A stretch of DNA of 44,945 bases from a virus. The notes beneath the pieces were generated by a model, which worked only from the letters and a program-made list of their open reading frames with translations, made no database searches and was not told where the DNA came from. Numbering within the stretch: the first letter of the stretch is position 1; every line of letters starts with the position of its first letter. Both the position numbers and the translations under genes were made by a program. Shown piece by piece: positions 1 through 44,945 of the stretch. The stretch spans positions 1 through 44,945 of IMG/VR virus record IMGVR_UViG_3300020215_000018; one strand, given 5' to 3'.

Positions 1-127
1 ACCAACCGCTACGGCGTCTACGTCGAGACCGACAAGTCCTACTTCGGTGGCGATGTCAATACCGACGGCAACGTGGTCGCGCAGGCGGCCGGTAAGGGCT
101 TGCAGATCAAGGAGGGCAGCAACGCCC
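1..127. repeat. Terminal direct repeat, left copy (contig overlap)
   Basis: Bases 1-127 are identical to 44819-44945. The repeat lies inside the tail-spike reading frame and keeps the frame across the join. A repeat of exactly 127 bp equals a common assembler k-mer size, so it is most simply the overlap left when a circular genome is assembled. A true terminal redundancy would not be expected to cut a coding sequence at such a length. Confidence 0.95.
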
Positions 128-360
128 GGATGGGCCGCGCCACCCTCGTGGGCGGCACCGTGACCGTCGCGAACACCAGCATCACCGCCTCCACGCGCAT
201 CTTCTTGTCCCGCGCGGTTGGCGGCGGCACGCGCGGCTTCCTCGAGGTGGGCACGGTCACGGCCAACACCTCGTTCGTCATCAACTCCGTCGACGGCGCG
301 GGCGCGCTCGTCGCCGACACGTCGCAAGTGGATTGGCTCCTGGTCGAGCCGTCGCCCTAG
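1..360 (+). CDS. Tail spike, C-terminal part (continues from 41774 across the contig join)
   Basis: This open frame has no start of its own. Base 1 is a first codon position of the gene that starts at 41774 and runs off the right end. The 119 residues before the TAG at 358-360 include KGLQIKEGSNARMG and then a beta-rich segment ending WLLVEPSP, a C-terminal module seen in many phage tail fibres and spikes. It probably forms the trimeric distal tip. Joined length is 3,405 nt (1,134 residues). An ATG at 73 is in frame but lies inside the repeat and is not a start. Confidence 0.9.
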   Translation, partial: TNRYGVYVETDKSYFGGDVNTDGNVVAQAAGKGLQIKEGSNARMGRATLVGGTVTVANTSITASTRIFLSRAVGGGTRGFLEVGTVTANTSFVINSVDGAGALVADTSQVDWLLVEPSP

Positions 361-372
361 AAGGAGGAGTAG

Positions 373-777
373 ATGCTTCGCAAGTTCGTCACCGGCGCCG
401 CCCTCGTGGCGGCGCTTCTTTGTGCGCCCCTTCCGTCGTTCCGCGGGGCGCCGCTTGCCGGCGTGCTGCCGTTCGCGGCGCCGGCCTTCGCGGTCGGCGA
501 CCTCAACACGCCCCTGGCCGTCACGGCGGTGTCCGTGACCAACAGCGCCACCAGCCTGCTCGCCGGGTCGACGCTGGCGAGCGAGCCGTACAAGGGGTTC
601 TTCCTGAACCCCACGGACGGGGAGATCGCCGTAGGGGGCTCCGCCGTGACCACGGCGACGGGCTTCCTGCTGGGCGCGGGCTCGATCTTATGGGTCGAGT
701 GGAGCCGGGGGCGCCAGTGGTACGGCATCAGGACCGGCGGCAGCAACGTCAACACGCGCATCGTGCTGGTGCGTTAA
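373..777 (+). CDS. Exported small protein with signal peptide, next to tail spike
   Basis: 134 residues. An AAGGAGGAG site at 361-369 precedes the ATG. The N-terminus is a Sec-type signal: positive MLRK, a hydrophobic Ala/Leu core, and a likely AFA cleavage site near residue 40. The mature part of about 95 residues is beta-rich and small, with LLAGSTLASEPYKGFFLNP and a WYGIRTGG stretch, like small tail-tip proteins. It lies 12 bp after the tail-spike stop and is followed by two other signal-bearing genes. A signal peptide on a tail-tip-like protein is odd, because virion proteins are normally assembled in the cytoplasm. The function is unknown. Confidence 0.8.
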   Translation: MLRKFVTGAALVAALLCAPLPSFRGAPLAGVLPFAAPAFAVGDLNTPLAVTAVSVTNSATSLLAGSTLASEPYKGFFLNPTDGEIAVGGSAVTTATGFLLGAGSILWVEWSRGRQWYGIRTGGSNVNTRIVLVR

Positions 778-778
778 G

Positions 779-1267
779 ATGCGGCGCGACTTGTTCAACA
801 CCGTCCTGGCCGCGCTCGTCGGCATCGTCGTCGCGGCGCCGGCCGTCGGGGCCGTGAACTTCCAGCGCGGCCCGGCCAGCAGCACACAGGCCGGCATCAT
901 CACGACCGGGGCGCAGACCTTCCAGGGCACCAAGACCTTCCAGGGCAACCTGAACGCCGATTTATCGCTGCGCGTGGGCACGAGCAGCACGGGCACGGCC
1001 ATTACCCGCATCAAGGTCTTCTCGCAGAGCCTGACGCCGGCCAGCGTGGCCGCGGACACCAGCGCGGCCCAGGCGTTCACGGTGACGGGGCTGACGACCT
1101 CGGATGTCGTGTTCGTCAACCCGCCGGGCAGCTTCACCACCGGCCTGGGCATCGCGGGTTGCCGCGTGTCGGCGACGGACACCTTGGAAATCCGCTTCGG
1201 CAACAGCACCGCCGGCGCCCTGACCCCCACGTCGGGCACCTACAAGATCTACGCGCTGGCCTTCTGA
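779..1267 (+). CDS. Exported tail-fibre-fold protein, paralogue A
   Basis: 162 residues. The ATG follows the previous stop by 1 nt. The signal peptide is MRRDLFN plus a hydrophobic run ending in AVGA, with predicted cleavage before VNF at about residue 26. The mature part has TTGAQTFQGTKTF, a repeat type common in phage tail fibres, then SLTPASVAADTSAAQ and a beta-sandwich-like region ending LTPTSGTYKIYAL. This C-terminal pattern recurs in receptor-binding tips of phage fibres. It is clearly homologous to the next gene. Roles to consider are an exported decoy, a surface-exclusion factor, or a virion protein with an unusual leader. None is shown. Confidence 0.8.
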   Translation: MRRDLFNTVLAALVGIVVAAPAVGAVNFQRGPASSTQAGIITTGAQTFQGTKTFQGNLNADLSLRVGTSSTGTAITRIKVFSQSLTPASVAADTSAAQAFTVTGLTTSDVVFVNPPGSFTTGLGIAGCRVSATDTLEIRFGNSTAGALTPTSGTYKIYALAF

Positions 1268-1767
1268 TGCGAGCGCTACTGATGCCCCTGGCCGGCCTTC
1301 TGGCCGGTCTCCTCGCGACCCTCCCGGCCCACGCGGTGAACTTCACGTTGCGGGATGACGCGGCGTCGGCGACGCAGCCCGGCGTGATGACGACCGGCAC
1401 GCAGACCTTTGCCGGCGACAAGACCTTTGCCGGCATCCTGCAAACGGACACCTCGATGCGCGTCGGCGGGTCGAGCAATGGCACGACCTTCACGCGCTGG
1501 CGCTGCTTCTCCGGCACGTTGACGCCGGCGGCGGTGAGTGCCAACACCACCAACCGCAACACCTTCAACGCGGCCACCAACTTCATCGGGATGAACAGCT
1601 CCGACTACATGTTCGTCTGCCCGCCGGCCGGGATGCCCGATGGCGTGGGCATCGTGGGATGCCTGGGGACGGGCAGCTCGATCTTCCAAATCATCTTCCA
1701 GAACTACACCGCCGGCAGCCTGACCCCCGTGTCGGGCACCTACCGGCTCGTGACGTTCCGGCCGTAG
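1267..1767 (+). CDS. Exported tail-fibre-fold protein, paralogue B
   Basis: 166 residues. The ATG at 1267 overlaps the preceding TGA (TGATG), so the two are translationally coupled; longer in-frame starts lie inside the previous gene. The signal peptide MRALLMPLAGLLAG ends in AHA before VNF. The mature protein matches its neighbour along its whole length: TTGTQTFAGDKTFAG, LTPAAVSANTT, VGIVGC and LTPVSGTYRLV align with the same blocks. The pair therefore arose by tandem duplication, and both copies kept a signal peptide, which argues the leader is functional. Two extra cysteines in the mature part could form a disulfide after export. Confidence 0.8.
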   Translation: MRALLMPLAGLLAGLLATLPAHAVNFTLRDDAASATQPGVMTTGTQTFAGDKTFAGILQTDTSMRVGGSSNGTTFTRWRCFSGTLTPAAVSANTTNRNTFNAATNFIGMNSSDYMFVCPPAGMPDGVGIVGCLGTGSSIFQIIFQNYTAGSLTPVSGTYRLVTFRP

Positions 1768-1777
1768 GGGGGTCGTC

Positions 1778-2284
1778 GTGATCCTCGCCATCTACAACAC
1801 CGCCAAGGCGCTCTGGTCCCGCGCGAACGACTGGATCAAGGCGCCCGAGCCGCGCGCCACGGTGCCCGCCTTCGACACCCCCGAGCAGGCGGCGGCCTAC
1901 ATGGCCCAGCACATCCCCTACACGGGCGACCCCGCGGGCGGGGCGGCGGACTTCTACCTGCACCCCGAACGCCTGCAGGCGGCCATCGAGCGCGGCTACG
2001 TCAAGACGCTCGCCATCGATTGCGACGACTTCGCCTCGTGGGCATACCTCGCCACCCGCGACACGGGGAGCCGCGTGCTGTTCACGCTGCGGGACGGGGA
2101 CGGCTGGGGCCACCACGTCATCTGCGTGGGCCGGGACCGTCTGGGCCCCTGGGCCATCGACACCAGCGGCTACCGCCGCCTGCCCGACCAGAGCCAGGGC
2201 ACCATCCTGCGCGTTTTCAACGAGGTGTTCGCCGGCTCCGGCGTGCGCTTCGTCGAGGCCGTGTCGACGAGCTACCCCTTTTGA
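1778..2284 (+). CDS. Transglutaminase-like cysteine hydrolase
   Basis: 168 residues with a GTG start preceded by a GGGGGG site at 1767-1772. The sequence AIDCDDFASWAYLA places a cysteine at residue 82, GHHVICVG places histidines at 112-113, and WAIDTSGYR places an aspartate at 128. This Cys-His-Asp order is that of the transglutaminase-like (BTLCP-type) cysteine protease fold. Such genes occur beside lysis or tail genes in several phages. There is no signal peptide; the N-terminal 40 residues are helical and carry a YMAQH motif. It lies between the exported tail-like proteins and the lysis cassette. A role in cell-wall cutting or in processing the neighbouring proteins is inference. Confidence 0.7.
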   Translation: MILAIYNTAKALWSRANDWIKAPEPRATVPAFDTPEQAAAYMAQHIPYTGDPAGGAADFYLHPERLQAAIERGYVKTLAIDCDDFASWAYLATRDTGSRVLFTLRDGDGWGHHVICVGRDRLGPWAIDTSGYRRLPDQSQGTILRVFNEVFAGSGVRFVEAVSTSYPF

Positions 2285-2301
2285 CCCCGCTGGAGACGAC
2301 C

Positions 2302-2568
2302 ATGCCGCCGCCACCGACCACGCCCACGGACGACCTTCGCCAACTCATCGAGGCGAACCACCGCGAGGTGCTGGCCGCCATCCGGGGGGCCACCGACGAG
2401 AACGGCACGTGGCACCCCGGTATCGCCCCGCAGCTCGTGGCGCTCGCGGCCCGCGTCGACCGCCTCGAGCGCATCGTCTCGTCCGTCACCGCCCTGTTCC
2501 TGGGCGTGGCCGCGCTGGTCGCCGGGGCGTGGGCCCTGGTCTGGACCGGCCCCGCCCAGCACAAGTAG
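2302..2568 (+). CDS. XhlA-like membrane protein of the lysis cassette
   Basis: 88 residues. The ATG at 2302 follows a GGAGA site. Upstream in-frame starts would lie inside the hydrolase gene. Residues 10-60 are a hydrophilic amphipathic helix (DDLRQLIEANHREVLAAIRG, then RVDRLERIV), and residues 60-82 form one membrane helix. This layout matches the haemolysin XhlA family, small membrane proteins that act with holins. It sits 8 bp upstream of the endolysin. It may tether or regulate the lysis complex. Confidence 0.7.
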   Translation: MPPPPTTPTDDLRQLIEANHREVLAAIRGATDENGTWHPGIAPQLVALAARVDRLERIVSSVTALFLGVAALVAGAWALVWTGPAQHK

Positions 2569-2576
2569 GAGGCCTC

Positions 2577-2960
2577 ATGCCCTACCCCACCAAAACCCAC
2601 TACTCGGAGCACTTCACGCGCCGCGAGCTCGACTGCCACTGCGGCTGCGACGCCCCGCCGCACGTCGAGGCGGAGCTCGCCAAGACCGCGCTCGAGCTCG
2701 AGAAACTGCGCGCCTTGGTCGGGATGCCGCTGCACATCAACAGCGGATACCGCTGCCCGGCGTACAACAAGCGCATCGGCGGGGCGCCCAAGAGCCAGCA
2801 CATGCAGGGCAAGGCCGCCGACGTGTCCGCACGCTGCTCGCCGTCCTACGTGGCCCAGGCCGCGGAGAAGGTGCCGGCCTTCGACAACGGCGGCATCTGC
2901 CGCTACGCCGGCTTCACGCACGTCGACCGCCGCGGCTACCGCGCGCGCTGGGAGGGTTAA
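2577..2960 (+). CDS. Endolysin, M15A-type peptidoglycan peptidase
   Basis: 127 residues. The start follows TAGGAGG at 2566-2572. The fold matches the peptidase M15A family: HYSEHFTRRELDCHCGC at the N-terminus, LHINSGYRCPAYN, then SQHMQGKAADV with zinc ligands H75 and D82, and FTHVD with H115. The family cuts peptide cross-links in peptidoglycan. There is no signal peptide, so release must depend on a holin; two membrane-protein candidates follow within 600 bp. The CHCGC motif near residue 22 is common in phage members. Confidence 0.92.
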   Translation: MPYPTKTHYSEHFTRRELDCHCGCDAPPHVEAELAKTALELEKLRALVGMPLHINSGYRCPAYNKRIGGAPKSQHMQGKAADVSARCSPSYVAQAAEKVPAFDNGGICRYAGFTHVDRRGYRARWEG

Positions 2961-2963
2961 GCC

Positions 2964-3149
2964 ATGATCGACATCGACGCCCAGTTGGAGAAGTTCGCGC
3001 ACACCGCGCTGAACTGCGCCCTCGAGGAGATGCAGCGCACGGCGCGCGGCGAGAGCGACGCCGACTTCAACTCCACGGTGAGCGCCATCAAGAAGATCCG
3101 CAAGGACCTGGCTGGCTTCCGCAAGAAGCGCGCAAAGGCGGCCCGCTGA
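2964..3149 (+). CDS. Hypothetical small basic protein in lysis cassette
   Basis: 61 residues. The ATG lies 3 bp after the endolysin stop; the stop overlaps the next start (TGATG). It is helical and ends in a very basic tail (KKIRKDLAGFRKKRAKAAR). No membrane segment or signal peptide. No family is recognised. Tight coupling on both sides shows it is translated with the lysis genes. Confidence 0.65.
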   Translation: MIDIDAQLEKFAHTALNCALEEMQRTARGESDADFNSTVSAIKKIRKDLAGFRKKRAKAAR

Positions 3150-3463
3150 TGGACCCCACCACCCTGACCCCCTCCGGCTGGGCGCCGGTGGCCGGCGTCG
3201 CCATCGCCGTGCTGCTGCGCGTCGGCCAGGCGCGCCTCGACCCCACCCTGGCCGGGCTGGGCGCTCGCCGCGGCCTGGTCACGGCGGGCTTCACCCTGGC
3301 CGGCGTGGCCGCGGGCGTGGCCGTGGCGGTAGCGACCGGCAACCCGTCCGCCCTGCTCGCCCTGGACCCCAACGCGGTGAGCCTGGCCGTCGTGGACGTG
3401 CTGGCGGCCCTGGCGCCCGTGGGCGTCGCGGCCGTGGTGCCGACGAAGGATGGGCGGCCGTGA
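3149..3463 (+). CDS. Holin candidate (membrane protein)
   Basis: 104 residues. The ATG overlaps the previous TGA. Three hydrophobic segments are visible: about residues 10-24, 42-62 and 72-98, separated by short polar turns that include RVGQARLDPTL, and the protein ends with the charged tail PTKDGRP. Size, number of helices and place after the endolysin fit a class I holin, which would form the membrane lesion that lets the endolysin reach the wall. No named holin family is recognised, so the call rests on topology and context. Confidence 0.6.
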   Translation: MDPTTLTPSGWAPVAGVAIAVLLRVGQARLDPTLAGLGARRGLVTAGFTLAGVAAGVAVAVATGNPSALLALDPNAVSLAVVDVLAALAPVGVAAVVPTKDGRP

Positions 3464-3525
3464 GCATAGCGCTCATCTTCATCCTCGGCTTCTGGATTGG
3501 CCTATGCTTCGCTAGGCTCATTTGA
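3460..3525 (+). CDS. Tiny 21-residue single-pass membrane peptide
   Basis: A GTG at 3460 overlaps the TGA of the holin candidate (GTGA), the same coupling used throughout this genome. It encodes 21 residues: a nearly unbroken hydrophobic helix (IALIFILGFWIGLCFA) and a basic end RLI, then TGA. Chance could produce such a frame, but the overlap, hydrophobicity and position at the end of the lysis operon support translation. It could be a lysis regulator or an accessory pinholin-like peptide. Confidence 0.5.
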   Translation: MSIALIFILGFWIGLCFARLI

Positions 3526-3561
3526 TAAGCCTCGGCCGTCCCGGGCGGCGCGTGCCCAGTC

Positions 3562-3578
3562 GTCCGCAACTTGCGGAC
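3562..3578. promoter_or_regulatory. 17-bp perfect palindrome
   Basis: GTCCGCAACTTGCGGAC, with 8-bp arms around one central base, 36 bp after the last lysis gene. It could be a protein-binding operator. No U-tract follows, so it is a poor terminator. Confidence 0.5.
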
Positions 3579-3664
3579 ATCTCAAGGCGCCTGCACCGCG
3601 ACGGCCAAGGGCGGGTGGAGACGTCACCCGCAGCACGACGACGGAGACGGGGAGGAAGGGCCCC

Positions 3665-3689
3665 GCGCCGGGGAGGACCGCCCCGGCGC
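3665..3689. terminator. GC hairpin after lysis operon (possible terminator)
   Basis: Arms GCGCCGGGG and CCCCGGCGC form a perfect 9-bp stem with a 7-nt loop. There is no T-run on either side. It is the strongest hairpin downstream of the lysis genes, so it may end or stabilise that transcript. Confidence 0.4.
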
Positions 3690-3723
3690 CCGTCGGGCGT
3701 GCGATATGTCGATGGAGGGGCCT

Positions 3724-3758
3724 CCCGATCGACAGGTCGCGCGAACGTGTCGATCGGG
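3724..3758. repeat. Inverted repeat, 11-bp perfect arms
   Basis: CCCGATCGACA at 3724-3734 and TGTCGATCGGG at 3748-3758, with a 13-bp spacer. The related words TCGACAGGCG (3758-3767) and TATCGATCGC (3800-3809) lie nearby. It fits a dimeric DNA-binding protein site. Confidence 0.6.
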
Positions 3759-3785
3759 TCGACAGGCGCCCGTCGTGGTGCGGTT

Positions 3786-3838
3786 CTATCACACAACCTA
3801 TCGATCGCCTATCACACAGCCCCGATCTTGTGCGATAG
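3786..3838. repeat. Three CTATCrCACA boxes
   Basis: CTATCACACA occurs at 3786-3795 and again at 3809-3818 (23 bp apart), and as the inverted copy TGTGCGATAG at 3829-3838. Two direct and one inverted copy within 53 bp, in a stretch less GC-rich than its surroundings, look like a regulator or recombination-factor array. The binding protein is unknown. Confidence 0.5.
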
Positions 3839-3868
3839 AGCAAATCAAGGCGTGGTGCGGCTAACGCG

Positions 3869-3891
3869 AAACCCCCCGCCGGAGCAGGGGG
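3869..3891 (-). terminator. Intrinsic terminator, leftward
   Basis: Read on the minus strand, an 8-bp stem (CCCCCTGC / GCGGGGGG with one G-U pair) closes a TCCG loop of the stable UNCG class and is followed by TTTCGCG. The T-run is short. It lies about 210 nt downstream of the promoter at 4107-4136. Confidence 0.7.
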
Positions 3892-4100
3892 CACGGTCCA
3901 GGTAACTCCGGCAAGCCGGCCAACCGATTAACGCCTTGGGTCCTTGTCGTAGGCCACCGCGGCCTGGCTGGAGGGCACGAGGCCCGTAGCCCTGGTCAAC
4001 CGCTCGGGAGGCGATCCCCGAAGGCATATCTAGGAGCCACCTAGATCGCCCCGGCACGGAGGCCGGCTGGTTGCGCAAGGGGCCTCTCGACCCCGAGCGC
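3869..4100 (-). ncRNA. Candidate structured small RNA beside the attachment region
   Basis: A sigma70-like promoter (TTGACC, 18 bp, TATACT) reads left into a stretch of about 230 nt that ends at an intrinsic terminator. No convincing gene lies between: the only frame uses a TTG with no ribosome site and runs through the terminator. The predicted RNA folds strongly: an 8-bp helix pairs 4099-4092 with 4001-4008, enclosing a 5-bp hairpin (4066-4051) and a 7-bp helix (4050-4044 with 4016-4010) with two inner hairpins. Further hairpins follow at about 3992-3971 and 3965-3951, and CCGGC/GCCGG at about 3920-3909. I recognise no known RNA family. Confidence 0.55.
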
Positions 4101-4106
4101 TCGACC

Positions 4107-4136
4107 AGTATAGGCGAGCGGTGATCGCCGGGTCAA
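4107..4136 (-). promoter_or_regulatory. Leftward sigma70-like promoter
   Basis: On the minus strand TTGACC (4136-4131) and TATACT (4112-4107) are separated by 18 bp, near consensus for both boxes. The expected start is near 4100. It lies downstream of the integrase, so it drives the RNA candidate rather than the integrase. Confidence 0.7.
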
Positions 4137-4143
4137 GGCGATG

Positions 4144-4193
4144 TGTGCGAGTTAGCGCATGCACTAGTCACCGTACGGCTTCTAACTCGCACA
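4144..4193. other. Candidate attP: 50-bp dyad next to serine integrase
   Basis: Perfect 12-bp arms TGTGCGAGTTAG (4144-4155) and CTAACTCGCACA (4182-4193) flank 26 bp. The total of 50 bp matches the usual attP size of large serine integrases, which bind as dimers to such imperfect dyads. The centre is T4168/C4169; inner positions keep only partial symmetry (GCAC left, GTAC right), also usual for attP. It ends 14 bp from the integrase stop. A stem-loop terminator for the integrase is the alternative, but no U-tract follows. Confidence 0.55.
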
Positions 4194-4207
4194 TGCACGA
4201 GGACCCC

Positions 4208-5755
4208 CTACCGGCCGCCCAACGCTTTCCCCGCGCGGGTCCTAAGATCCGTCACCTCCAGGGTGAAGTCCTCGGGCCAATCGGGGTCGGCCGACGGCCG
4301 GAAGCACACGGTGGCCGTGTCGGTCCCGTCGATGCGCACGTGCCGCAGCACCACCGACAACACCATGTTCCGCTCGGCCGGGCTCATGGTGGGCCACGCC
4401 CCGGCGAGGTCCCGCGGCAGGGGCGGCGCGTCGGCCTCGGGCTCGGGCGCGACCAGACGCGCCGCCTCGGCGGACAACTCGGCGAAGCGGGCGCGGGCCT
4501 GGTCGTCCGTGATGGCGCCCCACTCGTGCTGCTTGCGCACCGCTTCCCGTTGCCGCTCGACGCGCGCCAGGGCCGCGGCGGGGTCGGCCTTCTTCCGGGC
4601 CTTCGGCTTGGCGGGCGCCTCCCCGCGGGTCGCCAGGGGGGCCAGGGCCTCCAGGATGCGCGGGGCCACGGCGAGGTCCATCCACCGCTCGCTGACGCTG
4701 GCCGGGCGGTCGCACCCCACCGGGCCGCCGTCCGCCCGCGTGGCGCAGATGATGCGCACCGTCGGGTCCCCGCGCTTGCGGTTGACCAGGATGCGGCTCA
4801 TGGAGCGCCCGCAGGATCCGCAGCGCACGAGCATCGGCCACATGGACACCTCGCGGCTGGCGATGGCCCGCGAGGGTACGCCCGCGTTGCCGTCGAGGAC
4901 GGCCTGGGCCGCCTCCCACGTCGCGCGGTCCACCAGCGCCGGCCAGGGGGCCGGGCCCTCCACCCACTCGTCGGGGCGCGTCGCCACGGCCACCTTGCGA
5001 CCGCCCCGGTTGACCCGGCGCGAACGCAACTGTCGCATCACCCCCATGTACGCCGGGTTGCGCAGGATGGTGTAGACCGTGTTGCGCCAGAGCGGCTTGC
5101 CGTCGCGGGACGTGCGCCCCTCCGCCGTGGCCGCCTTCATCGCGCCCAGCACGCTCCGCTTCGCCAGGAAGAGCTCGAACAGCCGGCGCACCGTCGCGGC
5201 CTCGTCCTCGTCCACCTCGAGCCGGCCCGGGTGCTTCGTGCCGTCGGGGTCGGTGCGCGCCTTGACGTAGCGGTAGCCGAAGGGCGCGTGCTTGCCGGCG
5301 AGGATGCGCCCCTGGGCGGCACGGAACCGGATGTTGTCGCGCACCCGGTCGGCCGTGTTCTCCGCCTCCATCTCCGCCACGATGATGAGGATGCGCAGCA
5401 CGAAGCGCCCCATGGTCGTCGTCGTGTCCAGGTCCTGCGTCAACGAGGACAGCCCCACGTCGTGGCGGGCGAAGTCCTGGAGCAGCTGCAGGTAGTGGGC
5501 GGCGTCGCGGGACAGGCGGTCGATCTTGTAGACCAGGACCACGTCCACGGCGCGCCGCTTCACCATGGCCTCCACGCGGGCCAGGCCGGGCCGGTCGGCC
5601 TTGCTGCCGCTCATCACGTCCACGACCTCTTCCACGAGGTCCCAGCCGCGCCGCGTGCAGTAGTCGCGGGCAAGGGCCTTCTGCGCGTCCAGGCTGCAGC
5701 CGTCGCGCTCTTGGAGACTGCTGCTCACTCTGGCGTAGAGGACGGCGCGGGTCAC
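4208..5755 (-). CDS. int: Large serine recombinase (phage integrase)
   Basis: 515 residues from a GTG at 5755. The resolvase N-terminal domain (about 1-150) starts VLYARVSSSLQ with the catalytic serine at S11, and has DVVLVYKIDRLSRD and LIIVAEMEAENTADRVRDN. A recombinase domain follows (about 165-290, with NTVYTILRNPAYMGVM). A zinc ribbon begins RCGSCGRSMSR near residue 310 and is followed by a coiled coil (about 395-445). This is the full large serine integrase layout, which inserts circular phage DNA by attP x attB exchange without host factors other than a directionality protein to reverse it. A candidate attP lies 14 bp past the stop. A serine integrase is less usual than a tyrosine one in P22-type phages. 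Confidence 0.95.
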   Translation of the reverse strand: MTRAVLYARVSSSLQERDGCSLDAQKALARDYCTRRGWDLVEEVVDVMSGSKADRPGLARVEAMVKRRAVDVVLVYKIDRLSRDAAHYLQLLQDFARHDVGLSSLTQDLDTTTTMGRFVLRILIIVAEMEAENTADRVRDNIRFRAAQGRILAGKHAPFGYRYVKARTDPDGTKHPGRLEVDEDEAATVRRLFELFLAKRSVLGAMKAATAEGRTSRDGKPLWRNTVYTILRNPAYMGVMRQLRSRRVNRGGRKVAVATRPDEWVEGPAPWPALVDRATWEAAQAVLDGNAGVPSRAIASREVSMWPMLVRCGSCGRSMSRILVNRKRGDPTVRIICATRADGGPVGCDRPASVSERWMDLAVAPRILEALAPLATRGEAPAKPKARKKADPAAALARVERQREAVRKQHEWGAITDDQARARFAELSAEAARLVAPEPEADAPPLPRDLAGAWPTMSPAERNMVLSVVLRHVRIDGTDTATVCFRPSADPDWPEDFTLEVTDLRTRAGKALGGR

Positions 5756-5806
5756 GAGGATTTCCCGGGATCGCCCGGTGGTATGCTGGTTTCAGGAGGG
5801 ACGAGC

Positions 5807-5962
5807 ATGCAGATCACCATCTCGACGCAGACGCGCGACGGCCGCGAAGCCGTTATCATCGCCCACAGCGCGGAAGAGGCCCGCGAGGGGGCGGAAGCCC
5901 TGGCGGCGTTCGAGGAAGCGCGTTGGCCCGGTCAGTGGACGGGCAAAGCCGACTCCACCTGA
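5807..5962 (+). CDS. Small protein divergent from integrase (directionality-factor candidate)
   Basis: 51 residues. An excellent AGGAGGG site (5794-5800) precedes the ATG at 5807. It starts 51 bp from the divergent integrase start. The sequence is acidic and helical (AHSAEEAREGAEALAAFEEARW) after a short beta start (MQITISTQTRDG). No family is recognised. Position facing the integrase makes a recombination directionality factor or integrase regulator possible, but those proteins have no shared motif, so this is inference. The last 31 bp overlap the convergent gene 5932-6159. Confidence 0.6.
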   Translation: MQITISTQTRDGREAVIIAHSAEEAREGAEALAAFEEARWPGQWTGKADST

Positions 5963-6159
5963 AGCGGGTCCTTCACCACCTTCTTATCCGCGGCGTGATG
6001 GAAGGCCAAGAACGCCCGCTGCATATCCTCCACGGTCATGATCGTCCTGGTTGTCTCGCCCTTCTGGTGAGGTGTCAGGGCGATCTTTTGCTCGACGGCG
6101 ATGCGCGTCAATTCCAGCGCGACCTCGCGGGCGGTCAGGTGCTTGGCTTCGTCTGCCAT
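5932..6159 (-). CDS. Hypothetical protein of lysogeny operon
   Basis: 75 residues. An AAGGAGATC site lies just upstream of the ATG at 6159, a strong start. It is helical: MADEAKHLTAREVALELTR, then MTVEDMQRAFLAFHHAADKK. No membrane or signal segment. It is the last gene of the leftward accessory group 6982-5932 and its 3' end overlaps the small plus-strand gene tail to tail. Function unknown. Confidence 0.65.
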   Translation of the reverse strand: MADEAKHLTAREVALELTRIAVEQKIALTPHQKGETTRTIMTVEDMQRAFLAFHHAADKKVVKDPLQVESALPVH

Positions 6160-6233
6160 GGTGATCTCCTTGTCGTGGTAGGGCTAGGCGTCGAGCGGCC
6201 AGGGCGGGCGGGAAGCGGGGGGAGGTCATGGGG

Positions 6234-6479
6234 CTAGTGGCACTTCTTGCACGGCACCCCGCCTTGCCGCTCTGCCTCCGCCCGCGTGACGCGCACGCAG
6301 TTCTTGCAGTCGAAGTAGCGGCAGCCCTGCTCGTGGAACTTCTTGCTCGACGTGTTCATGCTGACCGTGCCGGCCGCCACGGCCGCGCCGGGCTGGGGCT
6401 TGGCCTTCTTCGCGTCGGCGTCGGCCATCGGGGCAAAGGCGAGCATCGCGGCGGCCAGCAGGGCGGGGAAGATGCGCAT
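6234..6479 (-). CDS. Exported cysteine-rich, Ada-metal-binding-like protein
   Basis: 81 residues from the ATG at 6479; a longer frame from 6563 overlaps the upstream gene and its extra residues are not signal-like. The signal peptide MRIFPALLAAAMLAFAPM ends near ADA. The mature part has SSKKFHEQGCRYFDCKNC and ends RQGGVPCKKCH: the pattern KFHxxGCRYxxC ... AExxGGxPCKxC is that of small metal-binding modules related to the Ada zinc domain, often found alone in exported proteins. It follows the adhesin E-like gene by 11 bp, so both are likely co-expressed from the prophage. A periplasmic or surface role is inferred. Confidence 0.7.
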   Translation of the reverse strand: MRIFPALLAAAMLAFAPMADADAKKAKPQPGAAVAAGTVSMNTSSKKFHEQGCRYFDCKNCVRVTRAEAERQGGVPCKKCH

Positions 6480-6490
6480 GGGGGCTTCCT

Positions 6491-6982
6491 TTAGCGACCA
6501 TACCTGGCTGCCAGGTAACGACACTCCGTGTCCTTGGCTGTGTGAGGAATCACGTAATCCCACTTTGACCCCTGCTCCTCAAATGTGTAGCTCATTCCAG
6601 GAATGGAGTTTCCGTCAAATGTGTACGACGTAGATTTAAGTAGCTTGTATCTCTTCCTTTTGATGTCCATCATTACAAGCTCCATATCGTACGCCCAGTT
6701 ATTAATATCCGATTCACTGACCCCTATGTTATCAAACCCGCCGTACCGCTTTACAATCCTCTCTTTGTATCGGTCGCGGATTGACTGCCTTGTCCATGAC
6801 TCATCTGGGTTGAGTACAGACTTAATCCAATACTGATAGATTCCACCGCCCAGCGGCGTTATAGAAGACAGTTCTAAGAAGTGGTAGTGCGTTGATGTGC
6901 GCGAGAGTTCGGTTAGCGTGGCCTGGGCGGGAAGTTGGAGCGCGGCCACAAGGCAAAGCGCCAAACCAAGTCGTCGCGTCAT
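6491..6982 (-). CDS. Exported adhesin E-like protein (moron candidate)
   Basis: 163 residues. Signal peptide MTRRLGLALCLVAALQLPAQA. The mature part matches the surface-adhesin E-like family: HYHFLELSSITPLGGGIYQYWIK (residue for the 'structural marker' strand), a YDMELVMMDIKRKRYKLLKSTSY central strand, and WDYVIPHTAKDTECRYLA at the end. Such proteins are usually host surface or periplasmic proteins. The coding DNA from about 6500 to 6860 is markedly richer in A and T than anything else in the window, a sign of recent acquisition. It lies in the lysogeny operon, so it is probably a moron expressed from the prophage that changes the host surface. Confidence 0.75.
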   Translation of the reverse strand: MTRRLGLALCLVAALQLPAQATLTELSRTSTHYHFLELSSITPLGGGIYQYWIKSVLNPDESWTRQSIRDRYKERIVKRYGGFDNIGVSESDINNWAYDMELVMMDIKRKRYKLLKSTSYTFDGNSIPGMSYTFEEQGSKWDYVIPHTAKDTECRYLAARYGR

Positions 6983-7044
6983 CTGTCACCGACACCTTTC
7001 CTGATCGCCAACCGCCAAGCACTGAAGCGTGTAGGACGACATAA

Positions 7045-7527
7045 TCACACCGAAAAAAAGGGGGCTTGCCCTGCGGCCTCGCGCATCCGCACGCCGGCTA
7101 CGCGCTCCGTCACCTGGCACTCGTGGGCCAGACGCTCGACCGTCCACCCCTCGCGTATGGCGTCGGCCAACGTGCGTTCGTGGACGAGATAACGCGACGC
7201 CCAAAGCAACGCCGCCCGCCAGCGGCGGCGGTTGCTGCGCTCGTAGTCGGCGTCGTGCCACCAGGGCGGGGCATCCGGAGCCAGGTGGCCGAAGTGGAGC
7301 AAGCCGAGCTGGATGCCGGCGGCCTCGCGCATCTCCGGCAGGTCGATCTTCCGGTGAAGCTGGAGGTCGTAGACGCGGCCAGCGCGAACGAGGTTCACGT
7401 CGTCAGCACCGCCGCAGGCCGGGGAAAGCCCCACGTCGTAGCGCGCCAGGATGTCCGCGAAGTCCCGTTCGATGGCGCGAAGGTCGCCATCCGCCCCGAA
7501 GAAGATGGGGTCAATCTTCCTGGACAC
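7045..7527 (-). CDS. Degenerate ImmA/IrrE-like protein beside repressor
   Basis: 160 residues from a GTG at 7527 that overlaps the end of the repressor gene by 17 nt. The C-terminal half (RRRWRAALLWASRYLVHE..LADAIREGWTVERLAHECQV) follows the pattern of ImmA/IrrE peptidases after the active site. In that family an HExxH motif binds zinc and cleaves the repressor encoded next door. Here the equivalent stretch reads LGLLHFGHLA, so HExxH is missing. It may be an inactive partner of the repressor or use a different ligand set. The family call is moderate and rests partly on gene order. Confidence 0.5.
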   Translation of the reverse strand: MSRKIDPIFFGADGDLRAIERDFADILARYDVGLSPACGGADDVNLVRAGRVYDLQLHRKIDLPEMREAAGIQLGLLHFGHLAPDAPPWWHDADYERSNRRRWRAALLWASRYLVHERTLADAIREGWTVERLAHECQVTERVAGVRMREAAGQAPFFSV

Positions 7528-8047
7528 GCCGCCGCTCCTCGATCTGCCGCTTCATCTCCAGCGCCTTGCGCGCGCCGTCCTCGACCGTTACCAGGAACCG
7601 GGCGCGTGCCTCCGGCGGGCGCGCCCAGAAGTCGGGGGTCATCAGGACCCCGTGGCTCATGTCCGCCTCGTGCATGAGGTCCAACACCTCGCGCTCCCAG
7701 TCGGTCATCCGCTCGACCAGGCGCCCGGGGAGGACGGTCACAGGGTGGGGTTGGCGAGGCGGCGGGGCGTCTTCGGGCAGCAATTCGCCCGCGGCCTCGA
7801 GGACTTCGGCGAGCGGGACACCTAGACCGCGCGCCAACTTCTCCAGTGTGGAGCGCTTGGGACGGTCTGGTGTCGTGCCGTTCTCAATGCCGTTGACCGT
7901 AGATGCGCCAGGACCGCCACGCCTACGGATTTCTGGAAGGCTAAGGTTTTTCTCGCGTCGAATCCTGGCGACGTAATCGCCAAGCCGTGTGGTTCCCAAG
8001 GCGTTCTCTGCGACTGCTGGCATTTCGCTTTCCCGTAAGACCAGCAT
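7511..8047 (-). CDS. HTH (XRE-type) prophage repressor
   Basis: 178 residues. The ATG at 8047 has a GGAAGGA site 9 nt upstream; longer frames would run back through the divergent gene. Residues 17-75 form an XRE helix-turn-helix (TRLGDYVARIRREKNLSLP, STVNGIENGTTP, LEKLARGLGVPLAEVLEAAG). The C-terminal 100 residues are helical and lack a LexA/CI-type autoprotease domain, so release from repression may depend on the ImmA-like partner. It faces the early promoter across the two palindromes at 8091-8127, which are its probable operators. Confidence 0.85.
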   Translation of the reverse strand: MLVLRESEMPAVAENALGTTRLGDYVARIRREKNLSLPEIRRRGGPGASTVNGIENGTTPDRPKRSTLEKLARGLGVPLAEVLEAAGELLPEDAPPPRQPHPVTVLPGRLVERMTDWEREVLDLMHEADMSHGVLMTPDFWARPPEARARFLVTVEDGARKALEMKRQIEERRRVQED

Positions 8048-8082
8048 AAGCGACCATCCTTCCGGTTTTCTGAAAAAAATGC

Positions 8083-8112
8083 TTGACGCCTTACGGGAAT
8101 CCGTAATATTCT
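8083..8112 (+). promoter_or_regulatory. Rightward early promoter
   Basis: TTGACG at 8083-8088 and TATTCT at 8107-8112, spacer 18 bp (alternatively TAATAT at 8104). It reads into the Cro-like gene and is overlapped by both palindromic operators, so a bound repressor would block polymerase. Confidence 0.75.
8091..8106. promoter_or_regulatory. Operator O1
   Basis: Perfect 16-bp palindrome TTACGGGAATCCGTAA lying between the -35 and -10 boxes of the early promoter. Same consensus TTACrGGAAyCyGTAA as the next site. Confidence 0.8.
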
Positions 8113-8127
8113 TACAGGAACCTGTAA
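8112..8127. promoter_or_regulatory. Operator O2
   Basis: Perfect 16-bp palindrome TTACAGGAACCTGTAA, centred 21 bp (two helical turns) from O1. It overlaps the expected transcription start and touches the ribosome site of the Cro-like gene. The spacing favours cooperative binding on one DNA face. Confidence 0.8.
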
Positions 8128-8140
8128 GGAGGTGATGCAA

Positions 8141-8383
8141 GTGAAGTTCCAACGGCAGGCGCTCACAAGCGCACGTGAGCAAGCGGGTCTTAGCAAGCCG
8201 AAGCTCGCACAGAAGGCCGGCGTTGGGGTTGCGACGGTGTACGACCTGGAGAACCCCAAGAGCAACATCGAGCCGCGACCGGGCAGCGTCGAGAAGATTG
8301 CAAAGGCGCTGGGGGTGGACTGGACGGTTTTTTACGCCCCCACCTTTCAGGAAACCGCAAGCGACACCCCCGCGGCCTCGTAG
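8141..8383 (+). CDS. Cro-like HTH regulator
   Basis: 80 residues. The GTG at 8141 is 8 nt after an AAGGAGGT site; the ATG at 8135 is only 2 nt from it, so GTG is the better start. The XRE fold is clear: LTSAREQAGLSKPKLAQKAG, then VGVATVYDLENPKS, then GSVEKIAKALGVDWTVFY. First gene of the rightward early operon and divergent from the repressor, the classic Cro position. It probably binds the same two palindromes. Confidence 0.85.
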   Translation: MKFQRQALTSAREQAGLSKPKLAQKAGVGVATVYDLENPKSNIEPRPGSVEKIAKALGVDWTVFYAPTFQETASDTPAAS

Positions 8384-8396
8384 AAAGGAGCCCCCG

Positions 8397-8540
8397 ATGC
8401 CCAAGAAGAAGGACGCCGACGAGCGGGACCCGGCGGAGCGGTTCCTGGAGGTGCTCCAGCAGGTGCTCGAGTCCCGCGACGAGCGTTACGCCCGCCTGGC
8501 CCGCGAGGCCGCCGAGGCCAAGAGGGAGGCGAGCGCGTGA
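8397..8540 (+). CDS. Small helical hypothetical protein
   Basis: 47 residues. An AAAGGAG site at 8384-8390 precedes the ATG. Highly charged coiled-coil-like helix: RDPAERFLEVLQQVLESRD, then RLAREAAEAKREASA. Its stop overlaps the GTG of the next gene (GTGA). No family recognised. Confidence 0.65.
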   Translation: MPKKKDADERDPAERFLEVLQQVLESRDERYARLAREAAEAKREASA

Positions 8541-8818
8541 CCGCGACGAACCACCTCGGTCCGACGCAGGCGCGGGTGCTGATGTTCATCCTGCGGCACG
8601 CGCGGGCGAACGGCGGGCGGGTGCCGACGATCCGCGGCATCTGCGAGGGCGTGGGCCTCCAGTCCACGTCGACCGCGCACCACCACATCCGGACGCTGGC
8701 CGCCGCGGGCCTCCTGGCCCCGCGTCCCGACCGGACGCCCTGCTACGAGGTCGTCACCGACGGCTGCTACTGCCTGGCCTGCGGAAACGCCCTCCCCCTG
8801 GAAGGAAGCGCGTCCTAG
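8537..8818 (+). CDS. LexA-type winged-helix regulator without protease domain
   Basis: 93 residues, GTG start coupled to the previous stop. Residues 8-65 match the LexA DNA-binding domain: LGPTQARVLMFILRHARANG, VPTIRGICEGVGLQSTSTAHHH, IRTLAAAGLL. LexA normally has about 200 residues with a C-terminal serine-lysine protease; here only 30 residues follow, with CYCLACGNALP, a half zinc-ribbon-like motif. It cannot self-cleave, so it may act as a constitutive early regulator or compete for host LexA boxes. Confidence 0.8.
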   Translation: MTATNHLGPTQARVLMFILRHARANGGRVPTIRGICEGVGLQSTSTAHHHIRTLAAAGLLAPRPDRTPCYEVVTDGCYCLACGNALPLEGSAS

Positions 8819-8901
8819 CCCCGGCGACCGCGATTATCCGCGCGGGCGCTTCGTTTCGCCGGGTTACCTGTTTCGTTACATAGCTTAACACGGCGGTGGT
8901 C
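8819..8901. other. Short intergenic interval
   Basis: 83 bp, less GC-rich than its surroundings, with GTTACCTGTTTCGTTAC and a possible weak -35/-10 pair (TTTCGC, 17 bp, TACATA). It may hold a secondary early promoter. Confidence 0.3.
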
Positions 8902-9039
8902 ATGGCCACCAACAAGCCTGAAAGGACACGGGACGTGGATTTAACAATCTGCACTTGTCACGGCTGCAAGGACCGCCGCTGGCACCTCATCACGACGACG
9001 CTCGCGCGCCTGGCGCGGCCGATGCGGAGGGCACGCTGA
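8902..9039 (+). CDS. Small cysteine-containing protein
   Basis: 45 residues from ATG 8902 (a GTG at 8935 with AAAGGA upstream is an alternative, giving 34 residues). The middle has ICTCHGCKDRRWH, four potential metal ligands in a short stretch, then a basic helix ending RPMRRAR. The TGA overlaps the next ATG (TGATG), which supports translation. No family recognised. Confidence 0.5.
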   Translation: MATNKPERTRDVDLTICTCHGCKDRRWHLITTTLARLARPMRRAR

Positions 9040-9299
9040 TGCCGTTCTCGGTTATCCGCCACTACTACCGCGCCTACCGCGCCGTGCACCTGCTCAACGC
9101 GATGTACTCGCGCCGGGCCGGCGACCGGGTCCTGCTGGGCCGGGACAAGCGGGCCCTCGCCGAGTTGCGCGCCTGGGCCAAGCCGGCCCTGGACGACCTG
9201 GCCGCGCGGCGCAAGGCCTTCCGGGCGTCGACGGGCGACCTGATCCTGGGCCGCCTGCCCGTGGCCGACGTGGCGGCGGACGCGCGGAGGTCCGCGTGA
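9039..9299 (+). CDS. Hypothetical early protein
   Basis: 86 residues. The ATG at 9039 is coupled to the previous stop; a longer frame exists but would overlap it. Basic, helical: VIRHYYRAYRAVHLLNAMYS, then KRALAELRAWAKPALDDLAA. No family recognised. Confidence 0.6.
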   Translation: MPFSVIRHYYRAYRAVHLLNAMYSRRAGDRVLLGRDKRALAELRAWAKPALDDLAARRKAFRASTGDLILGRLPVADVAADARRSA

Positions 9300-9463
9300 T
9301 GCCGTGCTCGACCTGCAACGGCCTGGGCGAGGTGCCCGTGTACGGCTGGGACGAGGTCGGCTACCTCGACGAGGGCGGCCCCGGGTGCCGGTTCTACGGC
9401 ATCGTCGGCAGCGAGCCGTGCGAGGCGTGCCTACCCGAACCGCAAGCCGAAACCGCGGCCTAG
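9299..9463 (+). CDS. Small DnaJ-type zinc-finger protein
   Basis: 54 residues. The ATG at 9299 overlaps the previous TGA. CSTCNGLGEVPVYG at the N-terminus and CEACLPEP at the C-terminus give two CxxC pairs about 40 residues apart, with a CxxCxGxG element like DnaJ zinc fingers. Probably a single zinc-binding module used as an adaptor. Role unknown. Confidence 0.65.
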   Translation: MPCSTCNGLGEVPVYGWDEVGYLDEGGPGCRFYGIVGSEPCEACLPEPQAETAA

Positions 9464-9551
9464 CCGTGGTCCGACCGGGGTTCCCCTCCCGGCGTTGAAC
9501 AAGGCAGGGGACTAGCGCGACCCGTAGAGGGCGCACCGAAAGGAGCACCAG

Positions 9552-9989
9552 ATGCCCATCCTGACCCCCACCGGCGGCGGCGACTTCGTCAAGGTGCACA
9601 TCCCGTCCGGCACCTACCCGGCGACGTTGGTGAACATCCGCCAGTTCGAGATGGACGACCCGAAGAAGCCCGGCCAGAAGAAGCCGATGCTCTGCTGGGA
9701 GTTCGAGGTCACCAGCAAGCGCACGGGCGACGTGTACACGATCGAGGGCGTCACCTCGATGGCCTGGGGCCCGGGGGCGCCGGGCGGCCAGGTGCCGAAG
9801 AACTGGACGTGGGTCGGCGCCATCGTCGGCACCGAGGGCTTGCTGTCGCCGGACGGCCGCCCCATCGACTTCGACACGGACGGCCTGATCGGGGCCAACG
9901 TGTCCATCAAGGTCACGGACAAGGCGGGGAAGAACGGCGACCCCTACAGCGTCGTGTCGGACATCGTGCCGCCGGCGGGCGAGTTCTAG
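9552..9989 (+). CDS. Putative OB-type single-strand-DNA-binding or annealing accessory protein
   Basis: 145 residues. An AAAGGAGCACC site precedes the ATG. The sequence is beta-rich: IPSGTYPATLVNIRQFE, PMLCWEFEVTSKRTGDVYTI, WTWVGAIVG, GANVSIKVTDKAGKNGDPYS. This order of strands and the GTYPATL opening resemble phage proteins of DUF669/OB type found in recombination modules. The direct evidence is pattern only. It begins a new block after an 88-bp gap. Confidence 0.5.
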   Translation: MPILTPTGGGDFVKVHIPSGTYPATLVNIRQFEMDDPKKPGQKKPMLCWEFEVTSKRTGDVYTIEGVTSMAWGPGAPGGQVPKNWTWVGAIVGTEGLLSPDGRPIDFDTDGLIGANVSIKVTDKAGKNGDPYSVVSDIVPPAGEF

Positions 9990-9991
9990 CC

Positions 9992-10432
9992 GTGCCGGTC
10001 TTGCGCGTCGCGGCCGACCCCGGCCGCTCCCAGGCCCAGGTGGCCCGGCTGTTCGCCATCGGGCGCGACAACGGGCTCGACGCGGACGAGGTGCGCGAGC
10101 TGGTCGACCAGGTGATGGGGGGCGCGGGCAACGACCCGCGCTCCCTGTCCCGCGACCAGTACGACGACCTCTGCGACGCCATCATCCCGGGCATCGTCAG
10201 CGATGGTCAGCGCTGGTGGAACCCCAAGGCACCCGTGCACCGGCCGAAGCTCACCGAGTCGATGCTGTCGAGCGATCGCACGTTCTGCGCGGCGGCCAAG
10301 GCGCTGATGGAGCGCGGCTACTTCTGGAGCGTGGACGAAGGCTTCATCGCGGTCCACAAGGGCGGCGAGGTGGTTCGGCGCCTGGCCGACGTGGCGGAGT
10401 TCCTGGCCTTCCGCAAGGCGGTGGCGGCATGA
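9992..10432 (+). CDS. Hypothetical early protein
   Basis: 146 residues from a GTG at 9992, 2 bp past the previous stop; longer frames overlap the upstream gene. The N-terminal helical part (SQAQVARLFAIGRDNGLDAD, VRELVDQVMGG) resembles short domains found at the ends of phage recombination proteins, where they bind single-strand annealing partners. The C-terminal 50 residues (FCAAAKALMERGYFWSV, FIAVHKGGEVVRRLADV) form a separate compact part. Function unknown. Confidence 0.6.
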   Translation: MPVLRVAADPGRSQAQVARLFAIGRDNGLDADEVRELVDQVMGGAGNDPRSLSRDQYDDLCDAIIPGIVSDGQRWWNPKAPVHRPKLTESMLSSDRTFCAAAKALMERGYFWSVDEGFIAVHKGGEVVRRLADVAEFLAFRKAVAA

Positions 10433-10668
10433 GCATCACCGTCACCTTCACCGGCGCCGACCTCGCCGACATCAAGGGCCAGATGAACGCCTTCCTGGCC
10501 GCGGACGCGTCCGCGCGCTGCAAGGAGTTGGAGAGTCGTCTGTGGAGCGCGGCCCAACGCATCGGCGAACTGCAGATGGAGCTCGCCGAGGCGAAGAAGG
10601 CCCGCCCCTACAGCGAGGCCATCCCGATGGGCGCCCGCGAGGCGTCCGGCTGCAAGGGGGTGGCGTGA
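10429..10668 (+). CDS. Coiled-coil hypothetical protein
   Basis: 79 residues, ATG overlapping the previous stop (ATGA). Starts with a short beta segment (SITVTFTGADLAD), then a long helix (CKELESRLWSAAQRIGELQM). Stop overlaps the next start. No family recognised. Confidence 0.6.
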   Translation: MSITVTFTGADLADIKGQMNAFLAADASARCKELESRLWSAAQRIGELQMELAEAKKARPYSEAIPMGAREASGCKGVA

Positions 10669-11078
10669 TGCCGCAAGACGCGACCGCCCTCGTGGCGGAG
10701 GTCCGGGGGCGGCTGGCGGCGGCGTTGATGGGGCCGTGGTTCATGGAGCGCGACCGCAACGCCTTCGTCATCGGTCGCGAAACCTATCCCGGACGGGTGG
10801 GCGACTTCGTTTGCTTGACGGCAGATCTGTCGCCGGAGAGCGAGGCTGACGCCACCCTCATCGCCCACGCCCCCGCGGACCTCGCCGACCTGTGCGACGC
10901 GGTGGAGCGGGCCGAGGACGACGTGGCTCGCCTTCGCGGCTTCCTGGTCGACGAGGTGTTGCCGCGCTACGTCGAGTTGTTCGAGGCGGCGGGGCTGGGC
11001 GACGCCGCGACGAGCGTCGTGGTCGAGGGCGCCCGCATCATCCTCGACTCGCTGGAGCGCGCCGGAGGTGCCCAATGA
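10668..11078 (+). CDS. Ead/Ea22-like phage protein
   Basis: 136 residues, start coupled TGATG. The stretch SEADATLIAHAPADLADLCDAVERAEDD is typical of Ead/Ea22-type phage early proteins, which combine a short beta start (GPWFMERDRNAFVIG) with an 'ADAxLIAxAPxDL' helix. Role in phages is not established; they are non-essential early genes. Confidence 0.6.
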   Translation: MPQDATALVAEVRGRLAAALMGPWFMERDRNAFVIGRETYPGRVGDFVCLTADLSPESEADATLIAHAPADLADLCDAVERAEDDVARLRGFLVDEVLPRYVELFEAAGLGDAATSVVVEGARIILDSLERAGGAQ

Positions 11079-11491
11079 GCGACGATCGCGTGGTCATCAA
11101 CGGCTACAGCTTCCCCGCGGGGACGGTCATCCCGCCCGAGGTGAAGACGGCGGCGCGCATGGGCATCAGCGCCGACGCGGCCCGCACCCTGCGCGCCCAG
11201 ATCGCCATCCAGACCGGCCGGCATCCGCTGAACGGCAAACCGCTGCGCGAGCCGCGAGGCAAGACCTGTGGGTCCTGCGCGCATTGCGTGGATTCCGGCG
11301 CACGAAGCCATAAGACCTTCTGGAAGTGCGCGATCGACCGCCCCAACTGGACCCGGGGACCGGGGAGCGACCTGCGCAAGAAGTGGCCCGCGTGCGCATC
11401 GTGGGCCGAACGACCGGACCCGGGCAACGCCCCCGCCCTCGGCTTGCAGGCAGACCCGGGCAACGCGCCCGAGTTGGGAGGTCGGCCGTGA
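11075..11491 (+). CDS. Zinc-ribbon early protein
   Basis: 138 residues, ATG overlapping the previous stop. N-terminal helical part about 60 residues; then KTCGSCAHCVDSGARSH, FWKCAIDRPNWTRGPGS, PACASWAERP: cysteines and a histidine placed as in small phage zinc ribbons that end in a CxxW element. The C-terminus has an imperfect repeat (RPDPGNAPALG / QADPGNAPELG). Function unknown; one of several zinc-ribbon proteins in this operon. Confidence 0.6.
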   Translation: MSDDRVVINGYSFPAGTVIPPEVKTAARMGISADAARTLRAQIAIQTGRHPLNGKPLREPRGKTCGSCAHCVDSGARSHKTFWKCAIDRPNWTRGPGSDLRKKWPACASWAERPDPGNAPALGLQADPGNAPELGGRP

Positions 11492-11658
11492 CCGACCCCT
11501 CGCCCTCCTGGCTCGCCGGCTACGAGGACGGGCGCCGCTGGCTCCGCGGCCTGCCCCCGCGGCGGGAGACCTGGCCGCCGGCCGACCCCATCGACTGGCA
11601 AGACGGCTTCGACAAGGGCCGCGCGAGCGGCACCCCCACGCAGAAAGGAACCCCGTGA
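11488..11658 (+). CDS. Small hypothetical protein
   Basis: 56 residues, GTG overlapping the previous stop (GTGA). WLAGYEDGRRWLRGL and IDWQDGFDKGRASG are two copies of a 'W-x(1-4)-GxxxGR' motif. Often such pairs occur in small phage proteins of unknown role. Confidence 0.55.
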   Translation: MTDPSPSWLAGYEDGRRWLRGLPPRRETWPPADPIDWQDGFDKGRASGTPTQKGTP

Positions 11659-12125
11659 CCATCCAAGCTACCAACCCGGTCCTACCCTTCCCCGGCGGCA
11701 TCCCCGCCGACTCCCCCGTTGCCGCGCCCTTCGAGGCCCAGCCGGGCGAGCCCATCACCATCGAGTCCCTGGAGAAGGGACGCTTCCTGGAGCGCGTCCA
11801 GCAACAGATCGACCACGCCGTGGCGACGCTCGCCCTGGGCGCCGACGGCAGCAGCGCGACGGTGACGGCCAAGGTCACGCTGACCAAAAGCGGCTTCGTC
11901 CACAACATCAAGACGGCCGTCGCCACTGCCGCCAAGACGGAGAAGCTGGAGGGCCGCGTCACGGCCACGGTGAACGAGGCCGGGCAGCTCACCACCTTCG
12001 ACGACAAGCGCGCCGCGGAGAAGCCCGCGAAGAAGGGCAAGGGCAAGGCGAAGAAGGAGCCCGAGCCGGAGACTGCCGCAGCCGCCGAGTCGACCCTGGT
12101 GGTCGAGACGGCCATCGAGGGCTAG
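11655..12125 (+). CDS. Hypothetical protein with lysine-rich tail
   Basis: 156 residues. GTG start 6 nt after GAAAGGAACC. The middle (IESLEKGRFLERVQQQIDHA, ATVTAKVTLTKSGFVHNIK) is an alpha/beta domain about 90 residues long; residues 115-140 are Lys/Ala/Glu-rich (KPAKKGKGKAKKEPE), suggesting contact with nucleic acid. It lies directly before the replication initiator. No family recognised. Confidence 0.55.
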   Translation: MTIQATNPVLPFPGGIPADSPVAAPFEAQPGEPITIESLEKGRFLERVQQQIDHAVATLALGADGSSATVTAKVTLTKSGFVHNIKTAVATAAKTEKLEGRVTATVNEAGQLTTFDDKRAAEKPAKKGKGKAKKEPEPETAAAAESTLVVETAIEG

Positions 12126-12129
12126 GGCG

Positions 12130-13110
12130 ATGGCGCTGGTCGATGTCCCCGATGACCTCTTAGCCCTCGTGGCCCAGGTCGCCGCGAGCGAGGATCGCAC
12201 CGCCGAACTTCAAGCGGTTCGCCTGATTCGCGAGGCGTTACAGGCGCGTGACATCGCCCAGCGCGCCGACCGGAAACGTACGTCTGCCGCGGGTCGGCAA
12301 CGTCGCAAGCGCGAGCGTGACATGGGGTGTGACATGGGCGTGACGGAGGTGCGTGACGTCCCTCTTTCCCCTCCTAATGGTTCCCCACACCCCTCCTTAA
12401 CCACCTCTATCTCCCATGAGTCTTCTTCCGCGCATGCACATGCGCGAGAGGGGGTCCCCTTCGAAGCCGGTCCGATGGAGACCCCGTTGGACGCCGACCA
12501 GGCGGAGCACGTGGCCGATACCGTTCGGCCCCCTTTGCCCTCTCCGGTGGTTTCTGCCCCCCCAGGCCCCCCCCCGACCGGGGAGGGCGCCGCGCGCCCC
12601 GTTCGGGCCGCTCCCAAGCCCACGTTCAAGTACCCGTCGGACTTCGAGACCAAGTTCTGGGAGCCCTACCCGCTCAAGGTCGGCAAGGCCAAGGCGGCGG
12701 AGCTCTGGAAGCGTCACGTTGCCGCGGGGGTCGACCCCGACGACATCCTCGCCGGGCTGCAGCGGTGGTTGGCGAGCGGGAAGTGGGCGGAGGAGGGCGG
12801 GCGCTTCATCTGCCACCCCTCCACCTTCCTGGGGACCGAACGGCGCTGGGAGGACTATCCGCCGGCGGCCCGGCCGGTGCTCGCTGCCGTGCCAGATCTG
12901 CCCCCGCCGCCGGTCGTCCCGGCCAGCATCGTCGGCCGGCCCTGGCTGGACTCTTACCGGCCCTTCATCGGCCCCAACGGACCCTCCCAGGCCTCGGTGA
13001 TGAACTGGGCGTCGTCGCTCGGCGTGGACCCCTACGAGGCGGCCCGGCACCTGACCGGCGGCCTCGCGTCGACCGGTGATTGGGTCTGGTCCCAGCGGAG
13101 GCCGGCGTGA
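12130..13110 (+). CDS. Replication initiator / helicase-loader candidate
   Basis: 326 residues. The N-terminal 60 residues are helical and basic. Residues 60-160 are low-complexity, Pro/Ser-rich, encoded by DNA with iteron-like repeats and C-runs. Residues 170-240 contain FWEPYPLKVGKAKAAELWKR, then WLASGKWAEEGGRFICHPST, then a short RRWEDY: this 'YPxKxGKxxAxxxWK ... GxFIxHPxTxL..RWxD' motif marks phage replication proteins that bring the helicase to the origin. The C-terminal part carries a second helical domain. The DnaB-type helicase follows with a GTGA overlap. Lambda O and P functions may be combined here. Confidence 0.75.
   Translation: MALVDVPDDLLALVAQVAASEDRTAELQAVRLIREALQARDIAQRADRKRTSAAGRQRRKRERDMGCDMGVTEVRDVPLSPPNGSPHPSLTTSISHESSSAHAHAREGVPFEAGPMETPLDADQAEHVADTVRPPLPSPVVSAPPGPPPTGEGAARPVRAAPKPTFKYPSDFETKFWEPYPLKVGKAKAAELWKRHVAAGVDPDDILAGLQRWLASGKWAEEGGRFICHPSTFLGTERRWEDYPPAARPVLAAVPDLPPPPVVPASIVGRPWLDSYRPFIGPNGPSQASVMNWASSLGVDPYEAARHLTGGLASTGDWVWSQRRPA
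12317..12430. other. Candidate replication origin inside initiator gene
   Basis: Four copies of GTGAC start at 12317, 12329, 12340 and 12353, about one helical turn apart (12, 11, 13 bp); the first two extend to GTGACATGGG. They are followed by about 70 bp that is strongly C/T-biased on this strand and less GC-rich than its surroundings (12357-12430). In lambda the origin also lies inside the initiator gene, with four iterons next to a strand-biased, easily melted stretch. This is an analogy, not proof. Confidence 0.45.
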
Positions 13111-14420
13111 GCATCGTCGAGCGCGTCCCCCCTCACGACGTCGACTCGGAGCAGGCGGTTCTGGCTGCCGGCCTGGTCGACCTCCACGCCCTGGTCGTGG
13201 CCCGTGGCATCCTCGAGCCCGGGGACTTCTACCGTCCGGCTCACGCCATCTTGTGGCGTGCCCTGTGCGCCGTGGCCGACGCCGGCAAGCCGGTGGAGTT
13301 GTTGACGGTCCGCGACGCCTTGGGCGCCAACCTCGACGACGTGGGTGGCTTCCCCTACCTGGTGGACCTCTACGGCTCCATCCCCACGACGGCGCACACG
13401 GAGTACCACGCCCGTCACGTGGCGGATCTGGCCCTACGCCGCGCCGCGATCGCGGCTTGCGCGGACAGCCTGGGCGAGTTGTTCGACCCTCACGCCGAGG
13501 AGCCCGTCACCGCGGCCCAAGGGCGGCTGATGGCCGTGCAGGCCCGCCGCAACGAGAAGGCCGTACGCGTGGGCGATGTGGCCGCCGACGTCACGGACGA
13601 CACCAACCGACAGCACCAGGCGCGCAAGCGGTACGAGCGGACCGGTCCGGCGGTGACCACCGGCATCAAGCAACTGGACGAGATGCTTTACGTGGCGCCG
13701 GGCAACTACGTCGTGATGGCGGCGCGCCCGTCGGCCGGCAAGACGGCGCTGGCAAACCAGATGATGCTACACGTCGCCCAGAACCACGGCCCGGTGTACT
13801 TCGCGTCCCTGGAAATGGACAAGGAGGCCATCACGCGGCGGCTGCTGGCCCAGATGACCGGCGTGGGCACCGTGCGGCAGCGTAACGGCGCGGTGAGCGA
13901 CGCTGAGTTGGACTTGCTCTCGCAGGCGGCGCGCTCGATCGCGGAGCTGCCGCTTTGGATCGATGACCGGCCGGCCATGACGGTCGCCCAGATCGCGGCC
14001 GGCGCGCAGCAGCAGCACGCCAAGACGCCCCTGGCGCTGGTGGTCATCGACCACTTGAGCGAGGTCGCGGCGGTCGACCCGCGGGCCAGCGCCTACGAGC
14101 GGATGAGCCAGATCGCGCGCGACGTGGGCGTGATGTTCCGCCGGCTGCGGGTGCCGGGCATCGCGATCGCCCAGCTCTCGCGCGAGGTCGACCGCGACAA
14201 CCGCAAGCCGCGGGCGAGCGACCTACGCGATAGCGGCCAACTGGAACAGAAGGCCGACGCCATCGTGATGCTGCACCGGCCGCACCGCGAGGGCGAGAAG
14301 ACCGACGCCGAGTTGCTGCTGGTCAAGCAGCGCGACGGCGCGGTGGGCACCGTGCCCGTGGTCTACGAGGCTGAGCGGACGCGCTTCGTGGCCTCCGTGT
14401 CGGCGGGGGCCCTGGCATGA
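13107..14420 (+). CDS. dnaB: Replicative DNA helicase, DnaB family
   Basis: 437 residues from the GTG at 13107, coupled to the initiator stop; a TTG at 13080 is less likely. The DnaB N-terminal domain covers about residues 3-105 (PHDVDSEQAVLAAGLVD, GDFYRPAHAILWRAL). The RecA-type C-terminal domain has Walker A RPSAGKT at 207-213, FASLEM, Walker B LVVIDHL, and QLSREVD followed by DLRDSGQLEQKADAIVML, the conserved DnaB arginine-finger region. It unwinds the fork as a hexamer. The preceding gene probably loads it. Length is normal for phage members. Confidence 0.93.
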   Translation: MSIVERVPPHDVDSEQAVLAAGLVDLHALVVARGILEPGDFYRPAHAILWRALCAVADAGKPVELLTVRDALGANLDDVGGFPYLVDLYGSIPTTAHTEYHARHVADLALRRAAIAACADSLGELFDPHAEEPVTAAQGRLMAVQARRNEKAVRVGDVAADVTDDTNRQHQARKRYERTGPAVTTGIKQLDEMLYVAPGNYVVMAARPSAGKTALANQMMLHVAQNHGPVYFASLEMDKEAITRRLLAQMTGVGTVRQRNGAVSDAELDLLSQAARSIAELPLWIDDRPAMTVAQIAAGAQQQHAKTPLALVVIDHLSEVAAVDPRASAYERMSQIARDVGVMFRRLRVPGIAIAQLSREVDRDNRKPRASDLRDSGQLEQKADAIVMLHRPHREGEKTDAELLLVKQRDGAVGTVPVVYEAERTRFVASVSAGALA

Positions 14421-14554
14421 GCGCCGTCGTCATCTACCGCCGGGCGCGCCGCGTCCTGGCCTGGTCCCTCAAGCATCGCATCAACGTAGCCGGCGCCCAC
14501 CGGCGCTACCTCGCGGCCCTGGATGGCCTGCGGGTCGAAGGAGGTAAGGCTTGA
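14417..14554 (+). CDS. Small basic hypothetical protein
   Basis: 45 residues. ATG 14417 overlaps the helicase stop (ATGA). A single basic helix: IYRRARRVLAWSLKHRIN, then AHRRYLAALDGLR. Its stop overlaps the next TTG start. Coupling on both sides supports translation. No family recognised. Confidence 0.55.
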   Translation: MSAVVIYRRARRVLAWSLKHRINVAGAHRRYLAALDGLRVEGGKA

Positions 14555-14661
14555 ACCCCTGGAAGGAGCATTGCGCCACGCTGGCGCGGCTGTGGCGCCG
14601 GAAGGAGCGGGCCGGCATCACGCGGGGCGCGGGCTGGCGGCTGGGAGGTGCGGCGTGCTAA
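14551..14661 (+). CDS. Tiny hypothetical protein with TTG start
   Basis: 36 residues. A GAAGGAGGT site lies 6 nt before TTG 14551, which overlaps the previous stop (TTGA). Sequence NPWKEHCATLARLWRRKERA, then a Gly/Arg-rich end. The stop overlaps the next GTG region. Strong ribosome site but very short. Confidence 0.45.
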   Translation: MNPWKEHCATLARLWRRKERAGITRGAGWRLGGAAC

Positions 14662-15371
14662 TCGTCCAGCCCATCACGTTCCGCGAGGCCTGCGCCTTCG
14701 TGGGGCGTCACCACCGGCACCACAAGCCGCCGCAGGGCTGGCTGTTCGGCTGCGCGGCCAACGACGGCGATCGCGTGGTCGGCGTGGTCATGGTCGGGCG
14801 CCCCGTCGCCCGCCACCTCGACAACGGCTGGACGGCAGAGGTGACCCGCCTCTGCATCCTGGACGGCGCGCGCAACGTTGCCTCGATGCTCTACGGCGCG
14901 GCCTGGCGGGCGGCCCGCGCGCTCGGCGAGTACTTCACGCTGCTGGCCGACCGCCTCCGCTACACGCGGGTGTGCTGCGGGGACTGGGAGCGGGTCGTGC
15001 GACCGTCGGTTACGACGACCAACGGCGTGACGGCCATCCTGCTGGACCCGCCGTACCCGGCGGACGCCGACCGGAACATGCACGCCTACGGCGTCGAGGA
15101 TGGCACGGTGGCGCACGATGTGCACGACTGGGCAAAGGCCAACGGCAACAACCCCATGCTGCGCATCGCCGTGTGCGGCTACGAGGGCACGCACGACGAG
15201 CTCGAGGACCTGGGCTGGTCGGTCGAGGCCTGGACACCGGCGGCCGGCTACAGCGTGCTTGCCAAGAAGGCCGAACGCGGCAAGGCGAACCGCGGGCGCG
15301 AGCGCATCTGGTTCTCGCCCCACTGCTTGGGCGGTGTGCAGCTCCGCCTGGACTTCGGAGGTATGGCGTGA
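14655..15371 (+). CDS. Fusion of XF1762-type protein with C-terminal part of DNA adenine methylase
   Basis: 238 residues from GTG 14655. Residues 1-92 (PITFREACAFVGRHHRHHKP through MLYGAAWRAARALG) are the N-terminal part of the XF1762 family, acetyltransferase-like proteins common in phages. From about residue 93 (EYFTLLADRLRYTRVCCGDW) the sequence is the last third of a phage DNA adenine methylase: LLDPPYP is the catalytic DPPY motif, then RIAVCGYEG and RERIWFSPHC. The XF1762 C-terminus and the methylase N-terminus with its SAM-binding FxGxG motif are both absent. The join keeps frame and falls near 14930. It looks like an in-frame deletion between two adjacent genes; methylase activity is doubtful. 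An assembly join is the alternative. Confidence 0.8.
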   Translation: MLIVQPITFREACAFVGRHHRHHKPPQGWLFGCAANDGDRVVGVVMVGRPVARHLDNGWTAEVTRLCILDGARNVASMLYGAAWRAARALGEYFTLLADRLRYTRVCCGDWERVVRPSVTTTNGVTAILLDPPYPADADRNMHAYGVEDGTVAHDVHDWAKANGNNPMLRIAVCGYEGTHDELEDLGWSVEAWTPAAGYSVLAKKAERGKANRGRERIWFSPHCLGGVQLRLDFGGMA

Positions 15372-15904
15372 TGCGTATCTTGGGCCTGGATCCCGGCCTC
15401 GCCGACGTGGGCTTCGCCATCCTGGAGCGCTGCGGCGGCGGCTGGGTGGCCGTGCAGCACGGCACCATCAGCACGCGCAAGGAGGACGGGCAGCCGCGGC
15501 GCCTGGCGGAGATCTACACGGACACGAGCGCCGTGTTGCGCGAGGCCGGCCCCATCGCCTTCGCCGCCATCGAGGACTACCGCAGCTTCGGGCAGTTCAA
15601 CACCAACGCGGGCACCCTGCAGCGCGTCATCGGGGTGGTCATCGCCGCCCTGGCCCTGCACGGCGTCGTCCAGGTCGTGGAGGTCGGCCAGGGCGAGTGG
15701 CGCAAGGTCGTGGCCCCGGCGCCGGCGGGCGTGGACACCCGCAAGGAGAAGGAGGCGGCGCGCAAGATGCGCACCCGCGCGGCCGTGCAGCAGCGTTTTG
15801 GCCTGCCGGCCTTGCCGCGCACCTCGCACGAGGCGGACGCGCTGGGCATCGCGGCCTGGCTGACCATGCATCAGGCCGTGGTGCGGGCGGGAGGTGCGGC
15901 GTGA
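15371..15904 (+). CDS. RuvC-like Holliday-junction resolvase
   Basis: 177 residues. The ATG overlaps the previous TGA. RILGLDPGLADVGFAIL gives catalytic D7, FAAIEDYRSFGQFN gives E68, and TSHEADALGIAAWL gives H153/E154/D156: the RuvC RNase H-fold acidic set in the right order. It resolves branched DNA made by recombination or replication before packaging. Length is close to the usual RuvC size. It sits in the recombination/replication part of the early operon. Confidence 0.9.
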   Translation: MRILGLDPGLADVGFAILERCGGGWVAVQHGTISTRKEDGQPRRLAEIYTDTSAVLREAGPIAFAAIEDYRSFGQFNTNAGTLQRVIGVVIAALALHGVVQVVEVGQGEWRKVVAPAPAGVDTRKEKEAARKMRTRAAVQQRFGLPALPRTSHEADALGIAAWLTMHQAVVRAGGAA

Positions 15905-16101
15905 GCGAAGCAGCGTGCTGGACCTGCAAGGCGCGCCCGGCGCTTTTCAAGGGCGGTGGCGAGTGCGCGCGCTGCTACATGTACCGGCGCCGCAACGGCC
16001 GGGCCCGCCCGCCCATCGTGGACCGGCTCCCGCGGAGCGACCGCGGCAAGGAGCGGCCGCACCTCTGGAAGCGGTGGGAGAACCAGGAGGCCGAAGCGTG
16101 A
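15901..16101 (+). CDS. Small zinc-finger protein
   Basis: 66 residues, GTG overlapping the previous stop. CWTCKARPALFKGGGECARC is one CxxC-x(14)-CxxC zinc finger, followed by a basic tail YMYRRRNGRARPP. Probably DNA- or RNA-binding. Stop overlaps the next start. Confidence 0.65.
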   Translation: MSEAACWTCKARPALFKGGGECARCYMYRRRNGRARPPIVDRLPRSDRGKERPHLWKRWENQEAEA

Positions 16102-16751
16102 AGCGCTACCGCCCCGCCACGCGCAACTGCCCCACGTGCGGCGCGCCCTTGCCGGGCGACGCCAACCCGCGGCGGCGCTACTGCTCGGCGGCCTGCAAGC
16201 AGCGGCGCAACAACCGGGACATCAAGGACCGCGAGCGCCAGGCCAAGCAACTCGTGCGGCGCCACTGCAAGCACTGCAAGGAGGTGTTCCAGCCCGACCA
16301 CCTCAACCAGCTTCACTGCTCGCGCGCCTGCGGGACGCTGGCGGCCAAGGCGGCCTATCGCCTGCGGCGGAAGCGTCGACCTGCCGAGATGACGTGCGCC
16401 TGCGGGGCGGTCTACCCGGTGCCAACGGCCGGCGGCTTCTCGCCGCGCTGTGCCGCGTGCAGGAAGGCCCGGCGGCTGGAGTTGGAAGCGACCGCGCGCC
16501 GGCGCAGGGCCATCGCCCCCCTGCAGCCGCGACAAGCGCCCGCCCCGCGCAAGCGTGGCCCCAGGGACACGGAGGTCGCCAAGGCCTGGAAGGACACCGG
16601 CCCGGTCGCGGCCTCTCCCTGCGCCTCCTGCGAGCACGGGCGGGCCGACGGCGCGGCGGACACGGGGTGGGTGTGCGCCCTCTGGGCGGCGGGTCGCTGC
16701 AAGCCCCTTGCCGGGGCGGTGCTGTGGAAGGCGAAGGAGGCGAGGGCGTGA
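16098..16751 (+). CDS. Multi-zinc-finger protein
   Basis: 217 residues, GTG coupled to the previous gene. Four cysteine modules are visible: CPTCGAPLP..RRRYCSAACKQRR (about 11-36), HCKHCKEVF..LHCSRACG (about 57-78), CACGAVYPV..RCAACRKAR (about 101-125) and SPCASCEHG..WVCALWAAGRC (about 183-206). Basic arginine-rich linkers lie between. The first two look like MYM/FCS-type treble-clef fingers. One protein with four different zinc modules is unusual; probably a nucleic-acid-binding protein. No named phage protein is recognised. Confidence 0.65.
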   Translation: MKRYRPATRNCPTCGAPLPGDANPRRRYCSAACKQRRNNRDIKDRERQAKQLVRRHCKHCKEVFQPDHLNQLHCSRACGTLAAKAAYRLRRKRRPAEMTCACGAVYPVPTAGGFSPRCAACRKARRLELEATARRRRAIAPLQPRQAPAPRKRGPRDTEVAKAWKDTGPVAASPCASCEHGRADGAADTGWVCALWAAGRCKPLAGAVLWKAKEARA

Positions 16752-16984
16752 TGAAGCGACAACCCGGCCTGGAATTCCAGTGGATGGGTAGCGGCATCAC
16801 GCCCCAGCAGCGCGAAGGCGTCGAGTCGTTGGTGCGCGCCCTGCGCTACTACGCGCGGACCAAGGACCCCGGCTATGCCCTCCACGCGCTCAAGCTGGAG
16901 GGAGCGCGCCGGCCCAACCACACCTCGTTGGGCGGTCACGTGCCGCCGATGCCCGCGCCGCGCCCGCCCGGCCGGTCGACGTAG
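16751..16984 (+). CDS. Hypothetical early protein
   Basis: 77 residues, ATG overlapping the previous TGA. GITPQQREGVESLVRALRYY is a helix; the C-terminus is proline-rich (PPMPAPRPPGRST). No family recognised. Confidence 0.55.
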   Translation: MKRQPGLEFQWMGSGITPQQREGVESLVRALRYYARTKDPGYALHALKLEGARRPNHTSLGGHVPPMPAPRPPGRST

Positions 16985-17001
16985 TCCAGGAGAAACGACG
17001 G

Positions 17002-17541
17002 ATGAACGAGCAGACGGACGACTACCGCGACCGCATGATCGCCGAGCTGCGCAAGCAGCGCGACGCCCATGGCCGGGCGATCTCGCGGCTCGTCGAGGAG
17101 CGCGATGCCCTGCGCGAGGAGTTGGCGCGCGCCATCGTCGCGCGCAACCGCGCGCGGGACAGCCGCGACCACACGCGCTACTTCTACGGCCAGCGCATGG
17201 ACCGCTTGCGCGCCTACGCCAAGGAGCACGGGTTCTGGCCGGACGTGGCCTGCATCTTCGCCAACGGCAAGCTGATGAGCGACCCGAGCATGACGCCAGG
17301 CGCCATGCGGCGCTTCCGGCTGGAGGTCGCCTTGCGCGGCGTGACGGCCGAGCGCGACCGCGCGGTGGCCGACTTGGCCCTGGCCCGCGATGCCATCGGG
17401 GCGGCGGTCGAGGGCGTCGCGCACCTGGCCCATCCGCGGCCGCTGGGCGACGACCGCGAGTGCGGCCTGCCCTGGTACGAAATGGCGGCGCGCGTGCTGC
17501 TGGAGCTGCGACGCCGGGCCGACCTCCCGCCGCCGCGGTGA
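17002..17541 (+). CDS. Coiled-coil early protein
   Basis: 179 residues; AGGAG site 9-13 nt before the ATG. Residues 8-60 are a charged coiled coil (MIAELRKQRDAHGRAIS, LVEERDALREELAR). The central part has YFYGQRMDRLRAYAKEHGFW and a second helix (VTAERDRAVADLALARDAI). Similar coiled-coil proteins of unknown role occur in many early operons. Confidence 0.6.
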   Translation: MNEQTDDYRDRMIAELRKQRDAHGRAISRLVEERDALREELARAIVARNRARDSRDHTRYFYGQRMDRLRAYAKEHGFWPDVACIFANGKLMSDPSMTPGAMRRFRLEVALRGVTAERDRAVADLALARDAIGAAVEGVAHLAHPRPLGDDRECGLPWYEMAARVLLELRRRADLPPPR

Positions 17542-17551
17542 TTTCCACAGT

Positions 17552-17596
17552 TCAGCAATTATCCGGGGCACGCGCCCCGCACGAGAGGAGCAACAG
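17552..17596 (+). promoter_or_regulatory. Hairpin leader element, copy 1
   Basis: TCAGCAATTATCCGGGGC, then a loop and GCCCCG forming a 6-bp GC hairpin, then GAGAGGAGCAACAG and ATG. The element spans exactly 45 bp before the start, as in copy 2. The hairpin lies just 5' of the ribosome site. Confidence 0.65.
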
Positions 17597-17935
17597 ATGA
17601 CCGTCGAGAAGACCCTGACCAACACCACCGCCAGCCAGGCCAAGGACAACGTGTCCGACCTCAAGGTCTGGGGTGACGGCGACATGTTCCAGCTGCTCTG
17701 CAAGGCGTCGAGCCAGGCCGAGGGTTGGATGAAGTCGACCAAGGCGATGAACATCGAGAACGGGGGCGTGGTCGTTCAGGTGACCACCCAGCAGCGCAAC
17801 CCGGACGGCAGCTACAGCCTCGCGGAAGCCGTCACCTACGTCCCGAACGCGCGCGTGGTTACCTCGGCCACGGACGATGCCGGGAACGTCACCGGCCGGA
17901 AGATCGTGGGCTACGTCGACCTGATCGACCCGTAG
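17597..17935 (+). CDS. Hypothetical protein with conserved leader
   Basis: 112 residues; GAGAGGAG site before ATG 17597. Alpha/beta: NVSDLKVWGDGDMFQLLCKA (helix), WMKSTKAMNIENGGVVVQVT and LAEAVTYVPNARVV (strands). Probably compact and soluble. It is the first of three genes with hairpin leaders. No family recognised. Confidence 0.6.
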   Translation: MTVEKTLTNTTASQAKDNVSDLKVWGDGDMFQLLCKASSQAEGWMKSTKAMNIENGGVVVQVTTQQRNPDGSYSLAEAVTYVPNARVVTSATDDAGNVTGRKIVGYVDLIDP

Positions 17936-18046
17936 CCCGGTGCGTAGCCCGCGCCCCAGATAACCCCTCGACTCAAGGGCGCGTAGGCCGCGCCCCAACG
18001 ATCAGCAAATATGCGGGGCGCGCGCCCCGAACAGGAGGAGCAAGAC
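17936..18046 (+). promoter_or_regulatory. Intergenic repeats and leader element, copy 2
   Basis: Two near-identical 18-bp words, GCGTAGCCCGCGCCCCAG (17942-17959) and GCGTAGGCCGCGCCCCAA (17981-17998). AGATAACCCCTCG at 17958-17970 recurs exactly at 18393-18405. The leader TCAGCAAATATGCGGGGC ... GCCCCG hairpin spans 18002-18046 and ends in AGGAGGAGCAAGAC before ATG 18047, matching copy 1 in order and spacing. Confidence 0.65.
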
Positions 18047-18388
18047 ATGATCAGCATCAACGGCAACCGCGTGACCATCAACGGGAAGAGCTACAACCTG
18101 CCGCCGGGCAACGTGAGCATCATCAACGACACCATCCTGCTGAACGGGAAGCCCTGGAACGACGCCGACCCGGTGTCGGGCGTGGTCGAGATTCGGATCG
18201 AGGGCGATCCTCTGTCGGTCCAGACGGACGCCCCGGTGACGGTCAACGGCACCGTCAAGGGAAACGTTCTGGCGGGCGGCAGCGTGTCGTGCGGTGACGT
18301 GGCCGGCTCCGTGCAGGCCGGCGGGTCTGTCAGGGCGATGGGCGTTGGCGGCAGCATCACGGCCGGCGGGTCCGTGTCCCACCGCTAA
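18047..18388 (+). CDS. Small beta-helix (bactofilin-like) protein
   Basis: 113 residues; AGGAGGAG site. It opens MISINGNRVTINGKSYNLPP, then turns into short repeats of about 8-11 residues: VTVNGTVKGNVLAGGSVSCG, DVAGSVQAGGSVRAMG, VGGSITAGGSVSH. The spaced V-x-G/A-G pattern predicts a right-handed beta-solenoid, as in polymer-forming bactofilin-like proteins that also occur in phages. It could self-assemble or bind host cytoskeletal elements. Role unknown. Confidence 0.6.
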   Translation: MISINGNRVTINGKSYNLPPGNVSIINDTILLNGKPWNDADPVSGVVEIRIEGDPLSVQTDAPVTVNGTVKGNVLAGGSVSCGDVAGSVQAGGSVRAMGVGGSITAGGSVSHR

Positions 18389-18392
18389 GTCG

Positions 18393-18442
18393 AGATAACC
18401 CCTCGTACCACGAGTCCGCAGCGCGGACAGGAGAAGCAAGAG
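18393..18442 (+). promoter_or_regulatory. Leader element, copy 3 (variant)
   Basis: AGATAACCCCTCG (18393-18405) repeats 17958-17970 exactly. A perfect 6-bp hairpin GTCCGC-AGC-GCGGAC (18414-18428) comes next, then AGGAGAAGCAAGAG and ATG 18443. Same order (hairpin, AGGAG, start) and same 14-nt hairpin-to-start distance as copies 1 and 2, with a different stem sequence. Confidence 0.55.
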
Positions 18443-18685
18443 ATGCAGGAAGAGTACATCGTCTGGGTGCCGGTGCCGTGCCATATCCCACACGTCGTGA
18501 AGGCGACCGGCTACAAGGACGCCCGGCGCGTGATCGCCGAAGCCTTGGAAGCCGGGACGCTTTCAGAGGTGTCCCGCGAGCTGACCAGCCACATCAAGTA
18601 TGACGGCTGGGACGGCGACCCCGAGGAGTGGGATGTCGTGCGCCACGACGACTACTTCTCTGCCCCCGTGAAGGGTGGCGCGTGA
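18443..18685 (+). CDS. Hypothetical protein
   Basis: 80 residues. AGGAG before ATG 18443. Acidic, alpha/beta: YIVWVPVPCHIPHVVKATGY, DARRVIAEALEAGTL, then HIKYDGWDGDPEEWDVV. Third gene with a hairpin leader. No family recognised. Confidence 0.6.
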   Translation: MQEEYIVWVPVPCHIPHVVKATGYKDARRVIAEALEAGTLSEVSRELTSHIKYDGWDGDPEEWDVVRHDDYFSAPVKGGA

Positions 18686-19074
18686 TGACCCGCCACCCGA
18701 TGCTGATGTTCCAGCGGCTGCGCGCGGACAAGGGCGTCTTGATGCGCACCGTCGCCACGGCCTGCGGCGTCACGCCGGCCACGGTCTCCAAGTGGGACTG
18801 GGGGCGAGAGCGGATGCCGAACTCCGCCTTCGACATCGTGGTGGATCTGCTGGGGCTCGACACCGGCGAGCAGCTCGCGCTGAACACCGCCCGGATGTCG
18901 CCGTTGGTGACGCCGGAGCAGATCGCCGCCGACCGCGCGGAGACGCGGAGGGCGATCGACGAGGGGCGGATGTTCGTGAGCTACGCCCACTCCGGCGCGA
19001 GCAACTGCCCCTGCAACTCGTGCCGCTTCGAACGCGACGCCGCCAGCCCGGTGCGGCCCACGGAATCCACATAA
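18685..19074 (+). CDS. XRE-type HTH regulator
   Basis: 129 residues, ATG overlapping the previous TGA. Residues 8-60 form an HTH: FQRLRADKGVLMRTVATACG, VTPATVSKWDWGRERMP, AFDIVVDLLGL. The second half has a cysteine pair (NCPCNSCRFE). A third HTH protein besides repressor and Cro, near the end of the early operon, may help switch to late expression. Confidence 0.7.
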   Translation: MTRHPMLMFQRLRADKGVLMRTVATACGVTPATVSKWDWGRERMPNSAFDIVVDLLGLDTGEQLALNTARMSPLVTPEQIAADRAETRRAIDEGRMFVSYAHSGASNCPCNSCRFERDAASPVRPTEST

Positions 19075-19099
19075 TCGACGAAAACTTGAAGGAGGACCG

Positions 19100-19273
19100 A
19101 TGCACAAGAAGGGCTGCCCTTGCTGGGATTGCGGATACCCAGGGATGAAAGCGCGCTTTCCGCGCGACCCTAACACGCTGGTGCTGCTCGATGACGGCAC
19201 CTGGGTTCCCGTCGCCCCGGTCTACTACCCGAGCCTGGTCGAGCGGCTTTGTCGCCTGGTGCGCCGCACGTAG
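19100..19273 (+). CDS. Small cysteine-rich protein
   Basis: 57 residues. GAAGGAGGA site 7 nt before the ATG at 19100. N-terminus KKGCPCWDCGYPG has three cysteines in a CxCxxC pattern; the middle has TLVLLDDGTWVPVAPVYYP (beta), then a basic helix ending RLCRLVRRT. Probably binds one metal ion. No family recognised. Confidence 0.6.
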   Translation: MHKKGCPCWDCGYPGMKARFPRDPNTLVLLDDGTWVPVAPVYYPSLVERLCRLVRRT

Positions 19274-19334
19274 TCCAGGGTTTCGACGCTACCCGTAATC
19301 CGCTCCACGCAACAATCCTGGAGGAGCCCACGCC

Positions 19335-19838
19335 GTGAGCACGATGTCCCTGCCTCGCCTGGAGGTGTCCATGCAGCCCGCCCCCATCCCCCTCGACATC
19401 TTCACCGCCTACCTGGTCACCGGGGACCACTGGCGGGCGGGGCGCGCGCTCACGGCCCTGCGTCGCCACCAGGAGGGCTATGTGGGGCCGATGAACACCG
19501 TCAGCCGGGACGGGCAGCACGTGGCCGCCGTGAAGTTGCACCCCGACTTCGTGGATCACCTGGACCACGAGCAACACGTGACGCCGCGCTTGCGTCAGCG
19601 CTGGGATGCCGTCGAGTGGGCGATGCGCGAGGTGGAGGGCGAGGAGAAGCACGAGTGCATCGAGGCGTTGCGCTACTTCCTGACGCCCGACTACCGCCGC
19701 CGCAAGAGCGCGCGCGCCCAGGCCATCGCGTGGGATATCGCGGAGTCGACCCTGTGGAGCCGCCGGGACATCGGCGTTCGGCTCGTCTGGGAAGAGCTGC
19801 GGCTGGCCGGTAAGGCCGGTCTCTGGGCATCGATGTAG
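19335..19838 (+). CDS. Late regulator candidate
   Basis: 167 residues from GTG 19335 with GGAGGAG upstream. Residues 75-165 are helical with an HTH-like end: LRQRWDAVEWAMREVEGEEK, YFLTPDYRRRKSARAQAIAW, then IAESTLWSRRDIGVRLVWEE. This 'helical protein with basic HTH at the end of the early operon' matches the place and rough shape of phage late activators or antiterminators. No specific family is recognised, so the role is inferred from position. Confidence 0.5.
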   Translation: MSTMSLPRLEVSMQPAPIPLDIFTAYLVTGDHWRAGRALTALRRHQEGYVGPMNTVSRDGQHVAAVKLHPDFVDHLDHEQHVTPRLRQRWDAVEWAMREVEGEEKHECIEALRYFLTPDYRRRKSARAQAIAWDIAESTLWSRRDIGVRLVWEELRLAGKAGLWASM

Positions 19839-19887
19839 CTTGACTGGAGTCCGGTCGGAGTCAGATTGGAGCCAGGATGTAGCTTGA
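19832..19887. repeat. Two direct repeats upstream of late genes
   Basis: GATGTAGCTTGA at 19832-19843 and 19876-19887, 44 bp apart (close to four helical turns). The first overlaps the stop of the late-regulator candidate. They may be activator sites for a late promoter. Confidence 0.5.
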
Positions 19888-20006
19888 TCGTAGTCACGGT
19901 GGAGTCGATGACCGCTCCCAGGCCTTAATGTGGCAGGCATCGGTTCACGTCACCGCACACACGGCAGGGCCCTCGCTTCGGCGGGGGCTCGCTGCTTTGG
20001 AGGCCC
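19839..20006. other. Early/late intergenic interval
   Basis: 168 bp with no gene. It holds most of the repeat pair above, TTGACT at 19840-19845 as a possible -35, and a hairpin CCCTCGC-TTCG-GCGGGGG (19970-19987) with a TTCG loop that may end early transcripts or protect the late message. Confidence 0.5.
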
Positions 20007-20156
20007 ATGCTGCTCTTCGTCGAAGCGTTCACGAAGCCCGCGAGGGAAGATGCCGCCGTGCTGCGCGCCGTGGCCGACGGCTACCACGTGGTCTGCACGA
20101 ACGAGCATCTCACGCACACCGTGGTCACGATGCTGCCGGAGGGCGTGGAAGCGTGA
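20007..20156 (+). CDS. Small hypothetical protein, first late-side gene
   Basis: 49 residues. TTTGGAGG before ATG 20007. Sequence FVEAFTKPAREDAAVLRAVA, then GYHVVCTNEHLTHTVVTMLP. Its stop overlaps the next GTG. No family recognised. Confidence 0.55.
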   Translation: MLLFVEAFTKPAREDAAVLRAVADGYHVVCTNEHLTHTVVTMLPEGVEA

Positions 20157-20446
20157 GCACCATTCAGAGCGGCATCGAGTTCGAGGGCGGCGTGGCGGTG
20201 CCCTGGGTGTCCATCGAGGAGGACGAGGCCGACGAGAACGGCATGGTCGACGTGATACGCACCTCCACGGTGGAGGAATTGCGCGAGCTCGTGGAGCAGG
20301 GGCAGCGTGCTCTCGCCGCGGCGGAGGCCATCAACCGCTCGCCCGCCACCAAGTGGCCGCCAGTGAAGCTGCCTTCGCCGGAGCCGCGCCCGATCATGCA
20401 GACCGTGCATTACGGCGTTAGCACGTACCCGTGGGGGCAACTATGA
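20153..20446 (+). CDS. Hypothetical acidic protein
   Basis: 97 residues, GTG overlapping the previous stop; longer frames overlap upstream genes. Beta start (IEFEGGVAVPWVSIEEDEAD), then helix (VEELRELVEQGQRALAAAEA) and a Pro-rich end. No family recognised. Confidence 0.6.
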   Translation: MSTIQSGIEFEGGVAVPWVSIEEDEADENGMVDVIRTSTVEELRELVEQGQRALAAAEAINRSPATKWPPVKLPSPEPRPIMQTVHYGVSTYPWGQL

Positions 20447-20646
20447 GCGCCCGCGCGGTCAGCGCCTACGAGGCCGACGTGAAGCAGCACGCGAGCCGCC
20501 TGCAGCGCATCGGCCTGCAGCTTCGCCTGGACGGCAAGGACCTCGTGATGCGCGGCCCCGCCTCCATCTGCAGCGACGACACCCGCGCCTGGGTCTCCGA
20601 GCACCGCGAGGTCATCGTCGGCCTGCTCGAGCGAGGGGAGTTGTAG
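20443..20646 (+). CDS. TubC-docking-like small protein
   Basis: 67 residues, ATGA overlap. RLQRIGLQLRLDGKDLVMRG, then WVSEHREVIVGLLERGE matches the short alpha-beta-beta-alpha pattern of TubC N-terminal docking-like domains ('GxxLxLDGxxLxxxGP ... xLxxHxxxLLxLL'), often found as stand-alone phage proteins. Role unknown. Confidence 0.6.
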   Translation: MSARAVSAYEADVKQHASRLQRIGLQLRLDGKDLVMRGPASICSDDTRAWVSEHREVIVGLLERGEL

Positions 20647-20649
20647 GGT

Positions 20650-21171
20650 GTGGCGAACTGGCAGCGCATCCGCGAAGCGTACGCGGCCGGCAAGGGCACC
20701 TATGCCCAGCTGGCTCGCAAGTACAATGTCAATCTCTCGACCCTGCAAAAGCGCGCCAATCGCGAAGGTTGGACCAGCGACTTGCAACGGGTATGCAACG
20801 AGGTTGCAACCGGGCTTCCTCACCGCATTGCCGATTCCCTGCTGGGCGAAGCGGAGCGACGAGCGCGGCTCCAACTCGCCGATGTGGACCGGGCCCGCGG
20901 GTTCCTGGCTGCTTCTACTCCCGACGGCCCGGCCGAAATCGGGCACTGGGTCCGCGCGGCCCGCGGCGTGGCCGACCTCGAGCGCCTGGCCCTCAACATC
21001 CCGCCCCCGGCCCACGAGCGCCGCGAGCCCGAGCCGCCCATCATTCCCGGGCAGGGTAGCGTGGAGACTCCCCCCTCGCCCGTCGCACCTGCCACGCCCG
21101 AGCCGCCTCCCCAGCGAGAGCCGCGCGATCCGAAAGAGTCCTTGCGCCTCTATCGGGAAGGGCTGGGGTAA
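20650..21171 (+). CDS. terS: Terminase small subunit
   Basis: 173 residues from GTG 20650. The N-terminus WQRIREAYAAGKGTYAQLARKY, then NLSTLQKRANREGW is the helix-turn-helix of phage small terminases, which bind the packaging start site. Residues 45-110 are helical (oligomerisation); the rest is Pro-rich and ends ESLRLYREGLG. One small gene separates it from the large terminase. A pac site would usually lie in or near this gene. Confidence 0.78.
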   Translation: MANWQRIREAYAAGKGTYAQLARKYNVNLSTLQKRANREGWTSDLQRVCNEVATGLPHRIADSLLGEAERRARLQLADVDRARGFLAASTPDGPAEIGHWVRAARGVADLERLALNIPPPAHERREPEPPIIPGQGSVETPPSPVAPATPEPPPQREPRDPKESLRLYREGLG

Positions 21172-21174
21172 CGC

Positions 21175-21489
21175 ATGAGCGCGCATCTGACGACCTGGAT
21201 GTCCGGGTGGAGAGGGTCCCTCGCGGACGCCCAGACGACGTGCGAACTGCTGGCCTCTACGTTGGAGCGTGCGCCGGCAGAAGCCGGGCGCGTGGTGCTC
21301 CGGTTCCCGTGGCGGCCGTCCGAACATCGCGACCTACGGCGGTTCTACGATACCTTCGTGCGCGCCGGGTGGTGGCCGACCCTGTGGGAACACGATGACG
21401 CCCGCTGCGAGCTGACCGTCACGGCGGCCAGGAAGGGTGATCGCGCGTCCTTGATTGCCGCGTGGACCGGCCAAGAGGCCTCGACATGA
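21175..21489 (+). CDS. Hypothetical protein between terminase genes
   Basis: 104 residues. Sequence LADAQTTCELLASTLERAPA, RVVLRFPWRPSEHRDLRRFY, RAGWWPTLWEHDDARCELTV: an alpha/beta protein. It overlaps the large terminase start (ATGA). No family recognised; may assist packaging. Confidence 0.55.
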   Translation: MSAHLTTWMSGWRGSLADAQTTCELLASTLERAPAEAGRVVLRFPWRPSEHRDLRRFYDTFVRAGWWPTLWEHDDARCELTVTAARKGDRASLIAAWTGQEAST

Positions 21490-23105
21490 GCGCCGTGCCC
21501 GATCTCCGCGTCATCTGGACGCCGCCCAACCTCTTCGGGGAGATGGAGCGCCGTCGCCGCAATCTCGTCCGCTGCAACGCCGACCCGGAGCTGCAGGCCA
21601 TCGCCAACGAGGCGTGCGCGGCCGACCGCGTGCTCTGGCTGCAGGACTGGGTGTGGACCTACGACCCGCGCCAGCCCGATGCCGTGATGCCCTTCCAACC
21701 CTTCCCGCGTCAGGTGGAGTACCTGGCGTGGCGCGAGGCCCGCAAGGTGGAGCGCAAGCGCGGCGTGGTCGAGAAGAGTCGCGACATGGGCGTGACCTGG
21801 CTCAACGTGGCCGACCAGGTCCACGACTGGCTCTTCCACGACGGGCACGCGGGCGGCTTCGGCTCGCGCAAGGCCGACCTCGTGGACAACGGGGACGACC
21901 CGAAGAGCATCTTCGCGAAGGTGCGCTTCGTGGTCCTCTGGCTGCCCGCGTGGATGCGCCCCAAGGGGTTCGACCCGCGGCGGCACGCCACGCACATGCG
22001 CCTCGTCAACCCGGCGAACGGCAACACGCTCATCGGGGAGGCCGGCGATGACATCGGCCGCGGCGGGCGTACCCGAGTGTTCGACCTCGACGAGGCCGCC
22101 CACGTCGAGCGGCCCCTGTCGGTCGAGGCCGCCCTGTCGGCCAACGCGGACATCATCATCGAGACGAGCACGCCCAAGGGCGGCGGCAACCCCTTCGCCA
22201 AGCGTGCCCGCGGCGGCAAGGTGGCCGTGTTCACGTTCCACTGGCGCGACGACCCGCGCAAGGATGACGCCTGGTACGCGGAGCAGTGCGCGACCCTGGA
22301 CCCGACCATCGTGGCCCAGGAAATCGACATCGACTACGACGCCAGCGTGACCGGCCTCGTCATCCCGATGGGCCTCGTGCGCCCGTCCATCGGCCGCGCG
22401 CCCTACCAGGACGAGCCCGCCGCCATCGTCATCGGCGTGGACGTGGCCGAAGAGGGCCGCGACAAGAGCAGCCACGTGGTGCGCGAGGGGCGCAACGTCT
22501 CCGACCTCGCGGAGTGGCACGGCGCGGACCCGGTGCAGAGCACGAACATCCTCGTGGCGCTGGGCCTGCGCGTCGAGAAGCGCCTGGGCCAAGGGCACAC
22601 GCTCTACTTCGCGGTGGATAAGATCGGCATCGGGTCGGGCGTCGTGGCGGGCCTGCGTGCCTACGTGGCGAAGCGGCAGGCCGACGAACCCGACTGGCAC
22701 CCCTGGGCCGTGCTCGCGGTCGCGGCTAGCGAGACGGCGCCCGAAGTGTCCCCGCCGCACCCCGCTTGTCACCGCCTCAAGGACTGGCTGTGGTGGCAGG
22801 CGCGCGAGTGGTTCCGCGTCGAGTCGCCCAGCCTGCCCGCCGGCGACCTCGGCGAGCAGATGGCCCGCGAGCTGGCCTCGCCGACCTACGACCTCAACAG
22901 CGCCGGCAAGGTCGAGGTCGAGAGCAAGAAGGACCTGGCGAAGCGCGGCATCCCCTCGCCGAACCTCGCCGACGCGCTCGTGCACACCTTCAAGGTGAAG
23001 GCGCAGAAGCCGCCGGCCAAGAGCGAGATGGAGTTGCTGCGCGAGAAGCAGCGGGAGCGCGAGCGCGGTAGCCGCGGCGGCTACGGGTTGAGGTTGAGCC
23101 GATGA
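21486..23105 (+). CDS. terL: Terminase large subunit
   Basis: 539 residues from ATG 21486. ATPase motifs: VVEKSRDMGVTW (Walker A-like, about 94-105), VFDLDEAAHVE (Walker B with catalytic glutamate, about 198-208), then IIIETSTPKG (motif III). Nuclease part: IVIGVDVAEEGRDKSS gives the first acidic residue, FAVDKIGIGSGV the second, PNLADALVHTF the third. It pumps DNA into the prohead through the portal and cuts the concatemer. Length is normal. Confidence 0.93.
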   Translation: MSAVPDLRVIWTPPNLFGEMERRRRNLVRCNADPELQAIANEACAADRVLWLQDWVWTYDPRQPDAVMPFQPFPRQVEYLAWREARKVERKRGVVEKSRDMGVTWLNVADQVHDWLFHDGHAGGFGSRKADLVDNGDDPKSIFAKVRFVVLWLPAWMRPKGFDPRRHATHMRLVNPANGNTLIGEAGDDIGRGGRTRVFDLDEAAHVERPLSVEAALSANADIIIETSTPKGGGNPFAKRARGGKVAVFTFHWRDDPRKDDAWYAEQCATLDPTIVAQEIDIDYDASVTGLVIPMGLVRPSIGRAPYQDEPAAIVIGVDVAEEGRDKSSHVVREGRNVSDLAEWHGADPVQSTNILVALGLRVEKRLGQGHTLYFAVDKIGIGSGVVAGLRAYVAKRQADEPDWHPWAVLAVAASETAPEVSPPHPACHRLKDWLWWQAREWFRVESPSLPAGDLGEQMARELASPTYDLNSAGKVEVESKKDLAKRGIPSPNLADALVHTFKVKAQKPPAKSEMELLREKQRERERGSRGGYGLRLSR

Positions 23106-23350
23106 GCGCGTACGCGATGCTCCGCTCGCTGGGGTTCACGCCTCACCAGGCGGAAGCGATGACGCGCACCGCTGGCCTCTGGGACGAGCAGTGTATGGCC
23201 GACTGGGCCAGGGAGCAGGCGGCCGCCATCGTCGAGGAGTGCCGCCAACAGATGGACGAGGACAACCGGGCCGCGCTAGAGATGCACGAGCGGCTGCGCG
23301 CCAAGGCTGTGTTCCGAGCGAAGGCGCGGCGCGGAGGGTTGACCGGATGA
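23102..23350 (+). CDS. Hypothetical helical protein
   Basis: 82 residues, ATG overlapping the terminase stop. All helical: LRSLGFTPHQAEAMTRTAGL, then WAREQAAAIVEECRQQMDED. The stop overlaps the portal start. No family recognised. Confidence 0.6.
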   Translation: MSAYAMLRSLGFTPHQAEAMTRTAGLWDEQCMADWAREQAAAIVEECRQQMDEDNRAALEMHERLRAKAVFRAKARRGGLTG

Positions 23351-25677
23351 GCGCCCCGACGACCGACCTCCTCCGCGACTACGGCCTGTCCCGCGACCCC
23401 AAGGCGCCCAAGGCCGTGGGCAGCGACGACGACCGCGCCATCGTGGAGCGCGTGCAGGGTCGCCTCAAGGAGGCCCGCGTGGCCGACGAGCGCTACCGCA
23501 AGCGCTCCCTCGAAGGCCTCAAGTACTACGATGACGAGCAATGGGACCCCGACGCCAAGAAGGATGTCGAGGAGCGCGAGCAGGAAGCCATCGTCATCAA
23601 CATGGTCAAGAGCGCGGTCCGCGTGGTCGTGGGCCTGATGCTCGGCCACCCGATGGACTGGCTGGCGAAGCCGATCGGGAAGAACGACGACGGCGTGGCC
23701 GACGTGGCGACCGCCGCCCTCAAGTACGTGGCCGAGGCCAACCTGGCCGAATCGCTCTACAAGCGCGTTTACCACTTCGGCCTCTGCTACGGCGTCGCCT
23801 GGACGCGCACCGGCCGGCGCGTGCGCACCAAGGACCCGCGCCGCGAGCCCGCGCAGATGCGTTTCGTGGACGCGCGCCAGGTGCGCCCCGACCCGGAGAG
23901 CGTGGAGCCCGACGGCGCGGATATGCGCTGGCTCGTGTGGTCCCGGCGCGTCTCGCTCGAGGACGTGAAGCGCAACCCCGCCTGGAAGAAGAAGCTCGCC
24001 GACATCGCGACCCAGGCCGGCGTCTCCGACCCCACGGTGAGCGAGGAGGGCGACAAGGGCAACCGCAACCAGGGCCTCGTCGACCTCACGCCGCCCCAGT
24101 CGATGTGGGATCGCCTGGAGGACTGGAACTACGTCGACAAGGACGTCAGCGGCGACACCACGGTGAAGCGCGTGGTCATCCACGAAATGTGGGAGATCGT
24201 CGACGAAACGGCCTGGCTCTACGAGGGCAAGGACGGCCACCCCGCCGAGTTCGACGGCCCCGAGACCCCGGAGGGCGCGGCGCTGCTCCAGCGCCTCGAC
24301 GCCGCGGGGCAGCTGCGCCGCTACTACGAGGACGAGGTGCCGCGCGTCTACCGGCGCGTGGTCTGCGGCCCCTACCTGCTCGAAAGCGAGCGCACCGACG
24401 ACGAGTTGATCCCGTGGGTGCCGTTCTACTACGAGCGGGACCGCCACGGCGACCCGCGCGCCTTCGTCGCCACGCTCTTCGGCCTCCAGAACGACCTCAA
24501 CTACCGCGCCAGCAAGGCCATCTGGGAGATGAGCGGCCAGCCGATGCGCGTGAGCCCGGAGGTCGTGGCGCGCATGGGCCTGAACAACAGCAGCGCGGCG
24601 GAGCTCGCCCGCGACCCCGGGGCGGTGTGGATTGCCATGCCCGGCGAGGTCGAGTACCTGCAGCGCCAGAACACGGCGACCGACAACGCCGCGATGATGG
24701 AGCAGCGCGAGCGCCAGATCAAGAGCACCAGCGGCGCGAACGATGACCTGCAGGGCACGAACACGCGGGGTGATTCGGGCATCGCGCGCCAGCTCACGAT
24801 GCAGCAGGGCGCCACGATGCAGCGGGACAGCGAGGCGAACCTACGCATGTTCCACAAGTTGCTCGGGATGCAGATGCTGCAACTGCTCCAGCGCCTGCAC
24901 CCCGACGAGTGGACATTCCGCATCACCGACGAGATGGGCGACGACCGCTTCTTCACGGCCAACGCGGTGACGTTCGACCCCGTGACCGGGATGCAGCGCA
25001 AACTCAACGACATGAACGGCGTGCGCTTCGAGGTCACGCTGGACTCGATGCCGGCGACGCCCACGCTGCGCGACCGCGCGGCGGAGGTGTTCGCGCAGAT
25101 GGCGGCGGCCGAGCCCGACCCCATCAAGCGGGCGGTGCTGCAGCGCATCCAGATCGAGGCCGCCAACCTGCCCGGCAAGGGCAAGGCGCTCAAGGCGCTG
25201 GACGAGGCGGAGAAGATGCGGCAGCAGACGCCGCCCCCGCCGCCTCCCCAGAAGACCGTGCGCGACCAGCTCTCCATCGCCTACAAGGACGTGGAGCCGC
25301 AGTATCGCCCGGCGGTGTGGCAGGAGTTCGGCATCCAGGTCGACCCGCAATACGCCGGCACGCCGCCCACCCCGGAGGCGCCCGCCCAGGCCGAGCAGCC
25401 GCCTAGCCTGACGCCCGACGCGGCGATGAAGGCCCAGGTGGACCTCGCCAAGCACGAGCGCACGCTGGCCCACCAGGCCGAGCAGGCCGACCGCGACCGC
25501 TCGCACAAGGTCGACCTGCTCCACGTGCAGCACGGGCTAGGCCTCGAGCAGGCGGAGCACCAGGCCGGCCTCGGCGCGATGGCCGCCGCCCAGAAGCACG
25601 CGCACGGGCTCGCGCAGACCGAGCACGCGGCCAAGGTGGCGCCCAAGCCCGCGCCGCCCAAGGGAGGGAAGAAGTGA
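23347..25677 (+). CDS. Portal protein, P22-like
   Basis: 776 residues from ATG 23347, coupled to the previous stop; longer frames overlap it. N-terminal part: YDDEQWDPDAKK, VINMVKSAVRVVVGLMLGHP; middle: FGLCYGVAWTRTGRR, ILPAM-like VPFYYERDRHGDPRAFVATL, LQNDLNYRASKAIWEMSGQP. The C-terminal 80 residues form a long charged helix (AMKAQVDLAKHERTLAHQAE, VDLLHVQHGLGLEQAEHQAG), like the barrel of P22 gp1. P22 gp1 has 725 residues, so the size fits. It is the DNA channel and connector docking site. Confidence 0.88.
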   Translation: MSAPTTDLLRDYGLSRDPKAPKAVGSDDDRAIVERVQGRLKEARVADERYRKRSLEGLKYYDDEQWDPDAKKDVEEREQEAIVINMVKSAVRVVVGLMLGHPMDWLAKPIGKNDDGVADVATAALKYVAEANLAESLYKRVYHFGLCYGVAWTRTGRRVRTKDPRREPAQMRFVDARQVRPDPESVEPDGADMRWLVWSRRVSLEDVKRNPAWKKKLADIATQAGVSDPTVSEEGDKGNRNQGLVDLTPPQSMWDRLEDWNYVDKDVSGDTTVKRVVIHEMWEIVDETAWLYEGKDGHPAEFDGPETPEGAALLQRLDAAGQLRRYYEDEVPRVYRRVVCGPYLLESERTDDELIPWVPFYYERDRHGDPRAFVATLFGLQNDLNYRASKAIWEMSGQPMRVSPEVVARMGLNNSSAAELARDPGAVWIAMPGEVEYLQRQNTATDNAAMMEQRERQIKSTSGANDDLQGTNTRGDSGIARQLTMQQGATMQRDSEANLRMFHKLLGMQMLQLLQRLHPDEWTFRITDEMGDDRFFTANAVTFDPVTGMQRKLNDMNGVRFEVTLDSMPATPTLRDRAAEVFAQMAAAEPDPIKRAVLQRIQIEAANLPGKGKALKALDEAEKMRQQTPPPPPPQKTVRDQLSIAYKDVEPQYRPAVWQEFGIQVDPQYAGTPPTPEAPAQAEQPPSLTPDAAMKAQVDLAKHERTLAHQAEQADRDRSHKVDLLHVQHGLGLEQAEHQAGLGAMAAAQKHAHGLAQTEHAAKVAPKPAPPKGGKK

Positions 25678-25943
25678 GCGACCCGAAGCAGAGGGCCATC
25701 GAGGCGATCGACGCCGCATTGGCCGCGCTCAACAAGTTGCCCCGCGAGATGGTGCCGGTGTTCACGGTGGAGGTGGATCGGTTCGATCCGCACTTCATCG
25801 CCATCCGCATCGGCCAGGAAGGGCAGCGAATCGCCAACCGCTACACGCTGGCCGGCGTGATGCTGGATCTTGTGGACGAGGCACGCGCCAACAGTGCCGG
25901 GCACTTCGCCACGAAGCGCTACGAGGTGGGAGGTCAGCCGTGA
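25674..25943 (+). CDS. Hypothetical protein after portal
   Basis: 89 residues, GTG overlapping the portal stop (GTGA). RAIEAIDAALAALNKLP (helix), VPVFTVEVDRFDPHFIAIRI (strands), GVMLDLVDEARANS (helix). No family recognised. Confidence 0.6.
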   Translation: MSDPKQRAIEAIDAALAALNKLPREMVPVFTVEVDRFDPHFIAIRIGQEGQRIANRYTLAGVMLDLVDEARANSAGHFATKRYEVGGQP

Positions 25944-26218
25944 CCACCGCCACCGAAGCGCCCGAAGAGGGCGCCAACCTCTACGCGGACAGCCTGGCGA
26001 TGCTCGCCAACGCCATCGCGGAGGTCGGCATCCTCGCGATGCACATGACCCAGGCCGCCGCGTGCGCCCCGGAGAGCGACGAGATGATCGCCCACCACCG
26101 CGCCGCCGCGGTCCACGCCAAGGCGGCCGCCAAGTACATCGCGGGCGTACACGGGGCCCTGACGGACTTCGTGAGCGCCTACCAGCAACCCCGCATCGTT
26201 ACCCCGCATCAGCGGTAG
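25940..26218 (+). CDS. Hypothetical helical protein
   Basis: 92 residues, GTG overlapping the previous stop. NLYADSLAMLANAIAEVGIL and VHAKAAAKYIAGVHGALTDF: helical hairpin with several histidines and methionines. No family recognised. Confidence 0.6.
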   Translation: MTTATEAPEEGANLYADSLAMLANAIAEVGILAMHMTQAAACAPESDEMIAHHRAAAVHAKAAAKYIAGVHGALTDFVSAYQQPRIVTPHQR

Positions 26219-26230
26219 GAGGAGGAACCC

Positions 26231-27019
26231 ATGCCAGCAGGCAACGAAGTCGTCTTGGTCAACAGCACCGGCACGGAGTTGACCGCCGCCACCGGCTTGA
26301 TGGTGCGCGGTGCCGCGGCCGATGGCGCAGCCAAGGCCGGTAACCCGGTGCTCGTCGCTGGGCAAGATGGCACCAACGCCCAGTCGATCCTCACCGACAC
26401 GACCGGCGCCCAGGTGGCGGTCGGCGCCGCGGCGTCGGGCGCGGCCAAGGTCGGCGCCCCCGTCCTCTGCGGCGGCCAGGACGGCACCAACGCCGTCACC
26501 AACCTGGTGGACAGCAGCGGCCGGCAGGTCGTAGTCGGTGGTGCCGCCGACGGTGCGGCCGTGGCCGGGAACCCGGTCCTCGTGGGTGGCACCGACGGCA
26601 CCAACGCTCAGAGCTTCGCCGCCACCACGGGCGGTCAGCAGGTCGTGACCATCCCGGGCACCTGGGCGGTCACGCACTCGCCCGCGGTGAACACGCAGGC
26701 CACGATCTCCCAGGCTGCCGGCGGAGGCACGGTCAAGAACGTCTGCACGAGCATCATCTGTTCGCTGTGCTCGGACGGCGCGCCGACCCCGGAGCTTATC
26801 AAGTTCCACCTGCGCGACGGCGCGACGGGCGCCGGCACCATCCTACAGACCATCGTGCTCTCGCTGGTCGCCACGTCCGGCGACTCCGCGACCTTCGCGG
26901 CCACCGGGCTGAACCTGGTGGGCACGGCGAACACCGCGATGACCCTGGAGTCGGACAGCGCCCCGGGCGCCAACGTCTACGCGGCCGTCGCGATGAGCGG
27001 ATATACGCTGCCGTCGTAA
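26231..27019 (+). CDS. Repeat-containing structural protein (decoration candidate)
   Basis: 262 residues; AGGAGGAG site before the ATG. Residues 24-137 are three tandem 38-residue repeats with the core GAAxxGAAxxGxPVLxGGxDGTNA. The rest (140-262) is a beta-sandwich-like domain (VTHSPAVNTQATISQAAGGG, LQTIVLSLVATSGDS) ending in YAAVAMSGYTLPS. Proteins with this DGTN repeat occur as phage virion surface proteins. It sits before the scaffold and capsid genes, so a capsid decoration or head-fibre role is likely. Confidence 0.65.
   Translation: MPAGNEVVLVNSTGTELTAATGLMVRGAAADGAAKAGNPVLVAGQDGTNAQSILTDTTGAQVAVGAAASGAAKVGAPVLCGGQDGTNAVTNLVDSSGRQVVVGGAADGAAVAGNPVLVGGTDGTNAQSFAATTGGQQVVTIPGTWAVTHSPAVNTQATISQAAGGGTVKNVCTSIICSLCSDGAPTPELIKFHLRDGATGAGTILQTIVLSLVATSGDSATFAATGLNLVGTANTAMTLESDSAPGANVYAAVAMSGYTLPS
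26300..26641 (+). repeat. Three tandem 114-bp coding repeats
   Basis: Encodes the three 38-residue units. The copies differ by many synonymous and some amino-acid changes, so they are old, but GGCACCAACGC recurs in each at the same place. Confidence 0.7.
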
Positions 27020-27046
27020 CCTCTTCGCCTCCCCAACCCCTTCACG

Positions 27047-27080
27047 CCGCCCCGGGCTCGCCAGCCGGGGCGGTTGCTCT
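27047..27080 (+). terminator. Hairpin between repeat protein and scaffold
   Basis: Perfect 9-bp stem CCGCCCCGG (27047-27055) / CCGGGGCGG (27065-27073), followed by TTGCTCTT. It lies in a 179-bp gap that holds a second hairpin (CCCGGG-CTCA-CCCGGG near 27117-27135) and no gene. It may attenuate transcription before the scaffold and capsid. Confidence 0.55.
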
Positions 27081-27198
27081 TCGGCGACTCTCGGCCGGCC
27101 GTCCGCCCCAACGGCCCCCGGGCTCACCCCGGGTTAACGGGTGTGGTTCGTGCGCCCGCCACGCAGAACGGGCCAAACGCAAGGAGGAAGCCAACCCC

Positions 27199-28113
27199 AT
27201 GTCCGACGCAACCCCGGACTTCGCCACGATGAGCGACGCGGACCTGTCCGCCGACCTCGACGCCGACCTGAACGACGCGCCCGCGACCGACGCGGCCGAC
27301 GAGCCCCAGGAGCAGCCCGCCACTCCCGACCCCAAGGACGCCCCTCCCGACGCGGCACAAGACCCCGCGAAGGGCAACGAGGAGGCCCCGAAGGAGAAGG
27401 AGCGGCAAGAGAAGCTGGTCCCGCTCGCCGAGTTGCAGCGCCAACGCGAGCGCGCCCGTGCCGCCGAAGAAGAGGCCGCGCGCTTGCGCCAGGCCGAAGC
27501 CGACCGCCAGGCGCGGCAGGCCGCGGAGCGGGAGCAGGCCGACGTGGATGCCGAGTTCGCCCGGCTGCTCGATGAAGAGGGCCCCGAGGCCGCGGCGGAC
27601 TTCGCCCGGCGCGTGGCCGCTCACCGCGAGCAGCAGGCCCGCCAGCGGGCGGACGAGGCGACCCGGCAGGCCAGGGCGAGCGCCGACGAGGCGGTCAAGC
27701 GGGACCGGTTGCGCATGAGCGCCGACCTGGCCCGCGAGACCCACGGCGAGAAGTTCGATGCGGCCTACGAGGCGCTGTGCAAGGCCTACGAGGTCACGGA
27801 CGCCGCCGGCAACGTCGTCGCCCACGGCTGGGAAGAGGTGGAGCGCCGTGCCGCGCTGCACGCCAACCCGGCCAAGTGGGTGATGGAGCAGGCCGCGCGG
27901 ACGCCGGGCTCGAGTGCCTTCGATGCCGCGGTCGAGAAGGCCGTCACGGAGCGTATGGCTTCCCTCTCCGCGAAGCACCAGCCGCCCCCCAAGGGGGGCC
28001 AGGGCATTGCGCACCTTCCCACGACGACGGGCGAGAGCCGCCCCAAGACGTACCGGGAGATGAGCGACGACGAGCTCGACGCCGAAGAGCGCGATTACGA
28101 GCGCTCTTGGTAG
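27199..28113 (+). CDS. Scaffolding protein
   Basis: 304 residues from ATG 27199 with AAGGAGGAAG upstream. Strongly acidic N-terminus (LSADLDADLNDAPATDAADE), then a long charged coiled coil (about 70-190: RERARAAEEEAARLRQAEAD and following), a helical region, and a mixed-charge C-terminus YREMSDDELDAEERDYERSW. This composition and the place directly before the major capsid gene are typical of scaffold proteins, which shape the prohead and then leave. Confidence 0.78.
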   Translation: MSDATPDFATMSDADLSADLDADLNDAPATDAADEPQEQPATPDPKDAPPDAAQDPAKGNEEAPKEKERQEKLVPLAELQRQRERARAAEEEAARLRQAEADRQARQAAEREQADVDAEFARLLDEEGPEAAADFARRVAAHREQQARQRADEATRQARASADEAVKRDRLRMSADLARETHGEKFDAAYEALCKAYEVTDAAGNVVAHGWEEVERRAALHANPAKWVMEQAARTPGSSAFDAAVEKAVTERMASLSAKHQPPPKGGQGIAHLPTTTGESRPKTYREMSDDELDAEERDYERSW

Positions 28114-28134
28114 TCCGCCCCTGGCCTCCGACGG

Positions 28135-28163
28135 CCCCCGCCCACCCGGCGGGGGCTTCGCAT
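28135..28163 (+). terminator. Hairpin between scaffold and capsid genes
   Basis: Perfect 8-bp stem CCCCCGCC (28135-28142) / GGCGGGGG (28148-28155), then CTTCGCATT. A partial terminator or RNA-stabilising hairpin just upstream of the capsid gene may raise capsid expression. Confidence 0.5.
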
Positions 28164-28176
28164 TAGGAGGTTCCCC

Positions 28177-29286
28177 ATGACCTGGGTGTTCACCCCGGCC
28201 AACGCGCTCACCGTGAAGCGCTGGGCCGAGAAGGGCTCGCGTGATGGCGAGCGCAAGCTACTCTGGGCCCCGATGATGTACGGCGACAACCCCAACGCGA
28301 TGCGCAACCCCGGTTACAACAAGCTGGTGCGCGGCGCGATCGAGGTCATCACCGACTTCCAGGGCAAGACCGGCGACCGCGTCACCATCCCCAACGTTCG
28401 CGTGGTCGAGGGCCGCGGCGTCCACAACGACGCCATCCTGCGCGGTTCGGGCGCTCCGCAAGCGCTCGACTCGATGGACGTGTACTTCGAGAACGTCGCG
28501 CACCAGGTGCTTTCGGGCGGCAAGCTGTCCGAGCGGCGCATCGCGCTCGACTTCCGCCGCACCGTCCGCCGCAGCCTCACCGACTGGTACCACCGGAAGG
28601 TCGAGGAGAGCATCATCCTGGCCCTCTGGGGGCTCACCTCGTGGTACCGCGGCACCAACACCACGCCGCAGAACTACGGCCCGCTGCGCAACTTCAACAA
28701 CAGCGGCGAGACCCACTCGATGCTGAACGCCATCCAGGCGTTCGACAGCGACCACATCATGTACGCGGGCGACGCCACGAGCGACGCCACGCTGGACTCC
28801 AGCGACGTGATGAGCGCGCAGCTCATCACCAAGATGGAGACCAAGGCGATGGAGGACCTGGACATCCCCCTCGAGCCGTTGATGACGGAGGACGGGGAAG
28901 AGTGCTTCGGCCTCGTGCTCTCCAACAAGCAGCTCGAGGACCTGAGCTACGACGAGGACTTCGTCCGCCGCAACACCCAGGTCGTCCCGCGCGACGGCAA
29001 CCCGCTCACCAAGCGCGCCATCGGCAAGTACAGCAACACGTACATCATCCCGTACGCGAAGTGCCTGCAGCCGATCGTCAACGTCACCCGCGCCATCTTC
29101 TTCGGCGCCAACTGCCTCAAGTTCGCCAAGGTGGACGAGATGGAGTTCTTCGAGGACTTCGCCGACGACGCGAAGCGGCGCGTGGCGTTGAGCGTGGGCG
29201 GTGCGTGGGGCGTGGCCCCGGCGTACTTCAACAGCTCGCGCCGCAACTGCATCGCCGTCGACACCTGGACCCGCGCGGCGGCTTAG
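28177..29286 (+). CDS. Major capsid protein, N4-gp56/DUF4043 type
   Basis: 369 residues; AGGAGG before the ATG. Motifs: WAEKGSRDGERKLLWAPMMY, KTGDRVTIPNVRVVEGRG, FRRTVRRSLTDWYHRKVEES, and ECFGLVLSNKQLEDLSYDED, DEMEFFEDFADDAKRRVALS near the end. These match the DUF4043/N4-gp56 group of HK97-fold capsid proteins. Each subunit forms part of the icosahedral shell. Preceded by the scaffold. Confidence 0.88.
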   Translation: MTWVFTPANALTVKRWAEKGSRDGERKLLWAPMMYGDNPNAMRNPGYNKLVRGAIEVITDFQGKTGDRVTIPNVRVVEGRGVHNDAILRGSGAPQALDSMDVYFENVAHQVLSGGKLSERRIALDFRRTVRRSLTDWYHRKVEESIILALWGLTSWYRGTNTTPQNYGPLRNFNNSGETHSMLNAIQAFDSDHIMYAGDATSDATLDSSDVMSAQLITKMETKAMEDLDIPLEPLMTEDGEECFGLVLSNKQLEDLSYDEDFVRRNTQVVPRDGNPLTKRAIGKYSNTYIIPYAKCLQPIVNVTRAIFFGANCLKFAKVDEMEFFEDFADDAKRRVALSVGGAWGVAPAYFNSSRRNCIAVDTWTRAAA

Positions 29287-29300
29287 GAAGGAGGACCCAG

Positions 29301-29762
29301 ATGCCCATGCTGACCGGGGCCCTCGCGCCCCAGCCCGCCAACCGTACCGAGATCATCATGTCGTTCGGCTGGACCTACGACCTGGCGGCGGGCACCTACC
29401 CGCTGTTCAACGTGCCCGCCGGCTACGTCGTCGACGAGCTCGTGACGGTCGTCACCCAGGCCTTCGACGCCACCTCGCCGTCCGCGACCACGGGCGACGG
29501 GAGCGACGTGGATGGCTACCAGGACAACATCGACATCGCCCTGAACGTGGCGGCGTCGGCGACCGTGCCCGCCCTCAAGCGGTCGCGGAACAGCGGCAAC
29601 CCCTACGCCAACGGCAAGTTGTACACCGAGGACGACACCGTGGACGTGGTCTGGGATCCCGGCACGTCCGGGACCACCGGCATCATCAAGGGCTGGGCGC
29701 GCCTGGTGCCCCTGATCGAGCTCGGCCTGTCGCAGACCGCGACCGTCCTGCTCAAGACCTAG
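29301..29762 (+). CDS. Head protein candidate
   Basis: 153 residues; GGAAGGAGG before ATG 29301. Beta-rich: FGWTYDLAAGTYPLFNVPAG, VVDELVTVVTQAFDATSP, WARLVPLIELGLSQTATVLL. Directly after the capsid gene; a decoration or head-stabilising role is likely by position. No named family recognised. Confidence 0.6.
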   Translation: MPMLTGALAPQPANRTEIIMSFGWTYDLAAGTYPLFNVPAGYVVDELVTVVTQAFDATSPSATTGDGSDVDGYQDNIDIALNVAASATVPALKRSRNSGNPYANGKLYTEDDTVDVVWDPGTSGTTGIIKGWARLVPLIELGLSQTATVLLKT

Positions 29763-29771
29763 GAGGGGCCG

Positions 29772-30158
29772 ATGCACGCGACCAAGACCATCGTCCTCCT
29801 GGCGTCGGCGGCGCGCACCGCGGCCGAGAACGGCTCGGCCAAGAGCACCCTGGAGAAGCAGGATGTGGTGGGGCCCGGTGCCGCGTACCAGCGCGGTTTC
29901 ACCCGCCACATGCAGGTGTTCTTCAACGTCAGCGCCTACACCTCCGGCAACAGCGACCTCACCATCGAGGGGTCGCTGGACGGGGGCACCACCTGGTTCA
30001 CCCTCACCCCGTCGTCCGCCTGGGTACAGGTGGCCGGCACCGGCAAGCAGGTTCGGCGCTACGAGGGGCCCATCCCCCCGCAGATCCGGGCCGTGCTGAC
30101 CGGCACCTGCTCCTTCACCGCGGCGGTCACCGCCCTGGTGGGAGCGGAGGCCGCCTAA
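29772..30158 (+). CDS. Head/virion beta-sandwich protein
   Basis: 128 residues; TAGGAGG before the ATG. HMQVFFNVSAYTSGNSDLTI, GSLDGGTTWFTLTPSSAW, VRRYEGPIPPQIRAVLTGTC: an Ig-like or jelly-roll pattern seen in small phage decoration proteins. It stands in the head gene block. Confidence 0.6.
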   Translation: MHATKTIVLLASAARTAAENGSAKSTLEKQDVVGPGAAYQRGFTRHMQVFFNVSAYTSGNSDLTIEGSLDGGTTWFTLTPSSAWVQVAGTGKQVRRYEGPIPPQIRAVLTGTCSFTAAVTALVGAEAA

Positions 30159-30164
30159 CACCCC

Positions 30165-30197
30165 GCGGGCCCGGCTTCGGTCGGGCCCGCTCCCTTT
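30165..30197 (+). terminator. Hairpin in head gene block
   Basis: Perfect 9-bp stem GCGGGCCCG (30165-30173) / CGGGCCCGC (30182-30190) with a GCTTCGGT loop, followed by TCCCTTT. The best-formed intrinsic terminator in the structural operon. Confidence 0.65.
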
Positions 30198-30206
30198 GGA
30201 GGTCCC

Positions 30207-30782
30207 ATGCCCCCGCAGAAGGAACAGTTCCTTTTCCCGCTGATCTACACCGGCCCGCGCGAGCGCGCCAGCAAGACGGTCACCGTGCCCGGCACCCGCG
30301 AGCCGCTGACCTTCAAGGTGCGCCCCGACTCGCCCATCGGTGCCGACGGCCTCCCCGAGCGCATCGCCTATGTCACCGAGGAGCAGGGCCGCTGGCTGGT
30401 CAAGCGCCACGGCTCCCTCTACGCCTGGCCGGCCGGCGTGCAGTTCGGCCCCCAGGTCCCCACCCTCGCGCAGTTCGAGGCCTTGCTGGCCCGCGTGGAG
30501 GCCATCGAGGCCCACCTGGGCATCGTGCCGGTGGATCTCCCCGTGATCACCGACGCCGAACTAGAGGCCAGCCTGGACGAACCCGCCAAGCCCAAGGGCA
30601 AGGGCGGCCGCAAGCCCAAGGTGGTCGAGATGCCGCCGGCCCCGGAGATGACCCCCGCCGAGGTCGCCGCCCGCGGGGCCGCCCTGCGCGACGCCGCCAA
30701 GTCCATCCCCGTCGAGACGTTCGACGACTCCGACCTCGGCGATCTGGACGACGACTTGCCGCCGGAGGACCCCGCGTCGTGA
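30207..30782 (+). CDS. Hypothetical virion-block protein
   Basis: 191 residues; TTTGGAGG before the ATG. N-terminal 80 residues beta-rich (FLFPLIYTGPRERASKTVTV, WLVKRHGSLYAWPAGVQFGP). A coiled-coil stretch (AQFEALLARVEAIEAHLG) follows, then a basic patch KGKGGRKPK and an acidic C-terminus. The gene overlaps the next one (GTGA). Function unknown. Confidence 0.55.
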   Translation: MPPQKEQFLFPLIYTGPRERASKTVTVPGTREPLTFKVRPDSPIGADGLPERIAYVTEEQGRWLVKRHGSLYAWPAGVQFGPQVPTLAQFEALLARVEAIEAHLGIVPVDLPVITDAELEASLDEPAKPKGKGGRKPKVVEMPPAPEMTPAEVAARGAALRDAAKSIPVETFDDSDLGDLDDDLPPEDPAS

Positions 30783-31471
30783 CCTTCCTCGAGCAGCAGA
30801 CGCTTTTCACCTCGCTGATCGAGGACCCCGGCAACGTCCGTTGGCCCCTCGTCGCCGTGGTCAAGCGTCTGCTGAACCAGGCGTACAAGGACCTGGCCCG
30901 CGCGACGGGCGGCTTGAAGGCGTTCGTGCAGTTCGTGCCCGACCCCGAAGCCGTCCCCGACGTGGGCGCGGGCACGGCCGCGCCGTACAACTACCTCGGC
31001 CTCTACGTGCCGCAGACGGAGTACGTGGTCTCGCAGTTCGTGGACCTCTACCTGGACGCCACGCTGCAGTTGGAGAAGTGCACGACGCGGCAGGCCTTCG
31101 CGCGCTACGCCAACTGGAACGACGTGGCCGGCGACGCGCCCACGCTCTTCGTCCCCCACGAGGTCAAGCGCGGGCGCGTGTTCCTCGTGACCCAGCCGAC
31201 CACGGCCCTCGCCACCCTCTTCGGCGGCATCGTCTACCAGCACCCCGACCTCGCGGGCGACGGCGACGAGTGCCATTTCCCGGTCGAGTTCCACGAGCTG
31301 CCGGTCTACCGCGCGATGGAGACGGCCCTCGCGATGCCCGGCGACGCGCGGAACATGGAGGTGGCGGGCTACTGGGGGATGCGCTACCGCGCCGGCCTGG
31401 CCGAGCTTGGCGCCCTCGCCCAGCGCGACCACGCGAGCGAACCCGCGCGCCAGCGGCCGAGGCTCTACTGA
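30779..31471 (+). CDS. Head-tail adaptor (P22 gp4-like) candidate
   Basis: 230 residues from GTG 30779, coupled at both ends. Helical N-terminus (EQQTLFTSLIEDPGNVRWPL, VVKRLLNQAYKDLARAT) and central YLGLYVPQTEYVVSQFVDLY; C-terminal YRAMETALAMPGDARN, GYWGMRYRAGLAELG. The helical-bundle start, size and position between portal/head genes and the gp10-like gene fit the adaptor that lengthens the portal. Sequence similarity to gp4 is not evident, so the call relies on order. Confidence 0.55.
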   Translation: MTFLEQQTLFTSLIEDPGNVRWPLVAVVKRLLNQAYKDLARATGGLKAFVQFVPDPEAVPDVGAGTAAPYNYLGLYVPQTEYVVSQFVDLYLDATLQLEKCTTRQAFARYANWNDVAGDAPTLFVPHEVKRGRVFLVTQPTTALATLFGGIVYQHPDLAGDGDECHFPVEFHELPVYRAMETALAMPGDARNMEVAGYWGMRYRAGLAELGALAQRDHASEPARQRPRLY

Positions 31472-33225
31472 TGGCTCGCCTCCGCCCCTGCCGCGCCGTC
31501 ATCGGCCCCTTCACCCGCGGCCTTAACGACGAGCTCGACGCGCGCCTGTTGCCCCCGGATGCGGCGGTGCAGGCCATCAACGCCGACGTGTCCGCCGGCA
31601 CCCTGCAGGCCCTCTACGGCCCCGGCAGCACGGCCAGCATCGCGGGCATCGTCTCGCCGACCGGCGGCGCGGTGGACGCGTCGTACAAGTGGATCTTCGT
31701 GCCCAGCAACAACACCTGGGTCGGCGGCGCGACGCGGGGCTTTGGCTGCCTGGACACCGAGGCGTCGGGCTACGTGACGAACATCAGCAGCGGGGGCGTC
31801 GTCGGCTTGCCGCGGGCGTTCATCGTGGGCTCGAGCTACCCGATGGGCATCACCGCGCCGGCCTCGCTCTCCGCGGCCAGCGGCGGCTCTGGCGGCTCGC
31901 GCGTCTACGCCATCACCTACCAGACGACGGACGGCCTGGAGAGCAACCCGTACCCCATCCTGGGCTCGAACGCGAGCACGTCACCCACTTGGGTGCGGGT
32001 CGCCAACTGCAACGGCGCGGTGTTGACGCTCCCCGGCGTCTCGGCGGACTCCCGCGTGACCGCCGTGCGCATCTGGGGCACCGACCCCAACAACGACGGC
32101 GGCACGATGGGCCTGCTCGCCAGCGTGGCCGACGCCACGGCGAGCTGGACCGACACGGCCGTCACGGCGTCCACCACTACCGTGCTCAACTGGAGCGCGG
32201 CGGGCTACTTCGGGGCACCCGGCGCCGCGCAGTTCGACCACTCGCCCTGGGTCGCCGCGGCCATCCTCTCCAACGCCCTGCACGGCAGTTCGATCACCGA
32301 GACCGGCACGGGCGGCGGCATGCTCTTCGGCGCTTCGTCGGACGGCTACACGCTGATGTGGAGCGCCCCGGGCTACCCGCAATACCTGCCCACGCGCAAC
32401 CAGCAGCCGATGGCCGAGCCCCTGCAGGCCATCGTCACGCTCGGCGCGGCGACGTTCGCCCTGGGCACCAACAGCATCTGGGTCGCCACGGGCACGGACG
32501 ACAACAGCGTCATCGTGAACAAGACGCCGTCCGAGCGGGGCGTATTGCTGGGTGCCGGGCACACCGCCGTCCGCACGCCCTTCGGCGTGATGTTCCTTGG
32601 GCGCGAGGGCGTCTGCCTCTTCGACGGCGCGCGGGCGGAGGTCATCACCAAGGGCATCCTGGAACCTCGCACGCTGCAGGCCCTCTCCGACGTGCACGCG
32701 CGCTTCTACGATGACCACTACTTCCTCTTCCACGCCGCCGGGACGCACATCCTGGACCTTCGCGACTTCCCGACCGTGCGTGTGACGACGAGCGACAGGA
32801 TCGCGATGGGCGCGCACGTGAACCCCTACAACTTCCCCAACGCCGCGCCCGGCCTGCACGTGATGTACTCCACCGAGCGCGGCAGCACGCGGCTCTGGAA
32901 CCTCGCCCAAACGGTGAGCGGGTCGAGCAAGCTGGCCCTGACGTGGAAGTCGCCGCGCCTGACGTTCGAGCGGCCCAGCACGCCCAAGACCATCAACACC
33001 GTGCGCCTGGAGGGCGAGGGGGCGATGGTGCTGGACTTCTACCTCGATGGGTCGGCCTCGTCGTTCTGGACGCTGACGCTCGCCGACGCCTCGGCCGCAC
33101 CGGGCTGGTATCGCACGCCGCCCGGCTTCCGTTGCCGGGACGTGGCCGTGCGCGTCACCTCGTCGGGTGGGACGGCCGTGCTGCGCGAGCTCGTGCTGGA
33201 GGGCACCCATGCCGATGCGGCCTAA
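31471..33225 (+). CDS. Packaged-DNA stabilisation / tail nozzle protein (gp10-like)
   Basis: 584 residues, ATG overlapping the previous TGA. N-terminus GPFTRGLNDELDARLLPPDA, QAINADVSAGTLQALYG is the arm typical of P22 gp10-like tail hub proteins. The middle has a fibronectin-like segment (SRVYAITYQTTDGLESNPYP) and beta-propeller-like repeats (ATFALGTNSIWVATGTDD, TPFGVMFLGREGVCLFDG). It closes the head and forms the attachment ring for tail spikes. Overlaps the next gene by 17 nt. Confidence 0.7.
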   Translation: MARLRPCRAVIGPFTRGLNDELDARLLPPDAAVQAINADVSAGTLQALYGPGSTASIAGIVSPTGGAVDASYKWIFVPSNNTWVGGATRGFGCLDTEASGYVTNISSGGVVGLPRAFIVGSSYPMGITAPASLSAASGGSGGSRVYAITYQTTDGLESNPYPILGSNASTSPTWVRVANCNGAVLTLPGVSADSRVTAVRIWGTDPNNDGGTMGLLASVADATASWTDTAVTASTTTVLNWSAAGYFGAPGAAQFDHSPWVAAAILSNALHGSSITETGTGGGMLFGASSDGYTLMWSAPGYPQYLPTRNQQPMAEPLQAIVTLGAATFALGTNSIWVATGTDDNSVIVNKTPSERGVLLGAGHTAVRTPFGVMFLGREGVCLFDGARAEVITKGILEPRTLQALSDVHARFYDDHYFLFHAAGTHILDLRDFPTVRVTTSDRIAMGAHVNPYNFPNAAPGLHVMYSTERGSTRLWNLAQTVSGSSKLALTWKSPRLTFERPSTPKTINTVRLEGEGAMVLDFYLDGSASSFWTLTLADASAAPGWYRTPPGFRCRDVAVRVTSSGGTAVLRELVLEGTHADAA

Positions 33226-33886
33226 CCTCAACGTCGACCGCTACAAGAGCGTCGACTGGCAGGGCGTGACCGACCAGGCCACCCGGGGCGCCGTGCGCGA
33301 CGTGGCCCAGAAGCTCGAGCGCCTGGCGATGGACATCAGCGTGGGGCTCGTCAACGTCGGCGGCATCATTATGACCACCGAGGACGAGTGCCCGCCGGGT
33401 TGGGAGTTGGTGGCCGAGTTCGTGGACCGCGTGCCCCTGGGCACCGACGACGTGACCGTGGTGGGAACCACCGGCGGCAGTATGACCCACGCCCACGACA
33501 TCCCGGAGCAGGCTTCGCCGACCACCAGCTCCAACGGCGCGCACACGCACGCGATCGAACTGGACGGCACGCACAATCACGCGATCGACTCCGACGCCTC
33601 GCACACCCACCCCACTACGGCCACGTCGACCAGCAAGAAGATGGAGAACGCCGCGGACGGGGACGTGACTTACATCAACTCCATCGGCGTCAACACCGGG
33701 GCCGGGTCATCGCACAACCACGGCGGCGTCACGAGCACCGATCCAGACCACAGTCACGGCGGGGCGACGGGCAGCAACGGCGCCCACACGCACACCGTCC
33801 CCGCCCACGACCACGGCGGGGAAACCGACGACACCGACGCGACCCCGGCACACGTCCGGGTCTTGTTCTGCCGGCGGATCCGGTAG
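33209..33886 (+). CDS. Histidine-rich tail collar-type protein
   Basis: 225 residues from ATG 33209 with CTGGAGG upstream. Residues 1-50: helical N-terminus that likely binds the tail hub. GGIIMTTEDECPPGWELVAE, RVPLGT is the start of a tail-collar domain. Then many HxH pairs: MTHAHD, GAHTHA, GTHNHA, SHTH, SHNHGG, HSHGG, GAHTHT, PAHDHGG, ending AHVRVLFCRRIR. In T4 gp12-like collar fibres such His pairs bind metal ions on the trimer axis. So it is probably a metal-stabilised tail needle or short fibre. Confidence 0.75.
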   Translation: MPMRPNLNVDRYKSVDWQGVTDQATRGAVRDVAQKLERLAMDISVGLVNVGGIIMTTEDECPPGWELVAEFVDRVPLGTDDVTVVGTTGGSMTHAHDIPEQASPTTSSNGAHTHAIELDGTHNHAIDSDASHTHPTTATSTSKKMENAADGDVTYINSIGVNTGAGSSHNHGGVTSTDPDHSHGGATGSNGAHTHTVPAHDHGGETDDTDATPAHVRVLFCRRIR

Positions 33887-33896
33887 GGAGGCGAGC

Positions 33897-35258
33897 ATGG
33901 GCAACTTGTGGGACGACATCATGGGTGGCGTCGGGCATCAGTTCTCGCGCTTCGGGCACTTCATCACGGCGCCTCGCTCGGTCGGGGCGGGCACGGAGAG
34001 CGCGCCGGGCCGGGCCAAGGCGCCCTGGGATGACAACTGGGGCACGACGGCACCCGCCCCGCTAGCGCCCGGCGGTGGTTCGTCGACGCCAAGCCGTGGG
34101 CCGTACATGACGCCGCAAGCGTCCGCGGATCTTGGCTACAGCGCGCCGCCCCCGCCCCCGCTCAACTACACGCCCTACACGCCCAAGGAGCCCCAGATGC
34201 CGCCCCGCTCTTCGAATTGGGAGGAGGAGCGTTCGATGATGCCCCCACCGGGCACCTATCCGCGACCCGGCATCTACAACGACACGTCCCTCGGCATCTA
34301 CCGGCAGGACACCGACGCGCCGCTCGTGGACCTGGGTTACCAGGCGCCCGATCCCGGCCTGCCCGGCGCTGGCTTCACGCCGACCACGGATGCGATGCGC
34401 GCGGCCATCAAGGCGCCTGCGATGGAGAAGCCGACCGTGGCATCCAAGGCCGACGAGCTATACGCGAAACTGGGCGCGGCCATCGACACGGCGACCGGCC
34501 GGGCCACCGAGGTGTGGAACGACGCGAGCAAGATGGTCAACCCCTTCACGCGGGACTCGACCTCTTACGCGGCGCGCACGAACGCCATGCGCGACACGAC
34601 GCGCTCGAACGTCGCCCCGATGGAGGAGAACGTGCGCCGGCGCTACGCGGCGATGGGGCGCACCGGGTCGGCGGCCGAGGCGGCGGAGCTTGCCGGCGTC
34701 CAGTCGGCGGCGATGGGCGCGATGCAGACGGCGCAGAACGGCATGGACTCCGACCTCGACCGCAACGCCGCGGACTTCGACATGCGCCGGCTGGGCGTGC
34801 GCGCCGGGCTCGCCACGGGCAGTTACGCGGGCGTCGACCCCTACCTCTCCGCGCTCGGCCTGGCGACGAACACGAGCCTGCAAGACCGCATCACCACGCT
34901 GGAAGAGGATATGGCCCCCTACAAGAAGGGATCGTTGGCCGCGAGCACAAAGGCGACCGAATTCGGCACGAAGCGCGGCGAGGTGTTGCTGGAGGGTGAA
35001 AAGGAGGCGCAGGCCGCGGGCATCGACTCGGTGCGTGCGGGCACGATGCTGTCCCAGCAGCAAGCCAGGGCCATCGCGGCCGAACTCGGCCCGAAGCTGC
35101 GGGCATTGGTCGCCCAGGGCCAACTCACGGAGATCGAGGCGAGAAACGCGCTGTATATGCTGGAAAACCAGTGGTGGATGGTCCCGATGTCGTTCGCGAC
35201 CGCCTTCCTGGGCGGCGCGGCCAAGTTCACCGGGCCCGCGCTAGGCAAGGGGGCCTAA
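33897..35258 (+). CDS. Ejection-protein candidate 1
   Basis: 453 residues; AGGGAGGCGAG before the ATG. The first 160 residues are Pro/Gly-rich and poorly ordered (SAPPPPPLNYTPYTPKEPQM). The rest is helical: RATEVWNDASKMVNPFTRDS, VRRRYAAMGRTGSAAEAAEL, then a long C-terminal helix and a hydrophobic end (MVPMSFATAFLGGAAKF). A disordered head plus amphipathic helices, in this position, fits the P22 gp7/gp20-type internal proteins that enter the cell with DNA. Stop is 1 nt before the next start. Confidence 0.65.
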   Translation: MGNLWDDIMGGVGHQFSRFGHFITAPRSVGAGTESAPGRAKAPWDDNWGTTAPAPLAPGGGSSTPSRGPYMTPQASADLGYSAPPPPPLNYTPYTPKEPQMPPRSSNWEEERSMMPPPGTYPRPGIYNDTSLGIYRQDTDAPLVDLGYQAPDPGLPGAGFTPTTDAMRAAIKAPAMEKPTVASKADELYAKLGAAIDTATGRATEVWNDASKMVNPFTRDSTSYAARTNAMRDTTRSNVAPMEENVRRRYAAMGRTGSAAEAAELAGVQSAAMGAMQTAQNGMDSDLDRNAADFDMRRLGVRAGLATGSYAGVDPYLSALGLATNTSLQDRITTLEEDMAPYKKGSLAASTKATEFGTKRGEVLLEGEKEAQAAGIDSVRAGTMLSQQQARAIAAELGPKLRALVAQGQLTEIEARNALYMLENQWWMVPMSFATAFLGGAAKFTGPALGKGA

Positions 35259-35259
35259 G

Positions 35260-36777
35260 ATGCCGTACACCCCGATCGACCTCGCCGCCCAGTGGGGGCG
35301 GGACCTCGGCACGGGCTTGGCCGAAGGCTACGCCGGCTACCAGAACACCATCGACTACCGACGCAAAGGAGCATTGGAGCAGGCCACGGCGGCGCGCAAG
35401 ACCCTTGGGCATCACGACGAGCGCTCACGTGCCCTCGTGGCCGAAGTGCAGCGCTTGAGCGCCCTGCTCGGTCTCGACGGCAGCATGCCCGACCTGCCCA
35501 CCAAGCCCGGCCCCGCGATGGCGCTTGGCGCCCAGCCTTCGCCCCTATCCCGTGACCTTACCCCCACCCCTCCGCCGGCTCCAACGGCCTTGGGCCTCTC
35601 CCCGCTCAAGCCGCCGCCAGGCCCCCCGGTGCAACGCCTGGGCATGACCCCGATGGGTGACACCAAGGGCGTGCTCGGGCAACGTCTTAACCCCGCACCC
35701 TACGATGTGCGCGAGGCCTCGATGCGTCCACTTGACCCGGCGCCGCTACCGCCGCGCGGTCCGGCGATGGTCGACTGGGACAACCCGGAGACCACGCGCA
35801 AGCTGGACGCGGTGATCGGGTACAGCGCGCCGCCGCCCAAGTACGAGCAGTTCGACCCGAAGCACGACACCTACGCCGTCGACCAGACCACGGGCAAGCG
35901 CACGCTCGTGGCGAAGGGCGAGCAGGCGCCGATCGAGTTGAACCAGAACACCGTGCTCTACGACCCCCGGACCAAGAGGGTCGTGGCCCGCGGCCCGGAG
36001 TACCACGCGCCGCCGGGCGTCACGCCCTTCGTGAACGCCGACGGCACGGTGACCTACGTGCCCAAGGTGCCCGGCGCCACGGGCGTAATGCCCTCTACCG
36101 CGGCGTCCGGTCAACGCTACGCGCGGCAGGACGCCCAGACGTGGTCTGGATTCCTCGCCGATTTCAAGGCGGCCTTCCCGCGCCTCGCCCCCTTCATCAC
36201 CGCGGCAGGCGTCCAGAAGGGCGGGCACGCTGCCAACGGCTACCACCCGATGGGGATGGCGATCGACCTCGGCTTGAACGGCCTAAACATGACGCCCGAC
36301 GAGGAAAACGGCGTGCGCCAGTTCTGGGCGGAGCGCAACGTGCACATCCGCGACGAGCGGCGGCGGTCGGGTCCCAACTGGACGGGCCCCCACTACCACT
36401 TCGAGCCCGCCTCGGGCGTCGAATTGGTCTCGCCGTCGAAGGCCAAGGACATCGCCAAGCGGGAGAAGCCGCAGACCGAAGCCCAGAAGGCCAAGGACCG
36501 CAAGGCCATCACCGACGGCGCGCGGTCGGAGTACACCGCCCAGCACGGCCCCCGGCCCAAGCCCGCCATGTCGATGGCGCCCACGCCCCAAGAGACGGAG
36601 GCCATCGCTCGCTGGGACGCCGGTCTCAACCGGTTGGTTCGCCAGCGCTTGCAGGGGGCGCCCGCCGCGCCGGGCACGCCGAACATCTCCAACGAGGGAC
36701 AACCCAAGGCCGGGGAGCCCGACGCCGCGACGAAGGCCATCATCGACTGGGCGCGGCAGCAAGCGGGGCAAAAGTAG
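35260..36777 (+). CDS. Ejection protein with M15-like peptidoglycan peptidase domain
   Basis: 505 residues. Residues 1-160: helical start, then Pro-rich linker. Residues 280-390 hold a peptidase M15/VanY-like pattern: GGHAANGYHPMGMAIDLGLN gives H329 and D336, and WTGPHYHFEP gives H378/H380. The spacing HxxGxAxD ... HxH matches the zinc site. The C-terminal part is charged and helical. Many podoviruses carry a wall-cutting domain in an internal virion protein to open a path for DNA. This phage therefore has two M15-type enzymes, the other being the endolysin. Confidence 0.72.
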   Translation: MPYTPIDLAAQWGRDLGTGLAEGYAGYQNTIDYRRKGALEQATAARKTLGHHDERSRALVAEVQRLSALLGLDGSMPDLPTKPGPAMALGAQPSPLSRDLTPTPPPAPTALGLSPLKPPPGPPVQRLGMTPMGDTKGVLGQRLNPAPYDVREASMRPLDPAPLPPRGPAMVDWDNPETTRKLDAVIGYSAPPPKYEQFDPKHDTYAVDQTTGKRTLVAKGEQAPIELNQNTVLYDPRTKRVVARGPEYHAPPGVTPFVNADGTVTYVPKVPGATGVMPSTAASGQRYARQDAQTWSGFLADFKAAFPRLAPFITAAGVQKGGHAANGYHPMGMAIDLGLNGLNMTPDEENGVRQFWAERNVHIRDERRRSGPNWTGPHYHFEPASGVELVSPSKAKDIAKREKPQTEAQKAKDRKAITDGARSEYTAQHGPRPKPAMSMAPTPQETEAIARWDAGLNRLVRQRLQGAPAAPGTPNISNEGQPKAGEPDAATKAIIDWARQQAGQK

Positions 36778-39700
36778 ATGAGCGCCTTCACGCCCGACAC
36801 CCTCCCCAGCCGCGAGAAGTTCGAGGCGACGCTGGCCGGCGCGGGCCTGCCGGCCGCGGAGGTCCAGCGGCTCCGCCGGAAGTTCTACAAGGAGGTCGTG
36901 CAGCCGACCATCCGGCCGATGACCGTCGCCCAGCGCGAGCGCCACCTGGCCGCCTGGAACAAGACGCCGACGGCGCCACCCCCCGTGGCGTCGGCCAACG
37001 GTCCGCTGGCCGACGCCTACATCGGCATGGCCCGCCAGGTAGCCGACGAGGGCCTGGCCGGGGGCATCCGCCGCAACGCCATGCAGGCGGCCCGCCGCGG
37101 CGCCTTGACCGCGGCCGAAAGCCTGGGCGTCATCCGACGCGAGCCCGAGGCGGCGCGCGAGCGCATCATACACGGGCCGAACAACGACCGCTGGTTGGAG
37201 GCACCGGGAGGCTACGGCGAGGACGTGGAGAGCGTCCCCTATGCCCTGGGCTCGGGCGTGGGCATGGTCGCGGAGCCGACGAACCTCTTGCCCATCGGGG
37301 CCATCAAGGCCGGCCCGCAGATGGCGAAGAACGTCATCCGCGGCGCGGCCACGGTGGGCGGCGTCAACGCCGCGATGGCCGGGAGCCAGTCCGTCCTGGC
37401 CGACACGGCCGATGGTCGGGCCATCGACTGGGAGCGGGCCAAAGAGAGCGCCGCGTGGGGCGCGGCCCTCGGCGCCCCGCTGGGCGGCGTGATGGGCGCG
37501 GTCGCCCCGCGCTCGCCGGTGATGCAGGCGGCCGGGCGGGCCGAGCGGCCGGTCGCGCCGGAAGAACTTCCCGACGAGGTGGTCATCCCGCGCGACCCCG
37601 GGCCGGCACTTGCCGGGCCGGCGATGGCGCCGGCGGCGGTCGCGGCGGGCAAGCCCAAGCCGGTGGCGCCCGCGGCGGCGCCGGGGCTCGCGGGCGAGGG
37701 GCCGGCGATGGTCGCTGGCAACGGCTGGGTGCCGCGGGCCGTGGGCCCCGATGTCGCACCTCGTGGTCTACCCGACACACTCGAGCAGCTGCGCGCCGAC
37801 GACCTCGCCGTGCACAACGCCAACGTCGGCGTCGCCGCGGCCCAGAAGCGCGCGGCCCTGCAGGCGGCAATGTCGCGGCACCGCTTCGCCGCCAACCGCA
37901 CGATGGGCGTCGACCCGAACAGCCTCGCCGACCCCGCGGCCTACGACTACTTCGGCCCCTACGAGCGTCCTGCCGGGCAGGAGCCCGTGCGCGGGCAATC
38001 GGCCGGCCAGCCCCAGCCCACGCGCCCGTCGATCGGGAGCGTGCAGCGCGCGGAGATGGCCGAAGCCTGGCAGCAGCGCGCGGAGGAAGGCGCGGCGTGG
38101 GCCGAGCACGAAGCCGTGTCCCCCGCGGGGCGTCGTCCCTACGTGGAGGTCGCCCCGGGCCTGATGGCCCCAGAAGGCGCACGGCCGCCCGTTGACGTGG
38201 CCGGCGTGCCCGCCCCGCCGCGCCGGGCGGCGCTGCAGCCTCGCATCGTGAACGAGGAGATGGACGCCTGGCAGCAGCAAGAGGCCTGGCAGGAGCACGA
38301 GGCGGCGGCGCTGCCCGCCCAAGATGGTCCGGACGCGCCGACCTTCATCGAGGGTGAGGGCGGGCAACTGGGCTTCGGCGATATGCTGCGAGAGCAGGCC
38401 CGGCAGTTACACGCTCACGCCGACGCACTCAAGGCCAAGCGCCAGGAGAAGAGGGCCCAGGGTATCACCGAGCGCCACGGCGGGCCGATCTCCGACGAGG
38501 TTCTGGAGATTGCCATGGCGCGCGGCTTGGCCCATGTGCTCGACGGCGTAGCTGACCTTGGTGAATTCACGGCTCGCCTGACGCAGGAGTTCGGCGAGGA
38601 GATCGAGCATCACGCGCGGCGTCTCTGGAACGAGGCACGCGGGCAGGCGGGCAGGATGCGCTCTATGCCCAGAGCGCGTGGCGGCCCACAACCCCCGCAG
38701 CGCATCGCCAGCATCCCCGTGCGGAGCCAGGGGCCGGCAAGCGGCGTCGGCGACTACGCCCGCCGGGTTCTCGCCGACCAGCACCAGGCGAGGCAGTACG
38801 AGTTCGGCGTCGCACCTGAGCGTGCCGTGCAAGCATTCAAGGATGCGCATGGCATCGATATCACGGGGGCCAAGCTCGTGATCGACGACTCCGGGGTCAT
38901 GCACGCTCGCAATCGCCACGGCCGAGGCTCTGGCGACGAGATGCCGGTCGGCCCCGAGGACTTCGACCACGTTGACCGCGCCATCCGCGAAGGCGAGATT
39001 CGCACGATCAACCCGAACAACGGCCAGTTGATGCGCAGCGATCGCGGCTTGCCCGGCGCAGAATTCTGGCTGCGCGTGAACGGCCACTTCATCGTGGCGG
39101 TCGTCCACCGGGCGCGAAAGGGTGACCTGGCGGTCCAAACCGTCTACAAGCTACCCGCGGGAAGGAGGTTGGGCGCGGCCGAGCATGGGGGCCTGATGCC
39201 GCCCGAAGGCAACCCGAGGCCTTACGTCCAAGACCGCGCCGAATCGGCCGCGCCCAATTCCACGGTATCACAGTCGCGCGACGGATCCAAGCCCCCCGGG
39301 GCCTTCGGCCATCTGCGAAACCTCCTGACCAGCGTCGAAGGATCGGCCACCGTCGAGGGCGCGGTGCTCGCCCCGGTGGCCCCCGCCGTCGCGGCCGCAG
39401 GCGCCGCCGTCCGCGGGGCCAAGGCCGTAGCTGCCGCCGCCCGGCCGCTGGCCCTCTTCCCCGAGCGCGCCGTCGCGGCCGCGGGTAAGACCGTCGGCAC
39501 GCACACGGCCAAGGGCGAGTTCAAGGCCGGCGAGGTCGCCGCCGGCTGGTACGACCGCGTCGTCCAGCCCCTGCTCAAGCCGCTCAAGGGCGAGGTCCCG
39601 GGCAACGACTACCAGGCGCTCAAGGACAAGGCCAACAACCGCTCGCGGAACCTACGTAAGGAGGGCGAGAAGATCGCCCGCGACATGGTCAACGGCATGA

Positions 39701-41769
39701 CCAACGAGGAGCTGGTCGACGCCTACCGCATCCTCAACGACCCGGCGCTCGCCGGCTCCGAGATGGGCCGCAAGCTGGAACCGCTACGCGATCGCATCAC
39801 CCAGCTGTCGCGCGAGCGCCTGGCCGTCGGCTCGCTGAACCTGACCCAGTTCGAGGCGCACGAGGGCAAGTACGTCCGCCGGCTCTACAACGACTTCCTC
39901 GACCAGAACCCGTCCTTCGCGCGCATCTGGGGTCGCAAGGTCCAGGGCTCCAAGAGCCGTGGCGTGAAGCGGACGATGGGCGCCGCGCACTTCGAGAAGC
40001 TGGACCGTCCCTGGGAGATGGTCGGGCGCGAGGGCGACCGCGTCATCATCGACGACGGCGCGGGCAACCGCATGAGCGTCCCCGAGAAGAGGCTGGGCGA
40101 GTACGAGGCCACGACGTGGAAGAAGCTGCGCACCCTGCCCGACGGGCGCGTGGAAGCCTGGCGCGACTGGACGCCGCGCGAACGCGAGGAGATGCACGGC
40201 GGCGAGAACACGAACGCGGCCATCGCCGTGGAAGCCACCTTTAAGCAGTTCGCCAAGGAGCTTGCCAACGGCGAGATGCTGCGCGACATCGCCCGCGACC
40301 CGGCGATGGCCGTGAAGGTCAAGCCCGGCGAGCAGCCGCCGGAGGGCTGGAAGCTCATCGACGGCGGCCGCAACGCCAGCGGCCTGCCGCTCTGGGGCAA
40401 GCTCGACGGCCACCACGTTCGGCCCGACGTGTACGCCGACCTCACCTTCGCCAACAAGCTGATGAACGACAAGGGGCCCTGGCGCAAGATCATGCGGGGC
40501 TGGAAGCTCGCCAAGACGGCCTACAACCCGGCGAGCCACATGATGAACTTCCTGCAGAACAGCGCGACGCTGGAGATGAACAACGGCAGCATGCTCGACC
40601 TTCCCGAAGCCGTGCGCATCTTCCAGGAGCAGGGGGCCCGCTTCGACGAGCTCGCGGAGCTGGGCCTCTTCCAGGACCGTCGGTTGGCCGTCGACCTGGC
40701 CTCGCACCTGCCGACGACATCGGTCGTGGCCTCGCCGACGGGGTTCATCAAGCGGACGCTCGCCGGCATGGCGAAGTTCCACGAAGGCGTGGTCGACACC
40801 TACCAGGCGCCCGACGATTGGTTCCGCGCGGCCCTGGTCATCGGCCTCGAGCGCGAGGGGTTCACGACGGCCGAGGCGGTGTCGATCGCCCGGCAGCGCA
40901 TGTTCCACGCCAACTACAACACCGACCTGACGGACAAGCTGGCGAACTCCTTCATCCCCTTCATCCGGGTCTTCGTCTGGAGCGCGGACGAGGTGCCCAA
41001 GATGGTGCTGCGCCACCCGCTCAAGTTCGCCAAGCTCGTCGGCCTTAAGTGGCTCTGGGACCGCTTCGCGGAGGCGCAGACCGGCCAGACGCAGGAGGAG
41101 ACGGACGCGCGCAAGCACCTGGCGCCGGAGTACCAGCAGGCGCCCCTGGGCATCACCCAGGTCCCCTGGCGCGACTCGATGGGCCAACCGCTGCACGCGG
41201 ACACGTCGGGGATGCTGCCGTGGGAGCCGCTGGCCCCCAACACCAGTGCCACGCTGCCGATGGTCCCCAAGGGGCTGCAGCCCGGCGGGCCCGTGGTGAA
41301 CGCCATCGAGGCGTACATGAACCACGACCTGCGCACGGGCCGCGAGATCCGCAACCCCGAGACGCCGCTGGGCGAGCAGGCCCGCGCCGTGGGCCGCTAC
41401 GCCTGGGACGCCACGATGCCCGGGGGCTTCAACGCCGCCAGCAAGGTGGCCGACGCCTATGCCGGCCTGCCCGACCGCCAGGGCCGGCGGTACGACGTGG
41501 GTACCGCGGCGCTGAACTTCGCCGGCACGCACATCCAGCCGACGCCGGCGGATGCCTACGCCCGCAAGATGCGGGGCTTCCAGGCGCGCATCAAGGAGGC
41601 GGAGCGCATCCAGCGCGAGATCGCGCGCGACCCGCGCCTCGGCGAGGCCGACCGCGCGGAGAAGTTAGAGGCCCAGACCGAGGTTATCCGGGACCTGGCC
41701 GAGGAGATCCTGGCCTTCCAAGAGCGCGTGAAGCCCGCGCTCGCCACGCCCGGCTTGAGGATGGAGTAG
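36778..41769 (+). CDS. Giant ejection protein with PBECR-like nuclease domain
   Basis: 1,663 residues. Residues 1-70: helical start. 150-330: Ala/Gly-rich hydrophobic stretches (possible membrane segments). 330-650: charged, Ala/Gln-rich linkers. About 690-795: a domain with LVIDDSGVMHARNRHG (I702-G715), DFDHVDRAI, FIVAVVHRARKG and LAVQTVYKLPAG; this matches phage-Barnase-EndoU-ColicinE5/RelE-like (PBECR) nucleases, with H709, R711, R713, H714 as likely active residues. About 940-1663: large helical part with WDWTPRE-like AWRDWTPREREEMHGGENTN, KLAKTAYNPASHMMNFLQNS, resembling large polyvalent virion proteins. The DNA around 38430-39300 is less GC-biased than the flanks, suggesting insertion of the nuclease module. 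Confidence 0.75.
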   Translation: MSAFTPDTLPSREKFEATLAGAGLPAAEVQRLRRKFYKEVVQPTIRPMTVAQRERHLAAWNKTPTAPPPVASANGPLADAYIGMARQVADEGLAGGIRRNAMQAARRGALTAAESLGVIRREPEAARERIIHGPNNDRWLEAPGGYGEDVESVPYALGSGVGMVAEPTNLLPIGAIKAGPQMAKNVIRGAATVGGVNAAMAGSQSVLADTADGRAIDWERAKESAAWGAALGAPLGGVMGAVAPRSPVMQAAGRAERPVAPEELPDEVVIPRDPGPALAGPAMAPAAVAAGKPKPVAPAAAPGLAGEGPAMVAGNGWVPRAVGPDVAPRGLPDTLEQLRADDLAVHNANVGVAAAQKRAALQAAMSRHRFAANRTMGVDPNSLADPAAYDYFGPYERPAGQEPVRGQSAGQPQPTRPSIGSVQRAEMAEAWQQRAEEGAAWAEHEAVSPAGRRPYVEVAPGLMAPEGARPPVDVAGVPAPPRRAALQPRIVNEEMDAWQQQEAWQEHEAAALPAQDGPDAPTFIEGEGGQLGFGDMLREQARQLHAHADALKAKRQEKRAQGITERHGGPISDEVLEIAMARGLAHVLDGVADLGEFTARLTQEFGEEIEHHARRLWNEARGQAGRMRSMPRARGGPQPPQRIASIPVRSQGPASGVGDYARRVLADQHQARQYEFGVAPERAVQAFKDAHGIDITGAKLVIDDSGVMHARNRHGRGSGDEMPVGPEDFDHVDRAIREGEIRTINPNNGQLMRSDRGLPGAEFWLRVNGHFIVAVVHRARKGDLAVQTVYKLPAGRRLGAAEHGGLMPPEGNPRPYVQDRAESAAPNSTVSQSRDGSKPPGAFGHLRNLLTSVEGSATVEGAVLAPVAPAVAAAGAAVRGAKAVAAAARPLALFPERAVAAAGKTVGTHTAKGEFKAGEVAAGWYDRVVQPLLKPLKGEVPGNDYQALKDKANNRSRNLRKEGEKIARDMVNGMTNEELVDAYRILNDPALAGSEMGRKLEPLRDRITQLSRERLAVGSLNLTQFEAHEGKYVRRLYNDFLDQNPSFARIWGRKVQGSKSRGVKRTMGAAHFEKLDRPWEMVGREGDRVIIDDGAGNRMSVPEKRLGEYEATTWKKLRTLPDGRVEAWRDWTPREREEMHGGENTNAAIAVEATFKQFAKELANGEMLRDIARDPAMAVKVKPGEQPPEGWKLIDGGRNASGLPLWGKLDGHHVRPDVYADLTFANKLMNDKGPWRKIMRGWKLAKTAYNPASHMMNFLQNSATLEMNNGSMLDLPEAVRIFQEQGARFDELAELGLFQDRRLAVDLASHLPTTSVVASPTGFIKRTLAGMAKFHEGVVDTYQAPDDWFRAALVIGLEREGFTTAEAVSIARQRMFHANYNTDLTDKLANSFIPFIRVFVWSADEVPKMVLRHPLKFAKLVGLKWLWDRFAEAQTGQTQEETDARKHLAPEYQQAPLGITQVPWRDSMGQPLHADTSGMLPWEPLAPNTSATLPMVPKGLQPGGPVVNAIEAYMNHDLRTGREIRNPETPLGEQARAVGRYAWDATMPGGFNAASKVADAYAGLPDRQGRRYDVGTAALNFAGTHIQPTPADAYARKMRGFQARIKEAERIQREIARDPRLGEADRAEKLEAQTEVIRDLAEEILAFQERVKPALATPGLRME

Positions 41770-41773
41770 CCCC

Positions 41774-44700
41774 ATGCCCACCTACTACACCACCATCTCC
41801 GTCACGTCGGCCGACCTCCCGGGCAGCGCCGCCGCGGGCACCATCTACGCCAAGCTCGCCACGCGCCTGGTGATGCCCGACGATTCGATCGTCCACGCCC
41901 AGACCTACAGCTGGGCGCTCACCGCCGGCGCGGCGACGATGATCCTGCCCTCCACGGACGCCACGACCCCCCGTAACGTCCCCTTCGTCATCTCCTTCCT
42001 CGACAGCGACACGGGCAAGACGACCGTGCTCGGCACCATCCTCCCCCTGACCGGCGCGGCCACGGTCACCCTGGGCTCGCTGCTCGAGGCGGGCATCACC
42101 ACGACCATAGACGCGCGCACGGTGGAGGTGGACGCGGGCGGCATCGTGCTCGTGCCCTCGACGGACTTCCTCGCGCGGATGGACGCGCCGGACGGGATGC
42201 GCGTGCTGGTGGAAGGGACGGGCATCTACCGCTACGACGAGCCCAGCACGGCCACGGCCAACGGCATCACGGTCATCGACTCCACCGCGGGCACGGGCAA
42301 CTGGGTGCTGGAGATCCCGGGCGTCGACGGCGGGATGACGGTCGTCAACGTCAAGAGCTACGGCGCCCGCGGCAACGCGACCGGCGCGACCGGCGTGGGC
42401 GCGGACGATACGGCGGCCATCCAGCGGGCCCTGGACGCCCTGGCCCTCACCGGCGGCACGCTCTACTTCCCGCCGGGCATCTACCGTACGACCGCGGACC
42501 TCGTCTGGCCGGGCCGCCACATCCACATCATGGGCGCGGGCAAGGTCAACACACAGACGAGCATCCCCAGCCCGCTCCCCACGGGCTGCTCGGTCATCTA
42601 CGCCGACCACACGGGGTCTTGCATCCGCGTGCCGATGTCCACGCCCCACCGCGGGGGCGGCAGCATGCGCAACATGTCGCTCATCGGGCGGGGCGGCAGC
42701 ACCACCGCCCGCGGCTGGGGCTGGGACTGCAACACCTCGGCCTATTCCGACTGGCTGTTCGACCAGGTGAGCATCGCCGGCTTCACCGTCGGCATCGAGG
42801 CTTACTCGACCATCAACGTCACGGTTTCGGGCGGCGATCAAATCCCCACCGTGCGCGTCCTGTCGAGCCACATCCAGCAGAACAAGTGGGCCATCAAGAG
42901 CTCCACCGACCTCGGCGGCGACAAGATGCGCTTCAACGGCCTGTTCGTCCACGACTGCCAGATCACCCAGAACGGCAACGCATCGGGCGAGGGCGCCATC
43001 GATGTCGAGGGGACCGACATCACCATTCAGTCGTGCGTCCTCGAAGGCCAGTACAACGCCGTGCGCATCGGAAACACCGACGGCTTCGTGGTCAAGGGGA
43101 ACTACTTCGAGGCGAACACGGGCGATTACTGCATCCTGCTCTCGGCGAGTTCCGGCGGCGAAATCGGCCCCAACTACTACCTCAACATCACGAGCGTGTT
43201 CCGCGTGCTCAGCGACGCCAGCACCAACGTCGTTAGCCACGAGCCCTTGTACACCCGCCTGTCCAACTTCCCCACGGAGCTGTGCCGCCATCCCAAGGGA
43301 GGTACGTCTCTCCCGCCCAATGCCCAGGACTACAGCGGCGGCACGCGCGTCTACTCGCGCATCGACAAGCCGGTGCCGGCCCACCGAGCACGGCCGTCGC
43401 GCCTGACGAGCGCCAAGACGGTCATGTCGCTCACGAGCGGCACGATCGCCGACATCAGCCCGACCACCGGCAAGCGTGAGTTGTTCAGCCAGTACACGAC
43501 CTCCGGCGTGGGGGCGGCGACCCGAACCTACACCCTGCCGGCGGGCGTGGCGTTGGGTTGGGGCACGGGACGGACGTACACCGCCGGCCAGTACGTCAAG
43601 AACACCACCAACGTGGCCGCCTGGTCGTCGGGCTCGACCTACACCGTGGGCGCGACCATCCGCACCCTCGACGGCGGCGTGTTCCGCATGTACACCTGCG
43701 CGGTCGCGGGCGCCGGCACCTCGACCACGAAGCCGACGCACACCGATGCCGCGGGCACGCCGGGTGCGGACGGCTACACCTGGAACTACATCCAGCACCG
43801 GGTCTACTCGCTGACCTCGGCCGGCGCGGGCGCCTCCACCGTGATGCCGACGCACGCCAACGCCGGGGGCGTGCTCGAGTCCGACGGCTACACCTGGGCC
43901 TACGTCGAGGACTCGACCAACCACTCCACGACCTACATCTGTTGCTCGTGGATGTTCCGGCGGGTGTCGGCGACCGACGAGGGCCCGACGCTCAACATGT
44001 ACGTCAACGGGTCGGGGTCGTCGTCGCTGGGTAGCTCCCAGCTCAACTTCAACCGCATCAGCAACCAGGGCGAATGGGTCATCGTGACCGGCGCGATCAA
44101 GCCGCCGACCGCCAGCACGACCACGCCGACCACGCTCCAGCTCGACATGTACCCCTGGGGCGTCAATCCCGCGGCGGGCCTCGTGGCCGACTACCGCCGG
44201 CCGGTCGTGTGGCTCGCCGACGACATCAACGACGTGACGCCCTACGTGCCCGACGAGTCCGCCCGGAACAACGCGGCGCCGACGGTGGGCACCTGGGAGC
44301 AGGGTGACGTGTTCTGGAATAGCGCCCCGGTCGCCGGCAGCGCGCCACCCTTTTGGGTCTGCGTGGCGGCCGGCACCCCGGGCACCTGGGTACCCGCGGA
44401 CATCGTGCAACTCGCCGGGACCAACACCTGGTCGGGGGTTAACTCCTGGACGGCCGCGGGTTGCCTGTTCGGGGCGTCGGCTTCCGGCCTGACGGGATTC
44501 GTCCACACCGAGGTCAACGGCACGAGCGCGTCCACGGGTTCGGCCACCGTCCGCGCCGGCTTCGCCGGGGTGATGAGCGGGAACCCGGCCAGCAATAGCA
44601 TCGGGCTATTCACCGGCATCTACGGGGCTGGCGTGCTAACGACGGCGGTCAACCTCACGTCTACCGTCGGCTTGGCGGGCGGACGTTTCGCGCCCGTAAA

Positions 44701-44945
44701 TCAAGCTGCTGGGACCATCACCGGCGCGGCGTCCGTCGTTTGCAACGCCATCACCAACAGCGGCGGTGGCGTCATCACGAACGCTTACGGCGCCTACATC
44801 GCCGCTCGTGGCGTCGGCACCAACCGCTACGGCGTCTACGTCGAGACCGACAAGTCCTACTTCGGTGGCGATGTCAATACCGACGGCAACGTGGTCGCGC
44901 AGGCGGCCGGTAAGGGCTTGCAGATCAAGGAGGGCAGCAACGCCC
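41774..44945 (+). CDS. Tail spike with pectate-lyase-type beta-helix (continues at 1-360)
   Basis: 1,057 residues here plus the rest after the join (1,134 in all). N-terminal 190 residues: head-binding region (ITTTIDARTVEVDAGGIVLV). Residues about 190-235 have VNVKSYGARGNATG, DDTAAIQRALDALALTGGTL, YFPPGIYRTT, the signature of pectate-lyase-3 superfamily spikes; the beta-helix runs to about 500 (IQSCVLEGQYNAVRIGNTDG). Two repeats of the form GxSTxxPTHxxxxGxxxxDGYTW lie at about 640-672 and 677-715, carbohydrate-binding-like. The trimer-tip module is in 1-360. It probably binds or cuts surface polysaccharide. Confidence 0.9.
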   Translation, partial: MPTYYTTISVTSADLPGSAAAGTIYAKLATRLVMPDDSIVHAQTYSWALTAGAATMILPSTDATTPRNVPFVISFLDSDTGKTTVLGTILPLTGAATVTLGSLLEAGITTTIDARTVEVDAGGIVLVPSTDFLARMDAPDGMRVLVEGTGIYRYDEPSTATANGITVIDSTAGTGNWVLEIPGVDGGMTVVNVKSYGARGNATGATGVGADDTAAIQRALDALALTGGTLYFPPGIYRTTADLVWPGRHIHIMGAGKVNTQTSIPSPLPTGCSVIYADHTGSCIRVPMSTPHRGGGSMRNMSLIGRGGSTTARGWGWDCNTSAYSDWLFDQVSIAGFTVGIEAYSTINVTVSGGDQIPTVRVLSSHIQQNKWAIKSSTDLGGDKMRFNGLFVHDCQITQNGNASGEGAIDVEGTDITIQSCVLEGQYNAVRIGNTDGFVVKGNYFEANTGDYCILLSASSGGEIGPNYYLNITSVFRVLSDASTNVVSHEPLYTRLSNFPTELCRHPKGGTSLPPNAQDYSGGTRVYSRIDKPVPAHRARPSRLTSAKTVMSLTSGTIADISPTTGKRELFSQYTTSGVGAATRTYTLPAGVALGWGTGRTYTAGQYVKNTTNVAAWSSGSTYTVGATIRTLDGGVFRMYTCAVAGAGTSTTKPTHTDAAGTPGADGYTWNYIQHRVYSLTSAGAGASTVMPTHANAGGVLESDGYTWAYVEDSTNHSTTYICCSWMFRRVSATDEGPTLNMYVNGSGSSSLGSSQLNFNRISNQGEWVIVTGAIKPPTASTTTPTTLQLDMYPWGVNPAAGLVADYRRPVVWLADDINDVTPYVPDESARNNAAPTVGTWEQGDVFWNSAPVAGSAPPFWVCVAAGTPGTWVPADIVQLAGTNTWSGVNSWTAAGCLFGASASGLTGFVHTEVNGTSASTGSATVRAGFAGVMSGNPASNSIGLFTGIYGAGVLTTAVNLTSTVGLAGGRFAPVNQAAGTITGAASVVCNAITNSGGGVITNAYGAYIAARGVGTNRYGVYVETDKSYFGGDVNTDGNVVAQAAGKGLQIKEGSNA
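44819..44945. repeat. Terminal direct repeat, right copy (contig overlap)
   Basis: Exact copy of bases 1-127. Joining 44818 to base 1 gives a circle of 44,818 bp and a continuous tail-spike gene. Confidence 0.95.

Follow-up and report, generated by a model that had tools for sequence, protein, structure and literature searches.

Signal-bearing, fibre-tip-like proteins behind the tail spike of a temperate podovirus-like phage, and related gene rows in other phages

Introduction

Receptor-binding proteins of tailed phages are taken to assemble in the cytoplasm. The T5 protein Llp, a small exported phage lipoprotein, blocks the receptor and protects progeny. The absence of signal peptides has been used as a mark of phage receptor-binding proteins (PMC6199706), which agrees with the remark of an earlier note on the present DNA that virion proteins are not normally exported. 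For exported proteins encoded among tail genes, lambda Lom provides a precedent (PMC12309495).

Here, we describe a phage in which three genes with signal-like N termini, E1 to E3, follow the tail spike gene, two of them encoding paralogues that share a spike-tip-like domain. The ingredients of this arrangement, i.e., a tip domain, Sec signals, and exported phage proteins among tail genes, are known singly; signal-bearing fibre-like proteins in rows appear to be a new combination, not found in the literature searched. The earlier note knew of no described system of this kind, and our searches for work linking signal peptides to tail fibres, secretion, or exclusion, which reached only a small part of the subscription journals, likewise gave no description. 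The arrangement is not unique, however, as runs of such genes occur in many unrelated phage contigs.

Results

The window, i.e., the whole stretch of 44,945 b that was analysed, is an entire virus record and represents a complete temperate podovirus-like genome with a GC content of 70% and a 127-b direct terminal repeat at its ends. Terminase, portal, and major capsid genes match known phage families (phrog_2, phrog_156, phrog_334). The capsid protein is remotely related to that of BcepIL02-type podoviruses, its relatives occurring in Burkholderia, Ochrobactrum, Rhizobium, and Microcystis phages at 23 to 24% identity, and the terminase has relatives in Armatimonadota MAGs (up to 43%) and Proteobacteria. 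A minus-strand serine-recombinase-like gene (4208-5755), recognised from its sequence only, suggests a temperate life style. Near it lie two adjacent minus-strand genes with clear Sec signals (6491-6982 and 6234-6479), the latter ending in a cysteine-rich tail (GCRYFDCKNC...CKKCH); these are possible lysogenic-conversion genes.

The record break falls inside the tail spike gene. Read in frame on the circular record, the N-terminal part of the spike, which has phrog tail fibre matches, runs on the plus strand from 41774 to 44945 and on to window positions 128-360 across the terminal repeat. The C-terminal part (1-360, plus strand) carries a K1-lyase_C domain (Pfam PF24146, E value 7.1e-22) and no signal peptide, and the total length of the spike is 1134 aa. 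Upstream of it, a 1663-aa protein is encoded at 36778-41769 (plus strand). The genes behind the spike, all on the plus strand, encode E1 (373-777, 134 aa), the putative exported fibre-tip-like protein E2 (779-1267, 162 aa), its putative exported paralogue E3 (1267-1767, 166 aa), a 168-aa protein (1778-2284), a holin-like protein of 88 aa with one transmembrane helix (2302-2568), and an M15-type endolysin (2577-2960; phrog_894 endolysin, E value 9e-33). E1 to E3 thus sit between the spike and a holin/M15-endolysin module, and the coordinates and frames given for them in the earlier note are correct. The 168-aa protein has C-D-D, H-H, and D-T patterns that recall papain/transglutaminase-like peptidases, and searches of Pfam, PHROGs, and NCBIfam returned nothing significant for it.

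Gaps in the row from E1 to the endolysin range from -1 to 17 bases. The ATG of E1 is preceded by AAGGAGGAG, a strong Shine-Dalgarno ribosome site, E2 starts 1 nt past the stop of E1, and the start of E3 lies within a TGATG that overlaps the stop of E2. In-frame GTG codons directly follow the signal regions of E2 (854) and E3 (1336), both without a good ribosome site. The start/stop coupling together with the ribosome site of E1 makes the upstream ATGs the likely starts and thereby supports the signal regions. No plus-strand promoter was found around E1 to E3, and terminator-like hairpins there occur at chance level.

Sec signals were scored by a home-made rule (positively charged n-region, hydrophobic core, A-x-A site). 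The rule is crude and gives false matches on short unsignalled proteins at low hydrophobicity, and all counts given below therefore use its stricter setting. It accepts all three proteins, with strong scores for E2 and E3 (mean Kyte-Doolittle value of the h-region, 3.21 and 2.42) and a weak one for E1; shuffled versions of the same proteins pass in 3.6% (E2), 1.1% (E3), and 15% (E1) of cases. Among 32 genes of the window to which the rule was applied, the only positives are E1 to E3, the two minus-strand neighbours at 6234-6982, and a weak case at 29772. The claim that all three carry clear Sec signals is thus borne out for E2 and E3 and weakened for E1. The signals of E2, MRRDLFNTVLAALVGIVVAAPAVGA|VNF, and E3, MRALLMPLAGLLAGLLATLPAHA|VNF, have three parts and are textbook-like. 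The predicted signal peptide of E2 spans 779-853 with cleavage at VGA|VNF, a site placed from the rule and the start of the conserved E2/E3 sequence, while the rule itself favours APA|VGA three residues earlier; that of E3 spans 1267-1335 with cleavage at AHA|VNF. In E1, the signal is longer (about 40 aa) and less certain, with an A-F-A|V site (AFA|VGD). The alignment of E2 and E3 begins exactly at the predicted cleavage point (A|VNF), and the signal regions have diverged, the pattern expected of real signals with a conserved mature part. Judged from their sequences, E2 and E3 clearly qualify as candidate Sec-exported substrates of signal peptidase I, E1 weakly so.

Other classes of exported phage proteins were considered. 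Llp-type lipoproteins do not fit by reading, the signal regions of E2 and E3 having no cysteine and the ALLC of E1 misfitting a lipobox. Spanins, with a lipoprotein signal and/or a transmembrane anchor plus a coiled coil, do not fit either, since E2 and E3 show neither a lipobox nor a second membrane helix and their mature part is beta-rich; a Lom-type outer-membrane barrel does not agree with the predicted model of E2, a compact seven-strand sandwich.

As the earlier note had proposed, E2 and E3 are tandem paralogues, with 46 to 48% identity (48% across 139 residues). Their mature parts contain a fibre linker/shaft motif, TTGAQTFQGTKTFQG in E2 (899-952) and TTGTQTFAGDKTFAG in E3 (1384-1434). 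The TTGxQTFxGxKTF block in it does resemble BppL_N (PF18338; E values, 2.7e-4 and 1.1e-3), but at 20.8 and 18.9 bits both stay under the curated cut-off of 25.8, and membership in this family was rejected. Another 25 viral-contig proteins, almost all of them long and fibre-like, have the same motif in mid-protein.

The motif is followed by the tip domain, at 1001-1264 in E2 (residues 75-162) and at 1498-1764 in E3, where it contains three cysteines and is recognised by alignment to E2 and a profile match of 69.0 bits. AF2 models the E2 domain as a seven-strand beta sandwich (pLDDT 85 to 94 in most blocks) from an alignment of the E2/E3 pair only, with low confidence in the signal and the linker. 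When residues 77-162 were compared with the PDB by VIA-align 2, tailspike C-terminal domains came out on top (Z 5.8 to 6.7 over 79 to 88 residues), with KP32gp38 at 6.7 and 6.5 and HK620 at 5.8, followed by R-pyocin fibre tips and AP22 gp53. These values are modest, lying under the tool's 'clear' level of 8, and some dUTPase-like beta folds reach Z 5.0; hence, the predicted likeness to tailspikes does not prove kinship. The fibre-tip fold that the earlier note had read into both paralogues thus has, for E2, tentative support from a prediction at modest Z. Among predicted viral structures (BFVD), E2 matches small uncharacterised phage proteins (E value, 1e-8). Neither the domain profile nor the spike end gave a significant match among PDB sequences, and hhalign detected no sequence link between the C terminus of the phage's own spike and the E2 domain. 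No close relatives of E1 or E2 were found in viral contigs, and E3 has one motif-only match there, a 761-aa unsignalled fibre in contig L246. For E1, sequence searches detected no relatives, and with an AF2 model of very low confidence (pLDDT 39.5), nothing points to a fibre fold in this protein.

Hundreds of phage contigs encode homologues of the E2 domain (two scans confirmed 321 and 170 stretches), either as proteins of about 100 aa whose genes adjoin coat genes or lie close to them, or at the C terminus of fibre-like proteins of 300 to 1150 aa. They also adjoin portal genes, which places these sequence homologues among phage virion genes. The small proteins, for example those encoded near the coat gene in MW202697 and MW202674, share the domain with E2 by sequence but differ from it in the signal peptide, found in 0 of the 47 tested; their head-gene neighbourhood suggests capsid decoration. 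Three or four tandem E2-type domains per protein, without a clear signal, occur in L042, L045, L055, L075, L086, and others. A search of six whole bacterial genomes with related terminases found no copy of the domain, an uninformative result.

Two further complete phage genomes, both from Manatee Spring, encode the same domain behind clear signals, in UOF78540 (MW202554) and in UOF79734 (MW202637), the gene of the latter lying directly downstream of the annotated capsid gene. In the branch around these two proteins, signals were found in 13 of 46 domain proteins versus 39 of 624 other genes of the same loci, and in the branch closest to E2, they were found in none of 47 distinct proteins from other phages, a comparison of family branches (the two locus sets were found by different sequence patterns) and not of a random phage sample. 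With both branches pooled, 13/93 domain proteins and 44/1106 other genes carry signals (Fisher P = 2e-4), and signal genes cluster, amounting to 22/98 other genes in loci with a signalled domain protein versus 11/605 elsewhere (Fisher P = 9e-13), both P values being made somewhat optimistic by near-duplicate contigs. The domain also contains more cysteines in signal-bearing than in signal-free members (mean, 1.05 versus 0.15; P = 4e-4), which fits the expectation for proteins that fold under oxidising conditions outside the cytoplasm.

The signal-bearing genes come in runs of two to four, in phages that also show terminase, portal, or capsid genes nearby, and their signals are of a textbook Bacteroidetes type. 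Rows of four are seen in L235 (370, 1144, 347, and 1149 aa), where they follow terminase, portal, and capsid genes, and in L245 (1041, 587, 1599, and 179 aa), and rows of three in L230 (765, 862, and 871 aa) and L233. The latter has a further signal-bearing gene on the minus strand (10565-11707), whose product matches the tail fibre family phrog_892 (E value, 4.7e-14) behind a signal read by eye as MKKTLLNSFISLYLAACGSLHA|ADP. In L172, a signal gene lies between the portal and head protease genes, and in L193 and L013, the row by our reading leads into holin-like and endolysin-like genes, an order also found in the window. Standing beside hallmark phage genes, these rows are phage genes and not contamination. 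Proteins of L005, L007, L118, L142, L143, L152, L158, L172, L189, and L193 resemble E2 and E3 in combining a signal with a C-terminal domain of the same family, often in runs, and differ from them in that many are 300 to 1150 aa long with long shafts, come from other phages and hosts, and belong to a more distant domain branch. Signal-like N termini on proteins of tail-collar or tail-fibre type, for which an E2-type domain was not shown, were seen in L005 (9222-10163), L007 (8968-9519), and the L233 minus-strand gene, one of these being annotated as 'tail collar domain'. In L013, a contig of 72 kb that has portal- and capsid-like genes, a 1748-aa fibre-like protein (1792-7038; in L243, 2304-7547) has a signal peptide and the same linker motif as E2 and E3; more signal-bearing genes and the holin- and endolysin-like genes follow it.

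Isolates with an L235-related portal (Flavobacterium elemo and Maribacter Panino) have fibre-like genes without signals, and thus, the signal-bearing rows belong to some lineages and are not general to such phages. Among the isolates reached via the related portal, we found none with both virion proteomics and a signal-bearing fibre.

Discussion

The reading that we tentatively favour, and which may well prove wrong, is that an exported receptor-like domain works on the host envelope in the late stage of infection and thereby shields progeny or prevents superinfection. E1 to E3 would be late-operon proteins that leave the cytoplasm by the Sec pathway, and E2 and E3 would be duplicated minimal fibre tips, each consisting of a signal peptide, a short linker motif, and a spike-tip-like beta sandwich. 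After cleavage, with neither lipobox nor barrel anchor, they might be soluble in the periplasm or beyond and bind envelope material, e.g., glycans recognised by the spike, shortly before lysis and while it proceeds. This would occupy receptors on the dying cell, on debris, or on neighbours, so that released progeny would be spared and rival phages blocked. From the gene order and the signal-like N termini, we infer export and cleavage in vivo; trimerisation, ligand, timing, and benefit are likewise conjectural. Since the phage has its own full-length unsignalled spike, E2 and E3 seem to be extra copies of tip-like material, and this, together with their reduction to a linker plus tip, is why late envelope action is favoured. 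The signals and gene spacing, the recurrence and clustering of signals on this domain and its neighbours, and the higher cysteine content of signal-bearing members also speak for it. Against it, the signal-free state of the 47 proteins of the E2-like branch in other phages makes export in the window phage specific to its lineage, and no outer-membrane anchor or secretion route was seen by which a periplasmic protein could get to surface receptors ahead of lysis. The late gene position argues against a role in established lysogens.

The strongest rival, in our estimate rather unlikely, holds that E1 to E3 are virion parts that pass out of the cytoplasm, acquire disulfides and form trimers as they fold in the periplasm, and are attached to completed particles when the cell lyses. 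Such late docking is physically feasible, since particles accept P22-type tailspikes in vitro. Several contigs show no fibre-like genes other than signalled ones in the structural region, such as the four after the capsid gene of L235 and the four in L245, but these contigs are partial and other fibres may be out of view. The phrog_892 match of a signal-bearing L233 protein and the cysteine richness of the signal-bearing copies point the same way, as does the linker motif, normally a feature of virion fibres, which accordingly fits virion assembly as well as the envelope reading. Nonetheless, Flavobacterium elemo and Maribacter Panino make do with unsignalled fibre-like genes, the window phage is already equipped with a complete spike that lacks a signal, and E2 and E3 are too short for an obvious virion dock.

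Alternatively, the three genes might be moron-like lysogenic-conversion or envelope-modifying cargo, comparable to lambda Lom, whose adhesin-like products change the host surface without being aimed at phage receptors. Exported genes among tail genes are known from Lom (PMC12309495), and the serine-recombinase-like gene of the window phage has two signal-bearing minus-strand genes nearby. We nevertheless consider this unlikely, because E1 to E3 are tightly coupled to the late operon, with no separate promoter or terminator around them beyond chance, and because the rows of very long fibre-like genes elsewhere resemble infection machinery. The present sequence evidence does not decisively separate envelope action, virion docking, and surface cargo. 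The roles suggested in the earlier note, namely that a secreted receptor-binding domain could mask host receptors, serve as a decoy, or coat the cell, are likewise conjectures that the sequence tests do not tell apart from late addition to virions. It is quite improbable that the hydrophobic N termini have no export role and serve ordinary virion proteins in membrane contact or assembly, perhaps with translation starting at internal GTGs. Such codons do precede NF in E2 and E3, and the E2-like branch is unsignalled elsewhere. Yet, start/stop coupling favours the upstream ATGs, and the signals are complete in their three parts, have canonical A-x-A or V-x-A sites, and have drifted apart in sequence, as is usual for signals. 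In addition, randomised E2 and E3 rarely pass the Sec rule, and the same architecture is found in unrelated phages with Bacteroidetes-type signals.

Beyond this phage, it is quite possible, if still short of probable, that widespread undescribed cassettes export rows of fibre-like proteins late in infection, as a secreted receptor-masking layer or for periplasmic fibre maturation and fitting at lysis. If true, either version would break the rule that receptor-binding proteins of tailed phages are cytoplasmic until lysis. In several unrelated phages, the signalled rows would then represent either receptor blocking by secreted versions of the phage's own binding domains or a way of maturing fibres that has so far gone unnoticed. 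Each of these outcomes would matter for superinfection immunity, for host-range prediction, and for annotation pipelines, which possibly treat such genes as bacterial.

Compared with known systems, the predicted sandwich of E2 aligns best with the C-terminal (caudal) domains of the tailspikes of Klebsiella KP32gp38 (6tku, 9qrm) and HK620, and at Z 5.1 to 5.3 with R-pyocin fibre tips. However, those domains are the C termini of long virion proteins, whereas the E2 domain makes up nearly the whole mature protein behind a signal. With the N-terminal domain of BppL from the lactococcal baseplate, E2 and E3 share only the short linker block, the remainder being unrelated by the tests run. Lambda Lom, like the putatively exported E1 to E3, is encoded among tail genes, and it is exported, but it is an outer-membrane barrel, and E2 is a predicted soluble beta sandwich. 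The logic proposed here is that of T5 Llp, from which E2 and E3 differ in having no lipobox and in being composed of fibre-tip-like material.

Follow-up and report, generated by a model that had tools for sequence, protein, structure and literature searches.

The noncoding DNA beside the integrase gene of a GC-rich temperate tailed phage contains, on its leftward strand, a near-consensus promoter match followed by a terminator-like hairpin. We tentatively favour the reading that these two signals delimit a short (about 230 nt) autonomous noncoding phage transcript, which would run from about position 4100 to the hairpin at 3892-3871. The promoter match, the hairpin, the lack of a coding signal and the gene order are visible in the DNA itself, and the signals for a short transcript are better than chance; from them we infer transcription, the two ends of the RNA, its production in lysogens and any regulatory action. 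A sequence-only reading of the same DNA had proposed a complete unit for a new structured RNA. The noncoding unit next to the attachment site is backed by sequence signals, whereas the new compact structured RNA, as drawn, is not supported. At best, the stretch adds another unproven, orphan member to the phage small RNAs.

Gene setting and signals of the candidate transcript

The window analysed is the virus record IMGVR_UViG_3300020215_000018 (44,945 bases, 70% GC). Genes for the terminase, portal, major head protein and an internal virion protein read rightward, with an endolysin at 2577-2960, and a CI-like HTH repressor (ORF 7511-8404) is encoded among the leftward genes. The last late gene ends at 3463 and the integrase stop lies at 4208; the 744 noncoding bases that separate them hold the studied stretch, which sits between the late/lysis genes and the attP-integrase region. 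The features referred to below are as follows.

4208-5755, (-) strand: large serine integrase (PHROG 95, E 1e-95; Pfam Resolvase, Recombinase and zinc-ribbon domains)
4144-4193, no strand: attP candidate of 50 bp, with 12-bp perfect inverted arms and a 26-bp spacer
4107-4136, (-) strand: sigma-70-like promoter TTGACC-18-TATACT, predicted start at about 4100
4092-4108, (-) strand: 5' arm of an inverted repeat, CTGGTCGAGCGCTCGGG, overlapping the -10 box and the start site
3869-4100, (-) strand: predicted noncoding transcript of about 230 nt, with promoter and terminator-like hairpin on one strand and no codon periodicity
4073-4100, (-) strand: 5' stem-loop GCGC..GGGGUCGAGAGGCCCC..GCGC, pair probability 1.0 in the 4100-3869 RNA
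3992-4008, (-) strand: 3' arm of the inverted repeat, CCCGAGCGGTTGACCAG, pairing with 4108-4092
3871-3892, (-) strand: terminator-like hairpin of 9 bp with a UCCG loop, then UUU

Serine-integrase attP sites are 45-50 bp long, with inverted repeats around a spacer of about 20 bp, and lie beside int (PMC5311408); since its size and layout agree, the candidate at 4144-4193 matches this description.

The 744-bp stretch holds many further short repeats. At 3698-3758 there are dense palindromes with TGTCGATCGGG and CCCGATCGACA (3724-3734 and 3748-3758; 93% inverted arms), which are possible binding sites of a phage protein. The sequence CTATCRCACA occurs three times in the window 3786-3838, directly at 3786 and 3809 and inverted at 3838-3826, on the late-gene side of the proposed terminator, and is iteron- or operator-like. 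Elsewhere in the window, two neighbouring tail-region genes at 779-1767 encode similar secreted-type proteins (NFQRGPASSTQAGI.. and NFTLRDDAASATQPGV..), by eye a tandem duplication, and an AT-richer gene at 6491-6982, among the GC-rich leftward cluster and without a Pfam match, is possibly a recent acquisition.

The leftward near-consensus promoter that had been claimed was indeed found at 4136-4107, and no other site on either strand of the whole contig reaches 10 of 12 consensus matches. When 9 of 12 matches were accepted, just two more places were obtained, 6729, inside an AT-rich gene, and 8083, which lies between cI and cro and is the second-best intergenic site. Since the same scan also picks the cI/cro promoter, it is informative in this phage. 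The site at 8083 is overlapped by two palindromic copies (8091 and 8112; window 8091-8127) of the operator TTACRGGAAYCYGTAA, upstream of the cro-like gene at 8132-8383, and the matches to this operator are far above chance expectation. In shuffled versions of the 744-bp intergenic stretch, a 10/12 site appeared in 0.6% of cases (P of about 0.006 per shuffled stretch).

The stretch is noncoding, as the earlier reading held when it found no credible gene there. Its GC content by codon position is flat (0.72/0.69/0.69, as compared to maxima of 0.95-0.99 in the neighbouring genes), and so is that of the longest frame, the 77-aa ORF 4078-3845 (0.68/0.68/0.69), for which the Pfam search gave no match. 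A coding frame was ruled out on the basis of this lack of codon periodicity and of the Pfam result.

The hairpin at 3892-3871 is made of the strands GCCCCCUGC-UCCG-GCGGGGGGU followed by UU (UUU when the last stem base is included). It lies about 215 bp downstream of the promoter in the same orientation, and its pair probability in the 4100-3869 RNA is 0.91. In a relaxed genome-wide scan it was the lone hairpin followed by TTT outside genes; a stricter terminator scan (5 T in 8) rejected it, and its U-tract is short. Of the UNCG-loop terminator that had been described, the 9-bp hairpin with its UCCG loop stands. The hairpin may also serve as the end of the integrase/lysogeny operon, which is read in the same direction, and because its sense is shared by the proposed RNA and this operon, the hairpin by itself is no proof of a separate unit.

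It is the combination of the sole 10/12 promoter with the sole terminator-like hairpin outside genes that makes a short leftward transcript plausible. A promoter and a terminator of its own in noncoding DNA are what a phage small-RNA gene should have, and the sequence provides both, with a weak terminator U-tract. On the other side, by our own estimate, once both signals are taken to lie in one 744-bp noncoding stretch, the chance that they are suitably arranged is about 1/5. According to the preferred reading, a sigma-70-type promoter just inside attP would start the RNA at about 4100 and the hairpin at 3892-3871 would stop it. Integration at attP would place the transcript at the prophage end opposite int, reading inward from its own promoter, so that the RNA could be made in lysogens.

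Predicted folding and search for relatives

The compact multi-helix fold of the sequence-only reading, with its 8-bp closing helix, was not recovered in the RNA that the promoter would produce. The 4100-3869 RNA has a predicted folding energy of -121.5 kcal/mol with a z-score of -1.64, and 14 of 200 shuffled sequences were equal or better (z of -1.43 in an independent run). According to these predictions, the fold is ordinary for GC-rich DNA and only slightly better than that of shuffled sequences; a stability above what the composition leads one to expect was not found. The closing helix itself (4099-4092 with 4008-4001) has a pair probability of about 0 in RNA starting at 4100, and imposing it costs 5.7 kcal/mol in the first 104 nt or 11.5 kcal/mol in the whole 232 nt.

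The pentamers CAACC (4073-4069) and GGUUG (4001-3997), which had been put forward as partners in a pseudoknot, do occur as described. The closing helix and the pseudoknot cannot both form completely, because both use G4001. In the 105-nt fold, AACC pairs with GGUU and the closing helix is absent; this pairing is therefore not a pseudoknot. Probably, the RNA has a stable stem-loop at its 5' end and the terminator hairpin at its 3' end, with a loosely defined part between them. A hairpin at the 5' end and a terminator hairpin at the 3' end are usual in bacterial small RNAs.

If active at all, the RNA would most likely be an ordinary base-pairing regulator. Among the 38 phage gene starts that were searched for base-pairing targets, nothing was significant after correction, and the best site in nominal terms, which precedes the gene at 373, had a z-score of -2.84 among 38 tests.

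No Rfam family was matched in the window at the gathering threshold; at E<=10, region 3500-4300 gave just two weak chance matches, both outside the stretch, and ARAGORN found nothing. These results confirm that the RNA is not a tmRNA, 6S RNA, SRP RNA or RNase P RNA, to none of which the earlier reading could match it. A retron msr-msd and a TnpB omega RNA were rejected since the partner genes, for a reverse transcriptase or TnpB, are absent (PF00078 and PF07282 had no match in the contig). An attC-like integron site was likewise rejected, visual inspection showing a misfit in the R box sequences.

Relatives were sought with blastn or exact patterns, by which a diverged homologue could be missed. 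The blastn searches against phages and plasmids returned only chance matches of 30-80 bases, and IMG/VR contained no exact match to 21- and 27-base words drawn from the beginning, the middle and the end of the RNA. A pattern of the closing helix with a free interior matched three times, in each case in unrelated DNA that appears to be coding and lacks the remaining structure. No close relative of the integrase was present in IMG/VR, GTDB contigs, phages or plasmids, and hence no syntenic homologue was available in these collections. In the phylum to which the single weak integrase match belongs, 301 genomes yielded two short matches, which proved on inspection to be due to chance, and 46 terminase-related phage records contained nothing past short words. 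The portal search recovered the identical sibling contig alone, IMGVR_UViG_3300021061_000070 (11,886 bases, 100% identity to window 17915-29800), which ends before the studied stretch. The nearest other terminase found in IMG/VR has 51% identity, and the phage is therefore isolated in that collection.

The short U-tract, the possible role of the hairpin as operon end and the target search without a significant site count against a small RNA, and so do the lack of a relative in the collections searched and the non-significant fold of the 4100-3869 RNA. The last two are also among the reasons to consider that the stretch is ordinary GC-rich intergenic DNA, in which the terminator of the leftward lysogeny operon happens to lie near a chance promoter-like sequence and chance structure. 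The near-background fold of the whole transcript, the empty searches of Rfam, phages, plasmids, IMG/VR (exact patterns) and the 301 sampled genomes, and the abundance of other short repeats in the 744 bp are all consistent with this explanation. It does not easily account for a promoter match so rare in shuffled stretches and unique in the contig, nor for the 17-nt inverted repeat described below, as good in just 1.5% of shuffles. We judge it unlikely, yet it is the strongest of the alternatives to the short autonomous transcript.

The 17-nt inverted repeat and a possible read-through RNA

The 8 bp proposed as a closing helix belong to a longer, 17-nt inverted repeat, of which they form the inner half; the rest had been overlooked. 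Sixteen of the 17 positions pair (15 Watson-Crick and one G-U), with one central G-G mismatch; an equally good repeat occurs in 1.5% of shuffled regions, and the genome has four such places in total. As the outer arm extends into the -10 box, no RNA made from the promoter at 4136 can contain the whole helix, and an RNA started at 4100 loses half of the repeat. The isolated domain 4108-3992 has a z-score of -3.92; none of 400 shuffles was as stable, and among genome windows of equal length it ranks at about the first percentile. This value, however, refers to an RNA other than the one that the promoter would make.

The helix depends on where the RNA begins. In RNAs ending at 3869, the probability of the full helix was 0.48-0.67 when they started at 4240, 4207, 4140 or 4125, fell to 0.02-0.03 when they started at 4112 or 4108, and was 0 from 4104 or 4100. 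Because the helix is favoured only with an upstream start, any function that it has as RNA more likely belongs to the int read-through transcript than to the small RNA. This raises the possibility that the stretch is a 3' regulatory element of the int mRNA that works like lambda sib. Leftward int transcripts on circular DNA would cross attP, form the domain closed by 17 bp and stop at 3871. The int mRNA would be destabilised once the helix is processed, and integration, by splitting attP, would part the element from int. The order int, attP, long helix and terminator on one strand (int stop at 4208, attP candidate at 4144-4193, helix at 4108-3992, all in the int mRNA sense) is the one expected, and the read-through RNA 4207-3869 has a z-score of -3.44. 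Part of this value comes from attP, which forms a hairpin of its own. Moreover, windows as low as the domain recur at about 1% along the genome, the helix carries its central mismatch, and no homologue of it was found in the collections searched. We rank this explanation next and regard it, too, as unlikely. Should the read-through helix prove to be functional, it would point to a serine integrase controlled in the manner of sib, and of such control we know of no established example, our search not having been exhaustive.

The repeat might instead act as DNA, as two 17-bp candidate protein-binding sites through which looping would repress the promoter at 4136. The two sites are exactly 100 bp apart and identical at 15 of 17 bases; the upstream one spans about -8 to +9 of the promoter and holds the perfect palindrome CGAGCGCTCG, and no further copy within 2 mismatches occurs in the contig. 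No regulator is known for them, and the evident repressor operators at 8091 and 8112 differ in sequence; both points count against this explanation, which we regard as improbable. Least probable of all, we think, is that two RNAs operate, one being int read-through RNA on circular DNA, whose sib-like 17-bp-closed domain would control int in a serine-integrase phage, and the other the 4100 RNA, which lacks the outer arm and would refold for a role in the lysogen.

Comparison with known phage RNAs

If transcribed, the short RNA from 4100 would add an orphan to the phage small RNAs, placed at the integration end of a temperate phage, from where it could report or affect lysogeny. Known phage small RNAs include lambda OOP (77 nt), lambda aQ (220 nt) and P22 sar (68/69 nt) (PMC12197685). 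Like these, the candidate would be a short noncoding phage transcript with its own promoter, here a predicted one, and lambda aQ is of similar length. OOP, aQ and sar are antisense to known phage mRNAs and have been shown experimentally, whereas the present RNA lies clear of all genes, and no target is known for it.

The sib element of lambda lies downstream of int and retroregulates it, lowering int expression (PMC5300877). Like sib, the stretch follows int on the far side of the att site and offers a helix and a terminator in the int mRNA sense. It differs in the promoter between attP and the helix and in the integrase, which is of the serine and not of the tyrosine type, and processing of its helix is hypothetical. 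A parallel for expression is svsR, a prophage sRNA expressed in lysogens (PMC12803456), as the candidate RNA would likewise be made from the prophage. However, svsR, for which relatives are known, is located at the 3' end of cI, while the candidate lies at the att end, with none found.
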